Assembly (NCBI RefSeq): GCF_020515625.1
Contig: NZ_JAIWPJ010000002.1
Location: 558,001-622,000, forward strand
Source of the DNA: Natrinema amylolyticum
GTDB lineage: Archaea > Halobacteriota > Halobacteria > Halobacteriales > Natrialbaceae
Length of the DNA stretch: 64,000 nt
Reading direction: 5' to 3'
Shown here: positions 1 to 64,000 of the stretch, one piece after another
Layout of the letters: every line of letters starts with the position of its first letter
How positions within the stretch are numbered: position 1 is the first letter of the stretch
Made by a program: the position numbers and the translations under genes
The notes under the pieces: model-generated
Database searches by the model: none
Seen by the model: the letters and a program-made list of their open reading frames with translations, nothing else
Told to the model about the DNA's origin: nothing

Positions 1-278
1 CGGGGCGTTCCGTGGAATCGACGAGTCGGTTGCGGGGGTTTACTATACCTCGAATAAACCGATGCGGGAGCGACAACGAGCGGACACCGGCGGTCGGGAC
101 CGCTACTGACGGATTTGGCGGGTCGGGAGTCGGTCGTCCGAGTGAGCGCTTAGAACGTTGTTAAATCACCTGTACTGCTCTATAATGAAGGGGGCGCGGG
201 TCGGATATCCGATGCGGTCGGCGAGGTCAAGACGCTCGTGACTCGGTCTCGCACCGACCGCAATCAGAACCGCGAATC
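1..278. other. Non-coding lead-in
   Basis: No convincing gene is visible. An AT-rich patch near 179-186 (tataatga) is the only promoter-like stretch, about 95 bp before the first gene, so it would imply a leadered transcript. The rest is ordinary GC-rich sequence. Confidence 0.5.
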
Positions 279-926
279 ATGGTGTCCACGCCCCAGATCG
301 GAGTCAGAGCACGGTTCGAATCGATTCGTAGCACCGTCTCGATCGACACGGTTCCGGCTTCGATACAGCGGTACGACGTCCACGCGATCGCATCGGGACC
401 GGCCGTTCCACAGATTGGCGACCGGTCCGGTGGATCGTTGTCAGGGGTACAACTGCTTCGAGTGACGTCGTTCTGGGAATCGGCCCTGATCGCGGTTCTC
501 TTCCTGTTGATCAGCGGCCTCATCGGTCTCCGCATGGCCGACGTGCTATCGGACCGTGATATCGACGTTTCGTCGTTCCCGCTGGTGACGGACACGGCAG
601 GCGACGGAGATGGCTCGGATCACGCACGAACGAGCGACCGTGGAGCATACGAGTCGTATCTCTCGCCAGAAACGCCGCCACGGCTCCTGAGCGACGAAGG
701 AAAGGTAGTCCGGCTCCTCGTCGCGAATCACGGCCAGATTCGTCAGCATCGACTCACCGAAGAGACCGGTTGGTCGAAGTCGAAGGTGAGCCGGATCTGC
801 TCGCAGATGCACGATGACGGCACGATCGAGAAGCGATCGGTCGGCCGAGAGAACGTCATCACACTGGCCGATCGAACGTCGAGCCGAGAGACGGAGTCGG
901 ACGAAGTCGATACCCCCCTGCCGTAG
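279..926 (+). CDS. Membrane-anchored winged-helix regulator
   Basis: This 215-residue protein has one predicted membrane helix at about residues 68-86, an acidic linker, and a C-terminal winged-helix domain at about 130-195. The recognition-helix region reads LTEETGWSKSKVSRI, followed by a wing ending in a VGRENVITL strand. The arrangement matches haloarchaeal membrane-bound MarR/DUF7343-like regulators, which are thought to bind DNA from the inner membrane face. No partner gene is adjacent, since glmS starts 600 bp downstream. The ATG at 279 has no clear Shine-Dalgarno site, and the weakly conserved first 60 residues leave room for a later start. The DNA target and signal are unknown. Confidence 0.75.
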   Translation: MVSTPQIGVRARFESIRSTVSIDTVPASIQRYDVHAIASGPAVPQIGDRSGGSLSGVQLLRVTSFWESALIAVLFLLISGLIGLRMADVLSDRDIDVSSFPLVTDTAGDGDGSDHARTSDRGAYESYLSPETPPRLLSDEGKVVRLLVANHGQIRQHRLTEETGWSKSKVSRICSQMHDDGTIEKRSVGRENVITLADRTSSRETESDEVDTPLP

Positions 927-1533
927 GCGCGTACCGGACCCTGTCTTCACCCGCAGTCACACCCCACCCCGTTTTCAGCCACCAGTCGCTCGTTCGAGGG
1001 CGATCCGACTGCCGTCCGCGACGACCCCTGTTCCGACGTCCCGTCTCGAACTCGAGACTGTCCCGGAGTGATCGTTCGAACCCGAAAGAGAGCGGAGCGG
1101 TCACGGCATCCGGCAGGTTCGTCTCGACGCGATACAATCGGTCGTTGCCGAACGAACGAGGTCCCGTTCCGAGAGCCGGAATCGAACGACCGCCCGAGTA
1201 TGTCGGGATCGCAACCCGTGTGAGACGGAAATAGACGGTTTCGAGGATCGAACGCGGAATTATACGGCCGATAGATCCCGTCGTATGCGCCGTACCGAGT
1301 TATTCGTGCTATAGTAATGGCCGCTGTCACACGTGATGAGAGTGAAGCCCCGGCCGTCGGCAGTACCGGCGGACGGGGTCGGAGATACCAATGACACGAC
1401 CCAGTACTGCAGTTCAGGCAGCGGTCTCGAACCGGCTCGAAACGACCGACGCGACCACCGTCACCCGCGTCGCACGGCGTTCGTCCGATGGGACACCGCA
1501 GTCGACGACCGCCGCTCGGGAGGTGATGAGCTG
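927..1533. other. Intergenic region upstream of glmS
   Basis: About 600 bp with no supported gene; the open frames on both strands are Arg- and Ser-rich shadows. An AT-rich run near 1309-1317 (gctatagta) could be a TATA element for glmS, giving a leader of roughly 200 nt that ends at the ribosome-binding site at 1519-1527. Confidence 0.5.
1519..1527 (+). promoter_or_regulatory. Shine-Dalgarno of glmS
   Basis: GGAGGTGAT lies 6 nt before the ATG at 1534 and fits the 3' end of haloarchaeal 16S rRNA. It decides the start against the in-frame ATG at 1333, because the mature enzyme needs Cys directly after the initiator Met. Confidence 0.85.
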
Positions 1534-3345
1534 ATGTGCGGTATCATCGCCCGTATCGGCCACGGAAGCGCGGCGGAGACGCTCCTCACGGGCCTCGAGA
1601 ACCTCGAGTACCGCGGCTACGACTCGGCTGGGATCGCCGTCCAGAACGGATCGGGCGTCAAGGTCCACAAGACGTCCGGCGAAGTGTCCGACCTCAAATC
1701 GTCGCTCGATAGCGATCCGCACGGAAACATGGGGATCGGCCATACCCGCTGGAGCACGCACGGGCCACCGACCGACGAGAACGCCCACCCGCACACGGAC
1801 ACGGCAGGCGACGTGGCGGTCGTCCACAACGGCGTCATCGACAACTACGACGAGCTCCGGACGGAGCTCGCGGCGAAGGGCCACGAGTTCGAGAGCGACA
1901 CCGATACGGAGGTCATCCCGCATCTCATCGACGAGTACCTGGCGACGACCGACGACACCGAACGGGCGGTCCGCGAGGCCGTCGACACGCTCGAGGGGAG
2001 TTACGCGATCGCCGCGATCGTCGACGGCGAGGAGCGAGTCTACGCGGCGCGAAAGGGCTCCCCGCTCGTTCTCGGGCTCGACGAGGAGGAGTGGTATCTC
2101 GCCAGCGACGTGCCGGCGTTCCTCGATCACACCGACGACGTGATCTACCTCGAGGACGGCGACGTCGTCGTTCTCGAGCCCGATTCCTACCGGATCACCG
2201 ATCTCGACGGAACGCCGATCGAGCGGTCCGTCGACACCGTCGACTGGGATCCGGAGGACGCGGGGAAAGGCGAGTACGACCACTACATGCGCAAAGAGAT
2301 CGAGACGCAGCCGACGGCCCTCTCGAACACGATCGAGGGTCGGATCGAGGACGGGGATGTCGCCTTCGAGGACCTCCCACCCGGCTCGTTCGACGGTATC
2401 GAGTCCGTCCAGTTCGTCGCCTGCGGGACGTCGTATCACGCGGCGATGTACGGCGGGCAGTTAGTGCGGGAAACGGGCATGCGGGCCGACGTCCTCCGCG
2501 CGAGCGAGTACGAATCTACGGCCGGCCCGGTCGACGAGACCACGCTCGTCGTCGCGGTCACGCAGAGCGGTGAGACCGCCGACACGCTCGATGCGGTCCG
2601 GAAAGCGGCCGATCGCGGCGCGCGGACGCTCGCCGTCACGAACGTGGTCGGCTCGACGGCCGCGCGCGAAGCCGACGACGCCGTCTACATCCGCGCCGGC
2701 CCGGAAGTCGGCGTCGCGGCGACCAAGACCTACTCCTCGCAGGCGGTCACGCTCGCCCTGCTCACCCAGCGCATCGCCGGCGACGTTCCGGACGCGACGC
2801 CCGTCGAGGACCGATCGGCGATGCTCGAGGCGCTCGAGGATCTCCCCGAACACGTCGAGACCGTCCTCGAGACGGGGCAGGCGGAGACGCTCGCCCGAGA
2901 CATGCTCGATAGCGATTCGTACTTCTTCATCGGGCACGGGCTCGGACACTCGGTGGCGCTCGAGGGCGCGCTGAAGTTCAAGGAGATCACCTACGAGCAC
3001 GCGGAAGGGTTCGCCGCCGGTGAACTCAAACACGGCCCGCTCGCCCTCGTGACCGAAGAGACGCCCGTGTTCGCGGTCGCGACCGGCGGTGACGACGACG
3101 AGAAGACGAAGACGAACGCGATCGAGGCCCAGTCTCGCGGTGCCCCGATCGTCGCCGTCGGCCCGGACGAACAGCCGCTCGCAGACGTCGCCGACGCTCA
3201 CCTGTCGGTCCCCGAAACCCATCCCGTCTGGGCGGGCCTGCTCGCGAACGTCCAGCTCCAGTTGCTCTCCTACTACGCCGCGAAGCAACTCGACCGCCCG
3301 ATCGACAAACCGCGCAACCTCGCGAAGAGCGTCACGGTCGAATGA
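1534..3345 (+). CDS. glmS: Glutamine--fructose-6-phosphate aminotransferase (isomerizing)
   Basis: GlmS makes glucosamine-6-phosphate from fructose-6-phosphate and glutamine, the entry step to UDP-GlcNAc and cell-surface glycans. The 603-residue protein is close to the usual size of about 609. It starts MCGIIARIG, so Cys2 becomes the N-terminal nucleophile of the glutaminase domain. GHTRWSTHG and HNGVIDNY follow in that domain. The two SIS sugar-isomerase domains show CGTSYHA, TQSGETADT and the lysine-containing C-terminus DKPRNLAKSVTVE. It stands alone here. GlmS family assignment is certain. Confidence 0.97.
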   Translation: MCGIIARIGHGSAAETLLTGLENLEYRGYDSAGIAVQNGSGVKVHKTSGEVSDLKSSLDSDPHGNMGIGHTRWSTHGPPTDENAHPHTDTAGDVAVVHNGVIDNYDELRTELAAKGHEFESDTDTEVIPHLIDEYLATTDDTERAVREAVDTLEGSYAIAAIVDGEERVYAARKGSPLVLGLDEEEWYLASDVPAFLDHTDDVIYLEDGDVVVLEPDSYRITDLDGTPIERSVDTVDWDPEDAGKGEYDHYMRKEIETQPTALSNTIEGRIEDGDVAFEDLPPGSFDGIESVQFVACGTSYHAAMYGGQLVRETGMRADVLRASEYESTAGPVDETTLVVAVTQSGETADTLDAVRKAADRGARTLAVTNVVGSTAAREADDAVYIRAGPEVGVAATKTYSSQAVTLALLTQRIAGDVPDATPVEDRSAMLEALEDLPEHVETVLETGQAETLARDMLDSDSYFFIGHGLGHSVALEGALKFKEITYEHAEGFAAGELKHGPLALVTEETPVFAVATGGDDDEKTKTNAIEAQSRGAPIVAVGPDEQPLADVADAHLSVPETHPVWAGLLANVQLQLLSYYAAKQLDRPIDKPRNLAKSVTVE

Positions 3346-3887
3346 TCGTCTCGGTTCTCGAGTAACGCCTTTTCGACGCGTCCGTTCGACACCGCCTGCG
3401 TTCGTTCTCGAAGCGATACCGTGAGCGACCGGTAGTGTGATCTGGAAACAGCGATCATACAACCCGGCGAACAGTGACCTGCAACTCGATGAACAGTGAG
3501 TCCCATCTCTCGAGGGGCGAGGATCACAGGTGACCGCTCGCTCGTCCGTCCGAGAGAGCGGACGGCGACGACAGCGGTCACGCGCACTCGGAACATCGAG
3601 CGGTCACGCGTACCTGAACGCCGAGCGCCGACTGTCGTCACCTGCGACCGTCCGCAGCGGGACAACCGATGCTCGACGTCACGGCGATTCGAGTGCGAGG
3701 AGACGATAGGGAGATCACCGCTCGTACTGTTCTCCTTCGCGCGTTGGTGGCCTCCGTCACTGCGCTGCGATCGGCGTGTCACGCACCGAGTGCGCGATGT
3801 CACACCGCTCGAGCGGTCGCGAGGGTCGTCGCGTGACCGTGATATCTCGATCGGTCACGGGCGATCCCTCGGAGCGGAGAGTGGCGC
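3346..3887. other. Gene-less region with clustered GTCAC motifs
   Basis: No supported gene between glmS and the inverted-repeat element. The open frames on both strands are Arg/Ser-rich and have no recognisable domain. The notable content is the dense set of GTCAC/GTGAC pentamers listed separately. Confidence 0.55.
3474..3858. repeat. Cluster of GTCAC/GTGAC pentamers
   Basis: Eleven copies of GTCAC or its complement begin at 3474, 3530, 3577, 3603, 3637, 3678, 3756, 3778, 3799, 3833 and 3854. Several sit in a longer CGGTCACG context. Fewer than one would be expected in this length for equal base frequencies. Several gaps are 21-22 bp, about two helical turns. No protein is known to me that binds here. 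Confidence 0.5.
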
Positions 3888-3891
3888 TTAT
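3888..3891. repeat. TTAT candidate target duplication, left
   Basis: TTAT abuts the left inverted repeat, and the same four bases abut the right inverted repeat at 5607-5610. A match of four bases alone is weak; it counts only together with the inverted repeats. Confidence 0.4.
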
Positions 3892-3923
3892 CAATAGTCG
3901 GTAATACGGTTTCTTTATTCAGA
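3892..3923 (+). repeat. Left terminal inverted repeat (putative)
   Basis: The inner 18 bp (3906-3923) match the complement of 5575-5592 with one mismatch. The outer 14 bp match at about 8 positions. Confidence 0.5.
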
Positions 3924-4105
3924 GCTGAGTGTGAAACTCGTGGTGAGTATAGGGCAAACAGGTAACGAAGCGACGACCGATTTCTCCTGGAGATAGCAGA
4001 AACGACGTGCTGAATACAGAGTATTGAATGCAGAGCGTCTCTAGCGTTCCTGCAAGAAATCGTAGATAAACGCTGGAGAAAGCTTATTAGTGTCGGTGTA
4101 CCTGA

Positions 4106-4414
4106 ATGAATATGGACGGAGATGGCGGTGGTGGCACAATGGGGGGTCTGCATGGTGATGTAGGAGGGGGTGTAAATGGGGATACGGAAGCTAGAATGGA
4201 GAACGCAGACGGAGACTCTAGGACTTCAGCCCTTCAGTCCATGGGATACATAGATAATGGAACTGGGATGGGTCGGAGGGAGGGAGACTCTACGGATGCT
4301 GGACATTCAGTTCTCCAGTCAGTCTTACTGATAACAGTAGCAGTATTCGTCGGGGGTTCTCTCCTGTACTTCCTCATAACAGGTATATTGGCTATGTTTG
4401 GTGTAACCCTGTAG
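4106..4414 (+). CDS. Small Gly/Asp-rich tail-anchored membrane protein
   Basis: Hypothetical protein of up to 102 residues. The first half is rich in Gly, Asp and Met (DGDGGGGTMGG, HGDVGGGVNGD). A single hydrophobic segment occupies about residues 72-98 near the C-terminus, so it would be a tail-anchored protein facing the cytoplasm. A TATA-like ttatta at 4084-4089 lies 23-28 bp before a second ATG at 4112, so the true start may be 4112 as a leaderless message. It is the only gene carried by the putative inverted-repeat element apart from the nested IS. Base composition is lower in GC than the neighbours, which suggests transfer. I do not recognise the family. Confidence 0.5.
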   Translation: MNMDGDGGGGTMGGLHGDVGGGVNGDTEARMENADGDSRTSALQSMGYIDNGTGMGRREGDSTDAGHSVLQSVLLITVAVFVGGSLLYFLITGILAMFGVTL

Positions 4415-4519
4415 TGAGCCGTTCCACTCTGGTAACTGTCTGAAGAATACGCTTTCATACCCCGACTCTCAATAACTGCAACCACCGACACCATTTCTGC
4501 TGGAATTTTGTGGGATATA

Positions 4520-4528
4520 CGCGCTGTG
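4520..4528. repeat. IS target-site duplication, left copy
   Basis: CGCGCTGTG, repeated directly at 5463-5471. The exact length is 8 or 9 bp because the element end is G/C ambiguous by one base. Length fits the ISH1 group of the IS5 family. Confidence 0.8.
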
Positions 4529-5462
4529 GGCCTTGTTTAGACGCGTAAGATTCGTGGTGTTAGAGCCTCACGGCTTGCTCGATGTTTCTGACGGCGGCCT
4601 TTAAGACGAGCTCTCTGAACTGTCCAAACCACGTTCTAGCCCGCAACGTCTCGCCGAACCGATGTTTCAATGCGAAGAAGATTGCTTCAACGATCGAGCG
4701 GCGGTGATAGACGTTCTCGTCGTGGCGAGCGTTGTGCGCCTTGTCAAGTCCATAGAACTCACGATGTTTGATCACTGGGCGGATTCCAGCATCCCTGAGT
4801 TCGTGCCGGAGCGCGTCCCAGTCGTAGCTTTTGTCGGCTGTGATCGTGGTTAGCTGTGCCAGATTTCTCGTGAGTACCTGCCGTCCAACTTGGGTGTCAT
4901 GGGGCTGTTTCATCGAGCAATGAATGTCGAGGATGACGCTAGTATCGCAATCGACGAGCGCCGTCGTCTTGATATCGTCAAAATTGTATCCGACACGGAG
5001 GACGTAGTGACGACTGGCTTGATGGCGTTTGAAGCCGGTTGCGTCGATCGCCTGAACGTCGCCGAGCTCGTGCAGCGAGACAGACAGCCGCAGCAACACC
5101 CGCCAGATCCGCATTGTGAGATCCTGTTTCCGGGTACAGACGGTTGTGAAATCCGGTAGCTGATCCACCGCAAGGCCGAGTTTTGCCGCGATTCTGGGCA
5201 TCTCACGCAGAATGTCGAGCAACCGACGGTACGGCTGGTTCAGGTACTCTCGAAGGCAGTGAATCGAGACAATTACCCAGTCAGCATAGCCGCCGTCACC
5301 TTTCCTGACCGCCGGTGCTGGCTCGCCAGTGACAGCGTTCTGGGACAAATCGACACATCGGTCGGTAAACCGGGCGAGTTGAGACGGCATACTCGCTGCT
5401 TCCTCATTCACCTCCACATAATCCCGGTCAAGACGGCAACTGAGCAGCGTCTAAACGTGGCC
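4529..5462 (-). mobile_element. Complete IS5-family (ISH1-type) insertion sequence
   Basis: The 934-bp element has 16-bp terminal inverted repeats, GGCC(TT/AC)GTTTAGACGC, at 4529-4544 and 5447-5462 with two mismatches. It is flanked by identical 8-9 bp direct repeats and contains one intact transposase on the minus strand. Identical duplications and an undamaged reading frame suggest recent insertion. It lies inside the older inverted-repeat element. Confidence 0.85.
4560..5417 (-). CDS. IS5-family transposase
   Basis: This 285-residue DDE transposase catalyses cut-and-paste or copy movement of the surrounding IS. The catalytic triad is visible: Asp125 in AIDATGF, Asp195 in TADKSYDW and Glu244 in RRSIVEAIF, with the YHRRSIVEAIFFALKHRF block typical of the IS4/IS5 DDE_Tnp_1 fold. 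The reading frame is complete and fills most of the element, leaving about 30-45 bp at each end. Met10 is an alternative start. The frame and motifs look functional. Confidence 0.92.
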   Translation of the reverse strand: MEVNEEAASMPSQLARFTDRCVDLSQNAVTGEPAPAVRKGDGGYADWVIVSIHCLREYLNQPYRRLLDILREMPRIAAKLGLAVDQLPDFTTVCTRKQDLTMRIWRVLLRLSVSLHELGDVQAIDATGFKRHQASRHYVLRVGYNFDDIKTTALVDCDTSVILDIHCSMKQPHDTQVGRQVLTRNLAQLTTITADKSYDWDALRHELRDAGIRPVIKHREFYGLDKAHNARHDENVYHRRSIVEAIFFALKHRFGETLRARTWFGQFRELVLKAAVRNIEQAVRL

Positions 5463-5471
5463 CGCGCTGTG
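5463..5471. repeat. IS target-site duplication, right copy
   Basis: CGCGCTGTG, identical to 4520-4528. Confidence 0.8.
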
Positions 5472-5742
5472 TATTCAGCACGGCTCTTCCAATATCATCG
5501 GTGACTGAGAGAAGTGCCAGCGTTAGATTCACATCTATGGTTACCGAACCGACCGATTCGCTTTCAGGTATGTTTCTGAATAAAGAAATCGTGCTACTAT
5601 CTACTGTTATTGGCACTACCTCTGCGTTGCTTCCTGCCGTCGACGTCCAGCGAACGCGGTCATCGATGGTCTCGACAGTTGATCCGATGACGGACCGGGA
5701 CCGATAAAAACGAGCGACGAAACGCGCTGGACCGAGCCGTCT
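5472..5742. other. Right part of the putative element and 3' flank of the next gene
   Basis: It carries the right inverted repeat (5575-5606) and TTAT (5607-5610). Removing the IS restores a 70-odd-codon minus-strand frame that starts at 5616 and runs across the inverted repeat, but nothing else supports it as a gene. 5611-5742 is the presumed 3' untranslated region of the gene at 5743-6774. Confidence 0.45.
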
Positions 5743-6774
5743 CTAGCCGTCAGTCGTCTCGTACGTGACGGGCAGTGTCGTGTCTCCGTCGACGTCGATG
5801 GTCCGTTCGTCCGACTCGTTCCCATCCACGGTCACGGTGAACGAGTACTCCCCGTCTGCGCGCTCGAACTCGACTTCACCGTTCCCATCGACGCTTTTCC
5901 GCTCTTTCCCCTGCAGACTCAGCGATTCCCGCTCGAGCGCGACGGTCGCATTGTCGATCGGGTCACCGTTCCCGTCTCGCACGACGAACGTCACCGTGCT
6001 GTCGTCGTCGTTCGAATCATCACTGCTCGAGTCGTCATCTCCGAAGTCGTCGCTCTCTTCCTCGAGCGTTAGCGTGAGCGGCTCGTCGCCGCCGTCGATC
6101 TCGACGCTGTCTTCCGCGGACTGGTAGCCGTCCGCGTTCGCGGAAACGCTGTAGTTCCCGTTCTCGACCTCCCACTCGACCTCACCGTCTGCGCCGGTCG
6201 TTTTCTCACCGCTGAAGGAGCCATCGTGGCTGACGTCGGCCCCTTCGACCGCGTTGCCGTCCTGATCTTCCACGGTCACGGTCAACGTGTGCGGTCCGTC
6301 ATCGCCGTCGCTGCTGCTTCCGTCGCTACCATCGTCGCTGTCATCTCCGTCCGTATCGCCATCACCATCGCTACCATCGCTGCTATCTTCGTCCGTATCG
6401 CCGTCTCCATCGTCGCTATCGCTGCTCTCCCCGCTGTCGTTATTGCTATCATCGCCGCCATCGCTGTCATCGCCGCCGTCAGTGGTACCGCCATCGCCGC
6501 TATCGCCGCTCTCTCCGCTGGTAGCATCGGTTTCGTTCCCGCCGCCGGCGTCCGCAGCGTCGCCGTCCGACGAGTCGATATCGTCGTCAGCCGGTTGGTC
6601 CGCGTCGTCGAATCGGTCAGTGACCGACCCGACGGCGCTGCCGACGGAGGCCCCGCTCGCAGCCAGTAACAGCCCGGCCAAGAGAAAGACGATGCCACTG
6701 ACGGTGAGCAGAATCTGGACACCGCGCTGAATCGATCGGGTCTTCGTCCGCTGTCCTTGGATATTGCGACGCAT
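5743..6774 (-). CDS. Exported acidic protein with two Ig-like/Cna-B-type domains
   Basis: The 343-residue protein has a basic N-terminus and one hydrophobic segment at about residues 20-45 that anchors or exports it. A stalk of about 100 residues made almost only of Asp, Ser, Gly and Glu follows (SDGDGDTDGDDSDD-type repeats). Two beta-sandwich domains come next, each with the carboxypeptidase-regulatory/Cna-B pattern: LTVTVEDQDGNAVEGADVSH and TFVVRDGNGDPIDNATVALE, with NGNYSVSANADGYQ and DGEYSFTVTVDG strands. This looks like a cell-surface protein held above the S-layer by the acidic stalk. No sortase-like or PGF motif is visible. A TATA-like box sits about 30 bp upstream. Ligand is unknown. 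Confidence 0.8.
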   Translation of the reverse strand: MRRNIQGQRTKTRSIQRGVQILLTVSGIVFLLAGLLLAASGASVGSAVGSVTDRFDDADQPADDDIDSSDGDAADAGGGNETDATSGESGDSGDGGTTDGGDDSDGGDDSNNDSGESSDSDDGDGDTDEDSSDGSDGDGDTDGDDSDDGSDGSSSDGDDGPHTLTVTVEDQDGNAVEGADVSHDGSFSGEKTTGADGEVEWEVENGNYSVSANADGYQSAEDSVEIDGGDEPLTLTLEEESDDFGDDDSSSDDSNDDDSTVTFVVRDGNGDPIDNATVALERESLSLQGKERKSVDGNGEVEFERADGEYSFTVTVDGNESDERTIDVDGDTTLPVTYETTDG

Positions 6775-7582
6775 ACTTGAGAAATTGTGATTCGTGATCG
6801 GTTATTCTGTGCGCGCCGTCTCGTCTCCGTCCGATACTGCCGCTTTCCGCTGGGTTGCGATCGACCGGCCGGCGGTACCTCTGCTCTCGGTCCCGGACGC
6901 TACTGTCGTGAACGCCACGTCGCCCGAGGTGCGCTGCTGGCTGCACCGCCTGTAGCGTTCGGTCACCCACGAGTTCGATCGATCATATGCGAGTGTTTTC
7001 ATTACGCGGCTCTTTCGCGGTTCGGCGGTTCACTATACGGACGATAAAACCGTTTCAGTACCGAAAACCGTCTGCGACGACGATCACAGTTCGAGCGGGA
7101 GAACCGGATAGCGCGCTCGTTATACGGTGTCTATAGCGGGAGAAACGGCGGGAAACACTCCCACTGTATGAAAATGAGCGCACTCGAGAATTTCCCTTCG
7201 GTGGGAGTCTCTCCAGTCGATAGCGGTCAGATCTATACCATGTAGTTTCTCTCAGTCTGGATATCGACTGCCAGTCACCCGGACACCATCGCTGATGAGC
7301 GAGAGGAGCGGTCCCTCACCGTTCGGACGGTATGGTGACCTGCGGGAGCTGGTTACAACGAGATGATCGACTTCGTAATCAGGCGTTCGGTAACACTATT
7401 TTACCCCGTCTGGAGGGGGTCCACCAGTCACCGCTTGACGAGTCGTAAAGCCGGTTTTGGCCGCTCATACGGCCCGTTGATCCGTCACCGAACGTTCAGT
7501 CTCCGGGCGGATTTCGAGGGCAGGGCGTGAACAGTCGTCGTGATTTTTCACCGCTCCCGCGGTACACTCGATCGAGAGAGCC
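6775..7582. other. Gene-less region between two outward genes
   Basis: About 800 bp with no supported gene. It contains the promoter of the minus-strand gene at its left end and a small hairpin ACCCC/GGGGT at 7403-7420. AT-rich runs near 7140-7260 suggest decayed or foreign DNA continuous with the accessory patch to the left. No domain-bearing frame is visible. Confidence 0.5.
6801..6807 (-). promoter_or_regulatory. TATA box of the exported acidic protein
   Basis: On the minus strand agaataac lies about 27-33 bp before the ATG at 6774, the usual spacing for a leaderless haloarchaeal promoter. Confidence 0.4.
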
Positions 7583-8044
7583 ATGAGTGAATCGACGACG
7601 AACGACCCGGCGACCGGTGAATCGCACACCCGTGATCAGGGCGAACCGGGCGGGCAGAAGTGGTTGAGCGGCTTCGTTTCGCTGATCGGCCTGTGGCTGG
7701 CCGCCTCGCCGTTCGTCTACGAGCCGGCGCAGTCCATGCTGTGGAACAACCTGTTGATCGGCGGCGCGATTTTCCTGCTCGCGGGGTACAACTACTACCG
7801 GATCAGCAACGGCCATCCGACCAGTACCGGCGTGATGTCGCTCGTCGCCCTGCTCGCTCTGTGGGCGGTCGTCTCCCACTTCGCGATCGACGGCCAGTTC
7901 GCGATCGACGGCCTCGAGGTCGCCGGTGCGGGACTGGCCTGGAGTAACATCGTCTCGGGACTCGTCGCCGCTGCGCTGTCGGCGTACATCGCCTATACCG
8001 CCGGCCGCGACGTCCCGCGGGGAACGGCCGCCGGAACGCGATAG
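7583..8044 (+). CDS. SPW-repeat membrane protein
   Basis: This 153-residue integral membrane protein has a hydrophilic N-terminus of about 25 residues and four hydrophobic helices. Two SPW-type repeats are visible: WLSGFVSLIGLWLAASPFV with W-NNLLIGGAIFLLAGYNYY, and a weaker second copy around LAWSNIVSGLVAAALSAYIAY. The SPW family (PF03779) has no established function. The following gene is convergent, so it is a single-gene unit. Confidence 0.8.
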   Translation: MSESTTNDPATGESHTRDQGEPGGQKWLSGFVSLIGLWLAASPFVYEPAQSMLWNNLLIGGAIFLLAGYNYYRISNGHPTSTGVMSLVALLALWAVVSHFAIDGQFAIDGLEVAGAGLAWSNIVSGLVAAALSAYIAYTAGRDVPRGTAAGTR

Positions 8045-8087
8045 CGACCGCTCCGCGATCGGTTTTTTTCGTCGCTGCCCGTCGCGA

Positions 8088-9074
8088 TCAGGGGTATCGC
8101 TCGGACGGCGCGTCCGACGTGCGTCGCTCGAGCAGATCGAGGACGGGTTCGCTCGCGGCCAGTCGAATTCCCAGTTTGGTGAGCCGATCCCGTATCGCGC
8201 CGGGAACGAGCGTGCCGTACAACGATCCGAGCAGGGGGATCGGACCCACGCGGTAGTGCGTGTCGGGATTCGAAACGGTCGCGGCCTCCCGAATCGTCGC
8301 GGCGACTCGATCCGGGTCGTTGACGAGCGGACCGCCGCCTTCGACGGCGCGGAGTCGCCGGAGGACGCGATAGAGATCGGTGTACCCCGTCGGACTGACG
8401 ACGGTCACCTTCCTGCTCGTGTCGCCCCGATTCGCATCCGTCTCTCCGGTGTCGGCGTCGGCTCGCGACGCTGCTCGCGCGGTCGCGGCCGCGTCGTCGA
8501 CCGCCGTCACGGCGCGGTCGTAGAACGGCGTCCGAACGATTCCGGGTTGCACGACGACGACCTCGACGCCCGAATCGGTCAACTCCTGTCGAAGCGCGTC
8601 GCTGAGACTCGCCATCGCCCACTTCGACGCGGTGTAGCCGCCGATCCCCGCGAGCGCGAGCCGATCCGCGGCGCTGGTGACGGTGATGATCCGACCGGCA
8701 CCGCGCTCGCGCATTCGGGGAAGTACCGCCCGAATCAGTCGATGCGGCCCGAAACAGTGGACGGCGAACTGGCGCTTGAGCAGCCGCGTCGGCACGTCTT
8801 CGACCGGGCCGAACTGTCCGTAGCCGGCGTTGTTGACGAGGCAATCGACGCCGCCGGCCTCGTCGCGAATTCGCTCGACGACGCGTTCGATATCGTCGGG
8901 CTCGGTCAGGTCGAGCGCGGCGACGTCGGCCCCGCGGTCGGCCAGTCGCTCGAGGCCGTCCCGATCACGGTCTCGAGCGGTCGCATAGACCTGCCAGCCC
9001 TCGTCGAGCAGTGCGCGCGCCGTTTCGTAGCCGATGCCGGACGAACAGCCGGTCACGAGTGCGGTTGTCGGCAT
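8088..9074 (-). CDS. Short-chain dehydrogenase/reductase
   Basis: NAD(P)-dependent oxidoreductase of the classical SDR family, 328 residues. It shows the cofactor motif TGCSSGIG at residues 8-15, NNAGYGQFG near 87, the catalytic Ser in TVTSAADR and YTASKWA with the YxxxK pair. The C-terminal 100 residues are longer than in minimal SDRs and contain a variable RADADTGETDANRGD insert. The early position of NNAGYGQFG and the long tail resemble the retinol-dehydrogenase-like group that acts on lipophilic alcohols, but the substrate cannot be read from the sequence. It converges on the SPW gene. Confidence 0.9.
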   Translation of the reverse strand: MPTTALVTGCSSGIGYETARALLDEGWQVYATARDRDRDGLERLADRGADVAALDLTEPDDIERVVERIRDEAGGVDCLVNNAGYGQFGPVEDVPTRLLKRQFAVHCFGPHRLIRAVLPRMRERGAGRIITVTSAADRLALAGIGGYTASKWAMASLSDALRQELTDSGVEVVVVQPGIVRTPFYDRAVTAVDDAAATARAASRADADTGETDANRGDTSRKVTVVSPTGYTDLYRVLRRLRAVEGGGPLVNDPDRVAATIREAATVSNPDTHYRVGPIPLLGSLYGTLVPGAIRDRLTKLGIRLAASEPVLDLLERRTSDAPSERYP

Positions 9075-9191
9075 GGGTCGTGCTACGACGGCACCGAAGA
9101 AGGCAGTCCCCAGTTGTCAGACGCGGTCATTTTCACAGCCATCGACGGCTCCGAGAGCGGCCGGTAGTCACCGAGCGCGCGTCCAGCGCGA

Positions 9192-9935
9192 TCAGTCCTC
9201 GAACGGGTCGACGTCGTCCGGCGGCCCTCGTTCGTCATCGTTCGGCGGACCCCGTTCGTCATCGTCCGGCGGTCCCCGTTCGACGGCTTCCGATGGTTCT
9301 CCTTCGTCGTCGTCCGGTGAGTCGCGGTCGCTCGCTGCCGAGTCGTCCGAATCGTCGACCAGTCCGGCCTCCTCGAGCGCTCGCTCGAGGACGTCGAGTC
9401 CGGAGTCGTCGTCCGCATCGTCGGAGTCGTCCGGTTCGGCGGGGTCGTCGGTGTCTGTGGATTCGTCCGATTCGGTGGGGTCGTCTGGTTCGGTGGGCTC
9501 GTCTGGTTCGGCGGGCTCATCTGGTTCAGCGGGCTCGTCTGGTTCAGCGGGCTCATCTGGTTCAGCGGGCTCGTCTGGTTCAGCCGGTTCCTCGGCGTCG
9601 TCCTCCTCGTCGGAACCGTCATCGACGGCCGGTTCGGAATCAGTCGGCTCCGAGTCGGGTGACGGTTCCGTCGGGCTGCTATCGTCACCGTCGGCGGATG
9701 AATCGTCGGTATCGGTTTCAGTGGCGGTCGCGTCGTCGGGCTCGCGTTCGTCGGTCGTCGCGTCCGACTCGACGGCCGACGGGTCATCGTTCTCCACCGC
9801 CGCGGACGAATCCGTCTGGTCCGCCCGCAGGTCCGGGGCGAAGACCACCGTGAGGACCCCGAACGCGAGCAAGACGGCCACGATAGTGAGGAGCAGCGCG
9901 AACGTCGATGGGAGGTCGTCTCGAAGGCGGGACAT
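9192..9935 (-). CDS. Membrane-anchored acidic repeat protein
   Basis: The 247-residue protein begins MSRLRDDLPSTFALLLTIVA, with one membrane helix at about residues 10-32. The rest is low-complexity and extremely acidic. It includes five PAEPDE hexapeptides plus degenerate copies, one short ordered-looking stretch (LDVLERALEEAGLVDD), and a terminal ERGPPDD repeat. The start at 9935 was chosen because it puts the hydrophobic segment at the N-terminus; the open frame reaches 10154 but the extra residues look non-coding. Function is unknown; a surface stalk or spacer is the simplest reading. Confidence 0.65.
   Translation of the reverse strand: MSRLRDDLPSTFALLLTIVAVLLAFGVLTVVFAPDLRADQTDSSAAVENDDPSAVESDATTDEREPDDATATETDTDDSSADGDDSSPTEPSPDSEPTDSEPAVDDGSDEEDDAEEPAEPDEPAEPDEPAEPDEPAEPDEPAEPDEPTEPDDPTESDESTDTDDPAEPDDSDDADDDSGLDVLERALEEAGLVDDSDDSAASDRDSPDDDEGEPSEAVERGPPDDDERGPPNDDERGPPDDVDPFED
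9463..9594. repeat. 18-bp tandem coding repeat
   Basis: Seven 18-bp units, several nearly identical (tctggttcagcgggctcg and variants), encode the PAEPDE hexapeptide array on the minus strand. Near-identity at the DNA level points to recent slippage expansion. Confidence 0.8.
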
Positions 9936-10153
9936 TCGACGGATCAACCGTAGACGGCCCGTCTGCTTTGTTACTCTCAGCCCACAGGAAAATGATGTGA
10001 CACTTACTGACTGATACGGGGACACTTCCGAGAGTATCGGTCCGATTCGGCGGCGGGCCGCGATTTCGGTCTCGGCACGGGACGAATCCCCCGCGGGCGG
10101 CCGAACAATGATATGGCCGGCCCACCCAGTAGGAACAACGGACCTCGCCGACA

Positions 10154-12949
10154 ATGACGAGTCATTACGATCACGCGCAGGTACAGGAGTTCTGGCAGTA
10201 CGTCTGGGAGCGCGACGACGTCTACGCGCTCGATGCCGACGCCACGGATCCGACCTACGTCCTCGGCATGTTTCCCTACACGTCGGGCACGCTCCACATG
10301 GGGCACGTCCGCAACTACGCGATTACGGACGCCTACTCGCGCTATCGTCGCATGCGGGGCGACGACGTCCTCCACCCGATGGGGTGGGACGCGTTCGGCC
10401 TCCCCGCGGAGAACGCGGCCTTCGACCGAGCGACCGACCCCGAGTCCTGGACGCAGGCGTGTATCCGGCGCATGCGCGAGGAACTCGAGACGATGGGCTT
10501 CGGCTATGACTGGTCGCGCGAAATCACTACCTGCGAGCCCGACTACTATCAATGGAACCAGTGGCTGTTCAAGCGACTCTACGAGGCGGGGCTCGTCGAG
10601 TACGAGGCGGCGACGGTCAACTGGTGTCCCGACTGCGAGACGGTGCTGGCCGACGCCCAGGTCGTCAATCGCGAGGACGAGCGCAGCGAGTCCTCGGATC
10701 AGGCGAGCGGCGAGGACGACCACGGCGAGTCCTCAGACCGGGGGAGCGGCGAAGTCGCGAGCAGCGACGGCGAGCGGGTCTGCTGGCGATGTGAGACGCC
10801 CGTCGGTCGGCGCGAACTCGATCAGTGGTTCTTCACGATCACCGACTACGCCGAGGAGCTTCACGAGGGACTGGACGACCTCGAGGGCTGGCCCGACGGC
10901 GTCCGCGAAATTCAGCGCAACTGGATCGGTCGGCAGGAAGGGGCACGGATCACGTTTGAAGTGTCCGCTTATGGCGACGCTGACGGTGGCAGTGATGGCG
11001 ACGGTGACGACGGCGATCGAACCGTCGACGTGTTCAGCACGCGGCCGGAGACGATCTACGGCGCGACCTACCTCGCCGTCTCGCCGGGTCACGAACTGGC
11101 GCGGGACTTGGCTGAGGGTAATGATCGCGTCGCCGAGTACGTCGAGACGGTCCGCGAGCGGGACCCCGGCGAAGTCGGGTTTTCGGGCGTCGAGACCGAT
11201 GCCACCGCAATTCACCCGCTGACCGGCGAGGAACTCCCGGTCTACGTCGCCGGCTACGTCCTCGAGGACGTCGGCACCGGTGCCGTGATGGGCGTCCCCG
11301 GCCACAACGAGCGCGACCACTCGTTCGCGCTCGAGCACGACCTACCCGTCGAGCGCGTGATCGTTCCCGACGAGGACCGGGAGTTCGACGTCGAAAGCGA
11401 GGCCTACACCGGCGAGGGGGTCCTCGAGAACAGCGGCGAGTACGACGACCTCGAGAGCGAGGCGGCCCGCGATCGGATCGTGGCGGATCACGACGCGCTC
11501 GCGGACGACGTCACCTACCGGCTCCGGGACTGGCTGATCTCCCGGCAGCGCTACTGGGGGACGCCGATCCCGGTCGTCCACTGCGACGACTGCGGCCACG
11601 TCCTCGTGTCCGACGAGGACCTCCCCGTCGAACTGCCGGAATTCGTCCGGACCACGGGCAACCCGCTTGACGCGGCCGAGGAGTGGAACGAGACGACCTG
11701 TCCGGACTGCGGCAGGCCCGCGCGCCGCGAGACGGACACGATGGACACCTTCGTCGACTCCTCGTGGTACTACCTGCGTTTTCTCTCGCCGGACCTCGCG
11801 GACGCGCCGTTCGATACGGACGTCGCGAACGACTGGCTGCCGATCGATCTCTACGTCGGCGGCGACGAGCACGCCATCCTCCACCTGCTGTACACTCGCT
11901 TCTTCACGAAGGCGCTGGCCGACCTCGACCTCCTCGAGCGGCGAGAGCCGATTCGAGAGCTCATGAGCCAGGGGACGGTGCTCTACGACGGCGAGAAGAT
12001 GTCCAGTTCGAAGGGCAACGTCGTCACCCCCGAGGAGTACGGCGCGGAGACGACGCGGCTGTTCGTGCTCTCGGCGGCCCACCCCGAACAGGACTTCGAG
12101 TGGACCGCCAACAACGTCCGCGGGGCCTACGACCTCCAGCAGACCCTCTACCGAATGGCGGCGGACTTCGTCGAGGAGGGCGATGCGCGCGTCGAGCGGC
12201 GGGATCACGACGACTACGTCGCCCGAGAGATCGACCGGACGATCGCCGCGGTCACCGAGGAGTACGAGCGGTTCCGGTTCCACCGGGCCGCCACCGAGAT
12301 CCGGGAACTCGCCCGCCTGCTCCGGCGCTACCGCGAGTACGACCGCCCGAACGGTGACGTCTACCGCCGCGGCCTGCTGACGCTGGCCGCGCTGATCGTC
12401 CCGATGGCACCCCACCTCGGCGAGGAGTGCTGGAACAAACTCCGCGGCGAGGGGCTCGCCGTCGAAGCCGACTGGCCCGAACCCGAACGCGACGCGTCGG
12501 CCTACCAGCTCGAGCGCCGGCTGGTCGACCGCACGCTCGAGGACGTCCGAGACATCGTCGACGTCGCCGACATCGACGAGCCGGAGCGGATCGAACTGGT
12601 CGTCGCCGCCGAGTGGAAGTACCGGGCTGCCGAGTTGGCAAGCCGGGCTGCCGGCGGGGACGACGGCTCCGATCCCGTCGATTCGATCGTCGAGAGGGTT
12701 CTCGCGGACGATTCGCTCGCCGCCCCCGATCGAGAGCGCGTCGCGGCGTTCGCGGGCGAACTCGTCGGGCGCGACGGCGGGGACGGCGGGGAGATGCTCG
12801 GCGCGGACCGCGAACTAGCGGTTCTCGATCGGGCGTCCTGGCTCGTCACCGACGAGTTCGGTGCGGCCGTCGCCGTCCGACGGGCGACCGGTGACGACGA
12901 ACAGGCGGCCAAAGCCCGGCCGGGAAAACCCGCGATTCACATCAGTTAG
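10154..12949 (+). CDS. leuS: Leucyl-tRNA synthetase
   Basis: Charges tRNA-Leu with leucine. At 931 residues it has the class Ia signatures: HMGH at residues 48-51, KMSSS at 615-619, and the GTGAVMGVPGHNERD block of the CP1 editing domain. Architecture and length are bacterial-type LeuS, as is usual in haloarchaea. A zinc-ribbon (NWCPDCETVLAD ... VCWRCETPVGRRELDQWFF) is interrupted by an acidic Ser/Gly/Glu insert of about 35 residues. A second Cys pair set (HCDDCGHV ... TCPDCGRPA) follows. The C-terminal anticodon-binding domain contains another acidic insert. The ATG at 10154 gives the conserved YDHAQVQEFW opening. Confidence 0.97.
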   Translation: MTSHYDHAQVQEFWQYVWERDDVYALDADATDPTYVLGMFPYTSGTLHMGHVRNYAITDAYSRYRRMRGDDVLHPMGWDAFGLPAENAAFDRATDPESWTQACIRRMREELETMGFGYDWSREITTCEPDYYQWNQWLFKRLYEAGLVEYEAATVNWCPDCETVLADAQVVNREDERSESSDQASGEDDHGESSDRGSGEVASSDGERVCWRCETPVGRRELDQWFFTITDYAEELHEGLDDLEGWPDGVREIQRNWIGRQEGARITFEVSAYGDADGGSDGDGDDGDRTVDVFSTRPETIYGATYLAVSPGHELARDLAEGNDRVAEYVETVRERDPGEVGFSGVETDATAIHPLTGEELPVYVAGYVLEDVGTGAVMGVPGHNERDHSFALEHDLPVERVIVPDEDREFDVESEAYTGEGVLENSGEYDDLESEAARDRIVADHDALADDVTYRLRDWLISRQRYWGTPIPVVHCDDCGHVLVSDEDLPVELPEFVRTTGNPLDAAEEWNETTCPDCGRPARRETDTMDTFVDSSWYYLRFLSPDLADAPFDTDVANDWLPIDLYVGGDEHAILHLLYTRFFTKALADLDLLERREPIRELMSQGTVLYDGEKMSSSKGNVVTPEEYGAETTRLFVLSAAHPEQDFEWTANNVRGAYDLQQTLYRMAADFVEEGDARVERRDHDDYVAREIDRTIAAVTEEYERFRFHRAATEIRELARLLRRYREYDRPNGDVYRRGLLTLAALIVPMAPHLGEECWNKLRGEGLAVEADWPEPERDASAYQLERRLVDRTLEDVRDIVDVADIDEPERIELVVAAEWKYRAAELASRAAGGDDGSDPVDSIVERVLADDSLAAPDRERVAAFAGELVGRDGGDGGEMLGADRELAVLDRASWLVTDEFGAAVAVRRATGDDEQAAKARPGKPAIHIS

Positions 12950-13050
12950 CGGCCGTCGGTTCTGACTCCTCGTCGGCTCAGCGGCGAGAGTCACGACGGG
13001 CTCTCCTCGTCACGCGTGTCGACGGTAGCCCGGAATCTCCGGAAGGACAG

Positions 13051-13057
13051 TTTTATT
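13051..13057 (+). promoter_or_regulatory. TATA box of the HalOD1 gene
   Basis: TTTTATT centred about 30 bp before the ATG at 13085. The spacing predicts a leaderless transcript and supports the start at 13085 over the longer frame from 13016. Confidence 0.55.
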
Positions 13058-13084
13058 CAACCGGATTGGGAAGGGGCAGATACG

Positions 13085-13378
13085 ATGGTGAAGGGTGGCG
13101 GTAGCGTCGGCGCGTCGTCCCGTAAAGCACCGAGTCAGGCGGTGATCGAAGCGGTCGCCGACGCGGAAGGCGTTCCGCCGACGGCGGTCTCGCCGCCGGA
13201 CTACCAATCGCTGCACGCCGTCGTCGATCCGTCGGCGCTCGACGCCCTCTTCGCGGATCGACCCAGCGGCGCGAACAGACCGGGCGGAACCGTCTCGTTT
13301 TCCTTCTGTGGCTACGACGTCACCGTCGATCAGGACGCCACGGTGACGCTCGAGGAAGCGACCGAATCGATCGACTGA
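13085..13378 (+). CDS. HalOD1 output-domain protein
   Basis: The 97-residue protein is a stand-alone HalOD1 domain, a module found almost only in haloarchaea, often at the end of signal-transduction chains. The pattern AVIEAVADAEGVPPTAVSPP followed by LHAVVDPSALDALF and the strand pair GTVSFSFCGYDVTVDQDATVTL matches the family. Its role as an output or regulatory domain is inferred by others and not biochemically established. No kinase or response regulator is adjacent. Confidence 0.85.
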   Translation: MVKGGGSVGASSRKAPSQAVIEAVADAEGVPPTAVSPPDYQSLHAVVDPSALDALFADRPSGANRPGGTVSFSFCGYDVTVDQDATVTLEEATESID

Positions 13379-13544
13379 CAGCCTCCGAAGACCGGCCGTG
13401 ATGTGGTCCTCGCGATTTGCTCGTCACGTGGCGAACGACTCGCCCGAGTCCCGGTCGATCGCGGGTCTCAGACGCGGAGACGGGACGTATCGGACCGCTC
13501 CCGGAACAGCAAGCGTGATACGGCGGTGCTCCTAACGTCCGATA

Positions 13545-14150
13545 ATGGCAACCGCTGACGCGAGACGGCGACTCCGGCAGCAGCCGATGGGCGCAACGAT
13601 CCTTCTGACGATCGTCGGGTACGCGCTAGTGCTCGGGACGTTCCTGCTCGACATCCCGATCTATCCCGATCTGACGAACGCACAGGTCAACCTGCTCTCG
13701 CACGCAATCGCGGTCATCAACACGACCGCGACGGTCGTCCTATTGCTCGGCTGGTACTGGATCCGCGCCGGCGAGGTCGAGAAACACCGGCTGGCGATGG
13801 TCAGCGGGTTCGCGTTGATCCTCGGCTTCCTGGTCGTCTACCTGCTCAAGGTCGGCGGCGGCGGGACGAAGGAGTTCGTCGGCCCCGACGGCGTCTACTA
13901 CGCCTATCTCGTCATGCTGGCGATTCACATCATCCTCTCGATCGTCTCGGTGCCGGTCGTCCTCTACGCCCTGATCCTCGGGCTGAGTCATACGCCCGCG
14001 GAGCTCCGGGAGACGGCACACGCCAGGGTCGGCCGGATCGCCGCTGCCGCGTGGATCCTGAGCCTCTTCCTCGGTGTCGTCACCTACGTCCTGCTCAACC
14101 ACGTCTACGCCTACGAGTTCGCGTCGATGATCGCCCCCGTCGTCTTCTAA
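13545..14150 (+). CDS. DUF420 membrane protein
   Basis: The 201-residue protein has five to six hydrophobic helices with the DUF420 features NLLSHAIAVINTTATVVLLLGWYWIR, EKHRLAM and a histidine-bearing helix (MLAIHIILSI). DUF420 members are linked by gene context to heme-copper oxidase assembly (CtaM-like). Conserved membrane histidines suggest heme or metal handling. No oxidase genes are next to it here, though ctaB lies 27 kb away. Direction of transcription is shared with thiR downstream after a 138-bp gap. Confidence 0.8.
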   Translation: MATADARRRLRQQPMGATILLTIVGYALVLGTFLLDIPIYPDLTNAQVNLLSHAIAVINTTATVVLLLGWYWIRAGEVEKHRLAMVSGFALILGFLVVYLLKVGGGGTKEFVGPDGVYYAYLVMLAIHIILSIVSVPVVLYALILGLSHTPAELRETAHARVGRIAAAAWILSLFLGVVTYVLLNHVYAYEFASMIAPVVF

Positions 14151-14288
14151 CGCGTCGTACGATCGTTCTCCCGCGTCACGCTCGTCTCCGGTGCCGTTCG
14201 CCCGCCAGCGGACCGTCCCGCCGTCGGGACCCTCTCGTCGGCGGGACCCACAAGTTATCCCGTCGCCCGCCGTACCCTCGAGCAACGA

Positions 14289-15188
14289 ATGCAATTCGTC
14301 GAAGAAATCGTCGTGGACGAGTTCCTCCCGACCGTGCGGTCGCTGCTCGCCGGCGATCTTCGCGACCGGGGATTCACGCAGAGCGAGGTCGCCGACGTGC
14401 TCGGCATCAGCCAGAGCGCCGTCTCGAAGTACGCCCACGGCGACGTGACGGTCAACGATCGCATCGCCAAGGACGAGCGGGTGCTGGAACTCGTCGACGA
14501 GCTCGGCACCGGACTGGCGGCCGGCGAGATCTCGCCGGTCCAAGCGCTCATCGAGATCGAGGTCCTGATCCGCGACCTCGAGGCCGGCGGGGACCTGCTC
14601 GCCCAGCTCCACGAGGAGGCCGTGCCGGAACTCGCCGATCACGGCTCGAGCTTCCGCGTCCACGACCCCGAGAGCGATCTCCGGACCAGCGAGCGTGTCC
14701 TCTCGTCGCTCCGGCGCGGCCTGGGGATGCTCGAGACCGCCAGTGGCTTCACGAGCCTGATCCCCGCGGTCGGCTCGAATCTGGTCGCCTGCACGCCCGA
14801 CGCGGAAGACGTCGACGACGTCGCGGGCGTCCCCGGCCGGATTTTCGACGTCAAAGGGCGCGCGACGGTCCCCGCGGACCCCGAGTTCGGCGTCTCCGAG
14901 CACGTCGCGCGAGTGCTGCTGGCCGCCCGCCGCCACGGCGCGGACGCCTCGGCGGCCATCAACATCACGTACGACCCGGAGCTGGTCGACGAACTGACCG
15001 ACCGAGGCCACGTGGCCGTCGAGTTCGACGAGTCCGGCGACGTCGCCTCGAGCGTCGGCGCGGCGATCGAAGACGAGCCCGAAGCGACGGTGTTGTACCA
15101 GACCGGCGGCATGGGGATCGAGGCGCTGATCTACGTCCTCGGCCCGGACGCGGAGTCGGTCGCGGACACGCTCCGGACGCTCATCTGA
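14289..15188 (+). CDS. thiR: ThiR thiamine-responsive regulator (HTH-ThiN)
   Basis: 299 residues. The N-terminal helix-turn-helix at about 20-58 (RGFTQSEVADVLGISQSAVS) resembles lambda-repressor-type domains. The C-terminal half (about 115-298) is a ThiN domain, the thiamine-phosphate synthase module. Archaeal proteins of this layout are described as ThiR, a repressor of thiamine genes that senses thiamine phosphates. The ThiN part has SRR-like and LGMLETASGFTSLIPAVGSN segments. thi4 lies 2.4 kb downstream on the opposite strand, with a candidate operator in its promoter. A methyltransferase follows after 29 bp and may be co-transcribed. Confidence 0.85.
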   Translation: MQFVEEIVVDEFLPTVRSLLAGDLRDRGFTQSEVADVLGISQSAVSKYAHGDVTVNDRIAKDERVLELVDELGTGLAAGEISPVQALIEIEVLIRDLEAGGDLLAQLHEEAVPELADHGSSFRVHDPESDLRTSERVLSSLRRGLGMLETASGFTSLIPAVGSNLVACTPDAEDVDDVAGVPGRIFDVKGRATVPADPEFGVSEHVARVLLAARRHGADASAAINITYDPELVDELTDRGHVAVEFDESGDVASSVGAAIEDEPEATVLYQTGGMGIEALIYVLGPDAESVADTLRTLI

Positions 15189-15217
15189 ACGGACGGCACG
15201 CGACAGCGAAGACGCCA

Positions 15218-15916
15218 ATGACGGAATCAGCACAGGAGTTCTACGGCCGCTGGGCGCGCCTCTACGATCTAATCGCGCGACGAACGCCGGGTATCGCGGG
15301 TCTCCGCGAACGGGCGGCCGCCGCTTGCCGCCTCGAGCCCGGCGATACGGTCGTCGAGATGGGCTGTGGGACGGGCGCGAACCTCCCCGTCCTCCGCGAG
15401 CGGGTCGGCTCCGAGGGGACCGTGATCGGGATCGACTTCACGCGGCCGGTGCTCGAGCGAGCGCGAGCGGCCACCGCGGATTACGACAACGTCCACGTCC
15501 TGCAGGGGGACGCGACACAGCCGCCGGTCGGTGGGAGCGGTGAGACCGGACTGCCGGACGCGACCGGCGACGGTATCGACGCCGTGCTCGCGACGTTCGT
15601 CGTCGGCATGCTCGCCGATCCGGCGGGCGCGGTCGACGACTGGTGTGATCTCGTCGGACCCGACGGGACCGTCGTCCTCGCCAACGCCGCCCGAAGCGAG
15701 GAGTGGTATGCCCCGCCGGTCAACGCCGTCTTTCGGGCGATCGTCGTCCTCTCGACGCCGCCGACGACGCGGCTCCGTTACGAGAGCGACCCGCACGTTC
15801 GACTCGACGAGAAGATCGACGCCGCTCACGCTCGCCTCCGCGAGCGCGCGGCCGCCGTCGCCGACGAGACCCACGTGTTCGGCGTCGTCCGGCTTACCGG
15901 CGGGGCGATACCGTAG
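15218..15916 (+). CDS. Class I SAM-dependent methyltransferase
   Basis: The 232-residue protein has the Rossmann motif I VVEMGCGTGANLPVL, motif II GIDFTRPVL and VLQGDAT. The FYGRWARLYD opening is shared with UbiE/phospholipid-methyltransferase-like enzymes. The substrate is not deducible. The ATG at 15218 is chosen because the fold starts there; the open frame upstream overlaps thiR in another frame. The TAG stop falls inside the first copy of a 31-bp tandem duplication. Transcription probably continues from thiR. Confidence 0.88.
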   Translation: MTESAQEFYGRWARLYDLIARRTPGIAGLRERAAAACRLEPGDTVVEMGCGTGANLPVLRERVGSEGTVIGIDFTRPVLERARAATADYDNVHVLQGDATQPPVGGSGETGLPDATGDGIDAVLATFVVGMLADPAGAVDDWCDLVGPDGTVVLANAARSEEWYAPPVNAVFRAIVVLSTPPTTRLRYESDPHVRLDEKIDAAHARLRERAAAVADETHVFGVVRLTGGAIP

Positions 15917-15969
15917 GGACAGCCGGTTCAGCCGGGCGATACCGTAGGGACAGCCGGTTCAGCCGGGCG
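15911..15969. repeat. 31-bp tandem duplication at a gene end
   Basis: The unit beginning ccgtagggacagccggttca occurs at 15911-15941 and again, 28 bp long, at 15942-15969 with no mismatch. It contains the stop codon of the methyltransferase gene. Exact identity marks it as recent. Confidence 0.95.
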
Positions 15970-16000
15970 TGAATCGACGTTTCGCGGCGGCTATCGACGG

Positions 16001-16411
16001 TTACGCGGGCGCTTCGACGTCGCCGTACTCGCTGAGCCGACGGCGGACGTCGGCCGGGATCGGGGCCGGTCGCTCGGTCTCGTGATCGACGTGGACGATC
16101 GTCGTCTCGGCCGTCGAGGCGACCGCGCCGTCGACGCGAATCTCGTACGCCATGGTACAGCTCGAGTCGCCGAGCTCCGCGACCGAGAGGGCCACCACCG
16201 GCTCGTCGCCGTAGGTGATCGGTCGATCGTAGGAGATCTCGAGGGACGCGACCACGAAGGCGAGGTCCTCCTCGGGCATCCCCAGGACCTCCTCGATGTA
16301 GGCGATCCGGGCGACCTCGAGGTAGCTCGCGTAGACGGCGTGATTGACGTGATCCAACGGATCGAGGTCGCGAAAGCGGACCGGAACCTCGTGGGTAAAC
16401 TCTTTACTCAT
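16001..16411 (-). CDS. Acyl-CoA thioesterase (hotdog fold)
   Basis: Hydrolyses acyl-CoA esters; 136 residues, typical of the YbgC/4-hydroxybenzoyl-CoA thioesterase group. The motif VRFRDLDPLDHVNHAVYASY carries the catalytic Asp and the N-H-(A/V)-Y signature, followed by the long helix YLEVARIAYIEEVLG. Start 16411 gives MSKEFTHEVPVRF. The frame extends upstream to 16522 but those residues look non-coding. It converges on the methyltransferase gene. Substrate chain length is unknown. Confidence 0.9.
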   Translation of the reverse strand: MSKEFTHEVPVRFRDLDPLDHVNHAVYASYLEVARIAYIEEVLGMPEEDLAFVVASLEISYDRPITYGDEPVVALSVAELGDSSCTMAYEIRVDGAVASTAETTIVHVDHETERPAPIPADVRRRLSEYGDVEAPA

Positions 16412-16472
16412 TGTGTGTTGTCGAACGTGACTCGCACGAAAGTACGCACCGGTTCGCCGTCCCCTCACCGGG

Positions 16473-17240
16473 TCAGGACCGGGCGTACAGATCGGCGTGG
16501 GCAGGACAGAACGCGGGGTCACGAAGTTGCGCGTCGATCAGTTCTTCCTGCCGGTGGGCGTTGAAGAGTCGACACGCCTCGCGGTCACAGAACGCCTCCC
16601 CGGTCTCGAGGTAGTGGTAGCCCTGCAGGACGTACCCCTTCAGCGCGTCCGTGGTCCGCGGATCGTCCTCGATCAGGAAGTCGCCCTCGACCTGATTCTC
16701 GAGGACCTCCCGCGGCGGCGCGTCGCCGGAGAGGAGGGCGTGGCGTTGCTTTTCCTTGTAGTAGGCTTCGGGTTTGGCGGGTGCCTCGTAGAGTCCGGGC
16801 ACCGAAACCAGCGCCGGCTGTCCGAGGACGGTCACGCGCTTGTGCCAGCGGCCGTCGTGGTCGCCCCACGTCCCGATCGCGCGATCGAGGATCGGAACGT
16901 GCAGCGTCTCGAGCCCCCGTTCTTCCTCGGGGAGCGCGGCGTTGAGCGCCCGCTGGACCTGTACGCCGTCGTAGAGGACGCCGCCTTCGCGTTCGGGGTT
17001 CTCGAGGGCGCGTTCCTCGTAGCGGATCGTCCCGAGCATCGTGTTGCCCGTCTCGCGCTCGTACGGTGACGGGACTCGCGCCTCGGCGAACCGCTCGGGG
17101 AGGTCGTCCGTGCGGTGGACGTCGAGAAAACGGTCGCGAACCGATACCGATGCGTCGATCCGAGCCTCGAGCCAGTCGCCGATCGCGTCGATGTCGGCGA
17201 CGGTCGAGGGGGCGCGATAGCAGACGACTTCGTCGACCAT
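16473..17240 (-). CDS. Archaemetzincin-like protein lacking the catalytic HExxH
   Basis: The 255-residue protein has a C-terminus with the second zinc-site pattern of archaemetzincins: Cys218, Cys223 and a later Cys245-x2-His248 (FCDREACRLF ... FCPAH). At the place where archaemetzincins have HExxHxxGxxH just before that first Cys, this protein reads GYHYLETGEAF, so the catalytic histidines and glutamate are gone. Upstream strands (LETLHVPILDR, ALVSVPGLYE) fit the same fold. It probably belongs to the haloarchaeal family labelled DUF6775 putative metallopeptidase, recalled and not checked. An element shared with the thi4 promoter lies immediately upstream of its ATG, hinting at a thiamine link. 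Confidence 0.6.
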   Translation of the reverse strand: MVDEVVCYRAPSTVADIDAIGDWLEARIDASVSVRDRFLDVHRTDDLPERFAEARVPSPYERETGNTMLGTIRYEERALENPEREGGVLYDGVQVQRALNAALPEEERGLETLHVPILDRAIGTWGDHDGRWHKRVTVLGQPALVSVPGLYEAPAKPEAYYKEKQRHALLSGDAPPREVLENQVEGDFLIEDDPRTTDALKGYVLQGYHYLETGEAFCDREACRLFNAHRQEELIDAQLRDPAFCPAHADLYARS

Positions 17241-17266
17241 GTATAACCTAGTCGTACCACCAGGTG
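17241..17266 (-). promoter_or_regulatory. Candidate operator shared with thi4
   Basis: On the minus strand CTGGTGGTACGACTAGGTTA sits directly before the ATG at 17240. The core tGGTGGTAC and the following (g/t)act..g(g)tt match the element before thi4 at almost the same distance from the start (22 against 20 nt). Confidence 0.5.
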
Positions 17267-17551
17267 AAACGCTTGCGGTCGCGGATCGAAACGGACGGCG
17301 GAGCGGCGCGTGTGCCAGACGAACGACGCGATGCGACGGGCTCAGTTTCGGTTCGGTTTCGCCGTCGAGAGGATCGGCTGCGATCGGGACGTCGCGGCCG
17401 GGTTCGCCGTCGAGGACGACGGTCCCGGATCCCGTCGAGAGCGACGACTGGGATACCGCGAGGAATCCCTGACACGAGATGCCCGACGACGGCCGGCCCG
17501 ACGACTGATCGTGCGTCAGACGGTCGAAAAACGCGGTATTTGCGGGCGCGA
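17241..17551. other. Intergenic region 3' of thi4
   Basis: 311 bp between the thi4 stop and the start of the archaemetzincin-like gene. Apart from the candidate operator at its left end I see no gene or clear terminator. Confidence 0.5.
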
Positions 17552-18484
17552 TCAGTCGTCCGCCGGCGTCGCCGCGCGCGAGGTGATGTCGACCGGTTCG
17601 GCGTCGATCTCGAGTTCGTCGAGCGCTTCCTGGGCGGCGCGTTTGCCGGAGACGAGCATGGCGCCGAAGGTCGGCCCCATTCGCGGGAGACCGTAGGTGG
17701 TCGCGGTGGCCATCCCGGTAGCGATCAGGCCGTCGTGGACGAGACCGGTGTGTTCGACGACGGCGTCCTCGCTCTTGCCGACCCACATCGAGTCGTGGCC
17801 GGGCGAGTCGTGGCCGGGCGCGCCGTACGTGTCGTCGCCGGTGCTGTCCATCCCGGTTGCCGCTTCCTCGGCGTCGCCGATTCCCGGCGCGTCGAGGACG
17901 CCGCGCTCGTCGAGTTTCTTGACGGCCATCGCCTCGTGGCCGGTCGCGTCGATGACCAGATCGGCCTCGACGGCGATCGGGTCGACGCAGGTGATCTCAC
18001 GCGGGAGCGCGTGGACCGGCGTCCAGTTCATGACGATGCCGCCGACGCGGTGGTCCTCGCGGATGACGATGTCCGTGAACTCGGTCATGTTCTGCATCTT
18101 CGCGCCGGCGTCGCAGGCGGCCTTGATCAGCCCGGAACAGGCCTCGGGACCGTTCGCGACGTAGAGCCCCTCGCTGTCCTGGGACTGCTTGTGCGAGACG
18201 TCGAGTTCGTCGAGGATCTGCTGGGCGGGGTCGCGGACGGTCACCTTGTTCATCAGGAAGCCGCCGAGCCAGAAGCCGCCGCCGAGGTAGTTGTTCTTCT
18301 CGACGACCATGACTTTGACACCGCGCTCGGCGAGTTCCTTTGCGGCCGTCAGCCCCGAGGGGCCACCGCCCACGATGATGACGTCCGAGTCCGAGAAGTC
18401 CATGAACTCCTCGGTCCACTCCTGTCCGATCGCACGGGTGACGTCGGCTTCGCCGACCTGACTGAACTGCTCGAATTCGCTCAT
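17552..18484 (-). CDS. thi4: Thiazole synthase Thi4
   Basis: Thi4 makes the thiazole precursor of thiamine from NAD and glycine. The 310-residue protein has the FAD/NAD-type motif GGGPSG at 39-44, the EKNNYLGGG block and the C-terminal [20 protein letters not shown]. The residue in the sulfur-donor position is Cys166 ([10 protein letters not shown]). Thi4 enzymes with this Cys can supply the sulfur themselves, while many archaeal homologues carry His and use sulfide. A 15-bp in-frame duplication gives [10 protein letters not shown] near residues 222-231. A TATA box 28 bp upstream overlaps a dyad-like candidate operator, so ThiR repression is plausible. Confidence 0.95.
17790..17819. repeat. 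15-bp in-frame tandem duplication in thi4
   Basis: gagtcgtggccgggc occurs at 17790-17804 and 17805-17819 without mismatch, duplicating PGHDS in the protein. Confidence 0.95.
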
Positions 18485-18515
18485 ACAACTAAGTAGTACC
18501 ACCAAGTAGTTATAA
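18485..18515 (-). promoter_or_regulatory. thi4 promoter with candidate ThiR operator
   Basis: On the minus strand TTATAA (18510-18515) is 25 nt before the ATG, so the message is probably leaderless. Between them lies an imperfect palindrome with arms AACTA and TAGTT around a GGTGGTAC core. A repressor here would block transcription initiation. The same core precedes the gene at 16473-17240. Assignment to ThiR is inference. Confidence 0.55.
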
Positions 18516-18646
18516 GTCTGTCGTAGCTAGAATTCGTGCTATAATCATCTTTCGTGGGGCTCTCGTGGGAAAATACGCGCTTCGGGCGAGACGGCCGTAT
18601 CACGGCCGCGACTCGAGCAGCGACCGAACGCGGGGAGTCGCGCGGC

Positions 18647-20146
18647 TCAGTCGTCGACGAAATCCGTCTCGCTCTCGCCGCCAGTGGTCGGCTCCCCTCG
18701 AGAATCGCCGCCGCCCGGAGTCCGGGTATCGCTCCCGTCAATGACGCCCTCGGTCCACGTCCCGAGTCGGAACCAGGCGACGGCCACGACGAAGGCGGCG
18801 ATCATGCCGACGGCGAAGGCCCACCAGATCCCCGCGACGCCCCACTCGAGGGCGGCGACCGTCACGCCGATTCCGGGGATCGTCACGGACCACGAAAAGG
18901 CGAGGACGACGACGAGGGGGATCCGGAAGACCCACCGCGAGAGGATCGAGAGGACCATGGCCTCGCGGGTGTTCCCGGCTCCGCGGAACGCGCCCTGGAT
19001 GACCATCACGCCGGCGAACAGCGCCCAGAACGGCGCGGTGATTCGCAGGAAGTCGATGCCCTCGGTGACGACGGCGGGATCGGTGACGAACAGTCGCATG
19101 GCCGCCGCCGGGAACGCGAACAGGACGGCCGCGACGGCGAAGATGCAGACCATCGTCGCCGCGGTGGCCGTTCGCGCGACGGCGACCGCTCGATCGGGCG
19201 TCTCCGCGCCGAGGTTCTGCCCGACGCCGGTCGCCGTCGCTTGGCCGACGGCCCCGGCGACGGCCCACGTGACCGACATCAGTCGGATGCCAATTCCGTA
19301 CGCCGCAGTGGGTGCGGCCCCGAACCGGGCGACGAACCCGGCCATCGCTACCGCCGCGAAGCTGCGCGCCCAGCCGTCGAACGTGGCCGGATAACCGATG
19401 TCGACCAGTCGCTTCAGGAGCGCGAAATCGGGCGCGAGATCGCCGGGGCGGAGCCGAACGCCGAACCGCCCGTCCAATAGGATGGCGATCCCTGCGGCGG
19501 TCGCGAGCCCGCGCGAGAGGAACGTCGCGATGGCCGCTCCTCGAGTCCCCATCGCGGGAAACGGGCCCCAGCCGAGGACGAGGAAGGGATCGAAGACGAC
19601 GTTGAGCCCCGCCGAGACGAACACGAGCCACATCGCCGTCTTCGTGTCGCCTGCGCCCTGCAGCGAGGCACGAAAGGCGAAGAAGAGAAAGGTGAACGGC
19701 AAGGCGAGGAAGATGATCTCGATATAGACCAGCGCCTCGACGAACACCTGTCCGCGAGCGCCGATCAGGGAGAGCAGCGGTCGCCGGGCGGCGTATCCGA
19801 GGACGGCGAGGACGCTCGAGACGGCCATCGTAAGCAGGATCGTCTGGGCGACGACCCGGTCTGCCATCCGGTCGTCGCCGGCGCCGACGTACTGGGAGAC
19901 CAGGGCAATGGTGGCGGCGGTGATCCCCATCGCTGTCGAGACGAACAGCCAAGAGAGGGGAAACATCAGGGAGACGGCGGCGACGGCGTCGCTGCTCACG
20001 CGGCCGACCCAGAACATATCGGCGAGGTTGTAGACGGTCTGGAGCAGGTTCCCCAGGACGAGCGGCCACGCGAGGCGAAGGAGTTTGGGGGAGATCGCCC
20101 CCGACGTCATGTCGACGCGCTTGCGGTCCCGATCCGTCGCTGCCAC
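18647..20146 (-). CDS. MATE-family efflux transporter
   Basis: This 499-residue, twelve-helix multidrug and toxin extrusion protein exports cationic drugs or metabolites in exchange for Na+ or H+. Family features include LAWPLVLGNLLQTVYNLADMF, the loop VGRVSSDAVAAVSL and FRASLQGAGDTKTAMW, with the matching second-half FRGAGNTREAM. Length is normal. The start is GTG at 20146; ATG at 20110 is an alternative. The last 35 residues are a hydrophilic acidic tail. It is 162 bp upstream of thi4 in the genome order but is read on the same strand as a separate unit. Confidence 0.93.
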   Translation of the reverse strand: MAATDRDRKRVDMTSGAISPKLLRLAWPLVLGNLLQTVYNLADMFWVGRVSSDAVAAVSLMFPLSWLFVSTAMGITAATIALVSQYVGAGDDRMADRVVAQTILLTMAVSSVLAVLGYAARRPLLSLIGARGQVFVEALVYIEIIFLALPFTFLFFAFRASLQGAGDTKTAMWLVFVSAGLNVVFDPFLVLGWGPFPAMGTRGAAIATFLSRGLATAAGIAILLDGRFGVRLRPGDLAPDFALLKRLVDIGYPATFDGWARSFAAVAMAGFVARFGAAPTAAYGIGIRLMSVTWAVAGAVGQATATGVGQNLGAETPDRAVAVARTATAATMVCIFAVAAVLFAFPAAAMRLFVTDPAVVTEGIDFLRITAPFWALFAGVMVIQGAFRGAGNTREAMVLSILSRWVFRIPLVVVLAFSWSVTIPGIGVTVAALEWGVAGIWWAFAVGMIAAFVVAVAWFRLGTWTEGVIDGSDTRTPGGGDSRGEPTTGGESETDFVDD

Positions 20147-20366
20147 GAGTGACTCTCGGTGGACTCTCGCTCGGGCGCGATAAAAGGCCTCGGCTCGCTG
20201 GCGCGGGTTGCCGGCACTCGTACGCGATCAGTCACTGCGATGGACACGGGCAGAAACCGTTAGCCGTCGCTCGAGCGGTCAGCGAACGGCTCACACTGAC
20301 AGTGAATTTCCGAATTTTCCACACTGGGTTACTATGCGCCTTCGTGTCGTCGGTCCGACGAGAACG

Positions 20367-21728
20367 ATGGTAGCTAGCAATCACCAACGGTTCGAACCGA
20401 ACCGACGGCGCGTTCTCGGGGGGCTTGGAACCGGGATTGTGGGAGCAATTGGCGGCTGCGTCGACGACGTGACGGCCGACGACGAACGCGAGCCGACCTT
20501 CGATCACCCAGATACCGTCCCCATCGACGACCCGTTCACGCTCGAGATCGGCGGACTACCGACGGATACCGACGTCGAGGTCGTCGCGACAGTCGAGGAC
20601 GGCCGCGGTGTGTCTTGGTCGGCGAGCGCAACGTACGACGTGACGGATGGAACGATCGATCTCGATGCCGATGTTCCGATAGCGGGCGATTACGACGTGG
20701 CCGACACCATGCGATTGATTCAGCACATGGAACCGGCGACCGATAGCCGAGCGCCGTACGTTCCGCGACCGGAGGAACGCCTCTCCGTGGAGGTGGCCAC
20801 CGACGAGGCCGTCGTCGGCTCGACGACGGTCACGCGACCCTTCGGGGACCCCGGCGTCACCGCTACCGAATTCGATCACGAGCGGCTCGTCGGCGAGGTC
20901 TTCGAACCACCGGGAACGGAACCCGCGCCCGCCGTCGTCGCGCTGCACGGATCCAGAGGCGAACCGGCGACCGGGATGGCACGGCTGCTCGCGTCGAACG
21001 GATTCGTCGCGCTCGCGCTCCAGTATTTCGGCGCCGACGGGCTACCGTCGGAACTCGTCGAGGTACCGGTCGAGTTCGTCGACGAGGCGGCGTCGTGGCT
21101 CCTCGAGCACGAGCGGGTCGCGGGCTCGCAGGTCGGTCTCATCGGCGGCTCCAAGGGCGGGGAACTCGCGCTGCTGGCCGGGAGTCAGTTCGACTCGATC
21201 GGTGCCGTCGTCGGGATCAGCGCGAGCGGCGTCGCCTGGGAAGGGGTCTCGATGACGGACGTCTCTCCCGGCCCGTCTTGGACGCTCGAGGGCGAACCCG
21301 TTCCGTACGTCCCGTACGCCGACGATCCGTCCGTTCGGGACCGGAGCCCGCCCTTCGAATTCGAACCGCTGTACGTTGCATCGTTCGATGCGGCGTCCGA
21401 CGAAGAGATCGACGACGCGACGATCCCCGTCGAGGAGATCGACGGTCCCGTGTTACTCGTTTCCGGCGGTGCAGACAGGCTGTGGAACGCCGTCGAACTG
21501 TCGGCGGTCGCGATCGACCGACTCGAGGCCCACGGCGACGACGCTGAGTACGACCATCTGGTCTTCGAGGATGCGGGCCACGCGATCCAATTTCCCTACG
21601 TGCCGACCGCAAATCGGCGCGTGATTCGGCCGTACGTGCTCGGCGGGACACCAGCGGGATACGCGGAAGCGGACGCCGAGCACTGGCCGCGGGCGCTCGA
21701 GACGTTGCGACGACGGGAGCGTTCGTAA
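20367..21728 (+). CDS. Tat lipoprotein hydrolase of the acyl-CoA thioester hydrolase/BAAT type
   Basis: The 453-residue exported hydrolase has a twin-arginine signal NRRRVLGGLGTG with lipobox IGGC, making Cys31 the lipid site. An N-terminal beta-sandwich (about 45-165) resembles the acyl-CoA thioester hydrolase/bile-acid-CoA N-acyltransferase domain, followed by an alpha/beta-hydrolase domain. The nucleophile is Ser262 in IGGSKGGE. The acid and histidine are likely Asp in SGGADRLWN and His in EDAGHAIQFPY. In BAAT enzymes the nucleophile is often Cys; here it is Ser, so a hydrolase is more likely. Start 20367 is chosen over 20334 and 20208 for a compact signal peptide. Confidence 0.8.
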   Translation: MVASNHQRFEPNRRRVLGGLGTGIVGAIGGCVDDVTADDEREPTFDHPDTVPIDDPFTLEIGGLPTDTDVEVVATVEDGRGVSWSASATYDVTDGTIDLDADVPIAGDYDVADTMRLIQHMEPATDSRAPYVPRPEERLSVEVATDEAVVGSTTVTRPFGDPGVTATEFDHERLVGEVFEPPGTEPAPAVVALHGSRGEPATGMARLLASNGFVALALQYFGADGLPSELVEVPVEFVDEAASWLLEHERVAGSQVGLIGGSKGGELALLAGSQFDSIGAVVGISASGVAWEGVSMTDVSPGPSWTLEGEPVPYVPYADDPSVRDRSPPFEFEPLYVASFDAASDEEIDDATIPVEEIDGPVLLVSGGADRLWNAVELSAVAIDRLEAHGDDAEYDHLVFEDAGHAIQFPYVPTANRRVIRPYVLGGTPAGYAEADAEHWPRALETLRRRERS

Positions 21729-21810
21729 GCGTTTGACGAACGCGCGCGACGCCTGCGTGAGCCCGCGACCGCACGCACACCCGCGCTGTCTGTCGGTTTT
21801 GGCGAAAACG

Positions 21811-21818
21811 TTATCAAC
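21811..21818 (+). promoter_or_regulatory. TATA-like box upstream of topA
   Basis: TTATCAAC, centred about 27 bp before an ATG at 21841 and 88 bp before the topA start. The spacing fits a transcript whose first codon is the AUG of a short upstream frame. Confidence 0.4.
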
Positions 21819-21840
21819 AACTCACTCGTACCGGGCCACG

Positions 21841-21912
21841 ATGAACGACACTCGTCCGCGACCACGGAGACCGGACGCTCGAGAAGCGGGAGGTGGTCCC
21901 CGGTGGAGCTGA
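21841..21912 (+). CDS. Possible upstream short ORF overlapping topA
   Basis: A 23-codon frame, MNDTRPRPRRPDAREAGGGPRWS, begins at the position where a leaderless mRNA would start and ends with TGA 10 nt inside topA, in a different frame. It spans the topA Shine-Dalgarno site, so its translation could couple to or compete with topA initiation. Too short to judge as a protein; it is listed for its position. Confidence 0.3.
   Translation: MNDTRPRPRRPDAREAGGGPRWS
21888..21895 (+). promoter_or_regulatory. Shine-Dalgarno of topA
   Basis: GGAGGTGG, 7 nt before the GTG at 21903. It supports the GTG start, which gives the conserved MELIITEKDNAARRIA opening. Confidence 0.7.
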
Positions 21913-24386
21913 TCATCACGGAGAAGGACAACGCGGCCCGCCGGATCGCCGACATCCTGAGCGGCGGGACCTACGACTCGAGTCGCGAGAACGGAGTCAA
22001 CGTCTACGAGTGGGGCGGAAAGCGCTGCGTGGGGCTGTCGGGCCACGTCGTCGGCGTCGACTTCCCCTCCGAATACTCCGACTGGCGGGACGTCGAGCCG
22101 GTCGAGTTGATCGACGCGAACGTCGAGAAGACGGCGACGAAGGAGAACATCGTCGCGACGTTGCGATTGCTGTCCCGGCGCGCACAGCGCGTGACGATCG
22201 CGACCGACTACGACCGCGAGGGCGAACTGATCGGCAAGGAGGCCTACGATATCGTCCGCAACGTCGACGAGGACGTGCCGATTCGCCGGGTTCGGTTCTC
22301 CTCGATCACGGAAAACGAGGTCCAGAGCGCGTTCGACGAACCCGACGAACTCGACTTCGATCTCGCGGCCGCCGGCGAGGCCCGCCAGATCATCGACCTG
22401 ATTTGGGGGGCTGCGCTCACCCGCTATCTCTCCCTGTCGGCGGGCCAACTCGGCGACGACTTCATCTCCGTCGGCCGGGTGCAGTCGCCGACCCTCAAAC
22501 TGATCGTCGACCGCGAGCGCGAGATTCAGGCCTTCGAGCCCGAGGACTACTGGGAGCTGTTCGCGGATCTGACGAAGGACGAGACGGCCTTCGAAGCGCA
22601 GTACTTCTACCGCGACGAGGACGACAACGAGGCCGAACGCGTCTGGGAGGAGGCCACCGCGGACGAGGTCTACGAGACGCTCGCCGACCGCGATGCCGCA
22701 ACGGTCGTCGACGTCAACCGGCGGACCCGCACCGACACGCCGCCGGAGCCGTTCAACACGACCCAGTTCATCCGCGCGGCGGGCGCCATCGGCTACTCGG
22801 CCAAGCGAGCGATGTCGATCGCCGAGGACCTCTACACCGCCGGCTACATCACCTATCCGCGGACCGACAACACCGTCTACCCCGACGATCTCGACCCCGA
22901 GGAACTCTTAGACGAGTTCGTCAGCCATCCGTCGCTCGGCGAGAGCGCCGAGTCGCTGCTCGAGGCCGACGAGATCGTCCCCACCGAGGGCGACGAGGAG
23001 ACGACCGACCACCCGCCGATTCACCCGACGGGCGAGATCCCGAGCCGCGGCGGCGACGTCAGCGACGACGAGTGGGAGGTCTACGAGCTCGTTGTCCGGC
23101 GGTTCTACGCGACCGTCGCCGACGCCGCGGTCTGGGAACACCTCAAGGTCGTCGCCGAAGTCGACGATCACCGGCTCAAGTCCAACGGCAAGCGCCTCGT
23201 CGAGCCCGGCTACCACGACGTCTATCCGTACTTCAGTACGACGGAGAACTACGTCCCCGACGTCGACGAGGGCGAGGAACTGGCGCTCTCCGACGTCGAA
23301 CTCGAGGACAAACAGACCCAGCCACCGCGGCGATACGGCCAGTCGCGGCTCATCGAGACGATGGAGGACATGGGGATCGGCACGAAGTCGACGCGTCACA
23401 ACACCCTCGAGAAGCTGTACGATCGGGGCTACATCGAGAGCGATCCGCCGCGGCCGACGAAGCTCGCGATGGCCGTCGTCGACGCGGCCGAGAACTACGC
23501 CGACCGGATCGTCAGCGAGGAGATGACCGCCCAGCTCGAGGCCGACATGGACGCCATCGCCAGCGGCGAGGCCACCCTCGACGACGTCACCGATGAGTCC
23601 CGGGAGATGCTCGAGGAGATCTTCGCGAACCTCGCCGACTCGCGCGACGAGATCGGCGACCACCTCCGCAAGTCGCTGAAAGACGACAAGCGGCTGGGGC
23701 CGTGTCCCGAGTGCGGCGAGGACCTGCTCGTGCGCCGGAGCCGCCACGGCTCGTACTTCATCGGCTGCGACGGCTACCCCGACTGCGAGAACACGCTGCC
23801 GCTGCCCTCGACCGGCAAGCCGCTCATCCTCGAGGAGGAGTGCGAGGAGCACGGCCTGAACGAGGTCAAGATGCTCGCGGGCCGGCAGACGTTCGTCCAC
23901 GGCTGTCCGCTCTGTAAGGCCGAGGACGCCGGCGAGGGGCCGGTGCTGGGCGACTGTCCGGACTGCGGCGAGGAACACGGGGGCGAGTTGGCGGTCAAGA
24001 CCCTCCAGAGCGGCTCCCGGCTGGTCGGCTGTACGCGCTACCCCGACTGCGAGTACTCGCTGCCCCTGCCCCGGCGGGGCGATATCGAGGTCACCGACGA
24101 GCACTGCGACGAACACGAACTCCCCGAGATCGTCGTCCACAGCGGCGACGAGCCCTGGGAACTGGGTTGTCCAATCTGTAACTATCAGGAGTTCCAGGCC
24201 CGCGAGAGCGAGTCGGGCTCGGACCTCGAGGCGCTCGACGGGGTCGGCGCGAAGACCGTCGAGAAGCTCGCCGACGCGGGGATCGAGGACCTCGAGGACC
24301 TGACCGAGGCCGATCCCGACACCGTCGCGTCGGACGTCGAGGGCGTCAGCGCCGATCGCATCCGGAGCTGGCAGGCGAAGGCGTAG
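21903..24386 (+). CDS. topA: DNA topoisomerase I (type IA)
   Basis: Relaxes negative supercoils by single-strand passage; 827 residues. The Toprim domain opens with LIITEKDNAARRIA and contains the acidic DYDREGE motif. The catalytic tyrosine is Tyr318 in GYITYPRTDN. The C-terminus holds zinc-ribbon units of topoisomerase type (CPECGEDLLVRRSRHGSYFIGCDGYPDC, and later CPDCGEE ... GCTRYPDC), a degenerate one, and a helix-hairpin-helix (LDGVGAKTVEKLADAGIEDL) at the end. A GTG start with a strong Shine-Dalgarno site is used. It ends 2 bp before the convergent APC gene. Confidence 0.97.
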   Translation: MELIITEKDNAARRIADILSGGTYDSSRENGVNVYEWGGKRCVGLSGHVVGVDFPSEYSDWRDVEPVELIDANVEKTATKENIVATLRLLSRRAQRVTIATDYDREGELIGKEAYDIVRNVDEDVPIRRVRFSSITENEVQSAFDEPDELDFDLAAAGEARQIIDLIWGAALTRYLSLSAGQLGDDFISVGRVQSPTLKLIVDREREIQAFEPEDYWELFADLTKDETAFEAQYFYRDEDDNEAERVWEEATADEVYETLADRDAATVVDVNRRTRTDTPPEPFNTTQFIRAAGAIGYSAKRAMSIAEDLYTAGYITYPRTDNTVYPDDLDPEELLDEFVSHPSLGESAESLLEADEIVPTEGDEETTDHPPIHPTGEIPSRGGDVSDDEWEVYELVVRRFYATVADAAVWEHLKVVAEVDDHRLKSNGKRLVEPGYHDVYPYFSTTENYVPDVDEGEELALSDVELEDKQTQPPRRYGQSRLIETMEDMGIGTKSTRHNTLEKLYDRGYIESDPPRPTKLAMAVVDAAENYADRIVSEEMTAQLEADMDAIASGEATLDDVTDESREMLEEIFANLADSRDEIGDHLRKSLKDDKRLGPCPECGEDLLVRRSRHGSYFIGCDGYPDCENTLPLPSTGKPLILEEECEEHGLNEVKMLAGRQTFVHGCPLCKAEDAGEGPVLGDCPDCGEEHGGELAVKTLQSGSRLVGCTRYPDCEYSLPLPRRGDIEVTDEHCDEHELPEIVVHSGDEPWELGCPICNYQEFQARESESGSDLEALDGVGAKTVEKLADAGIEDLEDLTEADPDTVASDVEGVSADRIRSWQAKA

Positions 24387-24388
24387 GA

Positions 24389-25708
24389 TCAGACCCGTTT
24401 TTCGACCTGTCGGATCCCTTCCGAGAGCGCCCGTCGTTTGAAGTACATCGCTTCGACCGCGAATACCACCGCCGCGATGACGACGACCAGCCAGAAGACC
24501 GCGGGCAGTTGCGAGTAGAGGTACCACGTCAGCATGACGAAGAACGCGGCCGAGCCGACGACGCCGAGCAGCGGCGGGATCGGGTTGACGTCGACCGCGT
24601 CGGAATCGCGCATCGTCAGTGCGAGCGCGCTCATCGCGCCGAAGACGACGATGAAGGCCAGCGAGGCGAACTCCACGACGGCCTCGAGGCTGCCGAGGAC
24701 GGTGAACGCGGCCGTCAGGAGGCCGATGACGATCACGGTTCGTTTCGGGGCGGCGTCGGCGTCGGGGTCGCCCATCTCGTGGGGCAAGATGTCGTCACCG
24801 ATCAGGTTCTTGGCGAAGATGGCCTCGCTGAACAGTGTCGAGTTGATCGCGCTGGCCGTCGAGATGAGGCCGGCGAGGCCGACCGCGAGCGCGAGCCACT
24901 TCGAGATGAGCAGTGCGCCGTAGAGCAGCGCGGGTTCGGGCTGGGCGGCGACGACCTCCTCGGGGAGGAGGGTCGTGATCACGAACCCGACGAGAACGTA
25001 GATGGCCGCCGCAATCGGGATCGAGACGAACACGCCCTTCGCGAGCGTCTCGTCCGGATCCTCGAACTGCTCCTGGTCGTAGAACAGCAGTTGCCATCCC
25101 TCGAAGGAGACGAAGCCGACGGAGGCCGCGAGGATGGGATTGATTCCGAACTCTGAGAAGCCGAGTCGCAGTTGGTAGTTCGCAGCGCCGTACCACAGAC
25201 CGATCAGGCCGAACGCGGCGATGATGCCCGCCTGTACGAACACGAGGTACCGTTCGACCGCCGCCGACGATCCCGCGCCGAGGAGGTTCAACCCGACGAA
25301 GACCGCGAGCACGCCGACAGAGAGGAACTGCCGGATCGGCAGCCCCCAGACGTACTCGTAGCCGATCAGCATCTGCCCGTACATGCCGAACGCGTAGGCG
25401 TACATCGCCATCGTCCCGATATACCCGACGACGAGCGTCCAGCCGACTACGCCCGCGATCGTCGATCTCCCCGTCAGTTCCTCGATGTACGTGACCGAGC
25501 CGCCGTCGCTGTCGGTCGCGTCGTTCAATTTGACGTACGAGTAGGCACAGCACAGGACGACGACGGTCGCGAGACTGTAAGCGAACCACGTCAGGATCCC
25601 CGCGGCGGCCACGACGATGCCGATCGCCGCGTAGATCCCGCCGCCGACGATGCCGCCGACGCCGAGCGCAACGGCCGTTCCGAGCCCGAATCCGCTCTCC
25701 TCGCTCAT
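24389..25708 (-). CDS. APC-family permease
   Basis: The 439-residue amino acid/polyamine/organocation transporter has about twelve helices. The first helix has the conserved unwound motif GVGGIVGGGIYAAIG, which binds the substrate backbone in this superfamily. Other features are FVSFEGWQLLFYD in helix 6 and the STASAINSTLF segment. The ATG at 25708 overlaps the stop of the upstream solute-binding lipoprotein by 4 bp, so the two are translationally coupled. No ABC permease or ATPase is present nearby. Substrate is unknown; an amino acid, amine or peptide fragment is likely. Confidence 0.9.
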   Translation of the reverse strand: MSEESGFGLGTAVALGVGGIVGGGIYAAIGIVVAAAGILTWFAYSLATVVVLCCAYSYVKLNDATDSDGGSVTYIEELTGRSTIAGVVGWTLVVGYIGTMAMYAYAFGMYGQMLIGYEYVWGLPIRQFLSVGVLAVFVGLNLLGAGSSAAVERYLVFVQAGIIAAFGLIGLWYGAANYQLRLGFSEFGINPILAASVGFVSFEGWQLLFYDQEQFEDPDETLAKGVFVSIPIAAAIYVLVGFVITTLLPEEVVAAQPEPALLYGALLISKWLALAVGLAGLISTASAINSTLFSEAIFAKNLIGDDILPHEMGDPDADAAPKRTVIVIGLLTAAFTVLGSLEAVVEFASLAFIVVFGAMSALALTMRDSDAVDVNPIPPLLGVVGSAAFFVMLTWYLYSQLPAVFWLVVVIAAVVFAVEAMYFKRRALSEGIRQVEKRV

Positions 25709-27348
25709 GACTCTGATCCCACCGTGACGACCTCGTTTTCCCACGCGAGCCGAGGATTGACCCGCGCGATCGGATGGACGCGGAAGTTCTCGATGCCCGC
25801 GTCCACGGCGAAGCTGTTATCGAACGAACAGATCGGCAGACAGACCCGGTCCTCGAGCAGACGAGTGATCGCTTCCTCGTAGAGCCGGCGTCGCCGCTCG
25901 CGGTTCTCGGTCTCGCGAGCCGCCGTGAGCCGTTCCATGACCGCGTCCTCGCGGTAGAACGTCCCGTTGGTCACTCCGGCCGTGTTCTCGTGGAACGTCG
26001 GATAGAGGTGCGAGTCCGGATCGGGCGTCCCGGTTATCTCGCCGACGAACACCGAGTAGTCGCGCTCGGAGCCGGTGACGGACCGCTCGAGGAAGACGGA
26101 TTCGGGCTTCGAGATCACGAGCGCGCCGTGACTGGCGTCCCGGAGGCCGCCGGCCAGCGCCTCGCCGAACTCCTTGTGTTTCGGATCCGTCGTGGTGAGG
26201 ATGCGGAGTTGGCCGCTCGCCTCGTCGGCCTCGCGGAACAGTTGCCGAGCCCTCTCGGGGTTCGTCTCGTTCGCGAGGTCGGCCCACTCGTCGGTCGGCA
26301 TGTCCCACTCCGCGGCGACCTGCGGCGGTAGCGGACTGTACTGGCGCTCTCCCATCGGCTCGATGAACTCGGCGACCGCTTTCTCGAGATCGAGACAGTA
26401 GCTGATCGCCTCCCGAACCCGCGGGTCGGTCGTCGGCCCCTGGTTCAGGTTGAAGCCGAAGTAGAACGACGTGTACCCCTGCCGTCGCGTCACCGACGCG
26501 TTCGACACGTCGCTGACGTGATCGACGATCATCGGAGAGACCGGCTCGATCGCATCGTTGCGGTTCGTTCGGAGGCTCGTCAGCTGCGTCATCGGGAACT
26601 CGACGTACGCCACGGTGAATCGATCGATCGCGGGCGTCGGCTCACCCCAGTAGTCGTCCCAGCGCGACAGCGTGGCCTTCGTTTCCGCGCTGAACGACGC
26701 CACCTCGAACGGACCGGCACCGATCGGGTCCGTCGCGAACGCCTCCCTGTCGTCTTCCCGCTCCTGGCGGGGAACGATCGGGTAGGAGAGGGCGTGGTCG
26801 AGGGCCGGATACGGAGCCTCGAGCGTGAACCTGACGGTGCGTTCGTCGACGGCGTCGACCGACTCGATCGGACTCACTCGCCACGCCGTCGGCGCGTCTT
26901 CCTCGACGGGCGCGGTAAACGAGTAGGCCACGTCGTCGGCGACCACCTCGCGTCCGTTCTGGAACCGCGCCCGGTCGTCGAGTTCGACGACGGCCGTCCG
27001 GCCGTCGTCCTCGAACTGCGGTTCACCGGTGGCGATTTTGGGTACGGTTTCGGTCCCGTTACTGTACTCGTAGAGCCCGTCGAAGATTCGGCCGATCGCC
27101 TGTTCGGAGCCGATAGCGCGTGCACGGATCGGATCGAGCGTAATCGGCGGACGGAGCGTTCCGACGCGAAAAGTGGTCACCGATTCCGAGCCGAGCATCG
27201 CCGAACAGCCCGCGAGTGCACCGGTGCTCGCAGCACCAAGAGCGGCGAGCAGGCCGCGCCGCGTCGTCTCACGGGACCACTCGGTCGTCCGTTCGTTCGT
27301 CCACCCCGGAGCGGGGAATTCGTCCGGTGTCGTCTCGTTGGCTCCCAT
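25705..27348 (-). CDS. Family 5 extracellular solute-binding lipoprotein
   Basis: This 547-residue lipoprotein resembles peptide/nickel-binding components of ABC importers. It has a Tat signal with Arg30-Arg31 (TTRRGLLAALGAA) and lipobox LAGC with Cys48. The SBP_bac_5 landmarks are present: LRPPITLDPIRARAIGSEQ, the DDRARFQNGREVVADDVAYSF block, and repeated Tyr/Trp-rich stretches. It is the first gene of a two-gene operon with an APC permease (4-bp overlap), which is not the usual partner for this family. Whether it delivers substrate to the APC protein is inference. Confidence 0.9.
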   Translation of the reverse strand: MGANETTPDEFPAPGWTNERTTEWSRETTRRGLLAALGAASTGALAGCSAMLGSESVTTFRVGTLRPPITLDPIRARAIGSEQAIGRIFDGLYEYSNGTETVPKIATGEPQFEDDGRTAVVELDDRARFQNGREVVADDVAYSFTAPVEEDAPTAWRVSPIESVDAVDERTVRFTLEAPYPALDHALSYPIVPRQEREDDREAFATDPIGAGPFEVASFSAETKATLSRWDDYWGEPTPAIDRFTVAYVEFPMTQLTSLRTNRNDAIEPVSPMIVDHVSDVSNASVTRRQGYTSFYFGFNLNQGPTTDPRVREAISYCLDLEKAVAEFIEPMGERQYSPLPPQVAAEWDMPTDEWADLANETNPERARQLFREADEASGQLRILTTTDPKHKEFGEALAGGLRDASHGALVISKPESVFLERSVTGSERDYSVFVGEITGTPDPDSHLYPTFHENTAGVTNGTFYREDAVMERLTAARETENRERRRRLYEEAITRLLEDRVCLPICSFDNSFAVDAGIENFRVHPIARVNPRLAWENEVVTVGSES

Positions 27349-27565
27349 AGAGATCCGTTTCGTGACCGAGAACGGGTCGAACCTATCGTGACGAACGACG
27401 TTGTGTGGCCGGCCTGCACCTGATGGGAGTCAGTAGCGGCTCGAATCGGGGCGATTATTGGATCTCGGTTTGCCGGAGATAGAATTAACTGAGTGTATCT
27501 GTACGTATAACTATCAACGCGATTGCGTGTGCCGCGGCTACGGACACCGTATATCTGGACACACT

Positions 27566-30500
27566 ATGTCAGAATTGAATGATGTGCCGAACGGACCGAG
27601 CGAGGGACAGGGAGACGGCGTCGAAGTCACCGTCGGTATCGATCGACTCGAGGCGTTCCTGACGGCCGACGATCCCGACGTCAGAGAGTACGCCGCCAAG
27701 ACGCTGGCCAACGAGGCGTCGAATCGTCCGGGGGACGTCCGCTCCGCGGTCGAATCGCTGACCGACCGTCTCGGGGACGAGCCGTCGATCAGGTCTCACG
27801 CGGCCGCGGCGCTGTCGGCCGTCGCGGCCGCCTTCCCGAGGGAGACCCGAGACGCCGCCCCGGCGCTGACCGACCGGCTCGAGGGATCGGGGGCGGTACG
27901 GGCGGACGCGGCGGACGCGCTCGCCTCGATCGCCGCAGACGATCCGAGCGCCGTCAGCGATTCGGCGACGGCGCTCGCGGCCTACGTGACCGCCGACGAG
28001 GAGCGCGTCCGCGTCCGAACGACGGACGCGCTCGCCTCGATCGCCGACGACGACCCCGAATCGGTCGTTCCCGTCGCTGACGAGATCACGGCCGCGACCG
28101 ACGACGAGACCGTCGCGGTCCGAGAGAACGCGACGGCGACCCTCGCAGCGATCGCGGCCCACGACCCCGACGCCGTCCTCAATGCCGTCGATCGGCTCGT
28201 CGACTGTCTCGAGGACGAGCCGGCCGTCAGGGAACACGCCGCTCGAGCGCTCCGGTCCGTCGCGGCCGAACGACCGTCAGCGGTCGCGACGGCGGTCGAG
28301 CCGATCGCCGCGGGGCTCACCGACGAGCGCGAATCCGTCCGCGCCGACGTCGCGGCGGCGCTCGAAGCCGTGGCGACGGACCGTCCCGAGTCCGTCGGCG
28401 CGGTCGTCGACCGACTCGCGTCGAGCCTCGACGCCGAGGCCGCCGTCCGCGAGGCGGCCGTCGCTGCCGTCAGGGCCGTTATCGGGACCGTCCCCGATGC
28501 GGTCGTCCCGGCCGTCGGCCCGCTCGTCGAGCGACTCGAGGATTCACTCGAGACGGTCCGGATCGATGCGGCCGCCGCGCTGGCGACCCTGGCGACGGAG
28601 CGGCCCGACGCGGTCGAGCCGGCCGTCGAACCGCTTGCGGACCGGCTGGCGGACGGCGATCCGCCGGTTCGACGGCACGGCGTCGCGGCCATCGCCACCG
28701 TCGGGGACGAGACTCCCGCGGCGCTCGTCCCCGTCGTCGGCGAACTCGCGGACGTGCTCGCGGCCGACGACAACGATGACGACGTGCGGCTCGAGGCCGC
28801 CCGCGCCATCGCGGCGGTCGCCGAAACGCGCCCCCGTTCGATCCGACCGATCGTCCCGCGACTCGCCGACCGACTCGCCGACTCCCACGAACCGGTTCGC
28901 GATCACGCGGTCGACGCGCTCGGCGCAGTCGCGCTCGCGGACGCCGACGACGAGGTCGACGTCCCGGCGCTGATCGACCGGCTCGAGGCGGACGACGAGT
29001 GGGTTCGGGGCTACGCCGCCCGCAGGCTGGCCGAGATCGCCGAATCAGGGGTCGCCGACCCGCATCCGGCGGTCCGCTCGCTGCGTCGGCGCCTCGACCA
29101 CGACAGCGCGGCGGTGCGGCGGTCGGCCGCCAGGGATCTCGTCCCGATCGCCGCCGAGCGGCCTCGAGAGGCGCGCGAAGCGGTCCCATCGCTCGGCGAC
29201 CGGCTCTCCGACGATGACGCGAGCGTCCGAAACAACGCGGCGCTCGCGCTCTCGCGACTCGCCGAGACGCATCCCGACGACGTCCGCCCGGCGCTCAACG
29301 GGCTGTTCGCCGTGGTCGACGACTCGGACCGCAGCGTCCGCGAAACGGTCCGCGAGACGCTCACCGCGGTCGCATCCGTCTCGCGCGGCGACTGCCGGCC
29401 ACCGGTCGCGCTCGCCGTCGCGGAGGTCGACGCCGACGAGGCGGCGATCCGCGTCGCCGCCTGCGAGGCACTGGCCGTCCTCGGCTGCGAGACGGGGGCC
29501 GAGACGACGGCCGCCGTCGGCGCCGTCTGCGACCTGCTCGTCGAGCCGACGTCGAGGGTCCGCGCCGCGGCCCTGGACACGCTCGAGACGCTCCTCGCCG
29601 CGGATATCGAGACCGAGCCGACGCCGTCCGAGGCGGTCGTCGAGATCGTCTCGGCCGACGACGAGCGCGCGACGGCGGTGGCGACGGCGCTCGCCGACAT
29701 CGCGCGGATCGACCCGGAACTGATCGCCGAGGCCGCGACCCCGCTCGTCGAACAGCTGCGAGCGGCGACGGGCGACCGACGGCGGGCGCTGGTGCGGACG
29801 CTGACGACGGTCGTCGGGGCGACCGATCGCAGACCGGTTACGGAACTCCTCCTCGGTGACCTCGAGTCGGCCGACGCCGACCGAGCGTCGATCGCCCGCG
29901 ATATCGCCCGATCGGCGGCAGCCGCTCCGGCCGACGCGGTGACCTGTCGAGATCGACTGATCGACCTGGTCGACGATGACGACGACGCGGTTCGGGGGTA
30001 CGCGACGCTGGCGCTCGGGACGCTCGCCGTCACGGGCGACGACGGCTCCGCGCTGAGCGAGGCGCTCGGCGACGTCGATGACCGGCTGCTCGACGCGGCC
30101 TCGCTGGTGAGCGGCGGCGAGACGCCGAGTCTCGACGGGATCGAGGATCAGCTCTCCGGGCTGGGAACGCGCGTCGCAGACGAGCCGTGGGTCGCCGGCC
30201 TCGCCGTTCTCGCGCTCTCGGTGCTCGCCGACGAGGCCGAGCGCCTGCGGCCGACCGGCGTCTCGGAGATCGCCACTGGGCTCACCGTCGAGAGTCCGGT
30301 CGTCCGAGCCACCGCCGGGCGCACGCTCGCGACGATGGCCGCGGACGATCCCCGCGGACTCGAGGCGGCGACCGACGAGTTGCGCGCCGCGCTGTCTGAC
30401 CCCGACGCCGACGTCCGAGCGACGGCCGGGTCGGCCCTGGCCGAGGTCGCCGCAGCGACTGACTCGCTCGCGGCCGACGAGGATCTCGTCGCCGCGCTCC

Positions 30501-31768
30501 GCTCGCGCCTCGCCGATCCCGACGGGCGCGTCCGAGCCCGTGCGATCCGGACGCTGACGGCGCTCGAGGCGGTCGACTCGCTGCCCGCGATTCAGCCGCT
30601 GGTCGACGACCCTGTTCCCGCCGTCTCGACCGCGGCGACGACCGCGACGGCGCGGCTCGAGGACGCTCGCGACGAGGGGGTCGCCGAGTCCGACTGGCCG
30701 ATGGCCCGCGCGGGTCCGGCGGGCACCGGGTTCGCCGGCGACGGGGACGCGCTCGGCGGGCGGCCCGCCAAACGGTGGCGCGTCGAGACCGACGGCACCG
30801 CCGACGCTCCGCCGACGCTGGTCGGCGACACCGTCTTCGTCACGACCGACGACGGCCGCGTCGCCGCACTGGCGCTCGAGGACGGGAGCGAGCGCTGGCG
30901 GGTCGAGACCGACGCACCGATCGGAACCACGCCCGCCGTGGTCGACGAGACGGTCTACGTCGGCGGTGACGCCGCGATCGACGCGCTCGATCTCGAGACG
31001 GGAGACCGGGCCTGGCGATATCGAACGGACGCCGCCGTCCGAACGTCGCCGGTCGTCGCCGACGGAACGGTCTATGTCGGCGGCGAGACCCTCCACGCGA
31101 TCGACGCCGACACCGGCCGGCCGGTCTGGACTGCACCGCTCGCGGACGCGCTCGTCGGCGTCGCCGTCGACGACGGCGTCATGTACGCCGCCTGTGAGGA
31201 GCGGGTGATCGCGCTCGCGGCCGACGACGGGAGCCGGCGCTGGGAGACTGACCTCGACCTCGAGGGCGCGGGACGGACGTCACCGGCGGTCGCCGATGGA
31301 ACCGTCTTCGTCGCCCGTGGCGGAACCCTCTACGCGCTGTCGACCGCCGACGGATCGCGCCGGTTCCGGTTCGATACCGGCGGTCGGTTCGCCGCCTCGC
31401 CGGCCGTCGCGGACGGGCGCGTCTACGCCGCCAGCACCGACGGGAGCGTCTACGCGGTCGACGCGACGACGGGTGCCGAGCACTGGCGGGTCGACGCCGG
31501 CGAGCTGACGACCGATCCGGTCGTCATCGACGACGCCGTCTGCCTGGGAACCGGCGACGGCCACGTCACCGCGCTGGCGACCGGCGACGGCTCCCGACAG
31601 TGGGAACTCGCGGTCGAGCCCGTCACGGACGTGACGGCGATCGCCGTCGCGAGCGGTCGGCTCTGCCTCGTCGGACCCGACGGGATCACGGCGATCGGGG
31701 ACGCACAGTCGTCCTGGAAGGAGTCGATTTCGGGACTGTTCACGCGGTTCGGAAACGGGTCGTCGTAG
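27566..31768 (+). CDS. Giant HEAT-repeat and PQQ-like beta-propeller protein
   Basis: 1400 residues without signal peptide or membrane helix, so cytoplasmic. Residues about 25-1020 are an uninterrupted array of roughly 25 HEAT-type helical repeats of 38-40 residues, each with the theme D.....VR..AA.AL..IA...P. From about 1040, WPMARAGPAGTGF opens a PQQ/quinoprotein-type propeller with repeated DGSERWRVETDAPIGTTPAV and VYVGGD-like blades to the C-terminus. No PQQ-binding or dehydrogenase residues are evident, so the propeller is likely a protein-interaction surface. ATG 27566 gives MSELNDVPNG; the frame runs 36 codons further upstream but those lack the acidic bias. It is divergent from the SBP gene. 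Function is unknown. Confidence 0.85.
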   Translation: MSELNDVPNGPSEGQGDGVEVTVGIDRLEAFLTADDPDVREYAAKTLANEASNRPGDVRSAVESLTDRLGDEPSIRSHAAAALSAVAAAFPRETRDAAPALTDRLEGSGAVRADAADALASIAADDPSAVSDSATALAAYVTADEERVRVRTTDALASIADDDPESVVPVADEITAATDDETVAVRENATATLAAIAAHDPDAVLNAVDRLVDCLEDEPAVREHAARALRSVAAERPSAVATAVEPIAAGLTDERESVRADVAAALEAVATDRPESVGAVVDRLASSLDAEAAVREAAVAAVRAVIGTVPDAVVPAVGPLVERLEDSLETVRIDAAAALATLATERPDAVEPAVEPLADRLADGDPPVRRHGVAAIATVGDETPAALVPVVGELADVLAADDNDDDVRLEAARAIAAVAETRPRSIRPIVPRLADRLADSHEPVRDHAVDALGAVALADADDEVDVPALIDRLEADDEWVRGYAARRLAEIAESGVADPHPAVRSLRRRLDHDSAAVRRSAARDLVPIAAERPREAREAVPSLGDRLSDDDASVRNNAALALSRLAETHPDDVRPALNGLFAVVDDSDRSVRETVRETLTAVASVSRGDCRPPVALAVAEVDADEAAIRVAACEALAVLGCETGAETTAAVGAVCDLLVEPTSRVRAAALDTLETLLAADIETEPTPSEAVVEIVSADDERATAVATALADIARIDPELIAEAATPLVEQLRAATGDRRRALVRTLTTVVGATDRRPVTELLLGDLESADADRASIARDIARSAAAAPADAVTCRDRLIDLVDDDDDAVRGYATLALGTLAVTGDDGSALSEALGDVDDRLLDAASLVSGGETPSLDGIEDQLSGLGTRVADEPWVAGLAVLALSVLADEAERLRPTGVSEIATGLTVESPVVRATAGRTLATMAADDPRGLEAATDELRAALSDPDADVRATAGSALAEVAAATDSLAADEDLVAALRSRLADPDGRVRARAIRTLTALEAVDSLPAIQPLVDDPVPAVSTAATTATARLEDARDEGVAESDWPMARAGPAGTGFAGDGDALGGRPAKRWRVETDGTADAPPTLVGDTVFVTTDDGRVAALALEDGSERWRVETDAPIGTTPAVVDETVYVGGDAAIDALDLETGDRAWRYRTDAAVRTSPVVADGTVYVGGETLHAIDADTGRPVWTAPLADALVGVAVDDGVMYAACEERVIALAADDGSRRWETDLDLEGAGRTSPAVADGTVFVARGGTLYALSTADGSRRFRFDTGGRFAASPAVADGRVYAASTDGSVYAVDATTGAEHWRVDAGELTTDPVVIDDAVCLGTGDGHVTALATGDGSRQWELAVEPVTDVTAIAVASGRLCLVGPDGITAIGDAQSSWKESISGLFTRFGNGSS

Positions 31769-31892
31769 CGCGGCGCGGGTCCGGTCACCGTGGGGGCACC
31801 CGAAGGAGCAGACTCACGGTACAAACGCCATGCCGAAGGCGGTTCGCGATCCGAGGGGATGAACTAAAGGCCGCCCGGTCGTCGGTATTCCC

Positions 31893-32555
31893 GTGACCGA
31901 CGATCGAGAGCGATGGAACGAACGGTACGAGCAGGCCGACTTCGAACCCGCCGCTGACCCCGTTCCGGAACTCGAGCGCCGCATCGCGACGCTCCCCGAG
32001 GGGCGGGCGCTCGACGTCGCGACCGGGACCGGTCGAAACGCGCTCTTCCTGGCCGAGCACGGGTACGACGTCGATGCGGTCGACATCTCCGAGGCCGGCC
32101 TCGAGCGAGCGCGCGCCCGGGCCGCCGACCGAGGCGTCGACGTGAACTGGCTGCGCGCCGATCTGGCCGATTTCGACCCCGGCCGCCGACGCTACGACGT
32201 GATCACCGTGAGCTTCTTCGCCGCCCTCGAGCACCTCCCGGCCCTCAAGGAGGCGCTGGCTCCCGGCGGCGTGTTAGTCTACGAGCATCACCTCCGCTCG
32301 AGCGATCCGGTCACGGGTCCCTCGAGCGACCGCTATCGCTATCGATCCAACGATCTGCTCCGGGCGTGTCTGGATCTGACGATCCTCTCCTACGAGGAGC
32401 GACGACGGCCGATCGATGAGGGCACGGGGACCGGGGATAGCAGCGGGGCCGATGCCGACGAGACCGTCGCCGTCGCGACGCTTGTCGCGCGCCGCTCGAG
32501 CGGCGGGACGCAGTCGTACCCGTTGCGTTCGGCGGCCACAGAGACGGATTCCTAA
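31893..32555 (+). CDS. TehB-like SAM-dependent methyltransferase
   Basis: The 220-residue methyltransferase has a TehB/thiopurine-type opening (RERWNERYEQADFEP), motif I ALDVATGTGRNALFLAEHG, motif II VDAVDISEAGL, and ITVSFFAALEHLPALKEALAPGGVLVYEHH. Such enzymes methylate small toxic or metabolic compounds. It starts with GTG at 31893. The C-terminal 25 residues are low-complexity. It stands alone after the HEAT-propeller gene (124 bp gap) and shows no clear promoter. Confidence 0.88.
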   Translation: MTDDRERWNERYEQADFEPAADPVPELERRIATLPEGRALDVATGTGRNALFLAEHGYDVDAVDISEAGLERARARAADRGVDVNWLRADLADFDPGRRRYDVITVSFFAALEHLPALKEALAPGGVLVYEHHLRSSDPVTGPSSDRYRYRSNDLLRACLDLTILSYEERRRPIDEGTGTGDSSGADADETVAVATLVARRSSGGTQSYPLRSAATETDS

Positions 32556-32732
32556 CCGATGCCGAACGGTCCGGGACTGTATTCTTTTCTAACTCTTCTT
32601 CGATAGTTATAAGTCTCGCTGCAGACACTCTAAAATCAGATTGCCGCCTCAATCGATTCGACCGACGTACTCGAGCGCTCGCACGACCGTCCACGAACGC
32701 CTACCCAGTCTCGCCGACTCGAGGTGGCATCG

Positions 32733-32915
32733 ATGACCGACTCGGCCGACGACCCAGACGAGCGGACGTCGTTTCCCGACTGCCCTCGCTGTGGGAATCC
32801 GGTCTCACAGGTGACGATGCGGGGCCCGCTCGAACGGGTTGCGACGCCCTGTGGCTGTTCGGTCGCACCCGGCGCACTCGAGAGCGACGCGAGACCGACG
32901 ACGGAGTCGGACTGA
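32733..32915 (+). CDS. Small zinc-finger protein
   Basis: The 60-residue protein has a CPRCG pair (residues 18-22) and a second pair in ATPCGCSVAP, a layout common among haloarchaeal small CPxCG-related zinc-finger proteins. GAGGTGG just before the ATG at 32733 supports this start over the in-frame GTG at 32724. The middle RGPLERVATPCGC resembles other members that end a short beta hairpin with the second pair. Function is unknown; a nucleic-acid or protein contact role is usual for such folds. Confidence 0.7.
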   Translation: MTDSADDPDERTSFPDCPRCGNPVSQVTMRGPLERVATPCGCSVAPGALESDARPTTESD

Positions 32916-33015
32916 CCCGTTCCCTCGAACTGGCCGCGGTCGGATCCGCCGAACGCCCGTCTCGACCGGATCACTGTCCTTTTCACGGCGGATAACCCAC
33001 TCGAGGTTGATACTC

Positions 33016-33696
33016 GTGGCCTCTCTCGTCGTCACCGCACTGGCCGGCGTCGTCTTCGGACTCGCGCTCGCGGCTCCGCCGGGACCGATGAACGCGATCA
33101 TCGCCGAGGAGAGCGTCGTCCGCGGGTGGACGGCCGGCTTCCGGGCCGGGCTCGGCGCGATGCTGGCGGACGCGATCTTCTTCGCGCTCACGCTCGCGGG
33201 CATCGTCGCCGTCCTCGACAGCGTCCCCGCCGTCCGCCCGGCGCTCTACCTGGCCGGCGGCTGTCTAATGTTGTACTTCGCCGTCGGCGCGATCAGCGAA
33301 GCGCGGGCCGCCACGTCGTTTACCGACGCCGGCCGGGCCGCCGCCAAGGGGTTCCGGAAGACGTTCGTCCTCTCGCTGACCAACCCATACCAGATCGGCT
33401 TCTGGCTCACCGTCGGCGTCGGCCTGCTCGAGCCGGGAACGCTCGACGTGTTATCCCATGCGCCGGCCGTGGGCGGGGCGCTCGAGGGGGCGTTAGTCGT
33501 CCAGACCGGATCACCGGCGCTGCTGATCGGGTTCTTCGGCGGGATCGCCCTCTGGATCGTCGCCTATCCGGCGGCGCTGGTCGCGGCGGGAAAGCGCGTC
33601 GATGCCTTCGCGCCCGCGGTCGCCGCACTGAGCGCCGTCGTCCTCGTCGGGTTCGGACTGCTCTTCCTCGTGATGGGGACGATTCGGATCGTCTGA
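33016..33696 (+). CDS. LysE-family translocator
   Basis: Six-helix exporter of 226 residues, of the family that exports amino acids or related metabolites. The signature AAPPGPMNAIIAEESVVRGW near the N-terminus and LSLTNPYQIGFW in the middle match LysE/RhtB. I chose GTG at 33016 because GAGGTTGA lies 6 nt upstream; TTG at 33007 is possible. The following HD gene is convergent. Substrate cannot be assigned. Confidence 0.87.
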   Translation: MASLVVTALAGVVFGLALAAPPGPMNAIIAEESVVRGWTAGFRAGLGAMLADAIFFALTLAGIVAVLDSVPAVRPALYLAGGCLMLYFAVGAISEARAATSFTDAGRAAAKGFRKTFVLSLTNPYQIGFWLTVGVGLLEPGTLDVLSHAPAVGGALEGALVVQTGSPALLIGFFGGIALWIVAYPAALVAAGKRVDAFAPAVAALSAVVLVGFGLLFLVMGTIRIV

Positions 33697-33743
33697 ACGG
33701 TCGACCGTCGCCGTCGCTCGATCGGGCGGGTTCGGATCGACGG

Positions 33744-34418
33744 TTACTCGCCTAGTGCGGCGATCTCGTCCTCGAGCCACTCGCTGAACCACTTGACGCG
33801 TTTCAGGCGCTGGTGGGCGATGCCCTCGGCGGTCTCGCTCTGGACGCGCGAGGCGGCGTCGTAGCCGCGCTCGAGGACCCGTTCGACCATCTCGTCGCAG
33901 TCCATGTGGGTTCGGGCCTCGTAGCCCATTCGCAACAGCATCAGGGCGGTACCGTTCGCGCCGACCTTGTCGAGCAGGTCGGCCTCGATGAGACACTGCG
34001 TCTCCAGTGCGAGATCCGTCAGATCGCCCTGATAGGAGTGGTGTTCGATGGCGCGACACACCTGCTGGATGAACGACTCGGGGTACTCGGCGCGCGACTC
34101 GAGGTACTCGCGGGCGACGCGAGCGCCGGCCTCGGCGTGGAGTTCCTGATCGGTCTCGAGTTTGGCGACGTCGTGAAAGAGGGCGGCGACGCGGGTGACG
34201 TCGACGTCCGCACCCTCCGCTTCGGCGATGTCGGTCGCGAGATCGACGACGTTGAGGATGTGATTGTGCCGGTACTCGGCTGAGTGCCAGGGGTACCAGC
34301 GCATGCGGCCGCCTTCCTCCTCTTTCTCGACGCTGGCGGCGAGGTACTCGAAGACGAATCCCTTCATCTCCTCGAACTCGGCATCGGTCACTCGCGTTTC
34401 CTTTATCTCGACGCCCAC
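33744..34418 (-). CDS. HD-domain phosphohydrolase
   Basis: The 224-residue metal-dependent phosphohydrolase shows the order H...HD...D: HNHILNVVDLA, then LFHDVAKLE, then the helix AIEHHSYQG and a later Asp in IEADLLDKVG. This fits the uncharacterised HD hydrolases that act on nucleotides or related phosphoesters. GTG at 34418 with GGAGGGA (34425-34431) upstream is preferred to the longer frame from 34520, whose 34 extra residues look non-coding. It is divergent from mcmA2. Confidence 0.85.
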   Translation of the reverse strand: MGVEIKETRVTDAEFEEMKGFVFEYLAASVEKEEEGGRMRWYPWHSAEYRHNHILNVVDLATDIAEAEGADVDVTRVAALFHDVAKLETDQELHAEAGARVAREYLESRAEYPESFIQQVCRAIEHHSYQGDLTDLALETQCLIEADLLDKVGANGTALMLLRMGYEARTHMDCDEMVERVLERGYDAASRVQSETAEGIAHQRLKRVKWFSEWLEDEIAALGE

Positions 34419-34652
34419 GATAGATCCCTCCGCAGTAGACGAACGATAGTCATTACCGGAATGTTCGGTCGTTTCGTTCTTTAGCCTTTGGTTCGGGTCG
34501 GTTTCGGTGAGAAATGACAAAAACTAGTTGTAAACGGTTCTGGAGAACGCCGTTCGCTCGCGGACCGAACGGGATGGAAATTCTCGTTGTCATCGTTACA
34601 ACTGCCACTATCTTCCGTTAAAGTCAAACAGTCGGATCGGGTATGAGTGAGT

Positions 34653-35069
34653 ATGAGTAGCGAACAGGACGCGGAGTCGATTCGGTGTCTCGTCGCCAAA
34701 GTCGGTCTCGACGGTCACGACCGCGGCGCTCACGTCGTCGCGCGCGCGTTCCGGGACGCCGGCTTCGAGGTCATCTACTCCGGACTGCACAAAGCCCCCG
34801 AAGAGATCGTTCAAGCGGCCGTCCAGGAGGACGTCGACGTCCTCGGTATCTCCATCCTCTCGGGGGCCCACGACACGCTCGTTCCGAAGATCATGGACGG
34901 CTTAGCGGAGTACGGAGCCGCGGACGATACGCTCGTGCTCGTCGGCGGCGTCATCCCCGAGGAGGACCGCGAGGGGCTCAAAGAGGAGGGCGTCGCGGCG
35001 ATTTTCGGTCCCGGAACCTCGATCGAGGAGACCATCGAGTTCGTCCGCGAGAACGCGCCGCAGCGATGA
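34653..35069 (+). CDS. mcmA2: Methylmalonyl-CoA mutase B12-binding subunit
   Basis: The 138-residue cobalamin-binding domain partners with a separate large mutase subunit to interconvert methylmalonyl-CoA and succinyl-CoA. The B12 motif DGHDRG (Asp20, His22, Gly25) supplies the lower axial histidine, followed by the SGLHKAPEE and GISILSGAH segments and [12 protein letters not shown] at 34647 is an alternative start. A five-codon ATG frame at 34643-34660 overlaps the start. The stop overlaps meaB by 4 bp, so the two genes are coupled. The catalytic subunit is not in this window. Confidence 0.95.
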
Positions 35070-36169
35070 CCATGGACGAGAGCGACGAATCGCTGCTCGA
35101 GGACCTGCTCGCGGGCGAACACCGCGCGCTCGCTCGAGTCATCTCGAAGATCGAGAACCGATCCCCGGGGTATCGCGATCTGGTCTCGGAACTCTACGCG
35201 CACACGGGCGACGCCGACGTGATCGGGATCACCGGCTCGCCGGGCGCGGGCAAGTCGACGCTGGTCGACAAGCTCGCCGAGGAGTACCGCGACCGCGGCG
35301 AGACGGTCGGGGTCATCGCGATCGATCCCTCCTCGCCATTCAGCGGCGGGGCCGTCCTCGGAGACCGGATTCGGATGGCTTCCACCGTGGGCGATATGGA
35401 CGTCTTCGTGCGCTCGATGAGCGCCCGCGGCACGCTCGGTGGACTCTCGACGGCGACCGCGGACGCGGTCAAGGCGATGGACGCCTTCGGCAAGGACAAG
35501 ATCATCATCGAGACCGTCGGCGCGGGGCAAAACGAGATCGACATCGTCCGGACCGCCGACACCGTCGCCGTGCTCGTCCCGCCGGGGTCGGGCGACGACA
35601 TCCAGACGCTGAAGGCCGGCATCCTCGAGATCGCGGACGTCTTCGTCGTCAACAAGGCCGACCGCGACGGCGCGGACCGCACCGTCCAGGAGCTCCGGGA
35701 GATGGTTCACCTCGGCGAGGAGAGCGGCCTCGGTGGCGGCAGCGGCGGTCACCACGGCGCCGACGCGATGAGCGGCGGCGGTGATGACCGGGGCGACGCC
35801 GACGGAGACGATGGAGACGACGAAGCAACGGACTGGACCCCGCCCATCGTCGAGACGGTCGCGACCAAAGGGACCGGCGTCGAGACCTTCATCGACGAAC
35901 TCGCGAACCACCGCACGTATCTCGTCGACTCCGGCACGTTAGCCGAGAAGGTTCGCCAGCGCTACGCCGAGGAGATCCGCACGCTGTTGCGCGAGGACGT
36001 CCACTCCCTGCTCGAGGACGAACTCGCCGAGAGCGGCGGGATCGACGACCTCGCCGAAGCCGTCCGACTGGGCGAGACCGATCCGTACTCGATCGCCGGC
36101 GACGTGCTCGCGCCCGTCGAGGCCTGCATCGAGAACCTCGAGACGAACGCCGATTCGAACGCGGAATAA
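35066..36169 (+). CDS. meaB: MeaB/ArgK-type G-protein chaperone of methylmalonyl-CoA mutase
   Basis: The 367-residue GTPase protects and reloads the B12 mutase. P-loop GSPGAGKST at residues 57-65, [30 protein letters not shown] and the G4 motif NKADRDGAD are all present. Between G4 and the GTG-specific loop lies an insert rich in Gly, His and Asp (about 35 residues) that most bacterial MeaB proteins lack. The C-terminal dimerisation helices follow. ATG 35066 overlaps the mcmA2 stop, supporting function as one unit. Confidence 0.96.
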
Positions 36170-36373
36170 CGTCCAAGAGGGAGCATCAGGTTCCTCGTCG
36201 CGGATTTCTTTCGTTGCAGTGGCTACGCTCCGGTGGATCACCATCGTTTCACGAAAAGACGGAGCCAGCGAAATATCGCGAACGGAATCGACGAGAGCGG
36301 CTGTTACCCGGATCGTTACATCTAAAACCAGCTCAGAAAATAACTATCAGGAATGCGTCCATCATGAACAGTT

Positions 36374-36625
36374 ATGAGAGAACAGGAGCTCATCAATCTC
36401 CATGCGCTGCTGTTCGAAGTTCGCGTGTATCTCGAACGAGAGGAGGGCGTCTCGTCCGAGAGATTCGAAGACTACGACGCGCAACCGGTTCGTCTGGCGC
36501 ACATCCACCGCCGGAAAGAAGCACACGAGAGAGCGATCGAGCTTCTACTGGCCGCTATCGTCGACTGCGTTTGCGGACTCTCGCCAGCAGAGCAGCCGAT
36601 TCCCCCTCGAACACCCCGTCACTAA
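36374..36625 (+). CDS. UPF0058-family small protein
   Basis: The 83-residue protein opens MREQELINLHALLFEVRVYLE and has an AHIHRRKEAHERAIELLLAAI helix, the pattern of the haloarchaeal UPF0058 family, which is often duplicated in genomes and has no established function. Several histidines on one helix suggest metal binding. An AT-rich element (aaaataac) at 36337-36344 lies about 30 bp upstream of the ATG, so a leaderless message is likely. Confidence 0.75.
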   Translation: MREQELINLHALLFEVRVYLEREEGVSSERFEDYDAQPVRLAHIHRRKEAHERAIELLLAAIVDCVCGLSPAEQPIPPRTPRH

Positions 36626-36812
36626 CGCGGTGAGATCCAGCGCGGACTCTCGCCCTGCCCCCTCTCGAGGGAGAAGAGCGCAATTCACGGTCACCATCCC
36701 GTTCAGGTAGTCTCACGTCCGCCGCTGGTCGCCGGTTCCATACCACCCACGGATTCCACAGCGTCTGACCCCGAACCTGAAATCTAAGGCCGTTGGCCGC
36801 TTACGGTCCCCT

Positions 36813-37757
36813 ATGAAAGCCCGAACAGTCCTCGGTGCAGCCCTCGGAGCCGTCGGTGGTGCCGTCCTCGGGAATCGCCTCCTCAAGCGACGCGCGAGCG
36901 ACCTCGAGAGCCCGCTGGTCGGCATCGAGCGGACGTATCGCTGGCGGGGAATCGAGACGACGTACACCGTCGCCGGCGATCCGAACGATCCCGACATGCT
37001 CCTCCTCCACGGGATCTATGCGGGCGCGAGCGGACACGAGTTCGAGCCGATCCTCGAGCAACTGGCCGAGGACTACCACGTCTACGCGGTCGATCTCCCC
37101 GGCTTCGGCCGCTCGGAGCGACCGCCGCTCGTCTACTCCGCGACGCTGTACGCCGAGTTCGTGCGCGATTTCGCGGCCGACGTCACCGACGAGCCGATCG
37201 TCGTCGCCTCCTCGCTCTCGGGAACGTTCGCTGTCGACGCGGCCGACGAGACCGACTTCGAACGCCTCGTTCTGATCTGTCCGACCGACGAAACGAGCGA
37301 CGAGCGGCCGTGGGTCCGGACCCTCCTGCGGACGCCGATCGTCGGCACGACGCTGTACAACCTGCTCGCGAGCAAACCCTCGATCCGATACTTCTACGAC
37401 CGGGACGGCTACTACGATTCCGACCGGATCAGTGCCGAAGAGGTCGAGTACGCCTGGGACAGCGCCCACCAGCCCGGCGCGCGCTACGCTCCGGCCTCCT
37501 TCGCTTCGGGCACCCTCGATCCCGACTTCGACCTCGCGACGGAGCTGGCCGCCCTCGAGACGCCCACGACGCTGGTCTGGGGCCGCGACGCCGAACTCGT
37601 TCCGCTCCGCGAGGGCCGTGACCTCGCTGAGGCGGCCGACCTCGATCTGGTCGTCATCGACTACGCGACGCAGTTGCCTCACGCCGAACACCCCGACAAG
37701 TTCGTCGAGTATCTGAGCGCGGAACTCCCGCGCGCCGACATCGGTTCCGGCGACTAG
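36813..37757 (+). CDS. Alpha/beta hydrolase
   Basis: The 314-residue protein has a hydrophobic N-terminal segment (about 5-22: VLGAALGAVGGAVLGNRLL) that may anchor it to the membrane. The fold shows LLLHGIYAGASGHEFEPIL as the oxyanion strand-turn, VDLPGFGRSERPP, and a nucleophile elbow VASSLSGTF in place of the usual GHSLGG. The acid is probably Asp in VWGRDAELVP and the histidine is in LPHAEHPDKF. Close to DUF/esterase-type hydrolases of haloarchaea. Substrate unknown. Confidence 0.85.
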   Translation: MKARTVLGAALGAVGGAVLGNRLLKRRASDLESPLVGIERTYRWRGIETTYTVAGDPNDPDMLLLHGIYAGASGHEFEPILEQLAEDYHVYAVDLPGFGRSERPPLVYSATLYAEFVRDFAADVTDEPIVVASSLSGTFAVDAADETDFERLVLICPTDETSDERPWVRTLLRTPIVGTTLYNLLASKPSIRYFYDRDGYYDSDRISAEEVEYAWDSAHQPGARYAPASFASGTLDPDFDLATELAALETPTTLVWGRDAELVPLREGRDLAEAADLDLVVIDYATQLPHAEHPDKFVEYLSAELPRADIGSGD

Positions 37758-37827
37758 TCGAGTCGGAAAACAGTTCCTGCAATCGAGGGAGAAGCGGGGG
37801 CGCTATCGTCGCGGCCGAACGGGACGA

Positions 37828-38223
37828 TTACGCCGGGCGAAGGCCGATCACGCGCTCGCCCGTCGTCTCCGAGACCGCGATCTCGAGTTCGACCGATAGC
37901 CCGGTCTCGACGTCTTCGACGTCGATGCCGACGACCTGTCCGGTCAAGCGAACGGGGCCGAAGTCCACGACGGCCGTCGCGTAGGGGGCGTCGTCCTCGA
38001 AGGCCGGCGTCGGGACGTGCGTGACGGTGAACGTCTGGATCTCGCCTGTTTCGGGGAGGGTGACCTCCGTGATATCGGTCGATCCGCAGTCGGGACAGAC
38101 CCGCCGCGGCGGCAGGGAGCCGTGTCCGTTTGCGCACTCGATGTAGTAGGCGTCGTCTTCCTCGGCGGCCGCGAGCCACTCGTCGAAGCCGGCGTCGGCG
38201 ACGCTCGATTCGGAGTCACTCAT
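37828..38223 (-). CDS. DUF35 OB-fold acyl-CoA-associated protein
   Basis: The 131-residue protein has an N-terminal rubredoxin-like zinc ribbon (IECANGHGSLPPRRVCPDCGS) and a C-terminal OB fold (FTVTHVPTPAFEDDAPYATAVVDF). Such DUF35 proteins work with a thiolase or HMG-CoA synthase to channel acyl-CoA intermediates. The start overlaps the thiolase stop by 4 bp (38220-38223), so they are co-translated. It is the second gene of this two-gene operon. The zinc ligands are all present. Confidence 0.9.
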   Translation of the reverse strand: MSDSESSVADAGFDEWLAAAEEDDAYYIECANGHGSLPPRRVCPDCGSTDITEVTLPETGEIQTFTVTHVPTPAFEDDAPYATAVVDFGPVRLTGQVVGIDVEDVETGLSVELEIAVSETTGERVIGLRPA

Positions 38224-39389
38224 TGTTCGGTCACCTCCAGCACGTGAACAGTCGCACTCGCGACCGTGCCACCCGCGTTGTGGGCGACGCCGGTCGTCGC
38301 GCCGTCGACGTGCTCGCTGTTGGGGTGCTCGCCGGCCAGCAGATCGGTGACCTCGGCGATCTGGGACGCACCGGTCGCGCCGACCGGGTGGCCCTTGGCT
38401 TTCAGCCCGCCCGAGAGATTGATCGGCGTCTCGCCGTCCGCGGTCGTCCGGCCGTCGCGGGCCGCCGAGATTCCCTCACCAATCGGTTCGAGATCGAGCG
38501 CCTCGAGCGCGAGCACTTCGGCGATGGTAAAGCAGTCGTGGACCTCCGCGAAGTCCACATCGCCGGCGTCGACGCCGGCGTCGGCGTAAGCCTCCTCGCC
38601 GGCCTCGCGTGCGGCCGGCGAGCGCGCGAGGTGCTCGCGGTCGTGCAGCGCCATCCGATCGCCGCCCTGGCCGGTCCCCGTGATCGCGACCGGAGCCTCG
38701 AGATCGTGCTCGGCGGCGTAGGATTCGCTCGTCAGCACGAGCGCCGATGCGCCGTCCGAGATCGGACAGGCGTCGTAGAGGCCGAGCGGTTCCGAGACCG
38801 GCGGGGCCTCGAGGACGTCGGAGACCTCGATCGCGCGCTGGTACTGTGCCTTCTCGTTGGAGAGGGCGTTCGCGTGATTCTTGACGGCGATGTGGGCCAG
38901 GTCCTCGTGTTCACCGCCGAACTCGTCGAAGTAGGCCTGGGCCATCAGCGCGTACGCGCCGGGGAACGTCACGCCGGCGCGTACCTCCCAGAGGTCGTCC
39001 GCGGCGATCGCGAGCGCTTCGGTCGCGCCCGCGGTGCCGAGGTTGGTCATCCGTTCGGCCCCGCCGACGAGCAACACGTCGTTCTCGCCGTTTCGAATCC
39101 GTTTGACCGCCTCGCGGACCGCGGTGCCGCTCGAGGCGCACGCGGACTCGTAGCGGGTCGCGGGGGCCTGAACTCCCGCCGCTTCGGCCATCAGCGGGCC
39201 CTGATGGCCCTGATGCTCGGAGAGTTCGCCCATGAAGTTCCCGTAGAGGACGGTCTCGACGTCGTCTCGGGGGACCCCGCTCTCTTCGAAGGCCGCGATA
39301 CTGGCTTCGGCGAAGAGATCTCGGCCGGTCCGTTCGGGACTGTTTCCGAACGGTGTCAGCCCTGTGCCTGCGACACGTACGTCACTCAT
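38220..39389 (-). CDS. Thiolase-family acetyl-CoA acyltransferase
   Basis: The 389-residue thiolase is of the archaeal SCP2/acetyl-CoA acetyltransferase-like group that pairs with DUF35 proteins. The nucleophile Cys is in YESACASSG, His in VHDCFTIAE and the NLSGGLKAKGHPVGATGASQ block carries the second catalytic site. It may condense acetyl-CoA for isoprenoid (mevalonate) synthesis or cleave 3-ketoacyl-CoA. The DUF35 pairing favours the condensation direction by analogy. A TATA-like tattaac lies 26-32 bp upstream. ATG 39389 is used rather than 39395. Confidence 0.93.
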   Translation of the reverse strand: MSDVRVAGTGLTPFGNSPERTGRDLFAEASIAAFEESGVPRDDVETVLYGNFMGELSEHQGHQGPLMAEAAGVQAPATRYESACASSGTAVREAVKRIRNGENDVLLVGGAERMTNLGTAGATEALAIAADDLWEVRAGVTFPGAYALMAQAYFDEFGGEHEDLAHIAVKNHANALSNEKAQYQRAIEVSDVLEAPPVSEPLGLYDACPISDGASALVLTSESYAAEHDLEAPVAITGTGQGGDRMALHDREHLARSPAAREAGEEAYADAGVDAGDVDFAEVHDCFTIAEVLALEALDLEPIGEGISAARDGRTTADGETPINLSGGLKAKGHPVGATGASQIAEVTDLLAGEHPNSEHVDGATTGVAHNAGGTVASATVHVLEVTEQ

Positions 39390-39414
39390 ATACACACGTG
39401 TAGTGGGTGGATCC

Positions 39415-39421
39415 GTTAATA
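39415..39421 (-). promoter_or_regulatory. TATA box of the thiolase operon
   Basis: TATTAAC on the minus strand, centred 29 bp before the ATG at 39389; predicts a leaderless transcript. Confidence 0.5.
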
Positions 39422-39579
39422 CTCCGCGGTTGCGGTTGTGAATCTAGAATCTGTGAACATATTCGACTGGTAGAACGTCCTGACTCGCGGTTCACGGGAC
39501 GATATTCCCGCTTGTGTGTTACGACGGTCGCGCGCTGAACCCACCCGATAGCGCTCCCTCGAGACGGCGTGTGTCGTCT

Positions 39580-40635
39580 CTATACGTCGACCGAGAACTC
39601 GTGTTCGTCAGCGACGGCCGCGAATTCGCAGAGCAGGTCGGCCGCGGCGTCAAGGTCCGCGAGATCCACGACTTCGACGGGCGTGTGCATATAGCGGTTC
39701 GGGACGCCGACGTTCAGTGACGGAATGCCGCCGCGCGACGTATAGAACGCGTCGGCATCGGTCCCGGTCCGATTTCCGGACGCCTGCAACTGAATATCGA
39801 TGTCCGCGTCGGCGGACACCTCGCGGGCGGTGCGAACGAGTTCCGGGTGGTTCGCGCTCCCTCGCACGACGACCGGGCCCTCCCCGAGTTCGACGCCGGT
39901 TTTCCGGCTCGAGGGCGTTCCCGACGCGTCCGTGGCGTGAGTGACGTCTATCGCCACGACCGCATCGGGCGCGAGATCGAAGCCGACCATCTTCGCGCCC
40001 TGTAACCCGACTTCCTCCTGGACCGTCGACACGGCGTACACCGTCGTATCGAGGTCGCGCTGGGCCGCTCGACGAAGCGCTTCCGCCGCGGCCCAGATCC
40101 CGATCCGGTTATCCAGTCCGCGAGCCGCGATGCGGTCGTTTTCCAGTTCGGAAACGGTTTGGTCGAACGTGACCGGATCACCGCGATCGACGAGCTCCGC
40201 CGTCTCGTCCGCGTCCTCGGTTCCGATGTCGACGTACTGGTCGTCGATATCGTCAATCGAGTCGTCCTCCCGATCGCGGAGGTGAATCGCCGTTTGGCCG
40301 ACCACTCCCGGAACCGTTCCGTCGGTCGTGTGAATGCGAACGTGTTGTCCCTTCGAGACGGTGCGATCCGAGCCGCCGATGGGCGTTATCCGAATCGCGC
40401 CGTTCTCCTCGATATCCCGAACCATGAACCCGATTTCGTCGCCGTGACCCGTCAGCGCGAGCGACGAATCGCCGCCCTCCAGAACGGCGACAGCGTTCCC
40501 GTACGCGTCCGTTCGCACCTCGTCGGCGAATTCGCTGACGTAGTCGATCCACAGGCGCTGCCCGACCGTTTCGAAGCCGGACGGTGTCGCAGTCTCGAGC
40601 AAATCGTCGAGGAACTGGCGTCGTTGTCGATCCAT
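39580..40635 (-). CDS. M42-family metallopeptidase
   Basis: The 351-residue di-metal aminopeptidase (tetrahedral/TET type) degrades short peptides in the cytosol. Metal-binding motifs: LTGHGDEIGFMV, the GLDNRIG stretch, QEEVGLQGA (catalytic Glu and a ligand), AIDVTHATD and MHTPVEVVDL near the end. A Glu-rich surface and an insert around DREDDSIDDIDDQYVD extend the domain. It has the complete set of ligands and normal length. It is read on the same strand as ctaB but is separated from it by 174 bp. Confidence 0.93.
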   Translation of the reverse strand: MDRQRRQFLDDLLETATPSGFETVGQRLWIDYVSEFADEVRTDAYGNAVAVLEGGDSSLALTGHGDEIGFMVRDIEENGAIRITPIGGSDRTVSKGQHVRIHTTDGTVPGVVGQTAIHLRDREDDSIDDIDDQYVDIGTEDADETAELVDRGDPVTFDQTVSELENDRIAARGLDNRIGIWAAAEALRRAAQRDLDTTVYAVSTVQEEVGLQGAKMVGFDLAPDAVVAIDVTHATDASGTPSSRKTGVELGEGPVVVRGSANHPELVRTAREVSADADIDIQLQASGNRTGTDADAFYTSRGGIPSLNVGVPNRYMHTPVEVVDLADLDAAADLLCEFAAVADEHEFSVDV

Positions 40636-40809
40636 ACGCGGCCTTCGGCCCGCTGAGTGAAAATTCCGACTACTTGTGTCCGGATCGCAGTACTCCGCGA
40701 GGAGATCCGCGTCGCGATGTGTAACAACCGCAAGGCGAGGGTGGCGAGGGGGTCGCCGATCTCGAGAGCGGTCATCGACTCGAGCCGGCGACGCGAACTG
40801 GGGTTCGGA

Positions 40810-42231
40810 TCAGAACGCGAGCGCGTCCACGAGGATCGCGACCAGGACGGCCCCGAGGAAGGCGTTCGAGGCGTGGAACGAGCGGAACGCGGCGGCCTCG
40901 GTCTGCTCGAAGTGGAGTCGCACGGCGGCCCAGAGGAAGATCCCGCCGAAGATCACGACCGTGCCGGCGTACAGCGCGCCGAGGTCGGTGATCCAGGCCA
41001 GCGCGATCGAACTCACGAGCGTCGCGGCGATGTAGTAGAGGATGTGCTTTCGGGTGACGGTCTCGCCGCGGACGACCGGCATCATCGGGAAGCCGCCGCG
41101 GGCGTAGTCGTTCTTGTAGGCCAGCGCGAGGTTGTAGAAGTGCGCCGGCGTCCAGAGGAAGATGACGCCCGCGAGCGCGAGGCCGGGCCAACCGATCTCG
41201 TTCGTCACCGCGGCCCAGCCGATCAGGGCCGGGAGCGCGCCTGCAGCGCCGCCGATGACCGTGTTCTGGACCGTATTCGGCTTGAGCAAGAGCGTGTAGA
41301 CGACGCTGTAGAAGACGATCGCGGCCAGCCCGAGCGCCGCGGCGAGCCGGTTGATCGACAGGAACGCGGCCAGCGACGCCGCGGTCAGCGCGGCGCCGAA
41401 CGCCAGCGCGTTCCGGACCGGGATCAGATCGACCGCCAGCGGCCGATCGGCGGTGCGGGACATCTTCTGGTCGACGTCGCGCTCCAGGACGTGGTTGAAC
41501 GTTCCCGACGCGCCGATCGCGAGGACGCCGCCGCCGAGCGTCGCGATGATCGTGGCGATCTCGAGACCGGGGCCGGCGGCCAGCGCCATCCCGGCGGCGG
41601 CGACGAGACAGAGCAGCCACATCAGCCGCGGTTTCATCATCTGGAAGTAGGCGAAGGCGGTGAGTCGGGCGCGGGCCAGTCGGCTCGCGGGGAGCGTGCG
41701 TTCGGATGCGCTCGGGACTTCCTCCTCGAGCGGCTCCGGCGAGTCGATGCCGTCCTCGTCCTCGCTGCCGGTCGCGAGCTCTAAGTCCCACGCGAGCGCG
41801 AGGACGACGCCCGAGAAGATCACGAGGCCGAGCGCGAGGTGGAGGCCAGGGAGGATCGCCTCCGGGCCGATCGTCGCGGTAACGGCACCGACGCCGACCT
41901 GAACGACGTAGAGCGCGGCGGCGGCGACGATCGTCGCTCGGACGCGCCGCGAGGCGTCACCGAAGGCGGCGGCGTAGGCCGTCGCGGCGACGAGCAGGCC
42001 GACGACGACGGCGGTGAGCCGGTGGGCCCACGCGATCGCGAGCTCGGTCTGGCTCAGCGGGTCGACCGGGGCGTGACAGGTCGGCCACGTCGAACACGAC
42101 GCGGCCGCGTTCGTCAGTGAGGTCGTCGCGCCGACGATCAACAGCAGGTAGACGCCCAGCGCGGTCGCTGTGAGCAGTGCGGAAAAGCGGCGTCGCGTGC
42201 CGATCGGGCGGGGAAACGACTCTGTTGCCAC
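40810..42231 (-). CDS. ctaB: Protoheme IX farnesyltransferase fused to a CtaA-like domain
   Basis: Makes heme o from heme b for terminal oxidases. The 473-residue protein has a four-helix N-terminal part (about 1-150) like half of heme A synthase (CtaA/COX15), with CSTWPTCHAPVDP and AHRLTAVVVGLLVA. An acidic linker follows, then the UbiA-type prenyltransferase domain with NHVLERDVDQKMSRTADRPLA and the second Asp-rich YKNDYARGGFPMMPVV. Such fusions occur in haloarchaea; the N-terminal half-size CtaA would have to dimerise to be active. It lies divergently to a small zinc-finger membrane protein. Confidence 0.9.
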   Translation of the reverse strand: MATESFPRPIGTRRRFSALLTATALGVYLLLIVGATTSLTNAAASCSTWPTCHAPVDPLSQTELAIAWAHRLTAVVVGLLVAATAYAAAFGDASRRVRATIVAAAALYVVQVGVGAVTATIGPEAILPGLHLALGLVIFSGVVLALAWDLELATGSEDEDGIDSPEPLEEEVPSASERTLPASRLARARLTAFAYFQMMKPRLMWLLCLVAAAGMALAAGPGLEIATIIATLGGGVLAIGASGTFNHVLERDVDQKMSRTADRPLAVDLIPVRNALAFGAALTAASLAAFLSINRLAAALGLAAIVFYSVVYTLLLKPNTVQNTVIGGAAGALPALIGWAAVTNEIGWPGLALAGVIFLWTPAHFYNLALAYKNDYARGGFPMMPVVRGETVTRKHILYYIAATLVSSIALAWITDLGALYAGTVVIFGGIFLWAAVRLHFEQTEAAAFRSFHASNAFLGAVLVAILVDALAF

Positions 42232-42403
42232 GGCTATTCTCGTCTACACCGTTCGACTCCGCGTATTTAGGGCTCTCGCTTTTTCCCATCTGCGCGGACT
42301 CGAGGAACGCGAATCGGGAGCCCTCGAGTCGGCGCGTCGGCCAGCGACGCAGTCCGCGAGAGCCGACCGAAGAGGGATTTGGCCGGACCTCGTAGCGCCC
42401 ACC

Positions 42404-42730
42404 GTGTCCGGGGAATCGTGTCGTCACGCACCGGCGGCCGACACCGCGACGACAGCGGCCGCCTCTTCCGGCGGCCCCGAGATCGACGTCAACGGCGACG
42501 AGTCTCCCGTCCGCTGTCCGTACTGCGACCGCCCGTTTCGTCGAGCGCGCCTCGAGTCGCTCCACCGCGGTCTCGAGCACCCCGAGCGGCTCTCCGATCG
42601 GGAGCGAGCGGCCGTCGAGCGGGCCGTCCGCGACGAGCGCGCGGAGCTTCGGCGCGTTCGAATATACGCGCTCGGCGTCCTCGTGGCGCTGTACTTCGGA
42701 CTGCTGATCATCGCCGCGTTCGTCGTTTGA
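42404..42730 (+). CDS. Zinc-finger membrane protein (DUF7410-like)
   Basis: This 108-residue protein combines a C2H2-like finger (CPYCDRPFRRARLESLHRGLEH) with a C-terminal membrane helix (YALGVLVALYFGLLIIAAFVV). The start is a GTG at 42404; a longer frame from 42170 has no coding features. I recall this domain as DUF7410 in haloarchaea, located near ctaB, but did not check it. The finger may sense metal or bind a partner of the oxidase assembly machinery. Divergent from ctaB by 172 bp. Confidence 0.65.
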   Translation: MSGESCRHAPAADTATTAAASSGGPEIDVNGDESPVRCPYCDRPFRRARLESLHRGLEHPERLSDRERAAVERAVRDERAELRRVRIYALGVLVALYFGLLIIAAFVV

Positions 42731-42761
42731 TCGCTCCGACCGTCCCGTCGACCGTGTCCGA

Positions 42762-43058
42762 CTACATCCCCATGTCTTCGGCGGCCGCCGGGATCGGCAG
42801 GTCGTGCGGCGAGACGCCCAGCAGTTCCCCGACGTGGTCGAGCGCCATATCGAACCCGTAGTAGCGCTCGAGCTCGTCGCCGTCGGCGGACGGGCGCACT
42901 TTCAACATCGCGTACCCCTCGATGTTCTGTGCGATCGCGGCCGTCCCGGCCGTCCCATACTCGCCCGCGTCGCGCTCGAACGCGAGGACTCGTTCCGTTT
43001 CGGTCTCCTCGTAGGTCGCCCTGATTCCGTCGGTCTCGGCCGTCCGATCGTCGGTCAT
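42762..43058 (-). CDS. Conserved haloarchaeal small protein
   Basis: The 98-residue acidic protein contains the ordered stretch ERVLAFERDAGEYGTAGTAAIAQNIEGYAMLKVRP and ends with the near-invariant-looking LLGVSPHDLPIPAAAEDMGM. I have seen this layout labelled DUF7111 but am not certain. No catalytic residues, signal or membrane segment are visible. It converges on the 42404 gene and is divergent from the DUF3267 gene. ATG 43058 is preferred; the frame goes on to 43133. Confidence 0.6.
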   Translation of the reverse strand: MTDDRTAETDGIRATYEETETERVLAFERDAGEYGTAGTAAIAQNIEGYAMLKVRPSADGDELERYYGFDMALDHVGELLGVSPHDLPIPAAAEDMGM

Positions 43059-43165
43059 ACTCGCCGATCGGGACGCGTCCACCGGGAACCTGTCGGTTCC
43101 GGTCGAGCTCTCCGAGAGGCCGAACATCGACACCGATTTTTCGGTCGCCTCCGAGGCTTCGCCCA

Positions 43166-44068
43166 GTGAGCCGTTCGGACTCCCTCCCGGCCCGTCGCCC
43201 GCTCGCGACGTTTCGACTCACGCGGTCGGTCGCCCTCCAGTGGCTCGTCGTCTCCGCGGTGGGATTCTTCGGCTTCGCCTACTCCTTCGGCCACGTCCTC
43301 GCGCGGCTCCGCGGGGCCTCGCTCGAGCCGATCGTGATCGCGCCGTCCTCGCCGCCGACGGTGCTCGGCTGGCTCGCCGTCTCGATCGGGTTGCTCGTCT
43401 GCGTGGTCGTTCCCCACGAACTGCTCCACGGGGTGTTCATGGCCCGCTACGGCGAGTCACCGACCTACGGCATCGGCGTCTCCTACTTCGTGTTGCCCTA
43501 CGCCTACGCCGAGACCAGCGGCGCGAACTACACGCGGAATCAACTGCTCGTCGCCCTGCTCGCGCCGTTCGTCGTGATCACCGCCGTCGGGCTCGCCGCG
43601 ATGGTCGTCGTCCCTACGCCGCTGCTGATCGTCCCGCTGGCGGCGAACGCCGCCGGGTCGATCGGCGACCTCTGGATGGCCGCCGTCCTCTGTCAGTACC
43701 CCGCCGACGTCCGGGTCGGCGACCCGCCGGACGACGTCCAAGGGTTCGGAATTTACGGCACCGACGAGCGGGTGAGCCGGCTTCCCGGTGCATCGCTCCT
43801 GTCGCGGTTCCTGACCGGCAGCGTCGGCACCCTCGCGGCGGTCGCGGCCTACGCGCTCCTCGCGGTGTTGCTCTCGCTCGCCTTCGGCTCCGGCGACGTC
43901 GTCCTCGGCGATCCGGATCGCGGCTGGCTGCTCTTCCGGCACGACCGCCGGCCTGGCGGCACCGCCTTCCTCGAGATCGGCGACGGCCCGCTGCTCGGCG
44001 CGGCCGCCCTCGGCGGCCTTGCGTGGACGATCGTCGCGACCCTCCGTCGGCGACTCGAGTCCGGGTGA
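43166..44068 (+). CDS. DUF3267 integral membrane protein with HExxH motif
   Basis: The 300-residue protein has about seven hydrophobic segments. HELLH lies in VVVPHELLHGVFMARYGESP at about residue 90, a zinc-protease-like signature inside the membrane, as in other DUF3267/site-2-like proteins. GSIGDLWMAAVLCQYP may supply the third ligand Asp. Proteolysis of membrane substrates is inferred from the motif only. It starts with GTG at 43166. A PadR-type regulator follows on the same strand after 45 bp. Confidence 0.82.
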   Translation: MSRSDSLPARRPLATFRLTRSVALQWLVVSAVGFFGFAYSFGHVLARLRGASLEPIVIAPSSPPTVLGWLAVSIGLLVCVVVPHELLHGVFMARYGESPTYGIGVSYFVLPYAYAETSGANYTRNQLLVALLAPFVVITAVGLAAMVVVPTPLLIVPLAANAAGSIGDLWMAAVLCQYPADVRVGDPPDDVQGFGIYGTDERVSRLPGASLLSRFLTGSVGTLAAVAAYALLAVLLSLAFGSGDVVLGDPDRGWLLFRHDRRPGGTAFLEIGDGPLLGAAALGGLAWTIVATLRRRLESG

Positions 44069-44113
44069 GTGCGAAACCGTAACGCTCGAGCGGCTCTCGC
44101 GTGACTCACGACT

Positions 44114-44398
44114 ATGAGCAAGTGGCTTCGAAGCGGCCGCCGTCGAGACGTCTGTTTCCTGCTCGCCGCCGCCGAGGACGGTGAACTGCGTGGCCAGCAG
44201 CTGAAATCGCGCCTCGAGTCCCACTACGACGACCGGCTCGAGCCGAAGTCGTTCTACGGCTCGCTGTCGGCGCTGGTCGACGCGGGATTCGTCGAGAAAC
44301 GGACCGAGGGCCTCCACGACGTCTACGCGCTGACGGACGGCGGGGAACGGCGAGTGCGGGAGCACTACGCCTGGGTTCGGAACTGTCTCGAGGAGTAG
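44114..44398 (+). CDS. PadR-type winged-helix regulator
   Basis: The 94-residue protein is a single winged-helix domain with the PadR pattern RRDVCFLLAAAEDGELRGQQLKSRLESHY, then the recognition region LEPKSFYGSLSALVDAGFVEKRTEGLHDVYALTDGGERRV. The C-terminal dimerisation helix of larger PadR proteins is reduced. It is likely co-transcribed with the DUF3267 gene 45 bp upstream and may regulate it. Effector unknown. Confidence 0.85.
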   Translation: MSKWLRSGRRRDVCFLLAAAEDGELRGQQLKSRLESHYDDRLEPKSFYGSLSALVDAGFVEKRTEGLHDVYALTDGGERRVREHYAWVRNCLEE

Positions 44399-44435
44399 CC
44401 CGTTCCAAGGTGAACGCAGCGATCGACGCTCGAGC

Positions 44436-45581
44436 CTACTCCTCGAGCAACTGGTCGCCGATCGTGTTCCGGAGCACTTCGCTGGTGCCCTCGTAGATCT
44501 CGTTGAGCTTGGCGTCGCGATAGAACCGCTGTGCGGCGAAGTCCTTGGTGTAACCGTAGCCGCCGTGGATCTGGATCCCCTCGTTGGCGACCTCGCGGCT
44601 CACTTCCGAGGCGTAGAGCTTGGCCTGGGAGGCGTCCTTGATGTAGTCCTCGCCGCGGATCTTCTTGTCGGCGGCCTTGTGCATGAGCATCTTCGCGGCC
44701 TGGATCTTGGTGTCCATGTCCGCGAGCTTGTGCTTAATCGACTGGAACTCACCGATGGGCTGGCCGAACTGCTCGCGTTCGTTGGCGTAGTCGCGGGCCT
44801 CCTCGAAGGCCGCGCGGGCGATGCCGACCCCGCGAGCGGCGATCGTGATTCGGCCGCCGTTCAGGGTCTTCAGCGCGTGGACGAAGCCGCCGCCCTCCTC
44901 GCCGAGCAGCCGCGATTCCGGAACGCGAAGGTCGTCGAACCGGAGTTCGGCGGTCGGACAGCCCTTGTCGCCGAGCTTGTCCTCCGTGCCCTCGACGATG
45001 AAGCCGTCGTCCTCCTCAGGGCGGACGACGAACGACGAGATCCCCTTGTTGCCGGCGTCGGGGTCCGTCTTCGCGAAGAGGGTGACCGTGTCGGCCACCG
45101 AGCCGTTCGAGATCCAGAGCTTGCCCCCGTTGATCACGTACTCGTCGCCGTCTCTCTCTGCGGTGGTCTCCATCGCCGGCACGTCGCTGCCCGCACCCGC
45201 CTCCGAGAGCGCGAACGCGCCGATGTCCCGCCCCTCCGCCAGCGGCGTCAGGTACTCCTCCTTCTGGGACTCGTCGCCGAACTCGTAGAGCATGTTCCCC
45301 GCCAGCGAGGTGTGAGCGGCGACGATCGTCCCCAGCCCGCCCGAGCCGCGGGAAATCTCCTCGAGGCCGATGGCGTAGGAGTGATAGTCCAGCCCGGCAC
45401 CGCCGTACTCCTCGGGGAAGGGCATCCCCATCAGGCCCAGTTCGGCCATCTCGCTCACGAGATCGGCGGGGAACTCGTCCTCGTGGTCGATCTCCTCGGC
45501 GACGGGGACGACCTCCTCGTCGACGAACTCCGAGACCATATCTCGAATCTGTTGCTGTTCGGCCGAGAGTGCGAAGTCCAT
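44436..45581 (-). CDS. Acyl-CoA dehydrogenase
   Basis: The 381-residue FAD-dependent enzyme introduces the alpha,beta double bond into acyl-CoA, the first step of beta-oxidation. All three domains are recognisable: the N-terminal helical domain (LSAEQQQIRDMVSEFVDEEV), the middle beta domain (AFALSEAGAGSDV, YVINGGKLWISNGS), and the C-terminal helical domain with QIHGGYGYTKDFAAQRFYRD. The catalytic Glu is in IYEGTSEVLRNTIG. Chain-length preference cannot be read. A TATA box (caataaagg) sits 29 bp upstream of the ATG. Confidence 0.95.
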   Translation of the reverse strand: MDFALSAEQQQIRDMVSEFVDEEVVPVAEEIDHEDEFPADLVSEMAELGLMGMPFPEEYGGAGLDYHSYAIGLEEISRGSGGLGTIVAAHTSLAGNMLYEFGDESQKEEYLTPLAEGRDIGAFALSEAGAGSDVPAMETTAERDGDEYVINGGKLWISNGSVADTVTLFAKTDPDAGNKGISSFVVRPEEDDGFIVEGTEDKLGDKGCPTAELRFDDLRVPESRLLGEEGGGFVHALKTLNGGRITIAARGVGIARAAFEEARDYANEREQFGQPIGEFQSIKHKLADMDTKIQAAKMLMHKAADKKIRGEDYIKDASQAKLYASEVSREVANEGIQIHGGYGYTKDFAAQRFYRDAKLNEIYEGTSEVLRNTIGDQLLEE

Positions 45582-45605
45582 ACTCCCGAATGGGCGACCT
45601 CGCTC

Positions 45606-45613
45606 CTTTATTG
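45606..45613 (-). promoter_or_regulatory. TATA box of the acyl-CoA dehydrogenase gene
   Basis: caataaag on the minus strand centred 29 bp before the ATG at 45581. Predicts a leaderless message. Confidence 0.5.
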
Positions 45614-45862
45614 TTCGCTCTCCGGTCGATCGCGTCTCATAACGGTGTCACGCGGGGAAGAACTCGTAGCGCGGATTCGCACATCCCGTCGCTCAACGCG
45701 AATTCCCATCTGCGGTGGCGCACGCTGGGACGCGGTGAACGCCAGTGAACCGCGGTCCGAAACCGTGCGAGGGATGAGTGAACGACCGACGGGAGTGAAC
45801 GAACCGGTTGGGGAGGGTGTGGTCTTCACTGTTGCCAGTCCGAGCGGAACGCTCTTTTTCGG

Positions 45863-45903
45863 TTTCAACCGACTCAACTCCGCTTTCACCGACTCAACTC
45901 CGC
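45863..45903. repeat. 20-bp tandem repeat downstream of an epimerase-like gene
   Basis: tttcaaccgactcaactccg occurs at 45863-45883 and, one base shorter (tttcaccgactcaactccgc), at 45884-45903. It begins 33 bp past the stop of the minus-strand gene at 45937. Confidence 0.9.
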
Positions 45904-45936
45904 TGTAACGTTCACGTCCGGTTCGCCCATCAACTG

Positions 45937-46584
45937 TCAACTCGAGCCGACCGCCTCGAGCGCGTCCTCGATCGACCGGTCGCCCGACAGGATCTCGAAC
46001 GTCTCTCCGTACACCGGCTCGAAGTCGATCGCGGCCACGAGCGTCCGCGCGACGTCTTCGCGGGGGATGTCACCGTCCCCCAGCTCGAGCCCGTCGGCCG
46101 CCCGGATCTCGCCCGTTCCGGGCTCGTTCGTCAGCTCGCCCGGCCGAACGATCGTGTACTCGAGGTCGCTGTTGCGGAGGTACTCGTCGGCCTCGGCCTT
46201 GGCGATCAGATACTCTCGGAGGGGGTCGGGTCCCGCTTCCGGGTCGTCGGCCCCCATCGAACTGAGCATGACGAACCGGTCGACGCCGGCGTCGCCCGCC
46301 GCGTCGATAAGGTTGATCGCCCCGTCGCGGTCGACGCCGTAGACGTCCTCTCCGCCGGAGCCGGCCGCGAAGACGATCGCGTCACACCCCTCGACGGCGT
46401 GATCGACGTCGTCGGTCAGGTCCGCCACGACCGGTTCCCCGCCCAGGGCCGCCATCTCGTCGGTCTGGGACTCCTCGCGCACCATCGCTCGAGCGGTCCG
46501 CTCGCTCTCGGCGAGCAGTTCCGTGACGTGCTGTCCGACCTGGCCGTGCGATCCGGCGATGAGTATCGACTGGCTCACGACCAT
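45937..46584 (-). CDS. NAD(P)-binding atypical SDR protein
   Basis: The 215-residue protein is an atypical short-chain dehydrogenase/NAD(P)H-binding Rossmann protein (SDR_a5-like) with LIAGSHGQVGQHVTELLAE at the N-terminus, VVADLTDD, DAIVFAAGSGG, and MLSSMGADDPEAG. It lacks the YxxxK catalytic pair, as this group does (YLIAKAEAD is in the corresponding place). Similar proteins act as NmrA-like regulators or flavin/quinone-related reductases. Starts at 46584, 46605 and 46659 are possible. It is on the opposite strand to squalene synthase, 165 bp away. Confidence 0.85.
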   Translation of the reverse strand: MVVSQSILIAGSHGQVGQHVTELLAESERTARAMVREESQTDEMAALGGEPVVADLTDDVDHAVEGCDAIVFAAGSGGEDVYGVDRDGAINLIDAAGDAGVDRFVMLSSMGADDPEAGPDPLREYLIAKAEADEYLRNSDLEYTIVRPGELTNEPGTGEIRAADGLELGDGDIPREDVARTLVAAIDFEPVYGETFEILSGDRSIEDALEAVGSS

Positions 46585-46749
46585 TCCTTTGCCGGTCGCC
46601 GCCATACCGATTGTGTCGTGATACGCCGGGGGCAGTCGCTCCGACCCACCCTCTGGCACGCCCGCTGACCGCCCCGATTCCCGCTGACCGGAAGATCACG
46701 CCGCGACCGCGGTGTTTTTCCCCGATGGTCACGAAACTAACTCGAGTAG

Positions 46750-47796
46750 ATGACCACGGGCCAGCCCGAACCCCCCACTGACGCCGACCTCGAGTGGTGT
46801 TATGATGCGGTTCACGGCGTTTCGCGGACCTTTTCGATCACGATCGATCGGCTCGAGGAGCCGATGGCGAGACACATCTGTGTCGGGTACCTCCTCTGTC
46901 GAATCGCGGACACGATCGAGGACGCGGGACACATCCCGCCGGACGCCCAGACCGAACTGCTCGCGGAGTACGATCGGCTGCTCGATCCGGCCGCCGAGGA
47001 ATCGATCGCGACCTTCATGAACGACGTCGAGCCGTGGATTCCCGCGGACCGAAACGACGACTGGGAGGTCGTCGCCGAGACGCCGCGCGTCCTCCGCACC
47101 TTCGAATCGCTCGACGAGGAGCCCCGCGAGATCATGCGCGGGCCGGTCCGCGAACTCGTCGACGGGATGGCGATGTTCACCGACCGGTACGCCAGCGAGG
47201 GCGGGCTTCGCCTCCAGACGATCGAGGAACTCGAGGAGTACTGCTGGTACGCCGCCGGCACCGTCGGGACCCTGATTACCGGTCTGGTCGCCCGCGGTAC
47301 CTCGCAGGAGCGAGCGGCGGAGATGCGGGAGAACGCCCGCTCGTTCGCCCTCCTCCTCCAGTTGGTCAACATCGCGAAGGACGTCGAAGACGACTACCAC
47401 GAGGAGAACAACGTCTACCTCCCCGCCGAGTGGCTCGCGGCGGAGGACGTCGACGTCGAGGCGGTCACCGACGAGGCCCACCACGGTGGCGTCACGAACG
47501 TCATCCAGCGGGTGACAGGCCGCGCCGAGAACTACCTCGACGACGCCCAGCGCTACCTCGAGATTGTCCCCGAACACAACGGCAATCGGCTCTCCGCGTG
47601 GGCGATCCCCTACCTGCTGGCCGTCGGCACGCTCCGCGAACTGCGCGAGCGACCCGAGGACGTCGTCCGCGAGGGCGACGTCAAGGTCTCTCGAGCGGAG
47701 GTGTTCGCGCTCCTCCAGCAGTTCGAGGACGGCGTCTCCCGCTCGCGACTCGAGGAACTCCGCAGCAAGATGGCCGAACAGCCGCTTCACCAGTAG
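46750..47796 (+). CDS. Squalene/phytoene synthase family, squalene-synthase-like
   Basis: The 348-residue enzyme condenses two prenyl diphosphates head to head. First aspartate motif DTIED at residues 54-58 within YLLCRIADTIEDAG, SRTFS at 25-29, and second motif NIAKDVEDDYHEENNVYLP. The DTIED form and the NIAKD spacing resemble farnesyl-diphosphate farnesyltransferase (squalene synthase) more than CrtB (which favours a D-x-x-x-D of the DE/DD type). Haloarchaea accumulate squalene, so this fits their membranes. Phytoene synthase activity cannot be excluded. A DCC oxidoreductase follows 56 bp downstream. Confidence 0.85.
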   Translation: MTTGQPEPPTDADLEWCYDAVHGVSRTFSITIDRLEEPMARHICVGYLLCRIADTIEDAGHIPPDAQTELLAEYDRLLDPAAEESIATFMNDVEPWIPADRNDDWEVVAETPRVLRTFESLDEEPREIMRGPVRELVDGMAMFTDRYASEGGLRLQTIEELEEYCWYAAGTVGTLITGLVARGTSQERAAEMRENARSFALLLQLVNIAKDVEDDYHEENNVYLPAEWLAAEDVDVEAVTDEAHHGGVTNVIQRVTGRAENYLDDAQRYLEIVPEHNGNRLSAWAIPYLLAVGTLRELRERPEDVVREGDVKVSRAEVFALLQQFEDGVSRSRLEELRSKMAEQPLHQ

Positions 47797-47852
47797 GGAC
47801 GCCTCGCGGTCGGAACGCTGAACTGCGCGCGGTCCCAACGAACGGCTGACCA

Positions 47853-48272
47853 ATGGGTTCGGATCTCCCGGACGGCCCGATTATTCTCTTCGACGGCGTC
47901 TGTAACCTCTGTAGCGGTTTCGTCCAGTTCGTTCTGCCCCGCGACACCGAGGGCCAGTTCCGCTTCGCCTCGCTCCAGTCCGACGTCGGCAACGAGTTGC
48001 TCGCCGAACACGGCCTCCCGACCGACGAACTCGAGTCGGTCGTCCTGATCGAGGGCGAGGACTGTTACGTGAAGTCCGCAGCGGTCATCCGGATCGCCGA
48101 ACGGTTAGGGGGTGTCTATCGCCTGCTCGGTCCGTTCCGCTTTCTCCCGCGCCGGCTCCGAGACGGCGTCTACGACTTCGTCGCCGACCGCCGCTATCGG
48201 TGGTTCGGCAAGAAAGACCAGTGTGCCATGCCGCCGGCCGACGTCGACGTCAGTGCGCGATTCCTCGAGTGA
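47853..48272 (+). CDS. DCC-family thiol-disulfide oxidoreductase (DUF393)
   Basis: The 139-residue thioredoxin-like protein has the DGVCNLC motif: Asp14, Cys17, Cys20, followed by FVLPRDTEGQFRFASLQS and GEDCYVKSAAVIRI, typical of the DUF393/DCC family. YRWFGKKDQCAMPP at the end holds a further Cys. Redox partner unknown. It is probably in an operon with the squalene synthase gene upstream. Confidence 0.88.
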   Translation: MGSDLPDGPIILFDGVCNLCSGFVQFVLPRDTEGQFRFASLQSDVGNELLAEHGLPTDELESVVLIEGEDCYVKSAAVIRIAERLGGVYRLLGPFRFLPRRLRDGVYDFVADRRYRWFGKKDQCAMPPADVDVSARFLE

Positions 48273-48299
48273 GACGGCACCACGACGCGATTCGCGTCG

Positions 48300-49592
48300 T
48301 CAGTCGATACCGACAGCGAGCAGTCGACCCAGCAGCGCGAGCGGATAGCCGAACGCGGCGACGCTGGCGACCCACGGGAGCAACAGGAGGCCGTATACGG
48401 CCGCCCCGTATCCGAACACGGAAACGGGAGCGATGACCGCTATGGCGGACATCGGCGTGAGCGCGACGACCGCGATGAGACCGATCGGCGTCCGCCCGCG
48501 CTCGAACGCGTACCCGATCGGGAGACAGAGCGCGGTCGCCAGTCCGAAGAGTAACGGGAAGGGGTACACCGGTGGTCCGGCGATCGCGAAGGCGAATCCC
48601 GCGGCGACGACCGTCGCGAGCACTGAGAGACCGATCAGCCCGCGAGTCTCGAGTCGCCCACCGAGGCGACGCGCCCCGCTCCCCAGCAGGGCGTAGCCGA
48701 CGCCGAGCGCGGCCAGCGCGACGGCTCCCGGCGCGAGACCGGCGCCGGTCGAGGCCGCACCGACGACGAGAAAGCCGCCCGCACCGACGGCCCCGACGGC
48801 CGCGATCAGCCGCTCGAGCGTCGCGGCGTCGAACGCGTCGCGGCCGAGGTCGGTGCGGCCGATCGCGATCCCGGTGAGCCCGATCAGTACCGCGGGAACG
48901 AATCCGCCGCTCGCGCCGTGAGCGAGCGCCGTCGGGCCGATCTCGAGGCCGAGCGTGGCGTAGCCGCTCGCGGTGCCGCGGACGCCGTCACTGCCGTAGA
49001 CGACGTAGGTCTGGTCGTCGAAATCGTTCCCCTCGGGAGTCCACGTCACGGTGTCGCCGTCGACGGTGGCGTAGGCGGGGTCGTTCGTGACGACCGTTCC
49101 CTCGGGGGCGTGAAGCGTCACTCGGTCGGCCGCCAACTCGTAGCGCGCGGGCGAGGTTCCGGTCGCGAAGTAGTCGACGATCCAGGCGTCGCCGACGCCG
49201 CGCTCTGCGATGTCGTCGACCGTGTAATTTACCACGACAGTGTCGCCCGCGACGCTCGATTCCACGGTTCGGACGTCGTTGTCGGCCGCGTGGGAACGCG
49301 CCCAGGCGTCGTCGACCGCGGCCTCGAGCGCAGTCGCGTTCGTTCGGTATCGTTCGGCGGCGGACGCGTTGACCGGGACGCGGGCCCGCCACTGGGAATC
49401 ACCAGTGTCGTCTATGTATATGTCGAGTGTCCCGCGGTCAGTCGCACCCGCAATCTCGGCGTCGTTCGCGGTGCTGGGACCGCAGACGCCACAGAGCTGC
49501 TCCGGAGGGGGTGCGCCGGCGACGGCGGCGACACCGACCACGCCGAGGAGGCTACAGAGGACGATGACGACAGCGGGGTGGCTGATTCGCAT
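48300..49592 (-). CDS. Polytopic membrane protein with extracellular beta domain
   Basis: The 430-residue protein has an N-terminal signal sequence (VVIVLCSLLGVVGVAAVAGA) and an extracytoplasmic domain (about 30-215) with strands such as TLDIYIDDTGDSQWRARV, ADRVTLHAPEGTVV and DTVTWTPEGNDF. Six or seven membrane helices follow in the C-terminal half. A CGVCG pair just after the signal could be a disulfide or metal site. I do not recognise the family. It is convergent with the DCC gene. Confidence 0.75.
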   Translation of the reverse strand: MRISHPAVVIVLCSLLGVVGVAAVAGAPPPEQLCGVCGPSTANDAEIAGATDRGTLDIYIDDTGDSQWRARVPVNASAAERYRTNATALEAAVDDAWARSHAADNDVRTVESSVAGDTVVVNYTVDDIAERGVGDAWIVDYFATGTSPARYELAADRVTLHAPEGTVVTNDPAYATVDGDTVTWTPEGNDFDDQTYVVYGSDGVRGTASGYATLGLEIGPTALAHGASGGFVPAVLIGLTGIAIGRTDLGRDAFDAATLERLIAAVGAVGAGGFLVVGAASTGAGLAPGAVALAALGVGYALLGSGARRLGGRLETRGLIGLSVLATVVAAGFAFAIAGPPVYPFPLLFGLATALCLPIGYAFERGRTPIGLIAVVALTPMSAIAVIAPVSVFGYGAAVYGLLLLPWVASVAAFGYPLALLGRLLAVGID

Positions 49593-49688
49593 CGTCTCCG
49601 GATACGGATATCATCCTAAAATAAATTATGCTAATTTGAAACGAACCGGCACCGAGCGTCGTATGCTCGGTCCGGCGGCCGCGATCGA

Positions 49689-50543
49689 CTACTCGTACTC
49701 GTAGAACCCCTCACCCGTCTTCTTCCCGAGGTCGCCCGCTTCGACCTTCCGTTTGAGGAGGTAGGCGGGCTTGTACCGGTCGCCCAGTTCCTCGTGGAGG
49801 GTCTCGGAGGCGTGGAGACAGACGTCGAGACCGATGTGATCGGCGAGCGTGAGCGGTCCCATCGGGACGTTCGTGCCGAGTTCCATTCCCGTGTCGATGT
49901 CCTCCTTCGAGGCCACGTCCTCGTCGTAGGCCCGGATCCCCTCGTTGATCCACGGCATCAGAATGCGATTCGTGACGAACCCGGGTTTGTCGTCGGCCTC
50001 CCAGGTCGTCTTCCCGAGGTCGTCGGCGATCTCGTGAGCCAGTTCCGTCGCCTCGTCGGTCGTCTTCTCGCCGACGATGACCTCGACGCCCTCCATGATC
50101 GGCACCGGATTCATGAAGTGCAGCCCGATCACGCGCTCGGGCCCCTCGAGGTCGCTCGCGATCGACGTGATCGAGAGCGTGCTCGTGTTCGTCGCCAGCA
50201 AGATATCGTCGTCGCAGACTCGCTCGAGGTCCGCGAAGACCTCCCGTTTGACGTCCAGTTCCTCGAGCGCCGCCTCGACGACGAGATCGCAGTCCGCGAG
50301 GTCCTCGAGGAGCGTCGTCCCCTCGATTCGGTCGCGGATCGCCGCCGGTTCTTCCTCGAGGTCGCCTCGGGACTCGAGACGACCGAGGCTGTCGTCAATG
50401 GTGTCGAAGCCGTTCTCGACGAACTCCGATTCGATGTCCCGCATCACGACGTCGTAGCCGGCGGTCGCCGCGACCTGTGCGATACCGCTGCCCATCGTTC
50501 CCGCGCCGACGACGCCGATTCGATCAATCTGCTCGCGAACCAT
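49689..50543 (-). CDS. hbd: 3-hydroxyacyl-CoA dehydrogenase
   Basis: The 284-residue NAD-dependent enzyme catalyses the third beta-oxidation step, or the reverse in 3-hydroxybutyryl-CoA formation. The NAD motif is GVVGAGTMGSGIAQVAA, the catalytic His is in LHFMNPVPIMEGVEV, and the C-terminal domain has GFVTNRILMPWINEGIRAYDE, DIDTGMELGTNVPMGPLTLADHIG. Single-domain length fits the Hbd type rather than the fused FadB. Divergent from the aldo/keto reductase gene 137 bp away. Confidence 0.95.
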   Translation of the reverse strand: MVREQIDRIGVVGAGTMGSGIAQVAATAGYDVVMRDIESEFVENGFDTIDDSLGRLESRGDLEEEPAAIRDRIEGTTLLEDLADCDLVVEAALEELDVKREVFADLERVCDDDILLATNTSTLSITSIASDLEGPERVIGLHFMNPVPIMEGVEVIVGEKTTDEATELAHEIADDLGKTTWEADDKPGFVTNRILMPWINEGIRAYDEDVASKEDIDTGMELGTNVPMGPLTLADHIGLDVCLHASETLHEELGDRYKPAYLLKRKVEAGDLGKKTGEGFYEYE

Positions 50544-50649
50544 GGCTCCGCTTCATCCGGTGGCGCCGTAAGCGTGCCGCCGACGATCGGAGCCCGGAAC
50601 GGGCGTCCGTGGGCGGTGGCGACCCGGCCAGCGAGGTTCGATACTGTAC

Positions 50650-50656
50650 GTTTATG
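50650..50656 (+). promoter_or_regulatory. TATA box of the aldo/keto reductase gene
   Basis: GTTTATG, centred about 28 bp before the ATG at 50681; predicts a leaderless message and supports this start. Confidence 0.5.
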
Positions 50657-50680
50657 TGAAGTAGCGCCGATGGCATCCGT

Positions 50681-51565
50681 ATGCAGACCCGTACTCTGGG
50701 GGCGACCGGGCACGACAGCACGGTTATGACCTTCGGCGCCATCGCGCTCAACTGGCTCGAGCAGGAGGGGGCGAACCAGATGGTCGAGCTCGTCTTGGAC
50801 CACGGCGTCAACCACTTTGACGTCGCGCCGACCTACGGTGACGCGGAGCTGAAACTGGGTCCGAAGCTCCGCCAGCACCGCGAAGAGATCTTCCTCGGCT
50901 GCAAGACGCAGGAACGAGGCTACGAGGGCGCCAAACGGAAACTCGAGCGCTCGCTGGACCGCCTCGGCGTCGACCACATCGACCTCTATCAGGTCCACGG
51001 GCTCGAGTACCGCGAGGAGTTGGAGACGATCACGGGCGACGACGGCGCGCTCGAGGCCTTCCGGGAGGCCAAAGAGGAGGGACTCATCGGCCACATCGGC
51101 CTCACCAGCCACGGGAACCCACAGCTCATCGAAGACGCAATCGACCGCATCGACGACCTCGAGACGGTCATGTTCCCGATGAACCCCGTCGTCGCGGGCA
51201 AGGACGACGCCGACCATGACTACGAGGCAGTTCTCGAGCGCGCCGAGGCGGAGGACATCGGCACGCTGGGGATCAAGGCGTTCGCGAAGGGGTCGTGGCC
51301 GTCGACCGACGAACTGCCCGTGGCGGACCGCCCCTACGCGAACTGGTACGAGCCGGTCGACTCGCCCGCCGAAATCGAAGCGCGGTTCGACTTCGCCGCC
51401 GCACAGGGACTGACCAGCGTCATCAACCCGGGCGATCCGAAGCTCGTCGCGATGGTGCTCGACGCGGCCAGTCGCTACGACGGCATGGACGAGGCCGCCC
51501 AGCGCTCGCTCATCGAAGCGGTTCGTCACGACGAGAGCCCCGTGCCCGAGCAGCTCCACCACTGA
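50681..51565 (+). CDS. Aldo/keto reductase
   Basis: The 294-residue TIM-barrel oxidoreductase has the family residues Asp in NHFDVAPTYGDAE (with the general-acid Tyr), Lys in LGCKTQERG and His in IDLYQVHGLE. Helix and strand spacing fit AKRs that act on small aldehydes or sugars. Substrate unknown. A methyltransferase begins 4 bp after its stop, so they share a transcript. Confidence 0.92.
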   Translation: MQTRTLGATGHDSTVMTFGAIALNWLEQEGANQMVELVLDHGVNHFDVAPTYGDAELKLGPKLRQHREEIFLGCKTQERGYEGAKRKLERSLDRLGVDHIDLYQVHGLEYREELETITGDDGALEAFREAKEEGLIGHIGLTSHGNPQLIEDAIDRIDDLETVMFPMNPVVAGKDDADHDYEAVLERAEAEDIGTLGIKAFAKGSWPSTDELPVADRPYANWYEPVDSPAEIEARFDFAAAQGLTSVINPGDPKLVAMVLDAASRYDGMDEAAQRSLIEAVRHDESPVPEQLHH

Positions 51566-51569
51566 TCCG

Positions 51570-52328
51570 ATGGACGTTCCCCGGACGGTCACGGCCGCCC
51601 TCGAGGACCGGCCGGTCGAGGGGGCGACGTGTCTCGAGGCCGGCGCGGGCGTCGGCAACGCGACCGCGAGCCTGCTCGCGGCGGGCGCGGCCCGCGTCTA
51701 CGCCGTGACGAACGACGACGGCCACGCGCGGACGGTCCGCGAACGGATCGGCCGCGACGAACTGGGTCGGACCGCCGCGGTGACGGCAGACCTGCGCGAC
51801 ATCCCGCTGTCGACCGACTCGATCGACCTCGTCACCGCTCACGCCGTCTGTAACGTGCTCCCGCCAGCGGCGCTGTCGGCGGTCGCGGCCGAACTGACCC
51901 GAGTCGCGACGCCGGGCTGTCACCTCGTCGTCGACGACTACGCGCCGCTGCCCGACGACGCCGCCGTCCGCGACCTCTTCGCCCTCGAGAACGCGACGCG
52001 GGAACTGGCCGACGGGCGACCCGCGCTGACGTTCTATCCGGCGGCGATGCTCCGGCGGCTGTTCGCGGGCTACGGGTGGGAGTTCGACCGAGAGCGCACG
52101 CTGCTGGAACCGGTTCCGTGGACCGAGGGCCACGTCGCGGCACACGCCGAGGCGGCACGCAGCGCGGCGGCGCGGCTCCCCGACGATCTCGCGGCGCGGC
52201 TGACCGCGGAGAGCGACCGGCTCGCGGCGGCGATCGGCGCGGAATCGACGGGACGCATGTACAGCGTCGCGATGCGATTGCCCGAGGACACCTCGTTCGG
52301 CAGTAACTTTCAAGGCGAAACGGTGTGA
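51570..52328 (+). CDS. Class I SAM-dependent methyltransferase
   Basis: The 252-residue methyltransferase has motif I CLEAGAGVGNATASLLAAG, VYAVTNDDGHA, DLRDIPLSTDSIDLVTAHAV and VLPPAALSAVAAELTRVATPGCHLVVDDYAPLP. The last two thirds are helical and acidic. Substrate unknown. It is the second gene of the aldo/keto reductase operon (4-bp gap), so the two may act on the same small molecule. Confidence 0.88.
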   Translation: MDVPRTVTAALEDRPVEGATCLEAGAGVGNATASLLAAGAARVYAVTNDDGHARTVRERIGRDELGRTAAVTADLRDIPLSTDSIDLVTAHAVCNVLPPAALSAVAAELTRVATPGCHLVVDDYAPLPDDAAVRDLFALENATRELADGRPALTFYPAAMLRRLFAGYGWEFDRERTLLEPVPWTEGHVAAHAEAARSAAARLPDDLAARLTAESDRLAAAIGAESTGRMYSVAMRLPEDTSFGSNFQGETV

Positions 52329-52342
52329 GATACGGGTAAGCG

Positions 52343-52936
52343 GTGAATCGCGTGAGCAAGAAATCTGTCGTGAGAGACACGGACACCGACGAGGAGGGGG
52401 AGAGCGACGGTAGCGGGTTGCGAATCGACGCCGACCAACGCGAGACGCTCGAGGCGGCCGGCGTCGATCCCACTGCCGTCTCGAACAAGGAGCACTCCTA
52501 TCGAACGCTGCTCGACGCGGGCGTCGACGAGGCGACGGCGGAGGCCGTTCGCACGCGGCTCTCACTGCCCTGGTCGTTCGAGAGCAACGGCGACCTCGAT
52601 CGGCGTTCGGACGCGGTCCGCGGGCTCGGCGCTGCCGAGCGCGAGTGGATCGCCGTCAGCGAAGACGAGGACTGGCAGTCGTTCGAGTACGAGGAATCGC
52701 CCGTCGCTGCGATCGGCCGGGAGAAGCCGTCGGAGCGGCCATGGCCGAAGCCGACGCCGGTGACGGCGGTAACGGGCGTCGGCCCCGACGACGCCGACGA
52801 ACTGGCCGAAGCCGGGATCCGCTCGGCGGAACGATTGGCGACGATCAGCGCCTTCGAGGTCGCCCGCGCGCTCGATCTCGAGGTCCTGTCCGTCCGAACG
52901 TGGCGACACAACGCACGCGAACTACTCGGCGGCTGA
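52343..52936 (+). CDS. Helix-hairpin-helix protein (DUF7409-like N-terminus)
   Basis: The 197-residue protein has an N-terminal domain that resembles the DUF7409-type region (LRIDADQRETLEAAGVDPTA) and a C-terminal helix-hairpin-helix module with VTGVGPDDADELAEAGIRSAERLATISAFEVARAL. Such modules bind DNA backbones without sequence specificity. It starts 14 bp after the methyltransferase stop, so it is likely in the same transcript. GTG at 52343 or 52352 may be the start. Role unknown. Confidence 0.75.
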   Translation: MNRVSKKSVVRDTDTDEEGESDGSGLRIDADQRETLEAAGVDPTAVSNKEHSYRTLLDAGVDEATAEAVRTRLSLPWSFESNGDLDRRSDAVRGLGAAEREWIAVSEDEDWQSFEYEESPVAAIGREKPSERPWPKPTPVTAVTGVGPDDADELAEAGIRSAERLATISAFEVARALDLEVLSVRTWRHNARELLGG

Positions 52937-53094
52937 GGGACCGACAACCGAGCGACTCAACGCCGCGAATTCGGTGCTTCTCACTGCGCACTCGACGGTC
53001 TCGAGGAGGAACGACTCGAAGGGGACTACAGAGCGGACGGGTTGGCCGACCGGCGACCGAGAGACGAGGCCAAACGGTCGCGTTTTCGAACCGA

Positions 53095-53144
53095 AATTCG
53101 GCAGTAATCGGTCGGTCGCAAATCGGCAGTGATCAGTCAGTCAC
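53095..53144. repeat. 25-bp imperfect tandem repeat upstream of fba
   Basis: The units at 53095-53119 and 53120-53144, each built around (a/t)tcggcagt(a/g)atc(g/a)gtc, match at 20 of 25 positions by hand. Confidence 0.65.
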
Positions 53145-53218
53145 GAATCACGAGTATCGGTCGAAATCGGCGCGCTTACTACTCTTATACTCAATTTCGA
53201 TAACTCGGACCATCAGAG

Positions 53219-53226
53219 ATTTATAG
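53219..53226 (+). promoter_or_regulatory. TATA box of the fba-fbp operon
   Basis: ATTTATAG, about 28 bp before the ATG at 53250. Predicts a leaderless transcript. Confidence 0.6.
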
Positions 53227-53249
53227 CGGCCTGTTGGACCGTCTAACAG

Positions 53250-54044
53250 ATGATTCCGATCGACGACTCTCCGATCGTTCGCGACGGCAAGTCACTGATT
53301 CTGGCGATGGACCACGGGTTAGAGCACGGTCCAGTCGACTTCGAGGAGGTACCGGAGAAACTCGATCCGTCGACGGTCTTCGAGACGGCGACCCACGACG
53401 CCGTCACGTCGATGGCCGTTCAGAAGGGGATCGCGGAGGGCTACTATCCCAGCTACGAGGACGACGTCAATCTCCTCCTGAAGCTCAACGGGACGTCGAA
53501 CATGTGGATGGGCGAGCCCGATTCGGCGATCAACTGTTCGGTCGATTACGCGGCCGAGATCGGTGCCGACGCGGTCGGATTCACCGTCTACAGCGGCTCG
53601 AACCACGAGGTCGAGATGTACGAGGAGTTCCGGCGAGTCCAGGAGAAGGCCCGCGAGTACGACCTCCCCGTCGTCATGTGGTCCTATCCCCGCGGCCAGG
53701 GGCTCAAGAACGACACCAAGCCGAGCACGATCTCCTACGCGACCCGCATCGCCCTCGAGGTCGGTGCCGACATCGCGAAGGTCAAGTACCCCGGCAGCGC
53801 CGACGCCATGGAACACGCCTGCAAGGCGGCGGGCGACATGAAGGTCGTCATGAGCGGCGGCTCCAAGACCTCCGACTACGACTTCCTTTCGACCGTCGAG
53901 GCCGCCGTCACCGCCGGCGCGAGCGGGCTCGCGGTCGGTCGCAACGTCTGGCAGCGCGAGGACCCGACGCGGATCCTCGACGCGCTCGAGGAGGTCATCT
54001 ACGAGGAGGCGACCGCCGACGCCGCACTCGAGGCCACCGAATAG
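53250..54044 (+). CDS. fba: Archaeal class I fructose-bisphosphate aldolase
   Basis: The 264-residue DhnA/FbaB-type enzyme interconverts fructose-1,6-bisphosphate and triose phosphates by a Schiff base. The lysine is probably in DIAKVKYPG; AMDHGLEHGP, GFTVYSGSNHE, VMWSYPRGQGLKND and VVMSGGSKTSDYDFL are family landmarks. The same fold makes ADH synthase (AroA'), but adjacency to fbp (1-bp gap) supports aldolase in gluconeogenesis. Normal length, ATG start with a TATA box 28 bp away. Archaeal class I members of this size are common in haloarchaea. Confidence 0.92.
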   Translation: MIPIDDSPIVRDGKSLILAMDHGLEHGPVDFEEVPEKLDPSTVFETATHDAVTSMAVQKGIAEGYYPSYEDDVNLLLKLNGTSNMWMGEPDSAINCSVDYAAEIGADAVGFTVYSGSNHEVEMYEEFRRVQEKAREYDLPVVMWSYPRGQGLKNDTKPSTISYATRIALEVGADIAKVKYPGSADAMEHACKAAGDMKVVMSGGSKTSDYDFLSTVEAAVTAGASGLAVGRNVWQREDPTRILDALEEVIYEEATADAALEATE

Positions 54045-54045
54045 G

Positions 54046-54915
54046 ATGACGGTGTCCGACCCAGTCGTCGAGAGCGTCGTGGCGACGATCGGTCGCTCGG
54101 CGACCGAGATCCGGCAGGGACTGATCGGCCGCCGCGGAACGGTCGACGAGGAGAACCCCAGCGGCGAGACCCAGGCCGAGGCCGACGTCTGGGCCGACGA
54201 GTTGCTCGGCGACCGCATCGCCGGGATCGACGGCGTCGGCCAGTACGCCAGCGAGGAGCGAGCCGACGTCGTCGACTGCGGCGACGATCCCGCCGATTCG
54301 GCCGCGTACGCCGTCGCGGTGGATCCCCTCGACGGCTCCTCGAACCTCAAATCGAACAACACGATGGGAACGATCTTCGGCGTCTACGACGCTGCGCTCC
54401 CCGCTCGCGGTGAGACCCTCGTCGCCGCCGGCTTCGTCCTCTACGGGCCGATCACGACGATGGTGATCGCAACCGACGACATCGTCACCGAGTACGAACT
54501 CTCCGGCGGCGAGCGGACGATCGTCGACCGCGATCTCGCCCTGCCCGACAAGCCGGTCGTCTACGGCTTCGGCGGCCGCGTCCCCGACTGGCCCGACGAC
54601 TTTCGGGAGTACGCCCGCGAGATCGAATCGGAGCTCAAACTCCGCTACGGCGGCGCGCTCATCGGCGACGTCAATCAGGTGCTCAGCTACGGCGGCACGT
54701 TCGGCTATCCAGCGCTCGAGTCCCGGCCCGAGGGCAAGCTCCGGCTCCAGTTCGAGGGGAACCCGATCGGCTACGTCGTCAAGCGGGCCGGCGGTCGCTC
54801 CTCGAACGGGACGCAGTCGCTGCTCGCCGTCGAGCCCGACGACCTCCACGACCGGACGCCGGTCCACGTCGGCAACGACGAGCTGATCGAGCGACTCGAG
54901 GCCGCGCTCGCGTAG
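54046..54915 (+). CDS. fbp: Fructose-1,6-bisphosphatase (class I)
   Basis: The 289-residue phosphatase converts fructose-1,6-bisphosphate to fructose-6-phosphate in gluconeogenesis. The metal-binding signature VDPLDGSSNLKSNNTMGTIFGVY is that of class I FBPase. YASEERADVV precedes it, and YGGALIGDVNQVLSYGGTFGYPA and GRSSNGTQSLL form the C-terminal substrate region. It starts 1 bp after the fba stop. The pair gives directional gluconeogenic flow from trioses. Confidence 0.95.
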   Translation: MTVSDPVVESVVATIGRSATEIRQGLIGRRGTVDEENPSGETQAEADVWADELLGDRIAGIDGVGQYASEERADVVDCGDDPADSAAYAVAVDPLDGSSNLKSNNTMGTIFGVYDAALPARGETLVAAGFVLYGPITTMVIATDDIVTEYELSGGERTIVDRDLALPDKPVVYGFGGRVPDWPDDFREYAREIESELKLRYGGALIGDVNQVLSYGGTFGYPALESRPEGKLRLQFEGNPIGYVVKRAGGRSSNGTQSLLAVEPDDLHDRTPVHVGNDELIERLEAALA

Positions 54916-54956
54916 GACTCGCGGGCTATCGCGGCGTTTCGGTTCACATCCGCGAA

Positions 54957-55193
54957 TCAGTCGTCGCCGTCTCTCGTCCAGGCCGCCGTCACGGTCACGT
55001 AGACCGCGACGCCGACCACGAGCATGGCGTAGAACGCCCAGCGGGGCCAGCCGGTCTCGAGGAAGAGGAGGGTCAGAAACAGCACCCACAGCGAGACGGC
55101 GAGCAGATCGCCGAGGAGCCGGATGGCCCCGCTCACGACGGTCCGGACGACACCGCGGTCGGACCGAGCGTTTCGGGCGGTATCGTTACTCAT
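54957..55193 (-). CDS. Small two-helix membrane protein
   Basis: The 78-residue protein has a polar N-terminus of about 20 residues and two hydrophobic helices (LLGDLLAVSLWVLFLTLLFL and WAFYAMLVVGVAVYVTVTAA) ending in a WTRDGDD tail. I do not recognise a family with confidence. It lies 41 bp from fbp on the opposite strand and 54 bp from the serine-protease-like gene on the same strand, so it may be co-transcribed with the latter. Confidence 0.65.
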   Translation of the reverse strand: MSNDTARNARSDRGVVRTVVSGAIRLLGDLLAVSLWVLFLTLLFLETGWPRWAFYAMLVVGVAVYVTVTAAWTRDGDD

Positions 55194-55247
55194 CGCCGGA
55201 CCTCCGGGGATCTGTCGGGCGAGCGAGAGCGGGTCGGTCGACGGCAG

Positions 55248-56420
55248 TCAGAAGTAATAGCCATATTCCTCGGTCAGTCGATAGGCACCGACGCCCCAGA
55301 CGTAGCTCTGTCCGGGCCACCAGGTGCGGGCGTTGTTGAACCCCGCGACGAGCACGTCGTCGGCCTCGCCCTCGGGGTCGCGGTGATAGCTCACGGAGCC
55401 GCTGTCGCCGTCAGTCAGGTCCATCTCGCCGCCCCAGCGGATCTGTCCGCGGCGACAGAAATCGTCGGTGAAGCAGGTGACCGCGTCGATGCCCTGAATC
55501 TTCCCCGTCGTGTGGCCGCTCAGGGCGCCGACCTTCTCGAGGTCCTCGTCGCGGGCGACGAGATCGGCCAGCCCGAACTTGGTGAACTGGCCGCGGACGC
55601 GGGGGCGCGACGGCGCGTCGATCCTGCTCGCGGGCTCGACCCAGCCGTTCGGTTCGACGGTGGCGATGTCCGCGACGGGATGGAAGCGATCGACCCGTCC
55701 CAGTTCGATGGGGTCGTTGCCTTCGCGCGGCAACACGAGGGTCTCGTCGGTCGAGTCGCGAGTATCGCTGAAGGCGTGGTCCGCCGTCACGAAGAAGCGC
55801 TTCCGATCGTCGGGGTCGTACAGCGCCGGTCCGAGCGTGGCCATGCTCGAGGGGGTTTCGCAGGCGACACCGCTCGGAACGCCGTCGGCGATCGACGCGT
55901 CGGCGAGCTTGGGCTCCCGGGACTCGGGCCCGTCCTGTATCTCCTCGACGTCGATGATCGTCTCGGCGTCGATATCGATTCCCTCCGCCAGCTCCTCGAG
56001 CATTTCGCCGAGGGAGTGACCGTCGCTCGAGAGGCCGACGGAGACGGTGGCGGTCCCGCTCTCGTAGTCGCCCGGAACGACCGCACTGCCGAGATAGCCG
56101 GTAAAGGCCGTTCTGGCGAGTCGGTCGTTCAGTTCGAACGCCTTCTCGACGGCGGCGTACCACTTCGCGGGGACGGAACGCGTCCGCTCCCGGATCGACC
56201 ACGGATCGTCGGGATCGTCTCGAACGAGGGCGGTGACGACGGGGACCTCGCCGTCGTCGGCGGCGAGGAAGTCATCGACGCCGAGCCACTGCGCCATTCC
56301 GACGGCGAACCCGCCGCTGACGACAGTACGCAGGAACTCTCGTCGGTCCATTCCGTCCTCGATTCGGTCGCGAAGCGCTGCGAGCCGCTGCACGAGACGC
56401 TCGGTATGCGCCTCCGACAT
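55248..56420 (-). CDS. Tat-exported serine-protease-like protein (S1/PA-clan pattern)
   Basis: The 390-residue protein starts MSEAHTERLV and has a twin-arginine motif (Arg26-Arg27 in MDRREFLRTVVSGG) without a lipobox. Three landmarks occur in chymotrypsin order: His215 in VTADHAFSD, Asp251 in VADIATVEP and Ser340 in TDGDSGSVSYH. Their spacing (36 and 89) is similar to trypsin-like enzymes. The N-terminal part (about 45-200) is not recognised and could be a propeptide or extra domain. Protease activity is inferred from the triad; a CFTDDFCRRG pair may form a disulfide. Start is ATG 56420; the frame continues upstream. Confidence 0.75.
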   Translation of the reverse strand: MSEAHTERLVQRLAALRDRIEDGMDRREFLRTVVSGGFAVGMAQWLGVDDFLAADDGEVPVVTALVRDDPDDPWSIRERTRSVPAKWYAAVEKAFELNDRLARTAFTGYLGSAVVPGDYESGTATVSVGLSSDGHSLGEMLEELAEGIDIDAETIIDVEEIQDGPESREPKLADASIADGVPSGVACETPSSMATLGPALYDPDDRKRFFVTADHAFSDTRDSTDETLVLPREGNDPIELGRVDRFHPVADIATVEPNGWVEPASRIDAPSRPRVRGQFTKFGLADLVARDEDLEKVGALSGHTTGKIQGIDAVTCFTDDFCRRGQIRWGGEMDLTDGDSGSVSYHRDPEGEADDVLVAGFNNARTWWPGQSYVWGVGAYRLTEEYGYYF

Positions 56421-56932
56421 GCCGCGGTTCAGGTGTTCGGTCGCGTTGCGCCCCGTTCCGCCAAAGCGTCTGTTCACGGACACGGGATAACCGTTGAAAG
56501 GAACGGCAAATTCGATGAAACCGATTCTGCCTGCAGGTGCCGCCGAAGATATCGTACCCGCCAAATGACGGTCATCGCGCTCCCGCTCAGCCGAGCGGAT
56601 CGACGACCGGTCTCCGAGAGCGCGACCACCCCGACGGAAATACGCCATATAATGGCTGCACGACTGAACGCGAGCGTTCGTGTCGTCTCTCCGTTCAGTA
56701 CGCGTTGTCTCCGTGCTGGTGACCACGGAGGCAGACACACTCTTGATCGGTCCGCGCCGCGACCGCGACCCCTCCTCCCCTCGCGGCGAACGCCGGTGAT
56801 CAGCGGCGATCCCGTCGGCGCGGACCGACTCTCCGTTCCTCCTCTCCGCTCGCCGCCGAGCCGACGGACCGACCGCTCGAGCGATCGCGAATCGGGGAAA
56901 ACGGTATGTGATCGCCCGACACAGCACGTAGC
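56421..56932. other. Divergent promoter region
   Basis: 512 bp between two divergent genes. The in-frame extension of the protease-like gene to 56927 has no coding signs. I see no clear TATA box for the carboxylase gene and no other gene. Confidence 0.5.
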
Positions 56933-58732
56933 ATGCGAGTTCGTATCGCGGCTGGAGCCGACGACGACGAGGCGACGGCGATCGCGGCCGCCCTCGCGGA
57001 GCACGTCGGCGAGACGGTCGAGGTGTACCGCGGCGACGAGTCGGAACCGACGGCGGTACACGAAATCGGGGCAGAGTCCGATCTGCCGGCCGACGGCGGG
57101 TCGGCCACCGGTCCTGACGGGGGTGACGACAGAGACGACGGCGAACTTGGGCCGACCGAGCGCGAGCAGCGACTGCGAGACGAGATCGCGGACATCCTCG
57201 AGGGCGGCCCCGAGAAGTACAGGGAGCAACTGCCCGAGCAGGGGAAGCTGTTCGTCCGCGATCGGCTCGAGCTGTGGTTTTCCGGCGAGGACAGCGAGTT
57301 ACGTTTCGAGGACGGGAAGTTCGCGGCGTTCGACGACTGGCATCCGAGCGGGGCGGACGCGGACGAGGAGACCGACGACCGGCTGCCGGCGGACGGGCTC
57401 ATCACGGCCGCGGCGACCTTCGAGGGGCGGGACGTCCACGTCATGGCCAACGACTACACGGTCAAGCGCGGCAGTATGGCCGCCAAGGGCGTCGAGAAGT
57501 TCCTCCGAATGCAACAGCGCGCGCTCAAGACGGGGAACCCAGTGTTCTATCTGATGGACTCATCGGGCGGCCGGATCGACCAGCAGACGGGCTTTTTCGC
57601 CAATCGGGAGGGGATCGGGAAGTACTACTACAACCACTCGATGCTCTCCGGGCGGGTGCCACAGATCTGCGTCCTCTACGGTCCGAGCATCGCCGGAGCG
57701 GCCTACACGCCGGTCTTCGCGGACTTCACGATCATGGTCGAGGGGATGTCCGCGATGGCGATCGCCTCCCCGCGGATGGTCCGAATGGTCACCGGCGAGG
57801 ACGTCGATCTGCAGGAACTCGGCGGGCCGCAGGTCCACATGCGCGAATCGGGGTCGGCGGACCTGATCGCCGAGGACGAGGAACACGCCCGCGAGCTCGT
57901 GGCACAACTCGTCACGTATCTGCCGGACAACGCCGACGAGAAGCCGCCACAACGGGAGCCGACGGCCCCCGCCAAGTCCCCCGAGGGGATCGACGCCATC
58001 GTTCCCCAGCGACCGAACAAGGGGTACGACATGACCGACGTCATCGATCGGATCGTCGACGACGGCTCCTACTTCGAGTTACGGCCCGATTACGGGCCGG
58101 AGATCGTCACGGCCTACGCTCGAATCGGCGGTCGTCCGATCGGCATCGTCGCCAATCAGCCCGCCCACCGCGCCGGTGCGATCTTCCCCGACGCGGCCGA
58201 GAAGGCCGCGGAGTTCATCTGGAAGTCGGACGCGTTCAACATCCCCTTACTCTACCTCTGTGACACGCCCGGTTTCATGGCCGGATCTCAAGTCGAGAGA
58301 GACGGCATCCTGGAGCAAGGGAAGAAGATGATCTACGCGACCTCCTCGGCGACGGTCCCGAAACAGACCGTCGTCGTCCGCAAGGCCTACGGCGCGGGCA
58401 TCTACGCGATGGGCGGCCCCGCCTACGACCCCGAGAGCGTCATCGGACTCCCGTCGGGCGAGATCGCGATCATGGGCCCCGAGGCGGCGATCAACGCCGT
58501 CTACGCGCGCAAACTCTCGGAGGTCGACGACCCCGAGGAGCGCGAACGGATGGAACGGGAACTCCGCGAAGAGTACCGTGAGGACATCGATATCCACCGG
58601 ATGGCCAGCGAGGTCGTCATCGACGAGATCGTCCCGCCGAGCACGCTGCGCGAAGAACTGGCCGCCCGATTCGACTTCTACGAAGACGTCGAGAAGTCGC
58701 TTCCGGACAAGAAACACGGCACGATCCTCTGA
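56933..58732 (+). CDS. pccB: Acyl-CoA carboxylase carboxyltransferase subunit with PccX-like N-terminus
   Basis: The 599-residue subunit transfers CO2 from biotin to acyl-CoA, most likely propionyl-CoA. The carboxyltransferase core starts near residue 75 and shows LITAAATFEGRDVHVMANDYTVKRG, SSGGRIDQQTG, GPSIAGAAYTPVFADF, ANQPAHRAGAIFPDAAEKAA, PGFMAGSQVERDGI and KAYGAGIYAMGG. The first 43 residues (IAAGADDDEATAIAAALAEHVG) look like the small acc-operon protein (PccX-type), joined through an acidic linker. No biotin carboxylase lies nearby. Propionyl-CoA is preferred by analogy; geranyl- or methylcrotonyl-CoA is not excluded. Confidence 0.9.
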   Translation: MRVRIAAGADDDEATAIAAALAEHVGETVEVYRGDESEPTAVHEIGAESDLPADGGSATGPDGGDDRDDGELGPTEREQRLRDEIADILEGGPEKYREQLPEQGKLFVRDRLELWFSGEDSELRFEDGKFAAFDDWHPSGADADEETDDRLPADGLITAAATFEGRDVHVMANDYTVKRGSMAAKGVEKFLRMQQRALKTGNPVFYLMDSSGGRIDQQTGFFANREGIGKYYYNHSMLSGRVPQICVLYGPSIAGAAYTPVFADFTIMVEGMSAMAIASPRMVRMVTGEDVDLQELGGPQVHMRESGSADLIAEDEEHARELVAQLVTYLPDNADEKPPQREPTAPAKSPEGIDAIVPQRPNKGYDMTDVIDRIVDDGSYFELRPDYGPEIVTAYARIGGRPIGIVANQPAHRAGAIFPDAAEKAAEFIWKSDAFNIPLLYLCDTPGFMAGSQVERDGILEQGKKMIYATSSATVPKQTVVVRKAYGAGIYAMGGPAYDPESVIGLPSGEIAIMGPEAAINAVYARKLSEVDDPEERERMERELREEYREDIDIHRMASEVVIDEIVPPSTLREELAARFDFYEDVEKSLPDKKHGTIL

Positions 58733-58751
58733 GCGGCCGCCGCCGTCTTTC

Positions 58752-58839
58752 GCGCCGTCGTCGGCACCGTATCGCGCCGTCGTCTGCACCGTATCGCGCC
58801 GTCGTCTGCACCGGATCGTACCGTCGTCTGCACCGTATC
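58752..58839. repeat. 22-bp tandem repeat, four copies, 3' of pccB
   Basis: Units at 58752-58773, 58774-58795, 58796-58817 and 58818-58839, consensus gcgccgtcgtctgcaccgta (plus tc), with one to three differences each. Starts 20 bp past the pccB stop. No hairpin is obvious. The remaining stretch to 58986 holds no gene. Confidence 0.95.
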
Positions 58840-58986
58840 GCTCGAGCCGAGCGACCGTTCCGGAAGTTATGAGCACTTACTCGCGACGGGGATCGTCCTA
58901 CGCCTGCCATAACAATACCTCGCCTGGGCGAACCGATGCGTGCTCCCAGGGGCACGACGATCCGGTTCGACTCCGGCGGGGAGCCT

Positions 58987-59337
58987 ATGAGTTCCGAGGG
59001 CGCGTTCCTGCGCCACCGCCTCCCGGGCGACGTCACGCCGGTCGACCTCGAGCGACTGCTCTGGGGGGTCGTCCTCCTGGCGCTGGCCGCCGACGTCGTG
59101 ACGACGTTCGTCGGCCTCCACGTCGGACTCTCCGAGTCGAACCCGGCGGCTCGCGGAGCGATCGAGAGCCACGGGCTGGCCGGGATGCTCGCGCTGAAGG
59201 CGTTCGCGATCGGCGTCGGGCTCGTCTGTCGGCTCCTCCTCGAGCGGGAGTACCGCCCGATCGTTCCGGCCGGACTCGCGGTGCCGTGGCTGGCCGCTGC
59301 GATCCTCAACGTCTACACGATCTCGAGCGTTCTCTGA
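58987..59337 (+). CDS. DUF5658-type small membrane protein
   Basis: The 116-residue protein has three hydrophobic helices, the first starting LLWGVVLLALAADVVTTFVGLHVG. ADVVTTFVG with a later SESNPAARGAIE is the DUF5658 pattern (a D-x-x-T-T-helix followed by E/N-rich loop). Function unknown. ATG 58987 is used over 58936. It lies downstream of pccB and upstream of the cupredoxin lipoprotein on the same strand. Confidence 0.72.
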   Translation: MSSEGAFLRHRLPGDVTPVDLERLLWGVVLLALAADVVTTFVGLHVGLSESNPAARGAIESHGLAGMLALKAFAIGVGLVCRLLLEREYRPIVPAGLAVPWLAAAILNVYTISSVL

Positions 59338-59412
59338 CCGTCGTTCCCTCTCGAGGATCGGATCTCCGTCCATCCGATCGGCCGGCCGCTCGAAGTCGGT
59401 GCTCTCATCAGT

Positions 59413-59421
59413 GAATTTATC
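59413..59421 (+). promoter_or_regulatory. TATA box of the cupredoxin lipoprotein gene
   Basis: GAATTTATC, centred about 29 bp before the ATG at 59446. It rules out the upstream in-frame ATG at 59428, which would be only about 11 nt downstream of the box. Confidence 0.6.
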
Positions 59422-59445
59422 ACTGTAATGAGTAACCATAGCTAT

Positions 59446-60573
59446 ATGACAAGTGATCGAACCGTGTCGAGACGACGGTGGCTCCGAGGCTGCGGGTCGC
59501 TCAGCGTCGTCGGACTGGCGGGCTGTCTCAGCGATTCCACCGACGGCTCCGATTCCCCCGAAGAATCGGACCGCGAACCGGCGGACATCGACTTCCCACC
59601 GGGGCTGAGCGATGCCGGTATCGACGATGCGGAGATGCTGTTCGACGCCCACAGTGATGTAGTGACGTCGACGTCGTTCGCCAGCGAGTACACGGCTCGG
59701 ACTCGATGGACGGACGAATCGACCGAGCAGTGGAGGACGGTGTCCTCCGAGTCGTTCGCCGTCCGAGCCGAGCCCGACGCGGAGCGCGTCGAAAAGATCG
59801 CGGACGACGGCCGGGCCGGGCGGGAAACGGACCACCGAATATACATCGACGGCGATCGCGGCGCGACGAGCGACGACGGCCGGCTGACCCACCGTACCGC
59901 CGCGGGGGTTCTCGAGATGTCACTCGAGACGATCGGCCATTGGGTACGGAACGTAGACGGCGACTACGACGGTCCGGAGACGATCGAGGCGGGGTCCGTC
60001 CACGCGGTTCAAGTGACGGAGATAGACACGCAGCGGCCCCGCGGTGACTCGATCGACGAGACGGGGACGATCCTCGTCGGCGAAGACGGTCGAATCCATC
60101 GCTTTCGAATACGCAAAACGGTGGAGCGAGCGGACGAACGCGCCGCACTCGAGGTCGAGTTCGAGTACGACGGGTTCGGAGCGACGACCGTCGACGAACC
60201 CGAGTGGGTCGACGATCTCGAGGACACGGGCCACGAACGCGTCGAAATCGAGCCCGGAACGCGGATCGAGCTGAGCGCACAGACCGTCGCCTGGGTCGGC
60301 GTCGCACCGGCGGGGATCGCGGACCTCGAGAACCCGACGCTCGTCCTCGAGTCGGGCGAATCGTACGAGATCGGCTGGTCCGAGGGGAACGGGATGCCGC
60401 ACAACATTCAGCTCAGAGACGGGAACGGGGACGTCGTCGACGACCACGAAACCGACGTAGTCACCGAGTCAGCCGCGGGACAGTGGATCGAATTCACCGC
60501 GAGCGAGGAGCTAGCGGCGTACGCCTGTGAACCGCACCAGTCCACGATGAACGGCGATATCGAGGTCCGCTGA
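59446..60573 (+). CDS. Tat lipoprotein with C-terminal cupredoxin domain
   Basis: The 375-residue lipoprotein has a twin-arginine signal (Arg9-Arg10-Arg11) with lipobox LAGC and Cys27 as the lipid site. A middle domain (about 55-270) resembles the haloarchaeal lipoprotein fold with repeated strands and a DAHSDVVTSTSF opening. The C-terminal domain (about 285-375) is plastocyanin-like. Type I copper ligands are visible: His319 (MPHNIQ), Cys361 (YACEPHQ), His364 and Met368. The Cys-x2-His-x3-Met spacing is one residue shorter between His and Met than in plastocyanin (x4). An electron-transfer or copper-handling role on the cell surface is inferred. Confidence 0.8.
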   Translation: MTSDRTVSRRRWLRGCGSLSVVGLAGCLSDSTDGSDSPEESDREPADIDFPPGLSDAGIDDAEMLFDAHSDVVTSTSFASEYTARTRWTDESTEQWRTVSSESFAVRAEPDAERVEKIADDGRAGRETDHRIYIDGDRGATSDDGRLTHRTAAGVLEMSLETIGHWVRNVDGDYDGPETIEAGSVHAVQVTEIDTQRPRGDSIDETGTILVGEDGRIHRFRIRKTVERADERAALEVEFEYDGFGATTVDEPEWVDDLEDTGHERVEIEPGTRIELSAQTVAWVGVAPAGIADLENPTLVLESGESYEIGWSEGNGMPHNIQLRDGNGDVVDDHETDVVTESAAGQWIEFTASEELAAYACEPHQSTMNGDIEVR

Positions 60574-60576
60574 TCG

Positions 60577-60660
60577 GTGCGTCGGTTAGGGGTTGCGTTC
60601 GTGGGCGCGTCGGTTACGGGTTGCGCTCGAGGGCGCGTCAGTTACGAACTCTGCTCGAGA
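60577..60660. repeat. 28-bp tandem repeat, three copies, at the end of a PH-domain gene
   Basis: Units 60577-60604, 60605-60632 and 60633-60660, theme g(t/c)gcgtc(g/a)gtta(g/c)g. The third contains the stop codon (60642-60644) and last codons of the minus-strand PH-domain gene; the other two lie past its end. Confidence 0.9.
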
Positions 60661-61274
60661 ACCCGCCGCCATTCCCGGACCTCGGTGAGGACGGCTTCCC
60701 ACTGGTCGCGTCCGCCCAGAATCTCGCTGCCGGTCAGTCGGTCGCGCTCGGCCTCGAGTCGGTCGCGAATCTCACCCGGATTCTCGATATTCCGAAAGCG
60801 GAGCGTCCGGCCGCCCGCGGTCTCGATCGTGACGGTGCCGTAGCCGACGTATCGACCGATCGGATCCTGTTCGACGGTCGTGTTCTGGATCCGCTCGAGG
60901 GAGACGATCCGGACGGTTCGCCCGAGGACACCGCGTCGCGTCGCAGCGATCCCGTTGGTGACGACGAACGCCGTTCGCGAGACGCGAGCGTACTGCCACA
61001 GCGCCGGTGCGACGACGGCCGGAATGCCGGCGAGCGCGAGGACCGGCAGCACCGCGACGGCGACGGCGGCCAGGAGGACCACCGTTCCGACGACGGCGAC
61101 GGCGGCCCACGGGAGGACGGTCTGGATCCGCGGCCCCGCCTGCCAGCGGACGCGGTCGCCCTCCTCGAGCGGGAGCCACGGCGGGACGGACGCGGACGAA
61201 TCGTCGCGTTGCGGCGTGCTGTCGGCGCTCGCTTCCGATTCCGCGTCGGGCTCAGACGGACTGGTCTCTGTCAT
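60642..61274 (-). CDS. Membrane PH-domain protein (YdbS-like), second copy
   Basis: The 210-residue protein has two membrane helices (about 55-105: VLPWAAVAVVGTVVLLAAVA) and a bacterial-type PH domain with FVVTNGIAATRRGVLGRTVRIVSLERIQNTTVEQDPIGRYVGYGTVTIETAGG. This matches the bPH2 group, of unknown function, often paired. Its start (61274) lies inside the preceding PH gene, overlapping by 23 bp, so the two are translationally coupled. The C-terminal codons lie in the 28-bp tandem repeat. Confidence 0.85.
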   Translation of the reverse strand: MTETSPSEPDAESEASADSTPQRDDSSASVPPWLPLEEGDRVRWQAGPRIQTVLPWAAVAVVGTVVLLAAVAVAVLPVLALAGIPAVVAPALWQYARVSRTAFVVTNGIAATRRGVLGRTVRIVSLERIQNTTVEQDPIGRYVGYGTVTIETAGGRTLRFRNIENPGEIRDRLEAERDRLTGSEILGGRDQWEAVLTEVREWRRVLEQSS

Positions 61275-61896
61275 ACTCGTAGTGGTGGTCGTCGCTCCCC
61301 CGAACGGTCGACCCGGTCTCGGTGGTGGACTGACCGCTACTATCGCCGTCACTGTTACCGTCACCGCCGTCGACGGCCGTCCGAATCGCCCGCAGTTCAG
61401 TGAGGATCTCCTCGAGGACGTCGTCTTTCGTCCGGTCGTCACCGGACTCGCCGCGCTCGCGTTTGAGTCGGTCGCTGATGCGCTGTTGGACGCCCCGCGG
61501 ATCGGGAACCGATTTGAACGCCATCTCGACGCCGGAGCCGCCGGCGGTACTGACCTCGACGGTGCCGTAGCCGAAGTGGGCCCCCAGCGCGCTCTGGCTG
61601 TAGGAGATGTCCTGAACCTTCCCGTGCTCGATCCGCTTGACGTCCCGCGAGAGCACGCCCGTCTTCGCGTACAGCGCGCGGTTCGTCACGACGTAGTGGG
61701 TGTTCGTCACGCGGAGGTACTCGCTGGCGATGATGAGGAGTCCGATCAGGACGATCGAGAGCGGGAGTCCGATTACGAACGCCGGGATGAGTGTGCGTCG
61801 ATCCGGGCCGCCGGCCCAGATTACTGTCTCGTCGTCGTCCAGCGAGAGCCACTCGAGGTCCCCCTCGGCGGCTCCCGCTGCGGAGTCGGTGGCCAT
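61252..61896 (-). CDS. Membrane PH-domain protein (YdbS-like), first copy
   Basis: The 214-residue protein has two membrane helices (about 38-62: PAFVIGLPLSIVLIGLLIIA), then a PH domain with YVVTNRALYAKTGVLSRDVKRIEHGKVQDISYSQSALGAHFGYGTVEVSTAGG, and a Ser/Asp-rich tail. It shares the GYGTV(T/E)(V/I) and VTN signatures with its partner, suggesting old duplication. ATG at 61896; the frame extends 9 bp further. It overlaps the next gene by 23 bp and begins 5 bp after the MaoC stop. The complex may be membrane-bound. Confidence 0.85.
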   Translation of the reverse strand: MATDSAAGAAEGDLEWLSLDDDETVIWAGGPDRRTLIPAFVIGLPLSIVLIGLLIIASEYLRVTNTHYVVTNRALYAKTGVLSRDVKRIEHGKVQDISYSQSALGAHFGYGTVEVSTAGGSGVEMAFKSVPDPRGVQQRISDRLKRERGESGDDRTKDDVLEEILTELRAIRTAVDGGDGNSDGDSSGQSTTETGSTVRGSDDHHYEYDRDQSV

Positions 61897-61901
61897 CGCG
61901 A

Positions 61902-62432
61902 TCACGCCCCGTCTCCGTCGGCGGCAGCGTGTTCGCGTTTCAGCGAGAGGACGGTCCGGTCGAACTCGCAGACGAGCGGTTCGTCCGGGTTGTCGGACTC
62001 GTCCGACGAAGCCTCGTTCGCGTCGCTCTCGGAACGGTCGTTGACTCTGAACGCCTCGACGTGCATGGTGACGATCCCGCGCTCGCCGTCGCTGGTCTCG
62101 CGTTTGTCAGTGACCGTCGACTGCGCTCGGATCGTGTCGCCGTGGAAGACCGGATTCGGGTGCTCGACGTCGTCGTAGGAGAGGTTCGCGACGATCGTCC
62201 CGTCGGTCGTCTCCGGAATCGAGATTCCGACCGCGAGCGACATCGTGTAGAGGCCGTTGACCAGGCGCTCGCCGAACTCAGTGTCGGCCGCGAACTCTGC
62301 GTCGAGGTGCAGCGGCTGCTGATTCATCGTCATATCACAGAAGCGCTGGTTGTCGCTCTCGGAGATCGTCCGCCGACGCTCGTGTTCGATTGTCTCGCCG
62401 ACGTCGAACTCCTCGTAGTACAGTCCCGTCAT
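61902..62432 (-). CDS. MaoC-family dehydratase
   Basis: The 176-residue single-hotdog hydratase converts enoyl-CoA to 3-hydroxyacyl-CoA (or related). FDVGETIEHERRRTISESDNQRFCDMTMNQQPLHLDAEFA carries the usual Asp/His pair of MaoC (D..M..N..P.H.D), followed by FGERLVNGLYTMSLAVG. The C-terminal part has an acidic Ser/Glu insert, then LVCEFDRTVLSLKR. It could serve the beta-oxidation genes in this window. It is the first gene of the MaoC-PH-PH unit; why PH proteins would be coupled to it is unclear. Confidence 0.88.
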   Translation of the reverse strand: MTGLYYEEFDVGETIEHERRRTISESDNQRFCDMTMNQQPLHLDAEFAADTEFGERLVNGLYTMSLAVGISIPETTDGTIVANLSYDDVEHPNPVFHGDTIRAQSTVTDKRETSDGERGIVTMHVEAFRVNDRSESDANEASSDESDNPDEPLVCEFDRTVLSLKREHAAADGDGA

Positions 62433-62615
62433 GCGTTCGAAATCACGCAGATCCTACAAAAGCATGGCGTCGTTCCGGACTCGAGACGCGCACTGGTGAC
62501 TGACCTCGATCAGACTTCCCGATCCGGGAAATCGCGCGATCCGAGTCGCGCTACCGGTTTCGATTTCGGCTCGGTCGGTTACCCGCATTCTGCACCGGTA
62601 GCCGCCTCGTGTTCC

Positions 62616-64000
62616 TCACTCGACCATCTCGGTCTCGTCGCCGGCGTCCTGCTGGACCCAGATCGTCTTCGTGTTGACGAACTCGCGGATGCCGTGCTTC
62701 GAGAGTTCCCGTCCGTAGCCCGAGTCCTTCACACCGCCGAAGGGGAGTCGGGGATCGGACTTGACGAGTTCGTTGACGAACGCCAGCCCGGACTCGAACT
62801 GGCGGGCGACCCGCTCGCCGCGCTCTAAGTCCTCGGTCCAGACGCTCGCGCCGAGCCCGAAGCGGGTGTCGTTGGCCTTCTCGATCGCGGCTTCCTCGTC
62901 GGGTACCCGGAAGACCGTCGCGACGGGACCGAAGAGTTCCTCCTGATCGGCGGGCGCGTTTTCGGGAACGTCCGTGATCACCGTCGGCGGATAGAACGCG
63001 CCGTCGCGGTCCATCGGCTCGCCGCCGAGTTCAATCTCGCCGCCCTGATCGACCGTTTCTTCGACCTGCTCGTGGAGCTCCTCCATGAGGTCCTCGCGGG
63101 CCTGCGGGCCGATGTCGGTGCCCTCGTCCATCGGATCGCCGACGGTCTGGGCCTCCATTTCGTCGACGAACCGGTCGACGAACTCGTCGTAGACGTCGTC
63201 GACCACGATGAATCGCTTGGCCGCGATACAGGACTGGCCGTTGTTGATGAGCCGCGCCTGGACTGCCGTCTCGACCGTCTCGTCCATCGGCGCGTCCTCG
63301 AGCACGACGAACGGGTCGCTCCCGCCTAACTCGAGGACGTTCTTCTTGAGTTGGCTGCCCGCAGTCTCGGCGACGGATCGGCCCGCGCCGTCGCTGCCGG
63401 TGATAGTGACCGCGGAGATGCGCTCGTCTTCGATCACCTCGTCGATCTCGCTGGAACTGATCAGGAGGGAGGTGAACGCGCCCTCGGGGAACCCCGCCTG
63501 CTCGAAGACGTCTTCGATGGCCCGCGCACAGCCGGGCACGTTCGAAGCGTGTTTCAGCAGGCCGACGTTGCCCGCGGCGAGGTTGGGGGCCGCGAAGCGA
63601 AACACCTGCCAGAACGGGAAGTTCCAGGGCATGATCGCCAGCACCGGGCCGAGCGGCTGGTAGGCGACGACGGTACGGGCGCTCTCGTCGCTCGCGACGA
63701 CCTCGTCCTGGAGGTGTTCGGCGGCGGTCTCGGCGTAGTAGTCACAGACCCACGCGCATTTCTCGACCTCGTCGTAGGCCTGCCCGATCGGCTTCCCCAT
63801 CTCCTCGGTCATCAGGTGGGCGTAGTCGTCCTCGTTTTCCCGCAAAACGTCGGCCGCCTTCGCCAGGAGTCGCTGCCGCGTCTCGATCGGCGTCTCGCTC
63901 CACTCCGCGAAGGTCTCGGTCGCTCGCGCTATGTGTTCGTCTCGCTCCTCGTCAGACGTCTCTTCGAAGCTGTCGACCACGTCTCCCGTCGCCGGATTCG
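62616..64000 (-). CDS. NAD(P)-dependent aldehyde dehydrogenase, 5' end beyond the window
   Basis: Oxidises aldehydes, most like succinate-semialdehyde dehydrogenase. Landmarks: MPWNFPFWQ, the catalytic Glu in LELGGSDPFVV, the nucleophile Cys in NNGQSCIAAKR and EELFGPVATVFRV, with the C-terminal LPFGGVKDSGYGRELSKHGI. The frame stays open to the window edge: the residues before GTG 63980 read NPATGD, which is typical ALDH sequence, so the true start lies outside. 460 codons are visible. Substrate is not certain. Confidence 0.93.
   Translation of the reverse strand, partial: NPATGDVVDSFEETSDEERDEHIARATETFAEWSETPIETRQRLLAKAADVLRENEDDYAHLMTEEMGKPIGQAYDEVEKCAWVCDYYAETAAEHLQDEVVASDESARTVVAYQPLGPVLAIMPWNFPFWQVFRFAAPNLAAGNVGLLKHASNVPGCARAIEDVFEQAGFPEGAFTSLLISSSEIDEVIEDERISAVTITGSDGAGRSVAETAGSQLKKNVLELGGSDPFVVLEDAPMDETVETAVQARLINNGQSCIAAKRFIVVDDVYDEFVDRFVDEMEAQTVGDPMDEGTDIGPQAREDLMEELHEQVEETVDQGGEIELGGEPMDRDGAFYPPTVITDVPENAPADQEELFGPVATVFRVPDEEAAIEKANDTRFGLGASVWTEDLERGERVARQFESGLAFVNELVKSDPRLPFGGVKDSGYGRELSKHGIREFVNTKTIWVQQDAGDETEMVE

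Follow-up and report, generated by a model that had tools for sequence, protein, structure and literature searches.

The locus analyzed here raises the question of whether a family 5 solute-binding protein (SBP) can work together with an APC family permease. In the window (the whole 64-kb stretch of DNA that was analyzed), the genes of such a pair lie on the same strand, the SBP gene being the first (Table 1). The SBP ORF starts with ATG and ends with a TGA stop at 25707-25705. The sequence-only reading had described a 4-bp overlap of this stop with the ATG of the APC gene, and this proved exact, since the sequence at 25708-25705 is ATGA. The downstream neighbor is a convergent topoisomerase I gene on the opposite strand, which ends at 24386, 2 bp away; on the other side, a divergent HEAT/PQQ gene, also on the opposite strand, starts at 27458 or 27566. 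Given this orientation of the flanking genes, SBP and APC most likely form a two-gene transcription unit. Furthermore, probes for OppB, OppC, and OppD revealed no Opp-type permease or ATPase gene in the 64-kb window, in line with the earlier statement that no ABC permease or ATPase is encoded nearby.

Table 1. Features of the SBP-APC unit in the window
Feature	Position	Strand	Basis and remarks
Family 5 solute-binding lipoprotein (SBP) gene	25705-27348	-	ORF and translation; 547 aa; upstream gene of the pair
SBP_bac_5 domain, aa 101-456	25981-27048	-	Pfam PF00496, E=1.3e-56
Tat-type twin arginine, R30 R31	27256-27261	-	Translation; both nearly invariant across 33 SBPs
Lipobox LAGC with C48 as predicted lipid anchor	27205-27216	-	Translation; G47 invariant and C48 nearly so in 33 SBPs
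ATGA shared by the SBP stop and APC start codons	25705-25708	-	Sequence; 4 bp; APC ATG at 25708-25706
APC family permease gene	24389-25708	-	ORF and translation; 439 aa; downstream gene of the pair
Q159, column of the MjApcT TM5 lysine K158	25232-25234	-	PDB alignment, 3gi9 K versus 3gi8 (mutant) A
E203, TM6 region	25100-25102	-	E at ≥95% across 24 class I rows; Q in 25/26 class II and solo rows

The N terminus of the SBP reads ...TTRRGLLAALGAASTGALAGC48, combining a twin arginine with a lipobox, and SBP_bac_5 is the sole Pfam domain of the protein. Its structure model (pLDDT 85.7) matched best the Opp/Dpp/Nik-type family 5 SBPs (top match: Z 42.4, 2.3 Å over 469). The matched proteins bind opines, sialic acid, dipeptides, and nickel-histidine, and because these ligands are so diverse, the fold matches name no ligand. 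The absence from the pair SBPs of the Asp that binds the peptide amine in DppA says nothing special either, since this residue is also missing from ABC-linked sister SBPs. The APC protein matched AA_permease_2 (PF13520, E=9.7e-27), and its structure model (pLDDT 80.6, pTM 0.83) had MjApcT (3gia) as its best fold match (Z 46.5, 2.4 Å over 407 residues). Membership in the APC sequence family and a LeuT-type fold thus coincide in this carrier, which is predicted from the model to be ApcT-like.

In a first survey of 242 genomes of the class, SBP matches with at least 55% identity were considered, and every one of them adjoins an APC match. The in-depth survey, with Halobacteria as its scope, covered 391 haloarchaeal genomes, an even sample of a larger group with one genome per species. 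At a cutoff of E≤1e-126, the APC clade of the window's type was present in 23/391 genomes. Each of the 23 has the SBP gene directly ahead of the APC gene in the same orientation, and the SBP stop codon overlaps the APC start codon (class I). Twenty-two of the overlaps are 4 bp long (14 ATGA and 8 GTGA), and one is 8 bp long. The recurrence of this junction in 23/23 genomes indicates that the pairing is more than chance. Identity to the window's proteins falls to 49% (SBP) and 63% (APC), with the junction still kept. The class I genomes have the family codes f1 (16 genomes), f3, f4, and f9; examples are Natrinema versiforme, Halopiger xanaduensis, Halalkalicoccus paucihalophilus, Haloarcula amylovorans, and Halosolutus gelatinilyticus. 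Six named loci that match genomes already counted were kept out of the counts. The class I SBP profile was also run against a larger named collection and matched haloarchaea only. Beside several class I pairs, proteins of similar size hold the place of the window's HEAT/PQQ gene (27458-31768, plus strand), which encodes a large protein with HEAT repeats joined to a PQQ-type beta-propeller and is divergent from the SBP gene.

A search with the Haladaptatus halobius SBP as the query yielded 12 loci whose flanks were read, and these revealed the opposite order, in which APC directly precedes SBP (class II). It is present in 7/391 genomes (G125, G266, G273, G286, G325, G355, and G383), and two more loci are on plasmids of Haladaptatus halobius and Halomarina sp. 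BND7, making nine loci in total. In eight of them the distance between the genes is -4, -4, -4, 2, 2, 3, 13, or 18 bp, and in the ninth (Halomarina sp. BND7) the genes overlap by 4 bp. The twin arginine and the lipobox are present in all nine SBPs. When the G125 APC was used as the query, 8/391 genomes had matches at E≤1e-135. The six matches at E≤1e-197 are all paired with an SBP. The other two (approximately 1e-137) are in G161 and G373, the one in G161 being a solo APC outside the clade (L072), while the APC of G325 fell short of the E≤1e-135 limit. None of the 391 genomes was found to carry both classes. Together, the two classes place the pair in 30/391 haloarchaeal genomes with six family codes, so that its restriction to a single strain, against which the sequence-only reading had proposed a survey for conserved pairs, does not apply.

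The surroundings of the pairs are changeable. Flanking genes vary from locus to locus, and several copies of the pair sit on large plasmids. The gene context was searched for a clue to the ligand, and the varying flanks gave no general one. A kynureninase gene directly precedes the class II pair in L049 (6962-8227) and L150 (11072-12265). Among the seven class II genomes, it is seen only in G125 and G355, which share one genus code and 84.9% mutual identity; for these two genomes, it gives a weak hint at an aromatic amino acid as ligand. Individual irregularities were also noted. A class I SBP (L047) has Tyr in place of the lipobox Cys, and the class I APC of G290 (L121) is split by an in-frame stop into 82+356 codons; each may reflect decay, a sequencing error, or real variation. 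G194 (L048) carries a damaged pair with a split SBP and a short APC. Unless these records contain errors, the damaged pair and the in-frame stop mean that some genomes can do without the unit.

The relationship between the two classes was analyzed in trees, from which the damaged pair of G194 (L048) and the split SBP of L089 were omitted. In a 55-row SBP tree with L001 and L002 as far outgroups (the L001 branch being very long), class I (25 rows; 100/100) and class II (8 rows; 100/97) were each recovered as a clade, and a joint clade of the two (99/100) excluded the Opp-linked and solo SBPs. One locus is present twice in this tree (L023 = L133), and the handles L019, L049, and L131 also denote a single locus. 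The joint clade was kept with an SH-aLRT of 100 in a 64-row tree to which 20 loci were added, 16 of them Opp-linked and the other 4 devoid of an adjoining Opp or APC gene. In the APC tree, class I and class II each formed one clade (100/100 for both). A joint clade of the two was not rejected (AU p 0.525), and the constrained tree was 1.3 log units better. These trees are compatible with a history in which the genes were paired once, long ago, and later changed their order; two separate recruitments are also conceivable. Across 33 pairs, SBP distances are correlated with APC distances (r 0.93, 0/2000 permutations as high), as would be the case for any linked genes.

It could be argued that two unrelated genes ended up in a common operon and were then disseminated as a unit by plasmids, and the several copies on large plasmids would fit such a frozen accident. 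However, the same SBP clade occurs in two opposite gene orders, and the partner is kept by 23/23 class I and 6/6 class II members of the APC clades, in several families. This already disfavored explanation is very improbable.

Sister SBPs at approximately 34 to 42% identity belong to OppBCDF operons. Twelve SBP positions set both pair classes apart from these ABC-linked sisters, and they are candidate contacts for the APC protein or for the pocket. In L050 (G155, minus strand), an APC gene (9799-11148) is located 310 bp before an SBP-OppBCDF operon (3242-9488). This locus is possibly an intermediate between the ABC-linked and the APC-linked states, or it arose by chance. A related clade consists of solo family 5 SBPs with neither an Opp permease nor an APC adjoining (L029/L056, L032/L057, L037, L162, L163, L164, and L173). 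The existence of these seven loci means that an SBP without ABC genes is by itself no proof of a new partner. A small gene adjoins the solo SBPs L056 and L057, and its L056 copy weakly matches Fer4_15, below the Pfam cutoff.

The pair SBP might instead serve an Opp/Dpp-type ABC importer encoded elsewhere and be merely coexpressed with an APC that handles related nutrients. We scanned 36 pair-bearing stretches of 13 to 64 kb each, using Opp-type probes only. In 35 of them no Opp permease gene was detected, and in the exception (L114) an opp cassette lies in a divergent operon with its own SBP. ABC ATPase probes matched in five stretches: in L114 and, more weakly and without Opp permeases, in L044, L049, L123, and L150, the match in L049 being part of a FecCD-type system. 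In 12 class I genomes, 65 of the 74 OppB matches have a family 5 SBP (SBP5) within 3 kb; for the remaining ones, the SBP5 is at approximately 3 to 5 kb (six matches) or 15 to 20 kb (two matches), or there is none (one match). In 6 of these 12 genomes, including that of the window, each detected OppB is accompanied by an SBP5 of its own no more than 3 kb away.

An unpartnered Opp importer for this SBP in the window's genome was considered and rejected, as all six OppB proteins detected with PF19300 have an SBP5 within 3 kb. A seventh Opp cassette of this genome (L126) was missed by PF19300, which is therefore not exhaustive; it also carries its own SBP. Elsewhere in the same genome (L125, G000:C2:758000-777000, minus strand), two SBP_bac_5 proteins (8169-9875 and 10970-12772) flank a PAP2 phosphatase gene. 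Their Pfam matches look circularly permuted, with the profile start near the C terminus, and in their relatives the profile end is found upstream in the same frame. No Opp permease was called in the 19 kb of L125, and similar split matches occur in several genomes.

Several SBPs can share one ABC permease. OppB homologues occur in 30/30 pair genomes, and 10/30 have an OppB at least 65% identical to that of a sister operon, which leaves room for a pair SBP to share an ABC importer, and the ABC linkage of the sister SBPs points in the same direction. Yet the SBP clade with its two gene orders has no ABC-linked member among those examined, and the shortage of vacant OppB proteins described above also speaks against such service. 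Moreover, the OppB nearest to that of the sister operon is at most 45% identical in G121, G336, G125, and G355. We consider service to a distant ABC importer unlikely. The sequence-only reading had named it as the finding that would contradict a new transporter, and no sign of it was seen, with 6/12 class I genomes lacking a vacant OppB.

We then compared the pair with known systems. It shares with the Opp/Dpp/Nik importers the SBP family, while APC stands in for OppBCDF; no OppB/OppC or OppD/F belongs to the same unit in the 64-kb window. The carrier resembles ApcT-like proteins in sequence (22% identity to MjApcT) and predicted fold; ApcT is not known to depend on an SBP. The TM5 lysine at the Na2 position, which characterizes ApcT-type proton-coupled carriers, is absent from class I: the column holds Q in 25/25 class I proteins and K in 8/8 class II proteins, 16/16 solo proteins, and one mixed locus. 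In BasC, the equivalent lysine sits at the Na2 position, and according to PMC6472337, its replacement by alanine lowered the outer affinity approximately tenfold and abolished much of the Vmax. The same source mentions AdiC, which moves a cation, as having no positive residue at this position. The loss of the TM5 lysine together with the gain of the TM6 glutamate in class I suggests, at the level of aligned residues, altered ion coupling or a cationic ligand.

These residues also bear on a possible role of the pair in nutrient sensing, as a sensor or transceptor composed of an APC turned receptor and a lipoprotein, as in GerAB/GerAC of spores. An APC-fold protein with a lipoprotein partner is indeed common to both (PMC8617281), the position lost in class I is one at which the BasC alanine mutant is impaired (PMC6472337), and one class II APC weakly matches Spore_permease (PF03845, E=4.3e-4, under the Pfam cutoff). 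On the other hand, the lysine is kept in 8/8 class II proteins, and the SBP belongs to family 5 (SBP_bac_5) and is not a GerAC-type lipoprotein. There is neither a conserved signaling partner beside the pairs nor a third conserved gene, such as one for GerAA, adjoining them. A sensory role thus appears quite improbable.

In SLC7-SLC3, too, an APC-fold protein is joined by an extracellular partner, which, as in GerAB-GerAC, is not an SBP. By analogy, the SBP could be an accessory extracellular subunit that assists folding, stability, or gating of the APC without handing over a ligand. LAT1-4F2hc and b0,+AT-rBAT are among the fold matches of the APC, so that APC carriers with a large partner do exist (PMC8617281), and the co-conservation evidence fits this explanation equally well. 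It is nevertheless unlikely: the partner is an SBP_bac_5 protein with no SLC3-type (heavy-chain) domain, and a complete family 5 fold with domain-wide conservation would be needless for a pure scaffold.

The remaining comparison is with SBP-dependent secondary transporters. The pair has their hallmark, an extracytoplasmic SBP genetically tied to a carrier of an ion-driven type. With TRAP and TTT it shares the combination of an SBP and an ion-driven carrier, the function of the pair being judged by analogy, but both the SBP families and the membrane proteins are unrelated: Pfam gives SBP_bac_5 and AA_permease families only, and neither a DctP or TAXI SBP with DctQ/DctM (TRAP) nor a TctC SBP with TctA/TctB (TTT). 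According to PMC12344293, these two were the only SBP-dependent secondary transporters known before the SBP-dependent TAXI-GltS system, consisting of BP0403 and GltS of Bordetella pertussis, was described in 2025. TAXI-GltS resembles the haloarchaeal pair in that a lipoprotein SBP is translationally coupled to a one-protein secondary carrier and neither ABC nor TRAP membrane genes adjoin the two, and in that relatives of the carrier mostly work alone. The parts differ, since there a TAXI SBP with extra domains is combined with a GltS carrier (ESS family), whereas here a family 5 SBP (PF00496) is combined with an APC LeuT-fold carrier (AA_permease_2). Moreover, glutamate binding and gene fusions were demonstrated for TAXI-GltS, while the haloarchaeal pair is known from genes and predicted folds; the function of TAXI-GltS was argued on similar grounds plus ligand binding (PMC12344293). 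The sequence-only reading had listed TRAP and TTT as the known SBP-dependent secondary systems, with none using an APC. The list has to be extended by TAXI-GltS; the statement about APC is consistent with our literature search, which, with subscription journals and preprints mostly outside its scope, found no paper on an SBP-APC pair.

The strict partnership, the two gene orders, the changing surroundings, the separate SBP clade, and the absence of a vacant importer in half of the 12 genomes examined for it favor one functional unit. We propose that the pair is probably a dedicated two-protein, binding-protein-dependent secondary uptake system whose parts are unrelated to those of TRAP, TTT, and TAXI-GltS. 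The SBP would be an ancient acquisition from an ABC importer of the Opp/Dpp type. Anchored by its lipid, it would bind a solute outside the cell and pass it to the APC carrier, which would drive the solute inward by an ion gradient; we infer the SBP-APC contact, the delivery of the ligand by the SBP, the inward direction, and the driving ion. The new kind of binding-protein-dependent secondary transporter suggested by the sequence-only reading is thus strengthened as a dedicated partnership, with a second gene order and a single SBP clade, and its transport role is predicted.

The fold of APC carriers operates by a rocking bundle, and LeuT-fold carriers are not known to be elevators. The known SBP-dependent carriers are elevators or are thought to be, so a LeuT-fold one would be unprecedented. 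The two mechanisms are treated separately in a review (PMC8276074). The authors of PMC12344293 asked why so few kinds of secondary carriers are combined with SBPs, and considered that an elevator mechanism is perhaps needed; more new classes, they wrote, would allow this requirement to be tested. An SBP combined with an APC rocking-bundle carrier is such a test case. There is about an even chance that the pair represents the first non-elevator carrier of the SBP-dependent kind and that its SBP exchanged an ATP-driven partner for an ion-driven one, with both gene orders represented. The partner switch is traceable, with sister SBPs still accompanied by OppBCDF and with an APC gene before SBP-OppBCDF in L050. 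If the proposal is true, annotations would have to be corrected, since in public records the SBP is labeled "ABC transporter substrate-binding protein," next to its partner, the "APC family permease." The SBP-APC unit of haloarchaea may represent a kind of uptake system that is absent from textbooks.

Follow-up and report, generated by a model that had tools for sequence, protein, structure and literature searches.

The window analysed here, a stretch of 64,000 nucleotides from Natrinema amylolyticum, carries on its forward strand a gene of 1400 codons (27566..31768), open from an ATG at 27566 to a stop at 31768, whose 1400-residue product consists of a HEAT-repeat array followed by a β-propeller. 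The start was placed at this ATG and not at an upstream TTG (27458), as the orthologues begin at the same position; they share the cap EVTVGID with the window protein. Upstream lies topA (21903..24386, forward strand), encoding DNA topoisomerase I, which the comparison of loci identifies as the ancestral neighbour. In a subset of lineages, namely the window and several relatives, a pair of genes for an amino-acid permease and an SBP_bac_5 protein (24389..27348, reverse strand) intervenes between topA and the HEAT-propeller gene.

Neither the window protein nor its orthologues showed a signal peptide on inspection, in agreement with the earlier note. No membrane-like hydrophobic stretch is present in the window protein, where the highest 19-residue mean is 1.8. 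The protein is therefore most likely cytosolic. The high acidity remarked upon in that note is real but not special: the pI is 4.25, compared with 4.29 for the adjoining topA product, and is that of a normal haloarchaeal proteome.

A promoter-like element, GGAGATAGAATTAACT (27475..27490, forward strand), with the core TAGAATTAACT at 27480-27490, precedes the ATG by 86 bp. In intact orthologues, TAGAATTAACT is located 72-89 bp 5' of the start; it is exact in most and has at most three mismatches in the rest, compared with usually four or five in a control of shuffled upstream sequence. The longer form GGAGATAGAATTAACT is conserved in orthologues down to 46% protein identity. The element occurs as a single copy in the genome, where no second copy of the longer form with one mismatch was found. 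As a control, neighbours at the same loci were inspected: the upstream word of topA is even more conserved, whereas the downstream methyltransferase gene and another neighbour have none. Since topA has a comparable word, the element would most simply be a conserved promoter, and its conservation indicates that expression of the gene is under selection. The idea of a regulon sharing the element was rejected on the single genomic copy and on the topA word, which is at least as conserved.

Domain architecture and conservation

The HEAT solenoid spans residues ~20-1037 (27623..30676, forward strand). It is matched by the Pfam models HEAT_2 (8e-42; 141.9 bits for a gathering score of 27.7), HEAT_EZ (4e-38) and Adaptin_N (3e-36). 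AlphaFold2, run on alignments of 22 orthologues, predicts a continuous HEAT solenoid for residues 1-700 with a mean pLDDT of 89.4. Helix-pair repeats number 18 by residue ~694, with about eight more up to residue ~1038, close to the 25 or so first estimated from the sequence. The total of ~26 repeats is followed by a largely disordered linker (residues 1038-1065; 30677..30760, forward strand), with a pLDDT below 50 at residues 1038-1059. Eight blades follow from residue 1066, forming a BamB/quinoprotein-type β-propeller (residues 1066-1379; 30761..31702, forward strand) that is matched by PQQ_2 (1e-51; 176.3 bits for a gathering score of 27.6). The model of residues 201-1400 has a mean pLDDT of 87.4 and a pTM of 0.52; as the linker is disordered and the pTM is low, the placing of the propeller relative to the solenoid is unreliable. 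The C-terminal tail is predicted with low confidence. Reading frame, Pfam matches and models thus uphold the order of HEAT array then propeller that the earlier note had proposed, and both domains fall clearly within their own superfamilies.

The nearest solved folds found with Foldseek for the solenoid are CAND1 and karyopherin-β2, with the PP2A scaffold subunit A also similar. Global TM-scores are low (0.2-0.35 over the query), and the likeness to these proteins and to the designed alphaRep lies in the tandem helix-pair repeats, a match of repeat class without specific family relation. For the propeller, the best matches are to BamB, with a TM-score of ~0.8 over the target. The 8-bladed propellers of BamB and Bacillus YxaL resemble that of the window protein in fold, blade sequence pattern and blade number, although BamB is exported whereas the window propeller is cytosolic and C-terminal to a HEAT array. 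The protein does not belong with BamB itself: the TIGR03300 score is 144.7 bits for a cut-off of 285.2, and there is no signal sequence.

A PQQ-dependent or other quinoprotein-type enzyme might be expected from a propeller of the PQQ/BamB repeat superfamily, with its weak sequence matches to quinoprotein dehydrogenases. This is extremely improbable, and already largely refuted. The TIGR03075 model of PQQ-dependent alcohol dehydrogenase scores 64.7 bits, far from the NCBIfam cut-off of 480.05. No vicinal cysteine pair is conserved family-wide, adjacent cysteines being found in g6-type orthologues only and not in the window protein. The invariant propeller residues are mostly the Gly, Trp and Pro of the repeat fold, and the top structural matches are to the non-enzymatic BamB. 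These comparisons gave no sign of an enzymatic propeller, which would have overturned the scaffold originally proposed.

The gene is under purifying selection, with dN/dS values of 0.23-0.52 relative to the window copy. It evolves about four times faster than topA, the mean pairwise distance being 0.433 while that of topA in these genomes is 0.100. The distance matrices of the two genes are correlated (Mantel r 0.83; none of 2000 permutations gave a value as high), which is consistent with vertical descent of the gene along the topA phylogeny.

Conservation is uneven along the protein. The two best 40-residue windows by mean column entropy start at residues 20 and 850. The first (residues 20-59; 27623..27742, forward strand; entropy 0.60) comprises the N-terminal cap and the first HEAT repeat, and the second (residues 850-889; 30113..30232, forward strand; entropy 0.76) contains the motif GGETPS..DGI..QLSGLG. 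Mean entropy is lower for residues 20-55 (0.56), residues 801-895 (0.97) and the C-terminal tail (1.02) than for repeats 2-21 (1.23), the propeller (1.30) and the linker (1.62). The tail, SSWKESISGLFTRFG (31703..31765, forward strand), with the pattern SSWxxSISGLFTRFG, is retained in the divergent g6 orthologues as SSWADRIGFSGLFTRFG. Its conservation despite predicted disorder suggests a candidate docking peptide or an amphipathic segment that binds membranes.

Distribution and loss of the gene

Orthologues are present in 16 of the 29 genomes of the genus, and are full length in all but one, a draft in which the gene is split between contigs. Within the family, matches at E <1e-60 were obtained in 20/91 genomes and 7/29 genera, a count that takes in a relative with HEAT repeats only (genome G061) and a frameshifted relic (G108). 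Carriers of orthologues include Natrinema hispanicum, Haloterrigena sp. H1, Natronolimnohabitans sp. A-GB9 and Natronosalvus hydrolyticus. No plasmid-borne copy was found at E 1e-40.

In samples of 99 genomes from the order and 100 from the phylum, no protein fusing HEAT repeats to a propeller was found beyond the family. The best matches there are propellers. Those scanned, the closest haloarchaeal and methanogen propellers, lack HEAT repeats, and export signals stand at the start of several. The search for this architecture in archaea therefore returned full-length homologues within the family only, among the genomes sampled. In the literature searched, no paper describing the HEAT-propeller family was found. 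The protein is real, uncharacterised and restricted to the family, and combines two known and common repeat domains, so that it is no machine of a novel type. The impression that it has no obvious counterpart has in part to be revised, since many members of the family carry full-length orthologues and proteins pairing a propeller with an α-solenoid, in any order, are reported from most proteomes (PMC2799638).

topA lies upstream of the HEAT-propeller gene in 21 of 24 distinct loci (L011 and L069, being the same place, were counted once). This position, together with matches to the Pfam condensin/cohesin HEAT models Cnd1 and PDS5, could suggest a chromosome-associated protein comparable to the HEAT subunits of condensin and acting with topoisomerase I. 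Such a role is very unlikely. The Cnd1 and PDS5 matches overlap generic HEAT matches, and these models match HEAT arrays in general. topA is present in 90/91 genomes of the family, whereas the HEAT-propeller gene is found in about one fifth and is cleanly absent elsewhere. Some g6 genomes have kept the gene with topA 25-30 kb away, and in several lineages, including the window, an unrelated permease/SBP pair intervenes.

In most genomes of the family without the gene, its usual downstream genes directly abut topA. In G087 (g28), the permease/SBP insertion is present and the HEAT-propeller gene absent, while the congeners G055 and G075 carry the gene. On this pattern a functional link with topA was rejected, and the adjacency looks like an inherited position, not a partnership. 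The inspection of conserved neighbours proposed at the outset thus gave topA as a positional neighbour but no conserved partner gene, and the presence and absence pattern argues for an inherited position.

A broken gene relic is found in G108 (L126:4156-8572), frameshifted and matching over three frames. Taken with the empty sites beside topA and with G087, it points to repeated loss of the gene from one ancestral site. As sister species are cleanly devoid of the gene, the protein probably has an accessory, dispensable function.

Some variation was also observed in topA itself. In L108 and in G001, G070, G076, G120, G124 and G144, the topA frames reach ~1000-1380 residues, and their matches to the 827-residue TopA break near residue 495-500 (549 in G120). 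These are probable inteins in topoisomerase I. In G116, G132, G143, G153 and G160 of family f5, the matches are split at 420/423 with ~100 bp between, a short insertion in the TopA of this family.

Possible functions of the HEAT-propeller protein

The gene product is probably a cytosolic, non-enzymatic scaffold or adaptor between proteins. This is favoured because the nearest folds are protein-binding, the dehydrogenase and BamB scores fall below their cut-offs and the invariant propeller residues are mostly those that determine the fold. The domain composition, the confident models and the lack of an export signal are also in its favour, as are the purifying selection, the uneven conservation with hot spots and tail, the variable linker and the conserved promoter-like element. 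The solenoid groove, with its hot spots (residues 20-59 and 850-889), and a face of the propeller would bind client proteins simultaneously, while the flexible linker would let the two domains move relative to each other. The C-terminal peptide may dock to a partner or to a membrane surface. The cytoplasmic scaffold of the earlier note thus stands as the best-supported reading, with a HEAT solenoid, a BamB-type propeller and neither export signal nor enzyme signature. This very large protein has been kept by selection in many Natrialbaceae. Its partners can readily be sought, given its hot spots, its conserved tail and the closely related species that have or lack the gene.

One point against the scaffold is that sensing or signalling is another possible use of HEAT and propeller domains. 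In a sensor of ligand or stress, the propeller would have a small molecule or a peptide as its ligand, and the HEAT array would relay the state to a regulator or effector. Solved relatives of the propeller include domains annotated by their depositors as from membrane-associated kinases, there is a weak similarity to the propellers of AfsK kinases (113.8 bits for a cut-off of 1300), and the scaffolding components recorded for prokaryotic conflict systems include both HEAT and propeller repeats (PMC7159879). Nevertheless, no gene for a kinase, NTPase, vWA protein or effector is a consistent neighbour at the loci examined, the gene sits among housekeeping genes and not in a defence island, and the PADLOC matches are weak and concern repeats only. 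A sensor is therefore considered unlikely. The narrower proposal of an anti-phage defence protein was rejected, the PADLOC matches being partial as well as weak and the neighbourhood housekeeping.

Clathrin, COPI/COPII, nucleoporins and Gemmata gp4978 likewise combine a propeller and an α-solenoid in one chain, and what defines the membrane-coat class is the order, with the propeller N-terminal and the α-solenoid C-terminal (PMC2799638). A vesicle- or membrane-coat-like protein could also be suggested by the resemblance of the solenoid to Adaptin_N and COPI-gamma, by the amphipathic C-terminal tail, and by the haloarchaeal adaptin-like proteins with PQQ-like propellers described beside ESCRT components (PMC10936438). 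It is highly doubtful, as the domain order is opposite to that of the class, the solenoid preceding the propeller, and the solenoid similarities are those of generic HEAT repeats. No Snf7/ESCRT-III match was found in the genome. A link to ESCRT or coats was rejected, with no clear co-occurrence in the family.

In eukaryotes, Raptor and Vps15 place a C-terminal propeller after HEAT repeats, as does the window protein, although their propeller is of the WD40 and not of the PQQ type and they possess extra kinase or caspase-like domains. The likeness is one of domain order, with no homology shown. A further version of the scaffold, which is distinctly unlikely, would be a haloarchaea-specific giant organiser of a lineage-restricted complex, in the cytosol or at the membrane surface, acting through the HEAT groove, the propeller and the docking peptide. 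It would be an independent archaeal counterpart of Raptor/Vps15, or an inverted coat-like protein. Archaeal HEAT-plus-propeller scaffolds resembling those of eukaryotes would bear on the origin of large organiser proteins.

The HEAT-only relative in G061 (L074:8323-11562, reverse strand; 1080 residues) aligns through its HEAT array to residues 17-1051 of the window protein with ~37% identity and also ends in a Trp-containing tail, but it has no propeller, does not lie beside topA and is not preceded by the upstream element. The Haloterrigena salina copy (L016:9881-13105; 1075 residues) has apparently lost the propeller in frame, by natural deletion or assembly error. The genome of the window also encodes a HEAT-like protein of 316 residues (L106:2593-3540, forward strand), likewise adjoining a gene for a substrate-binding-protein-like product (3702-5417).
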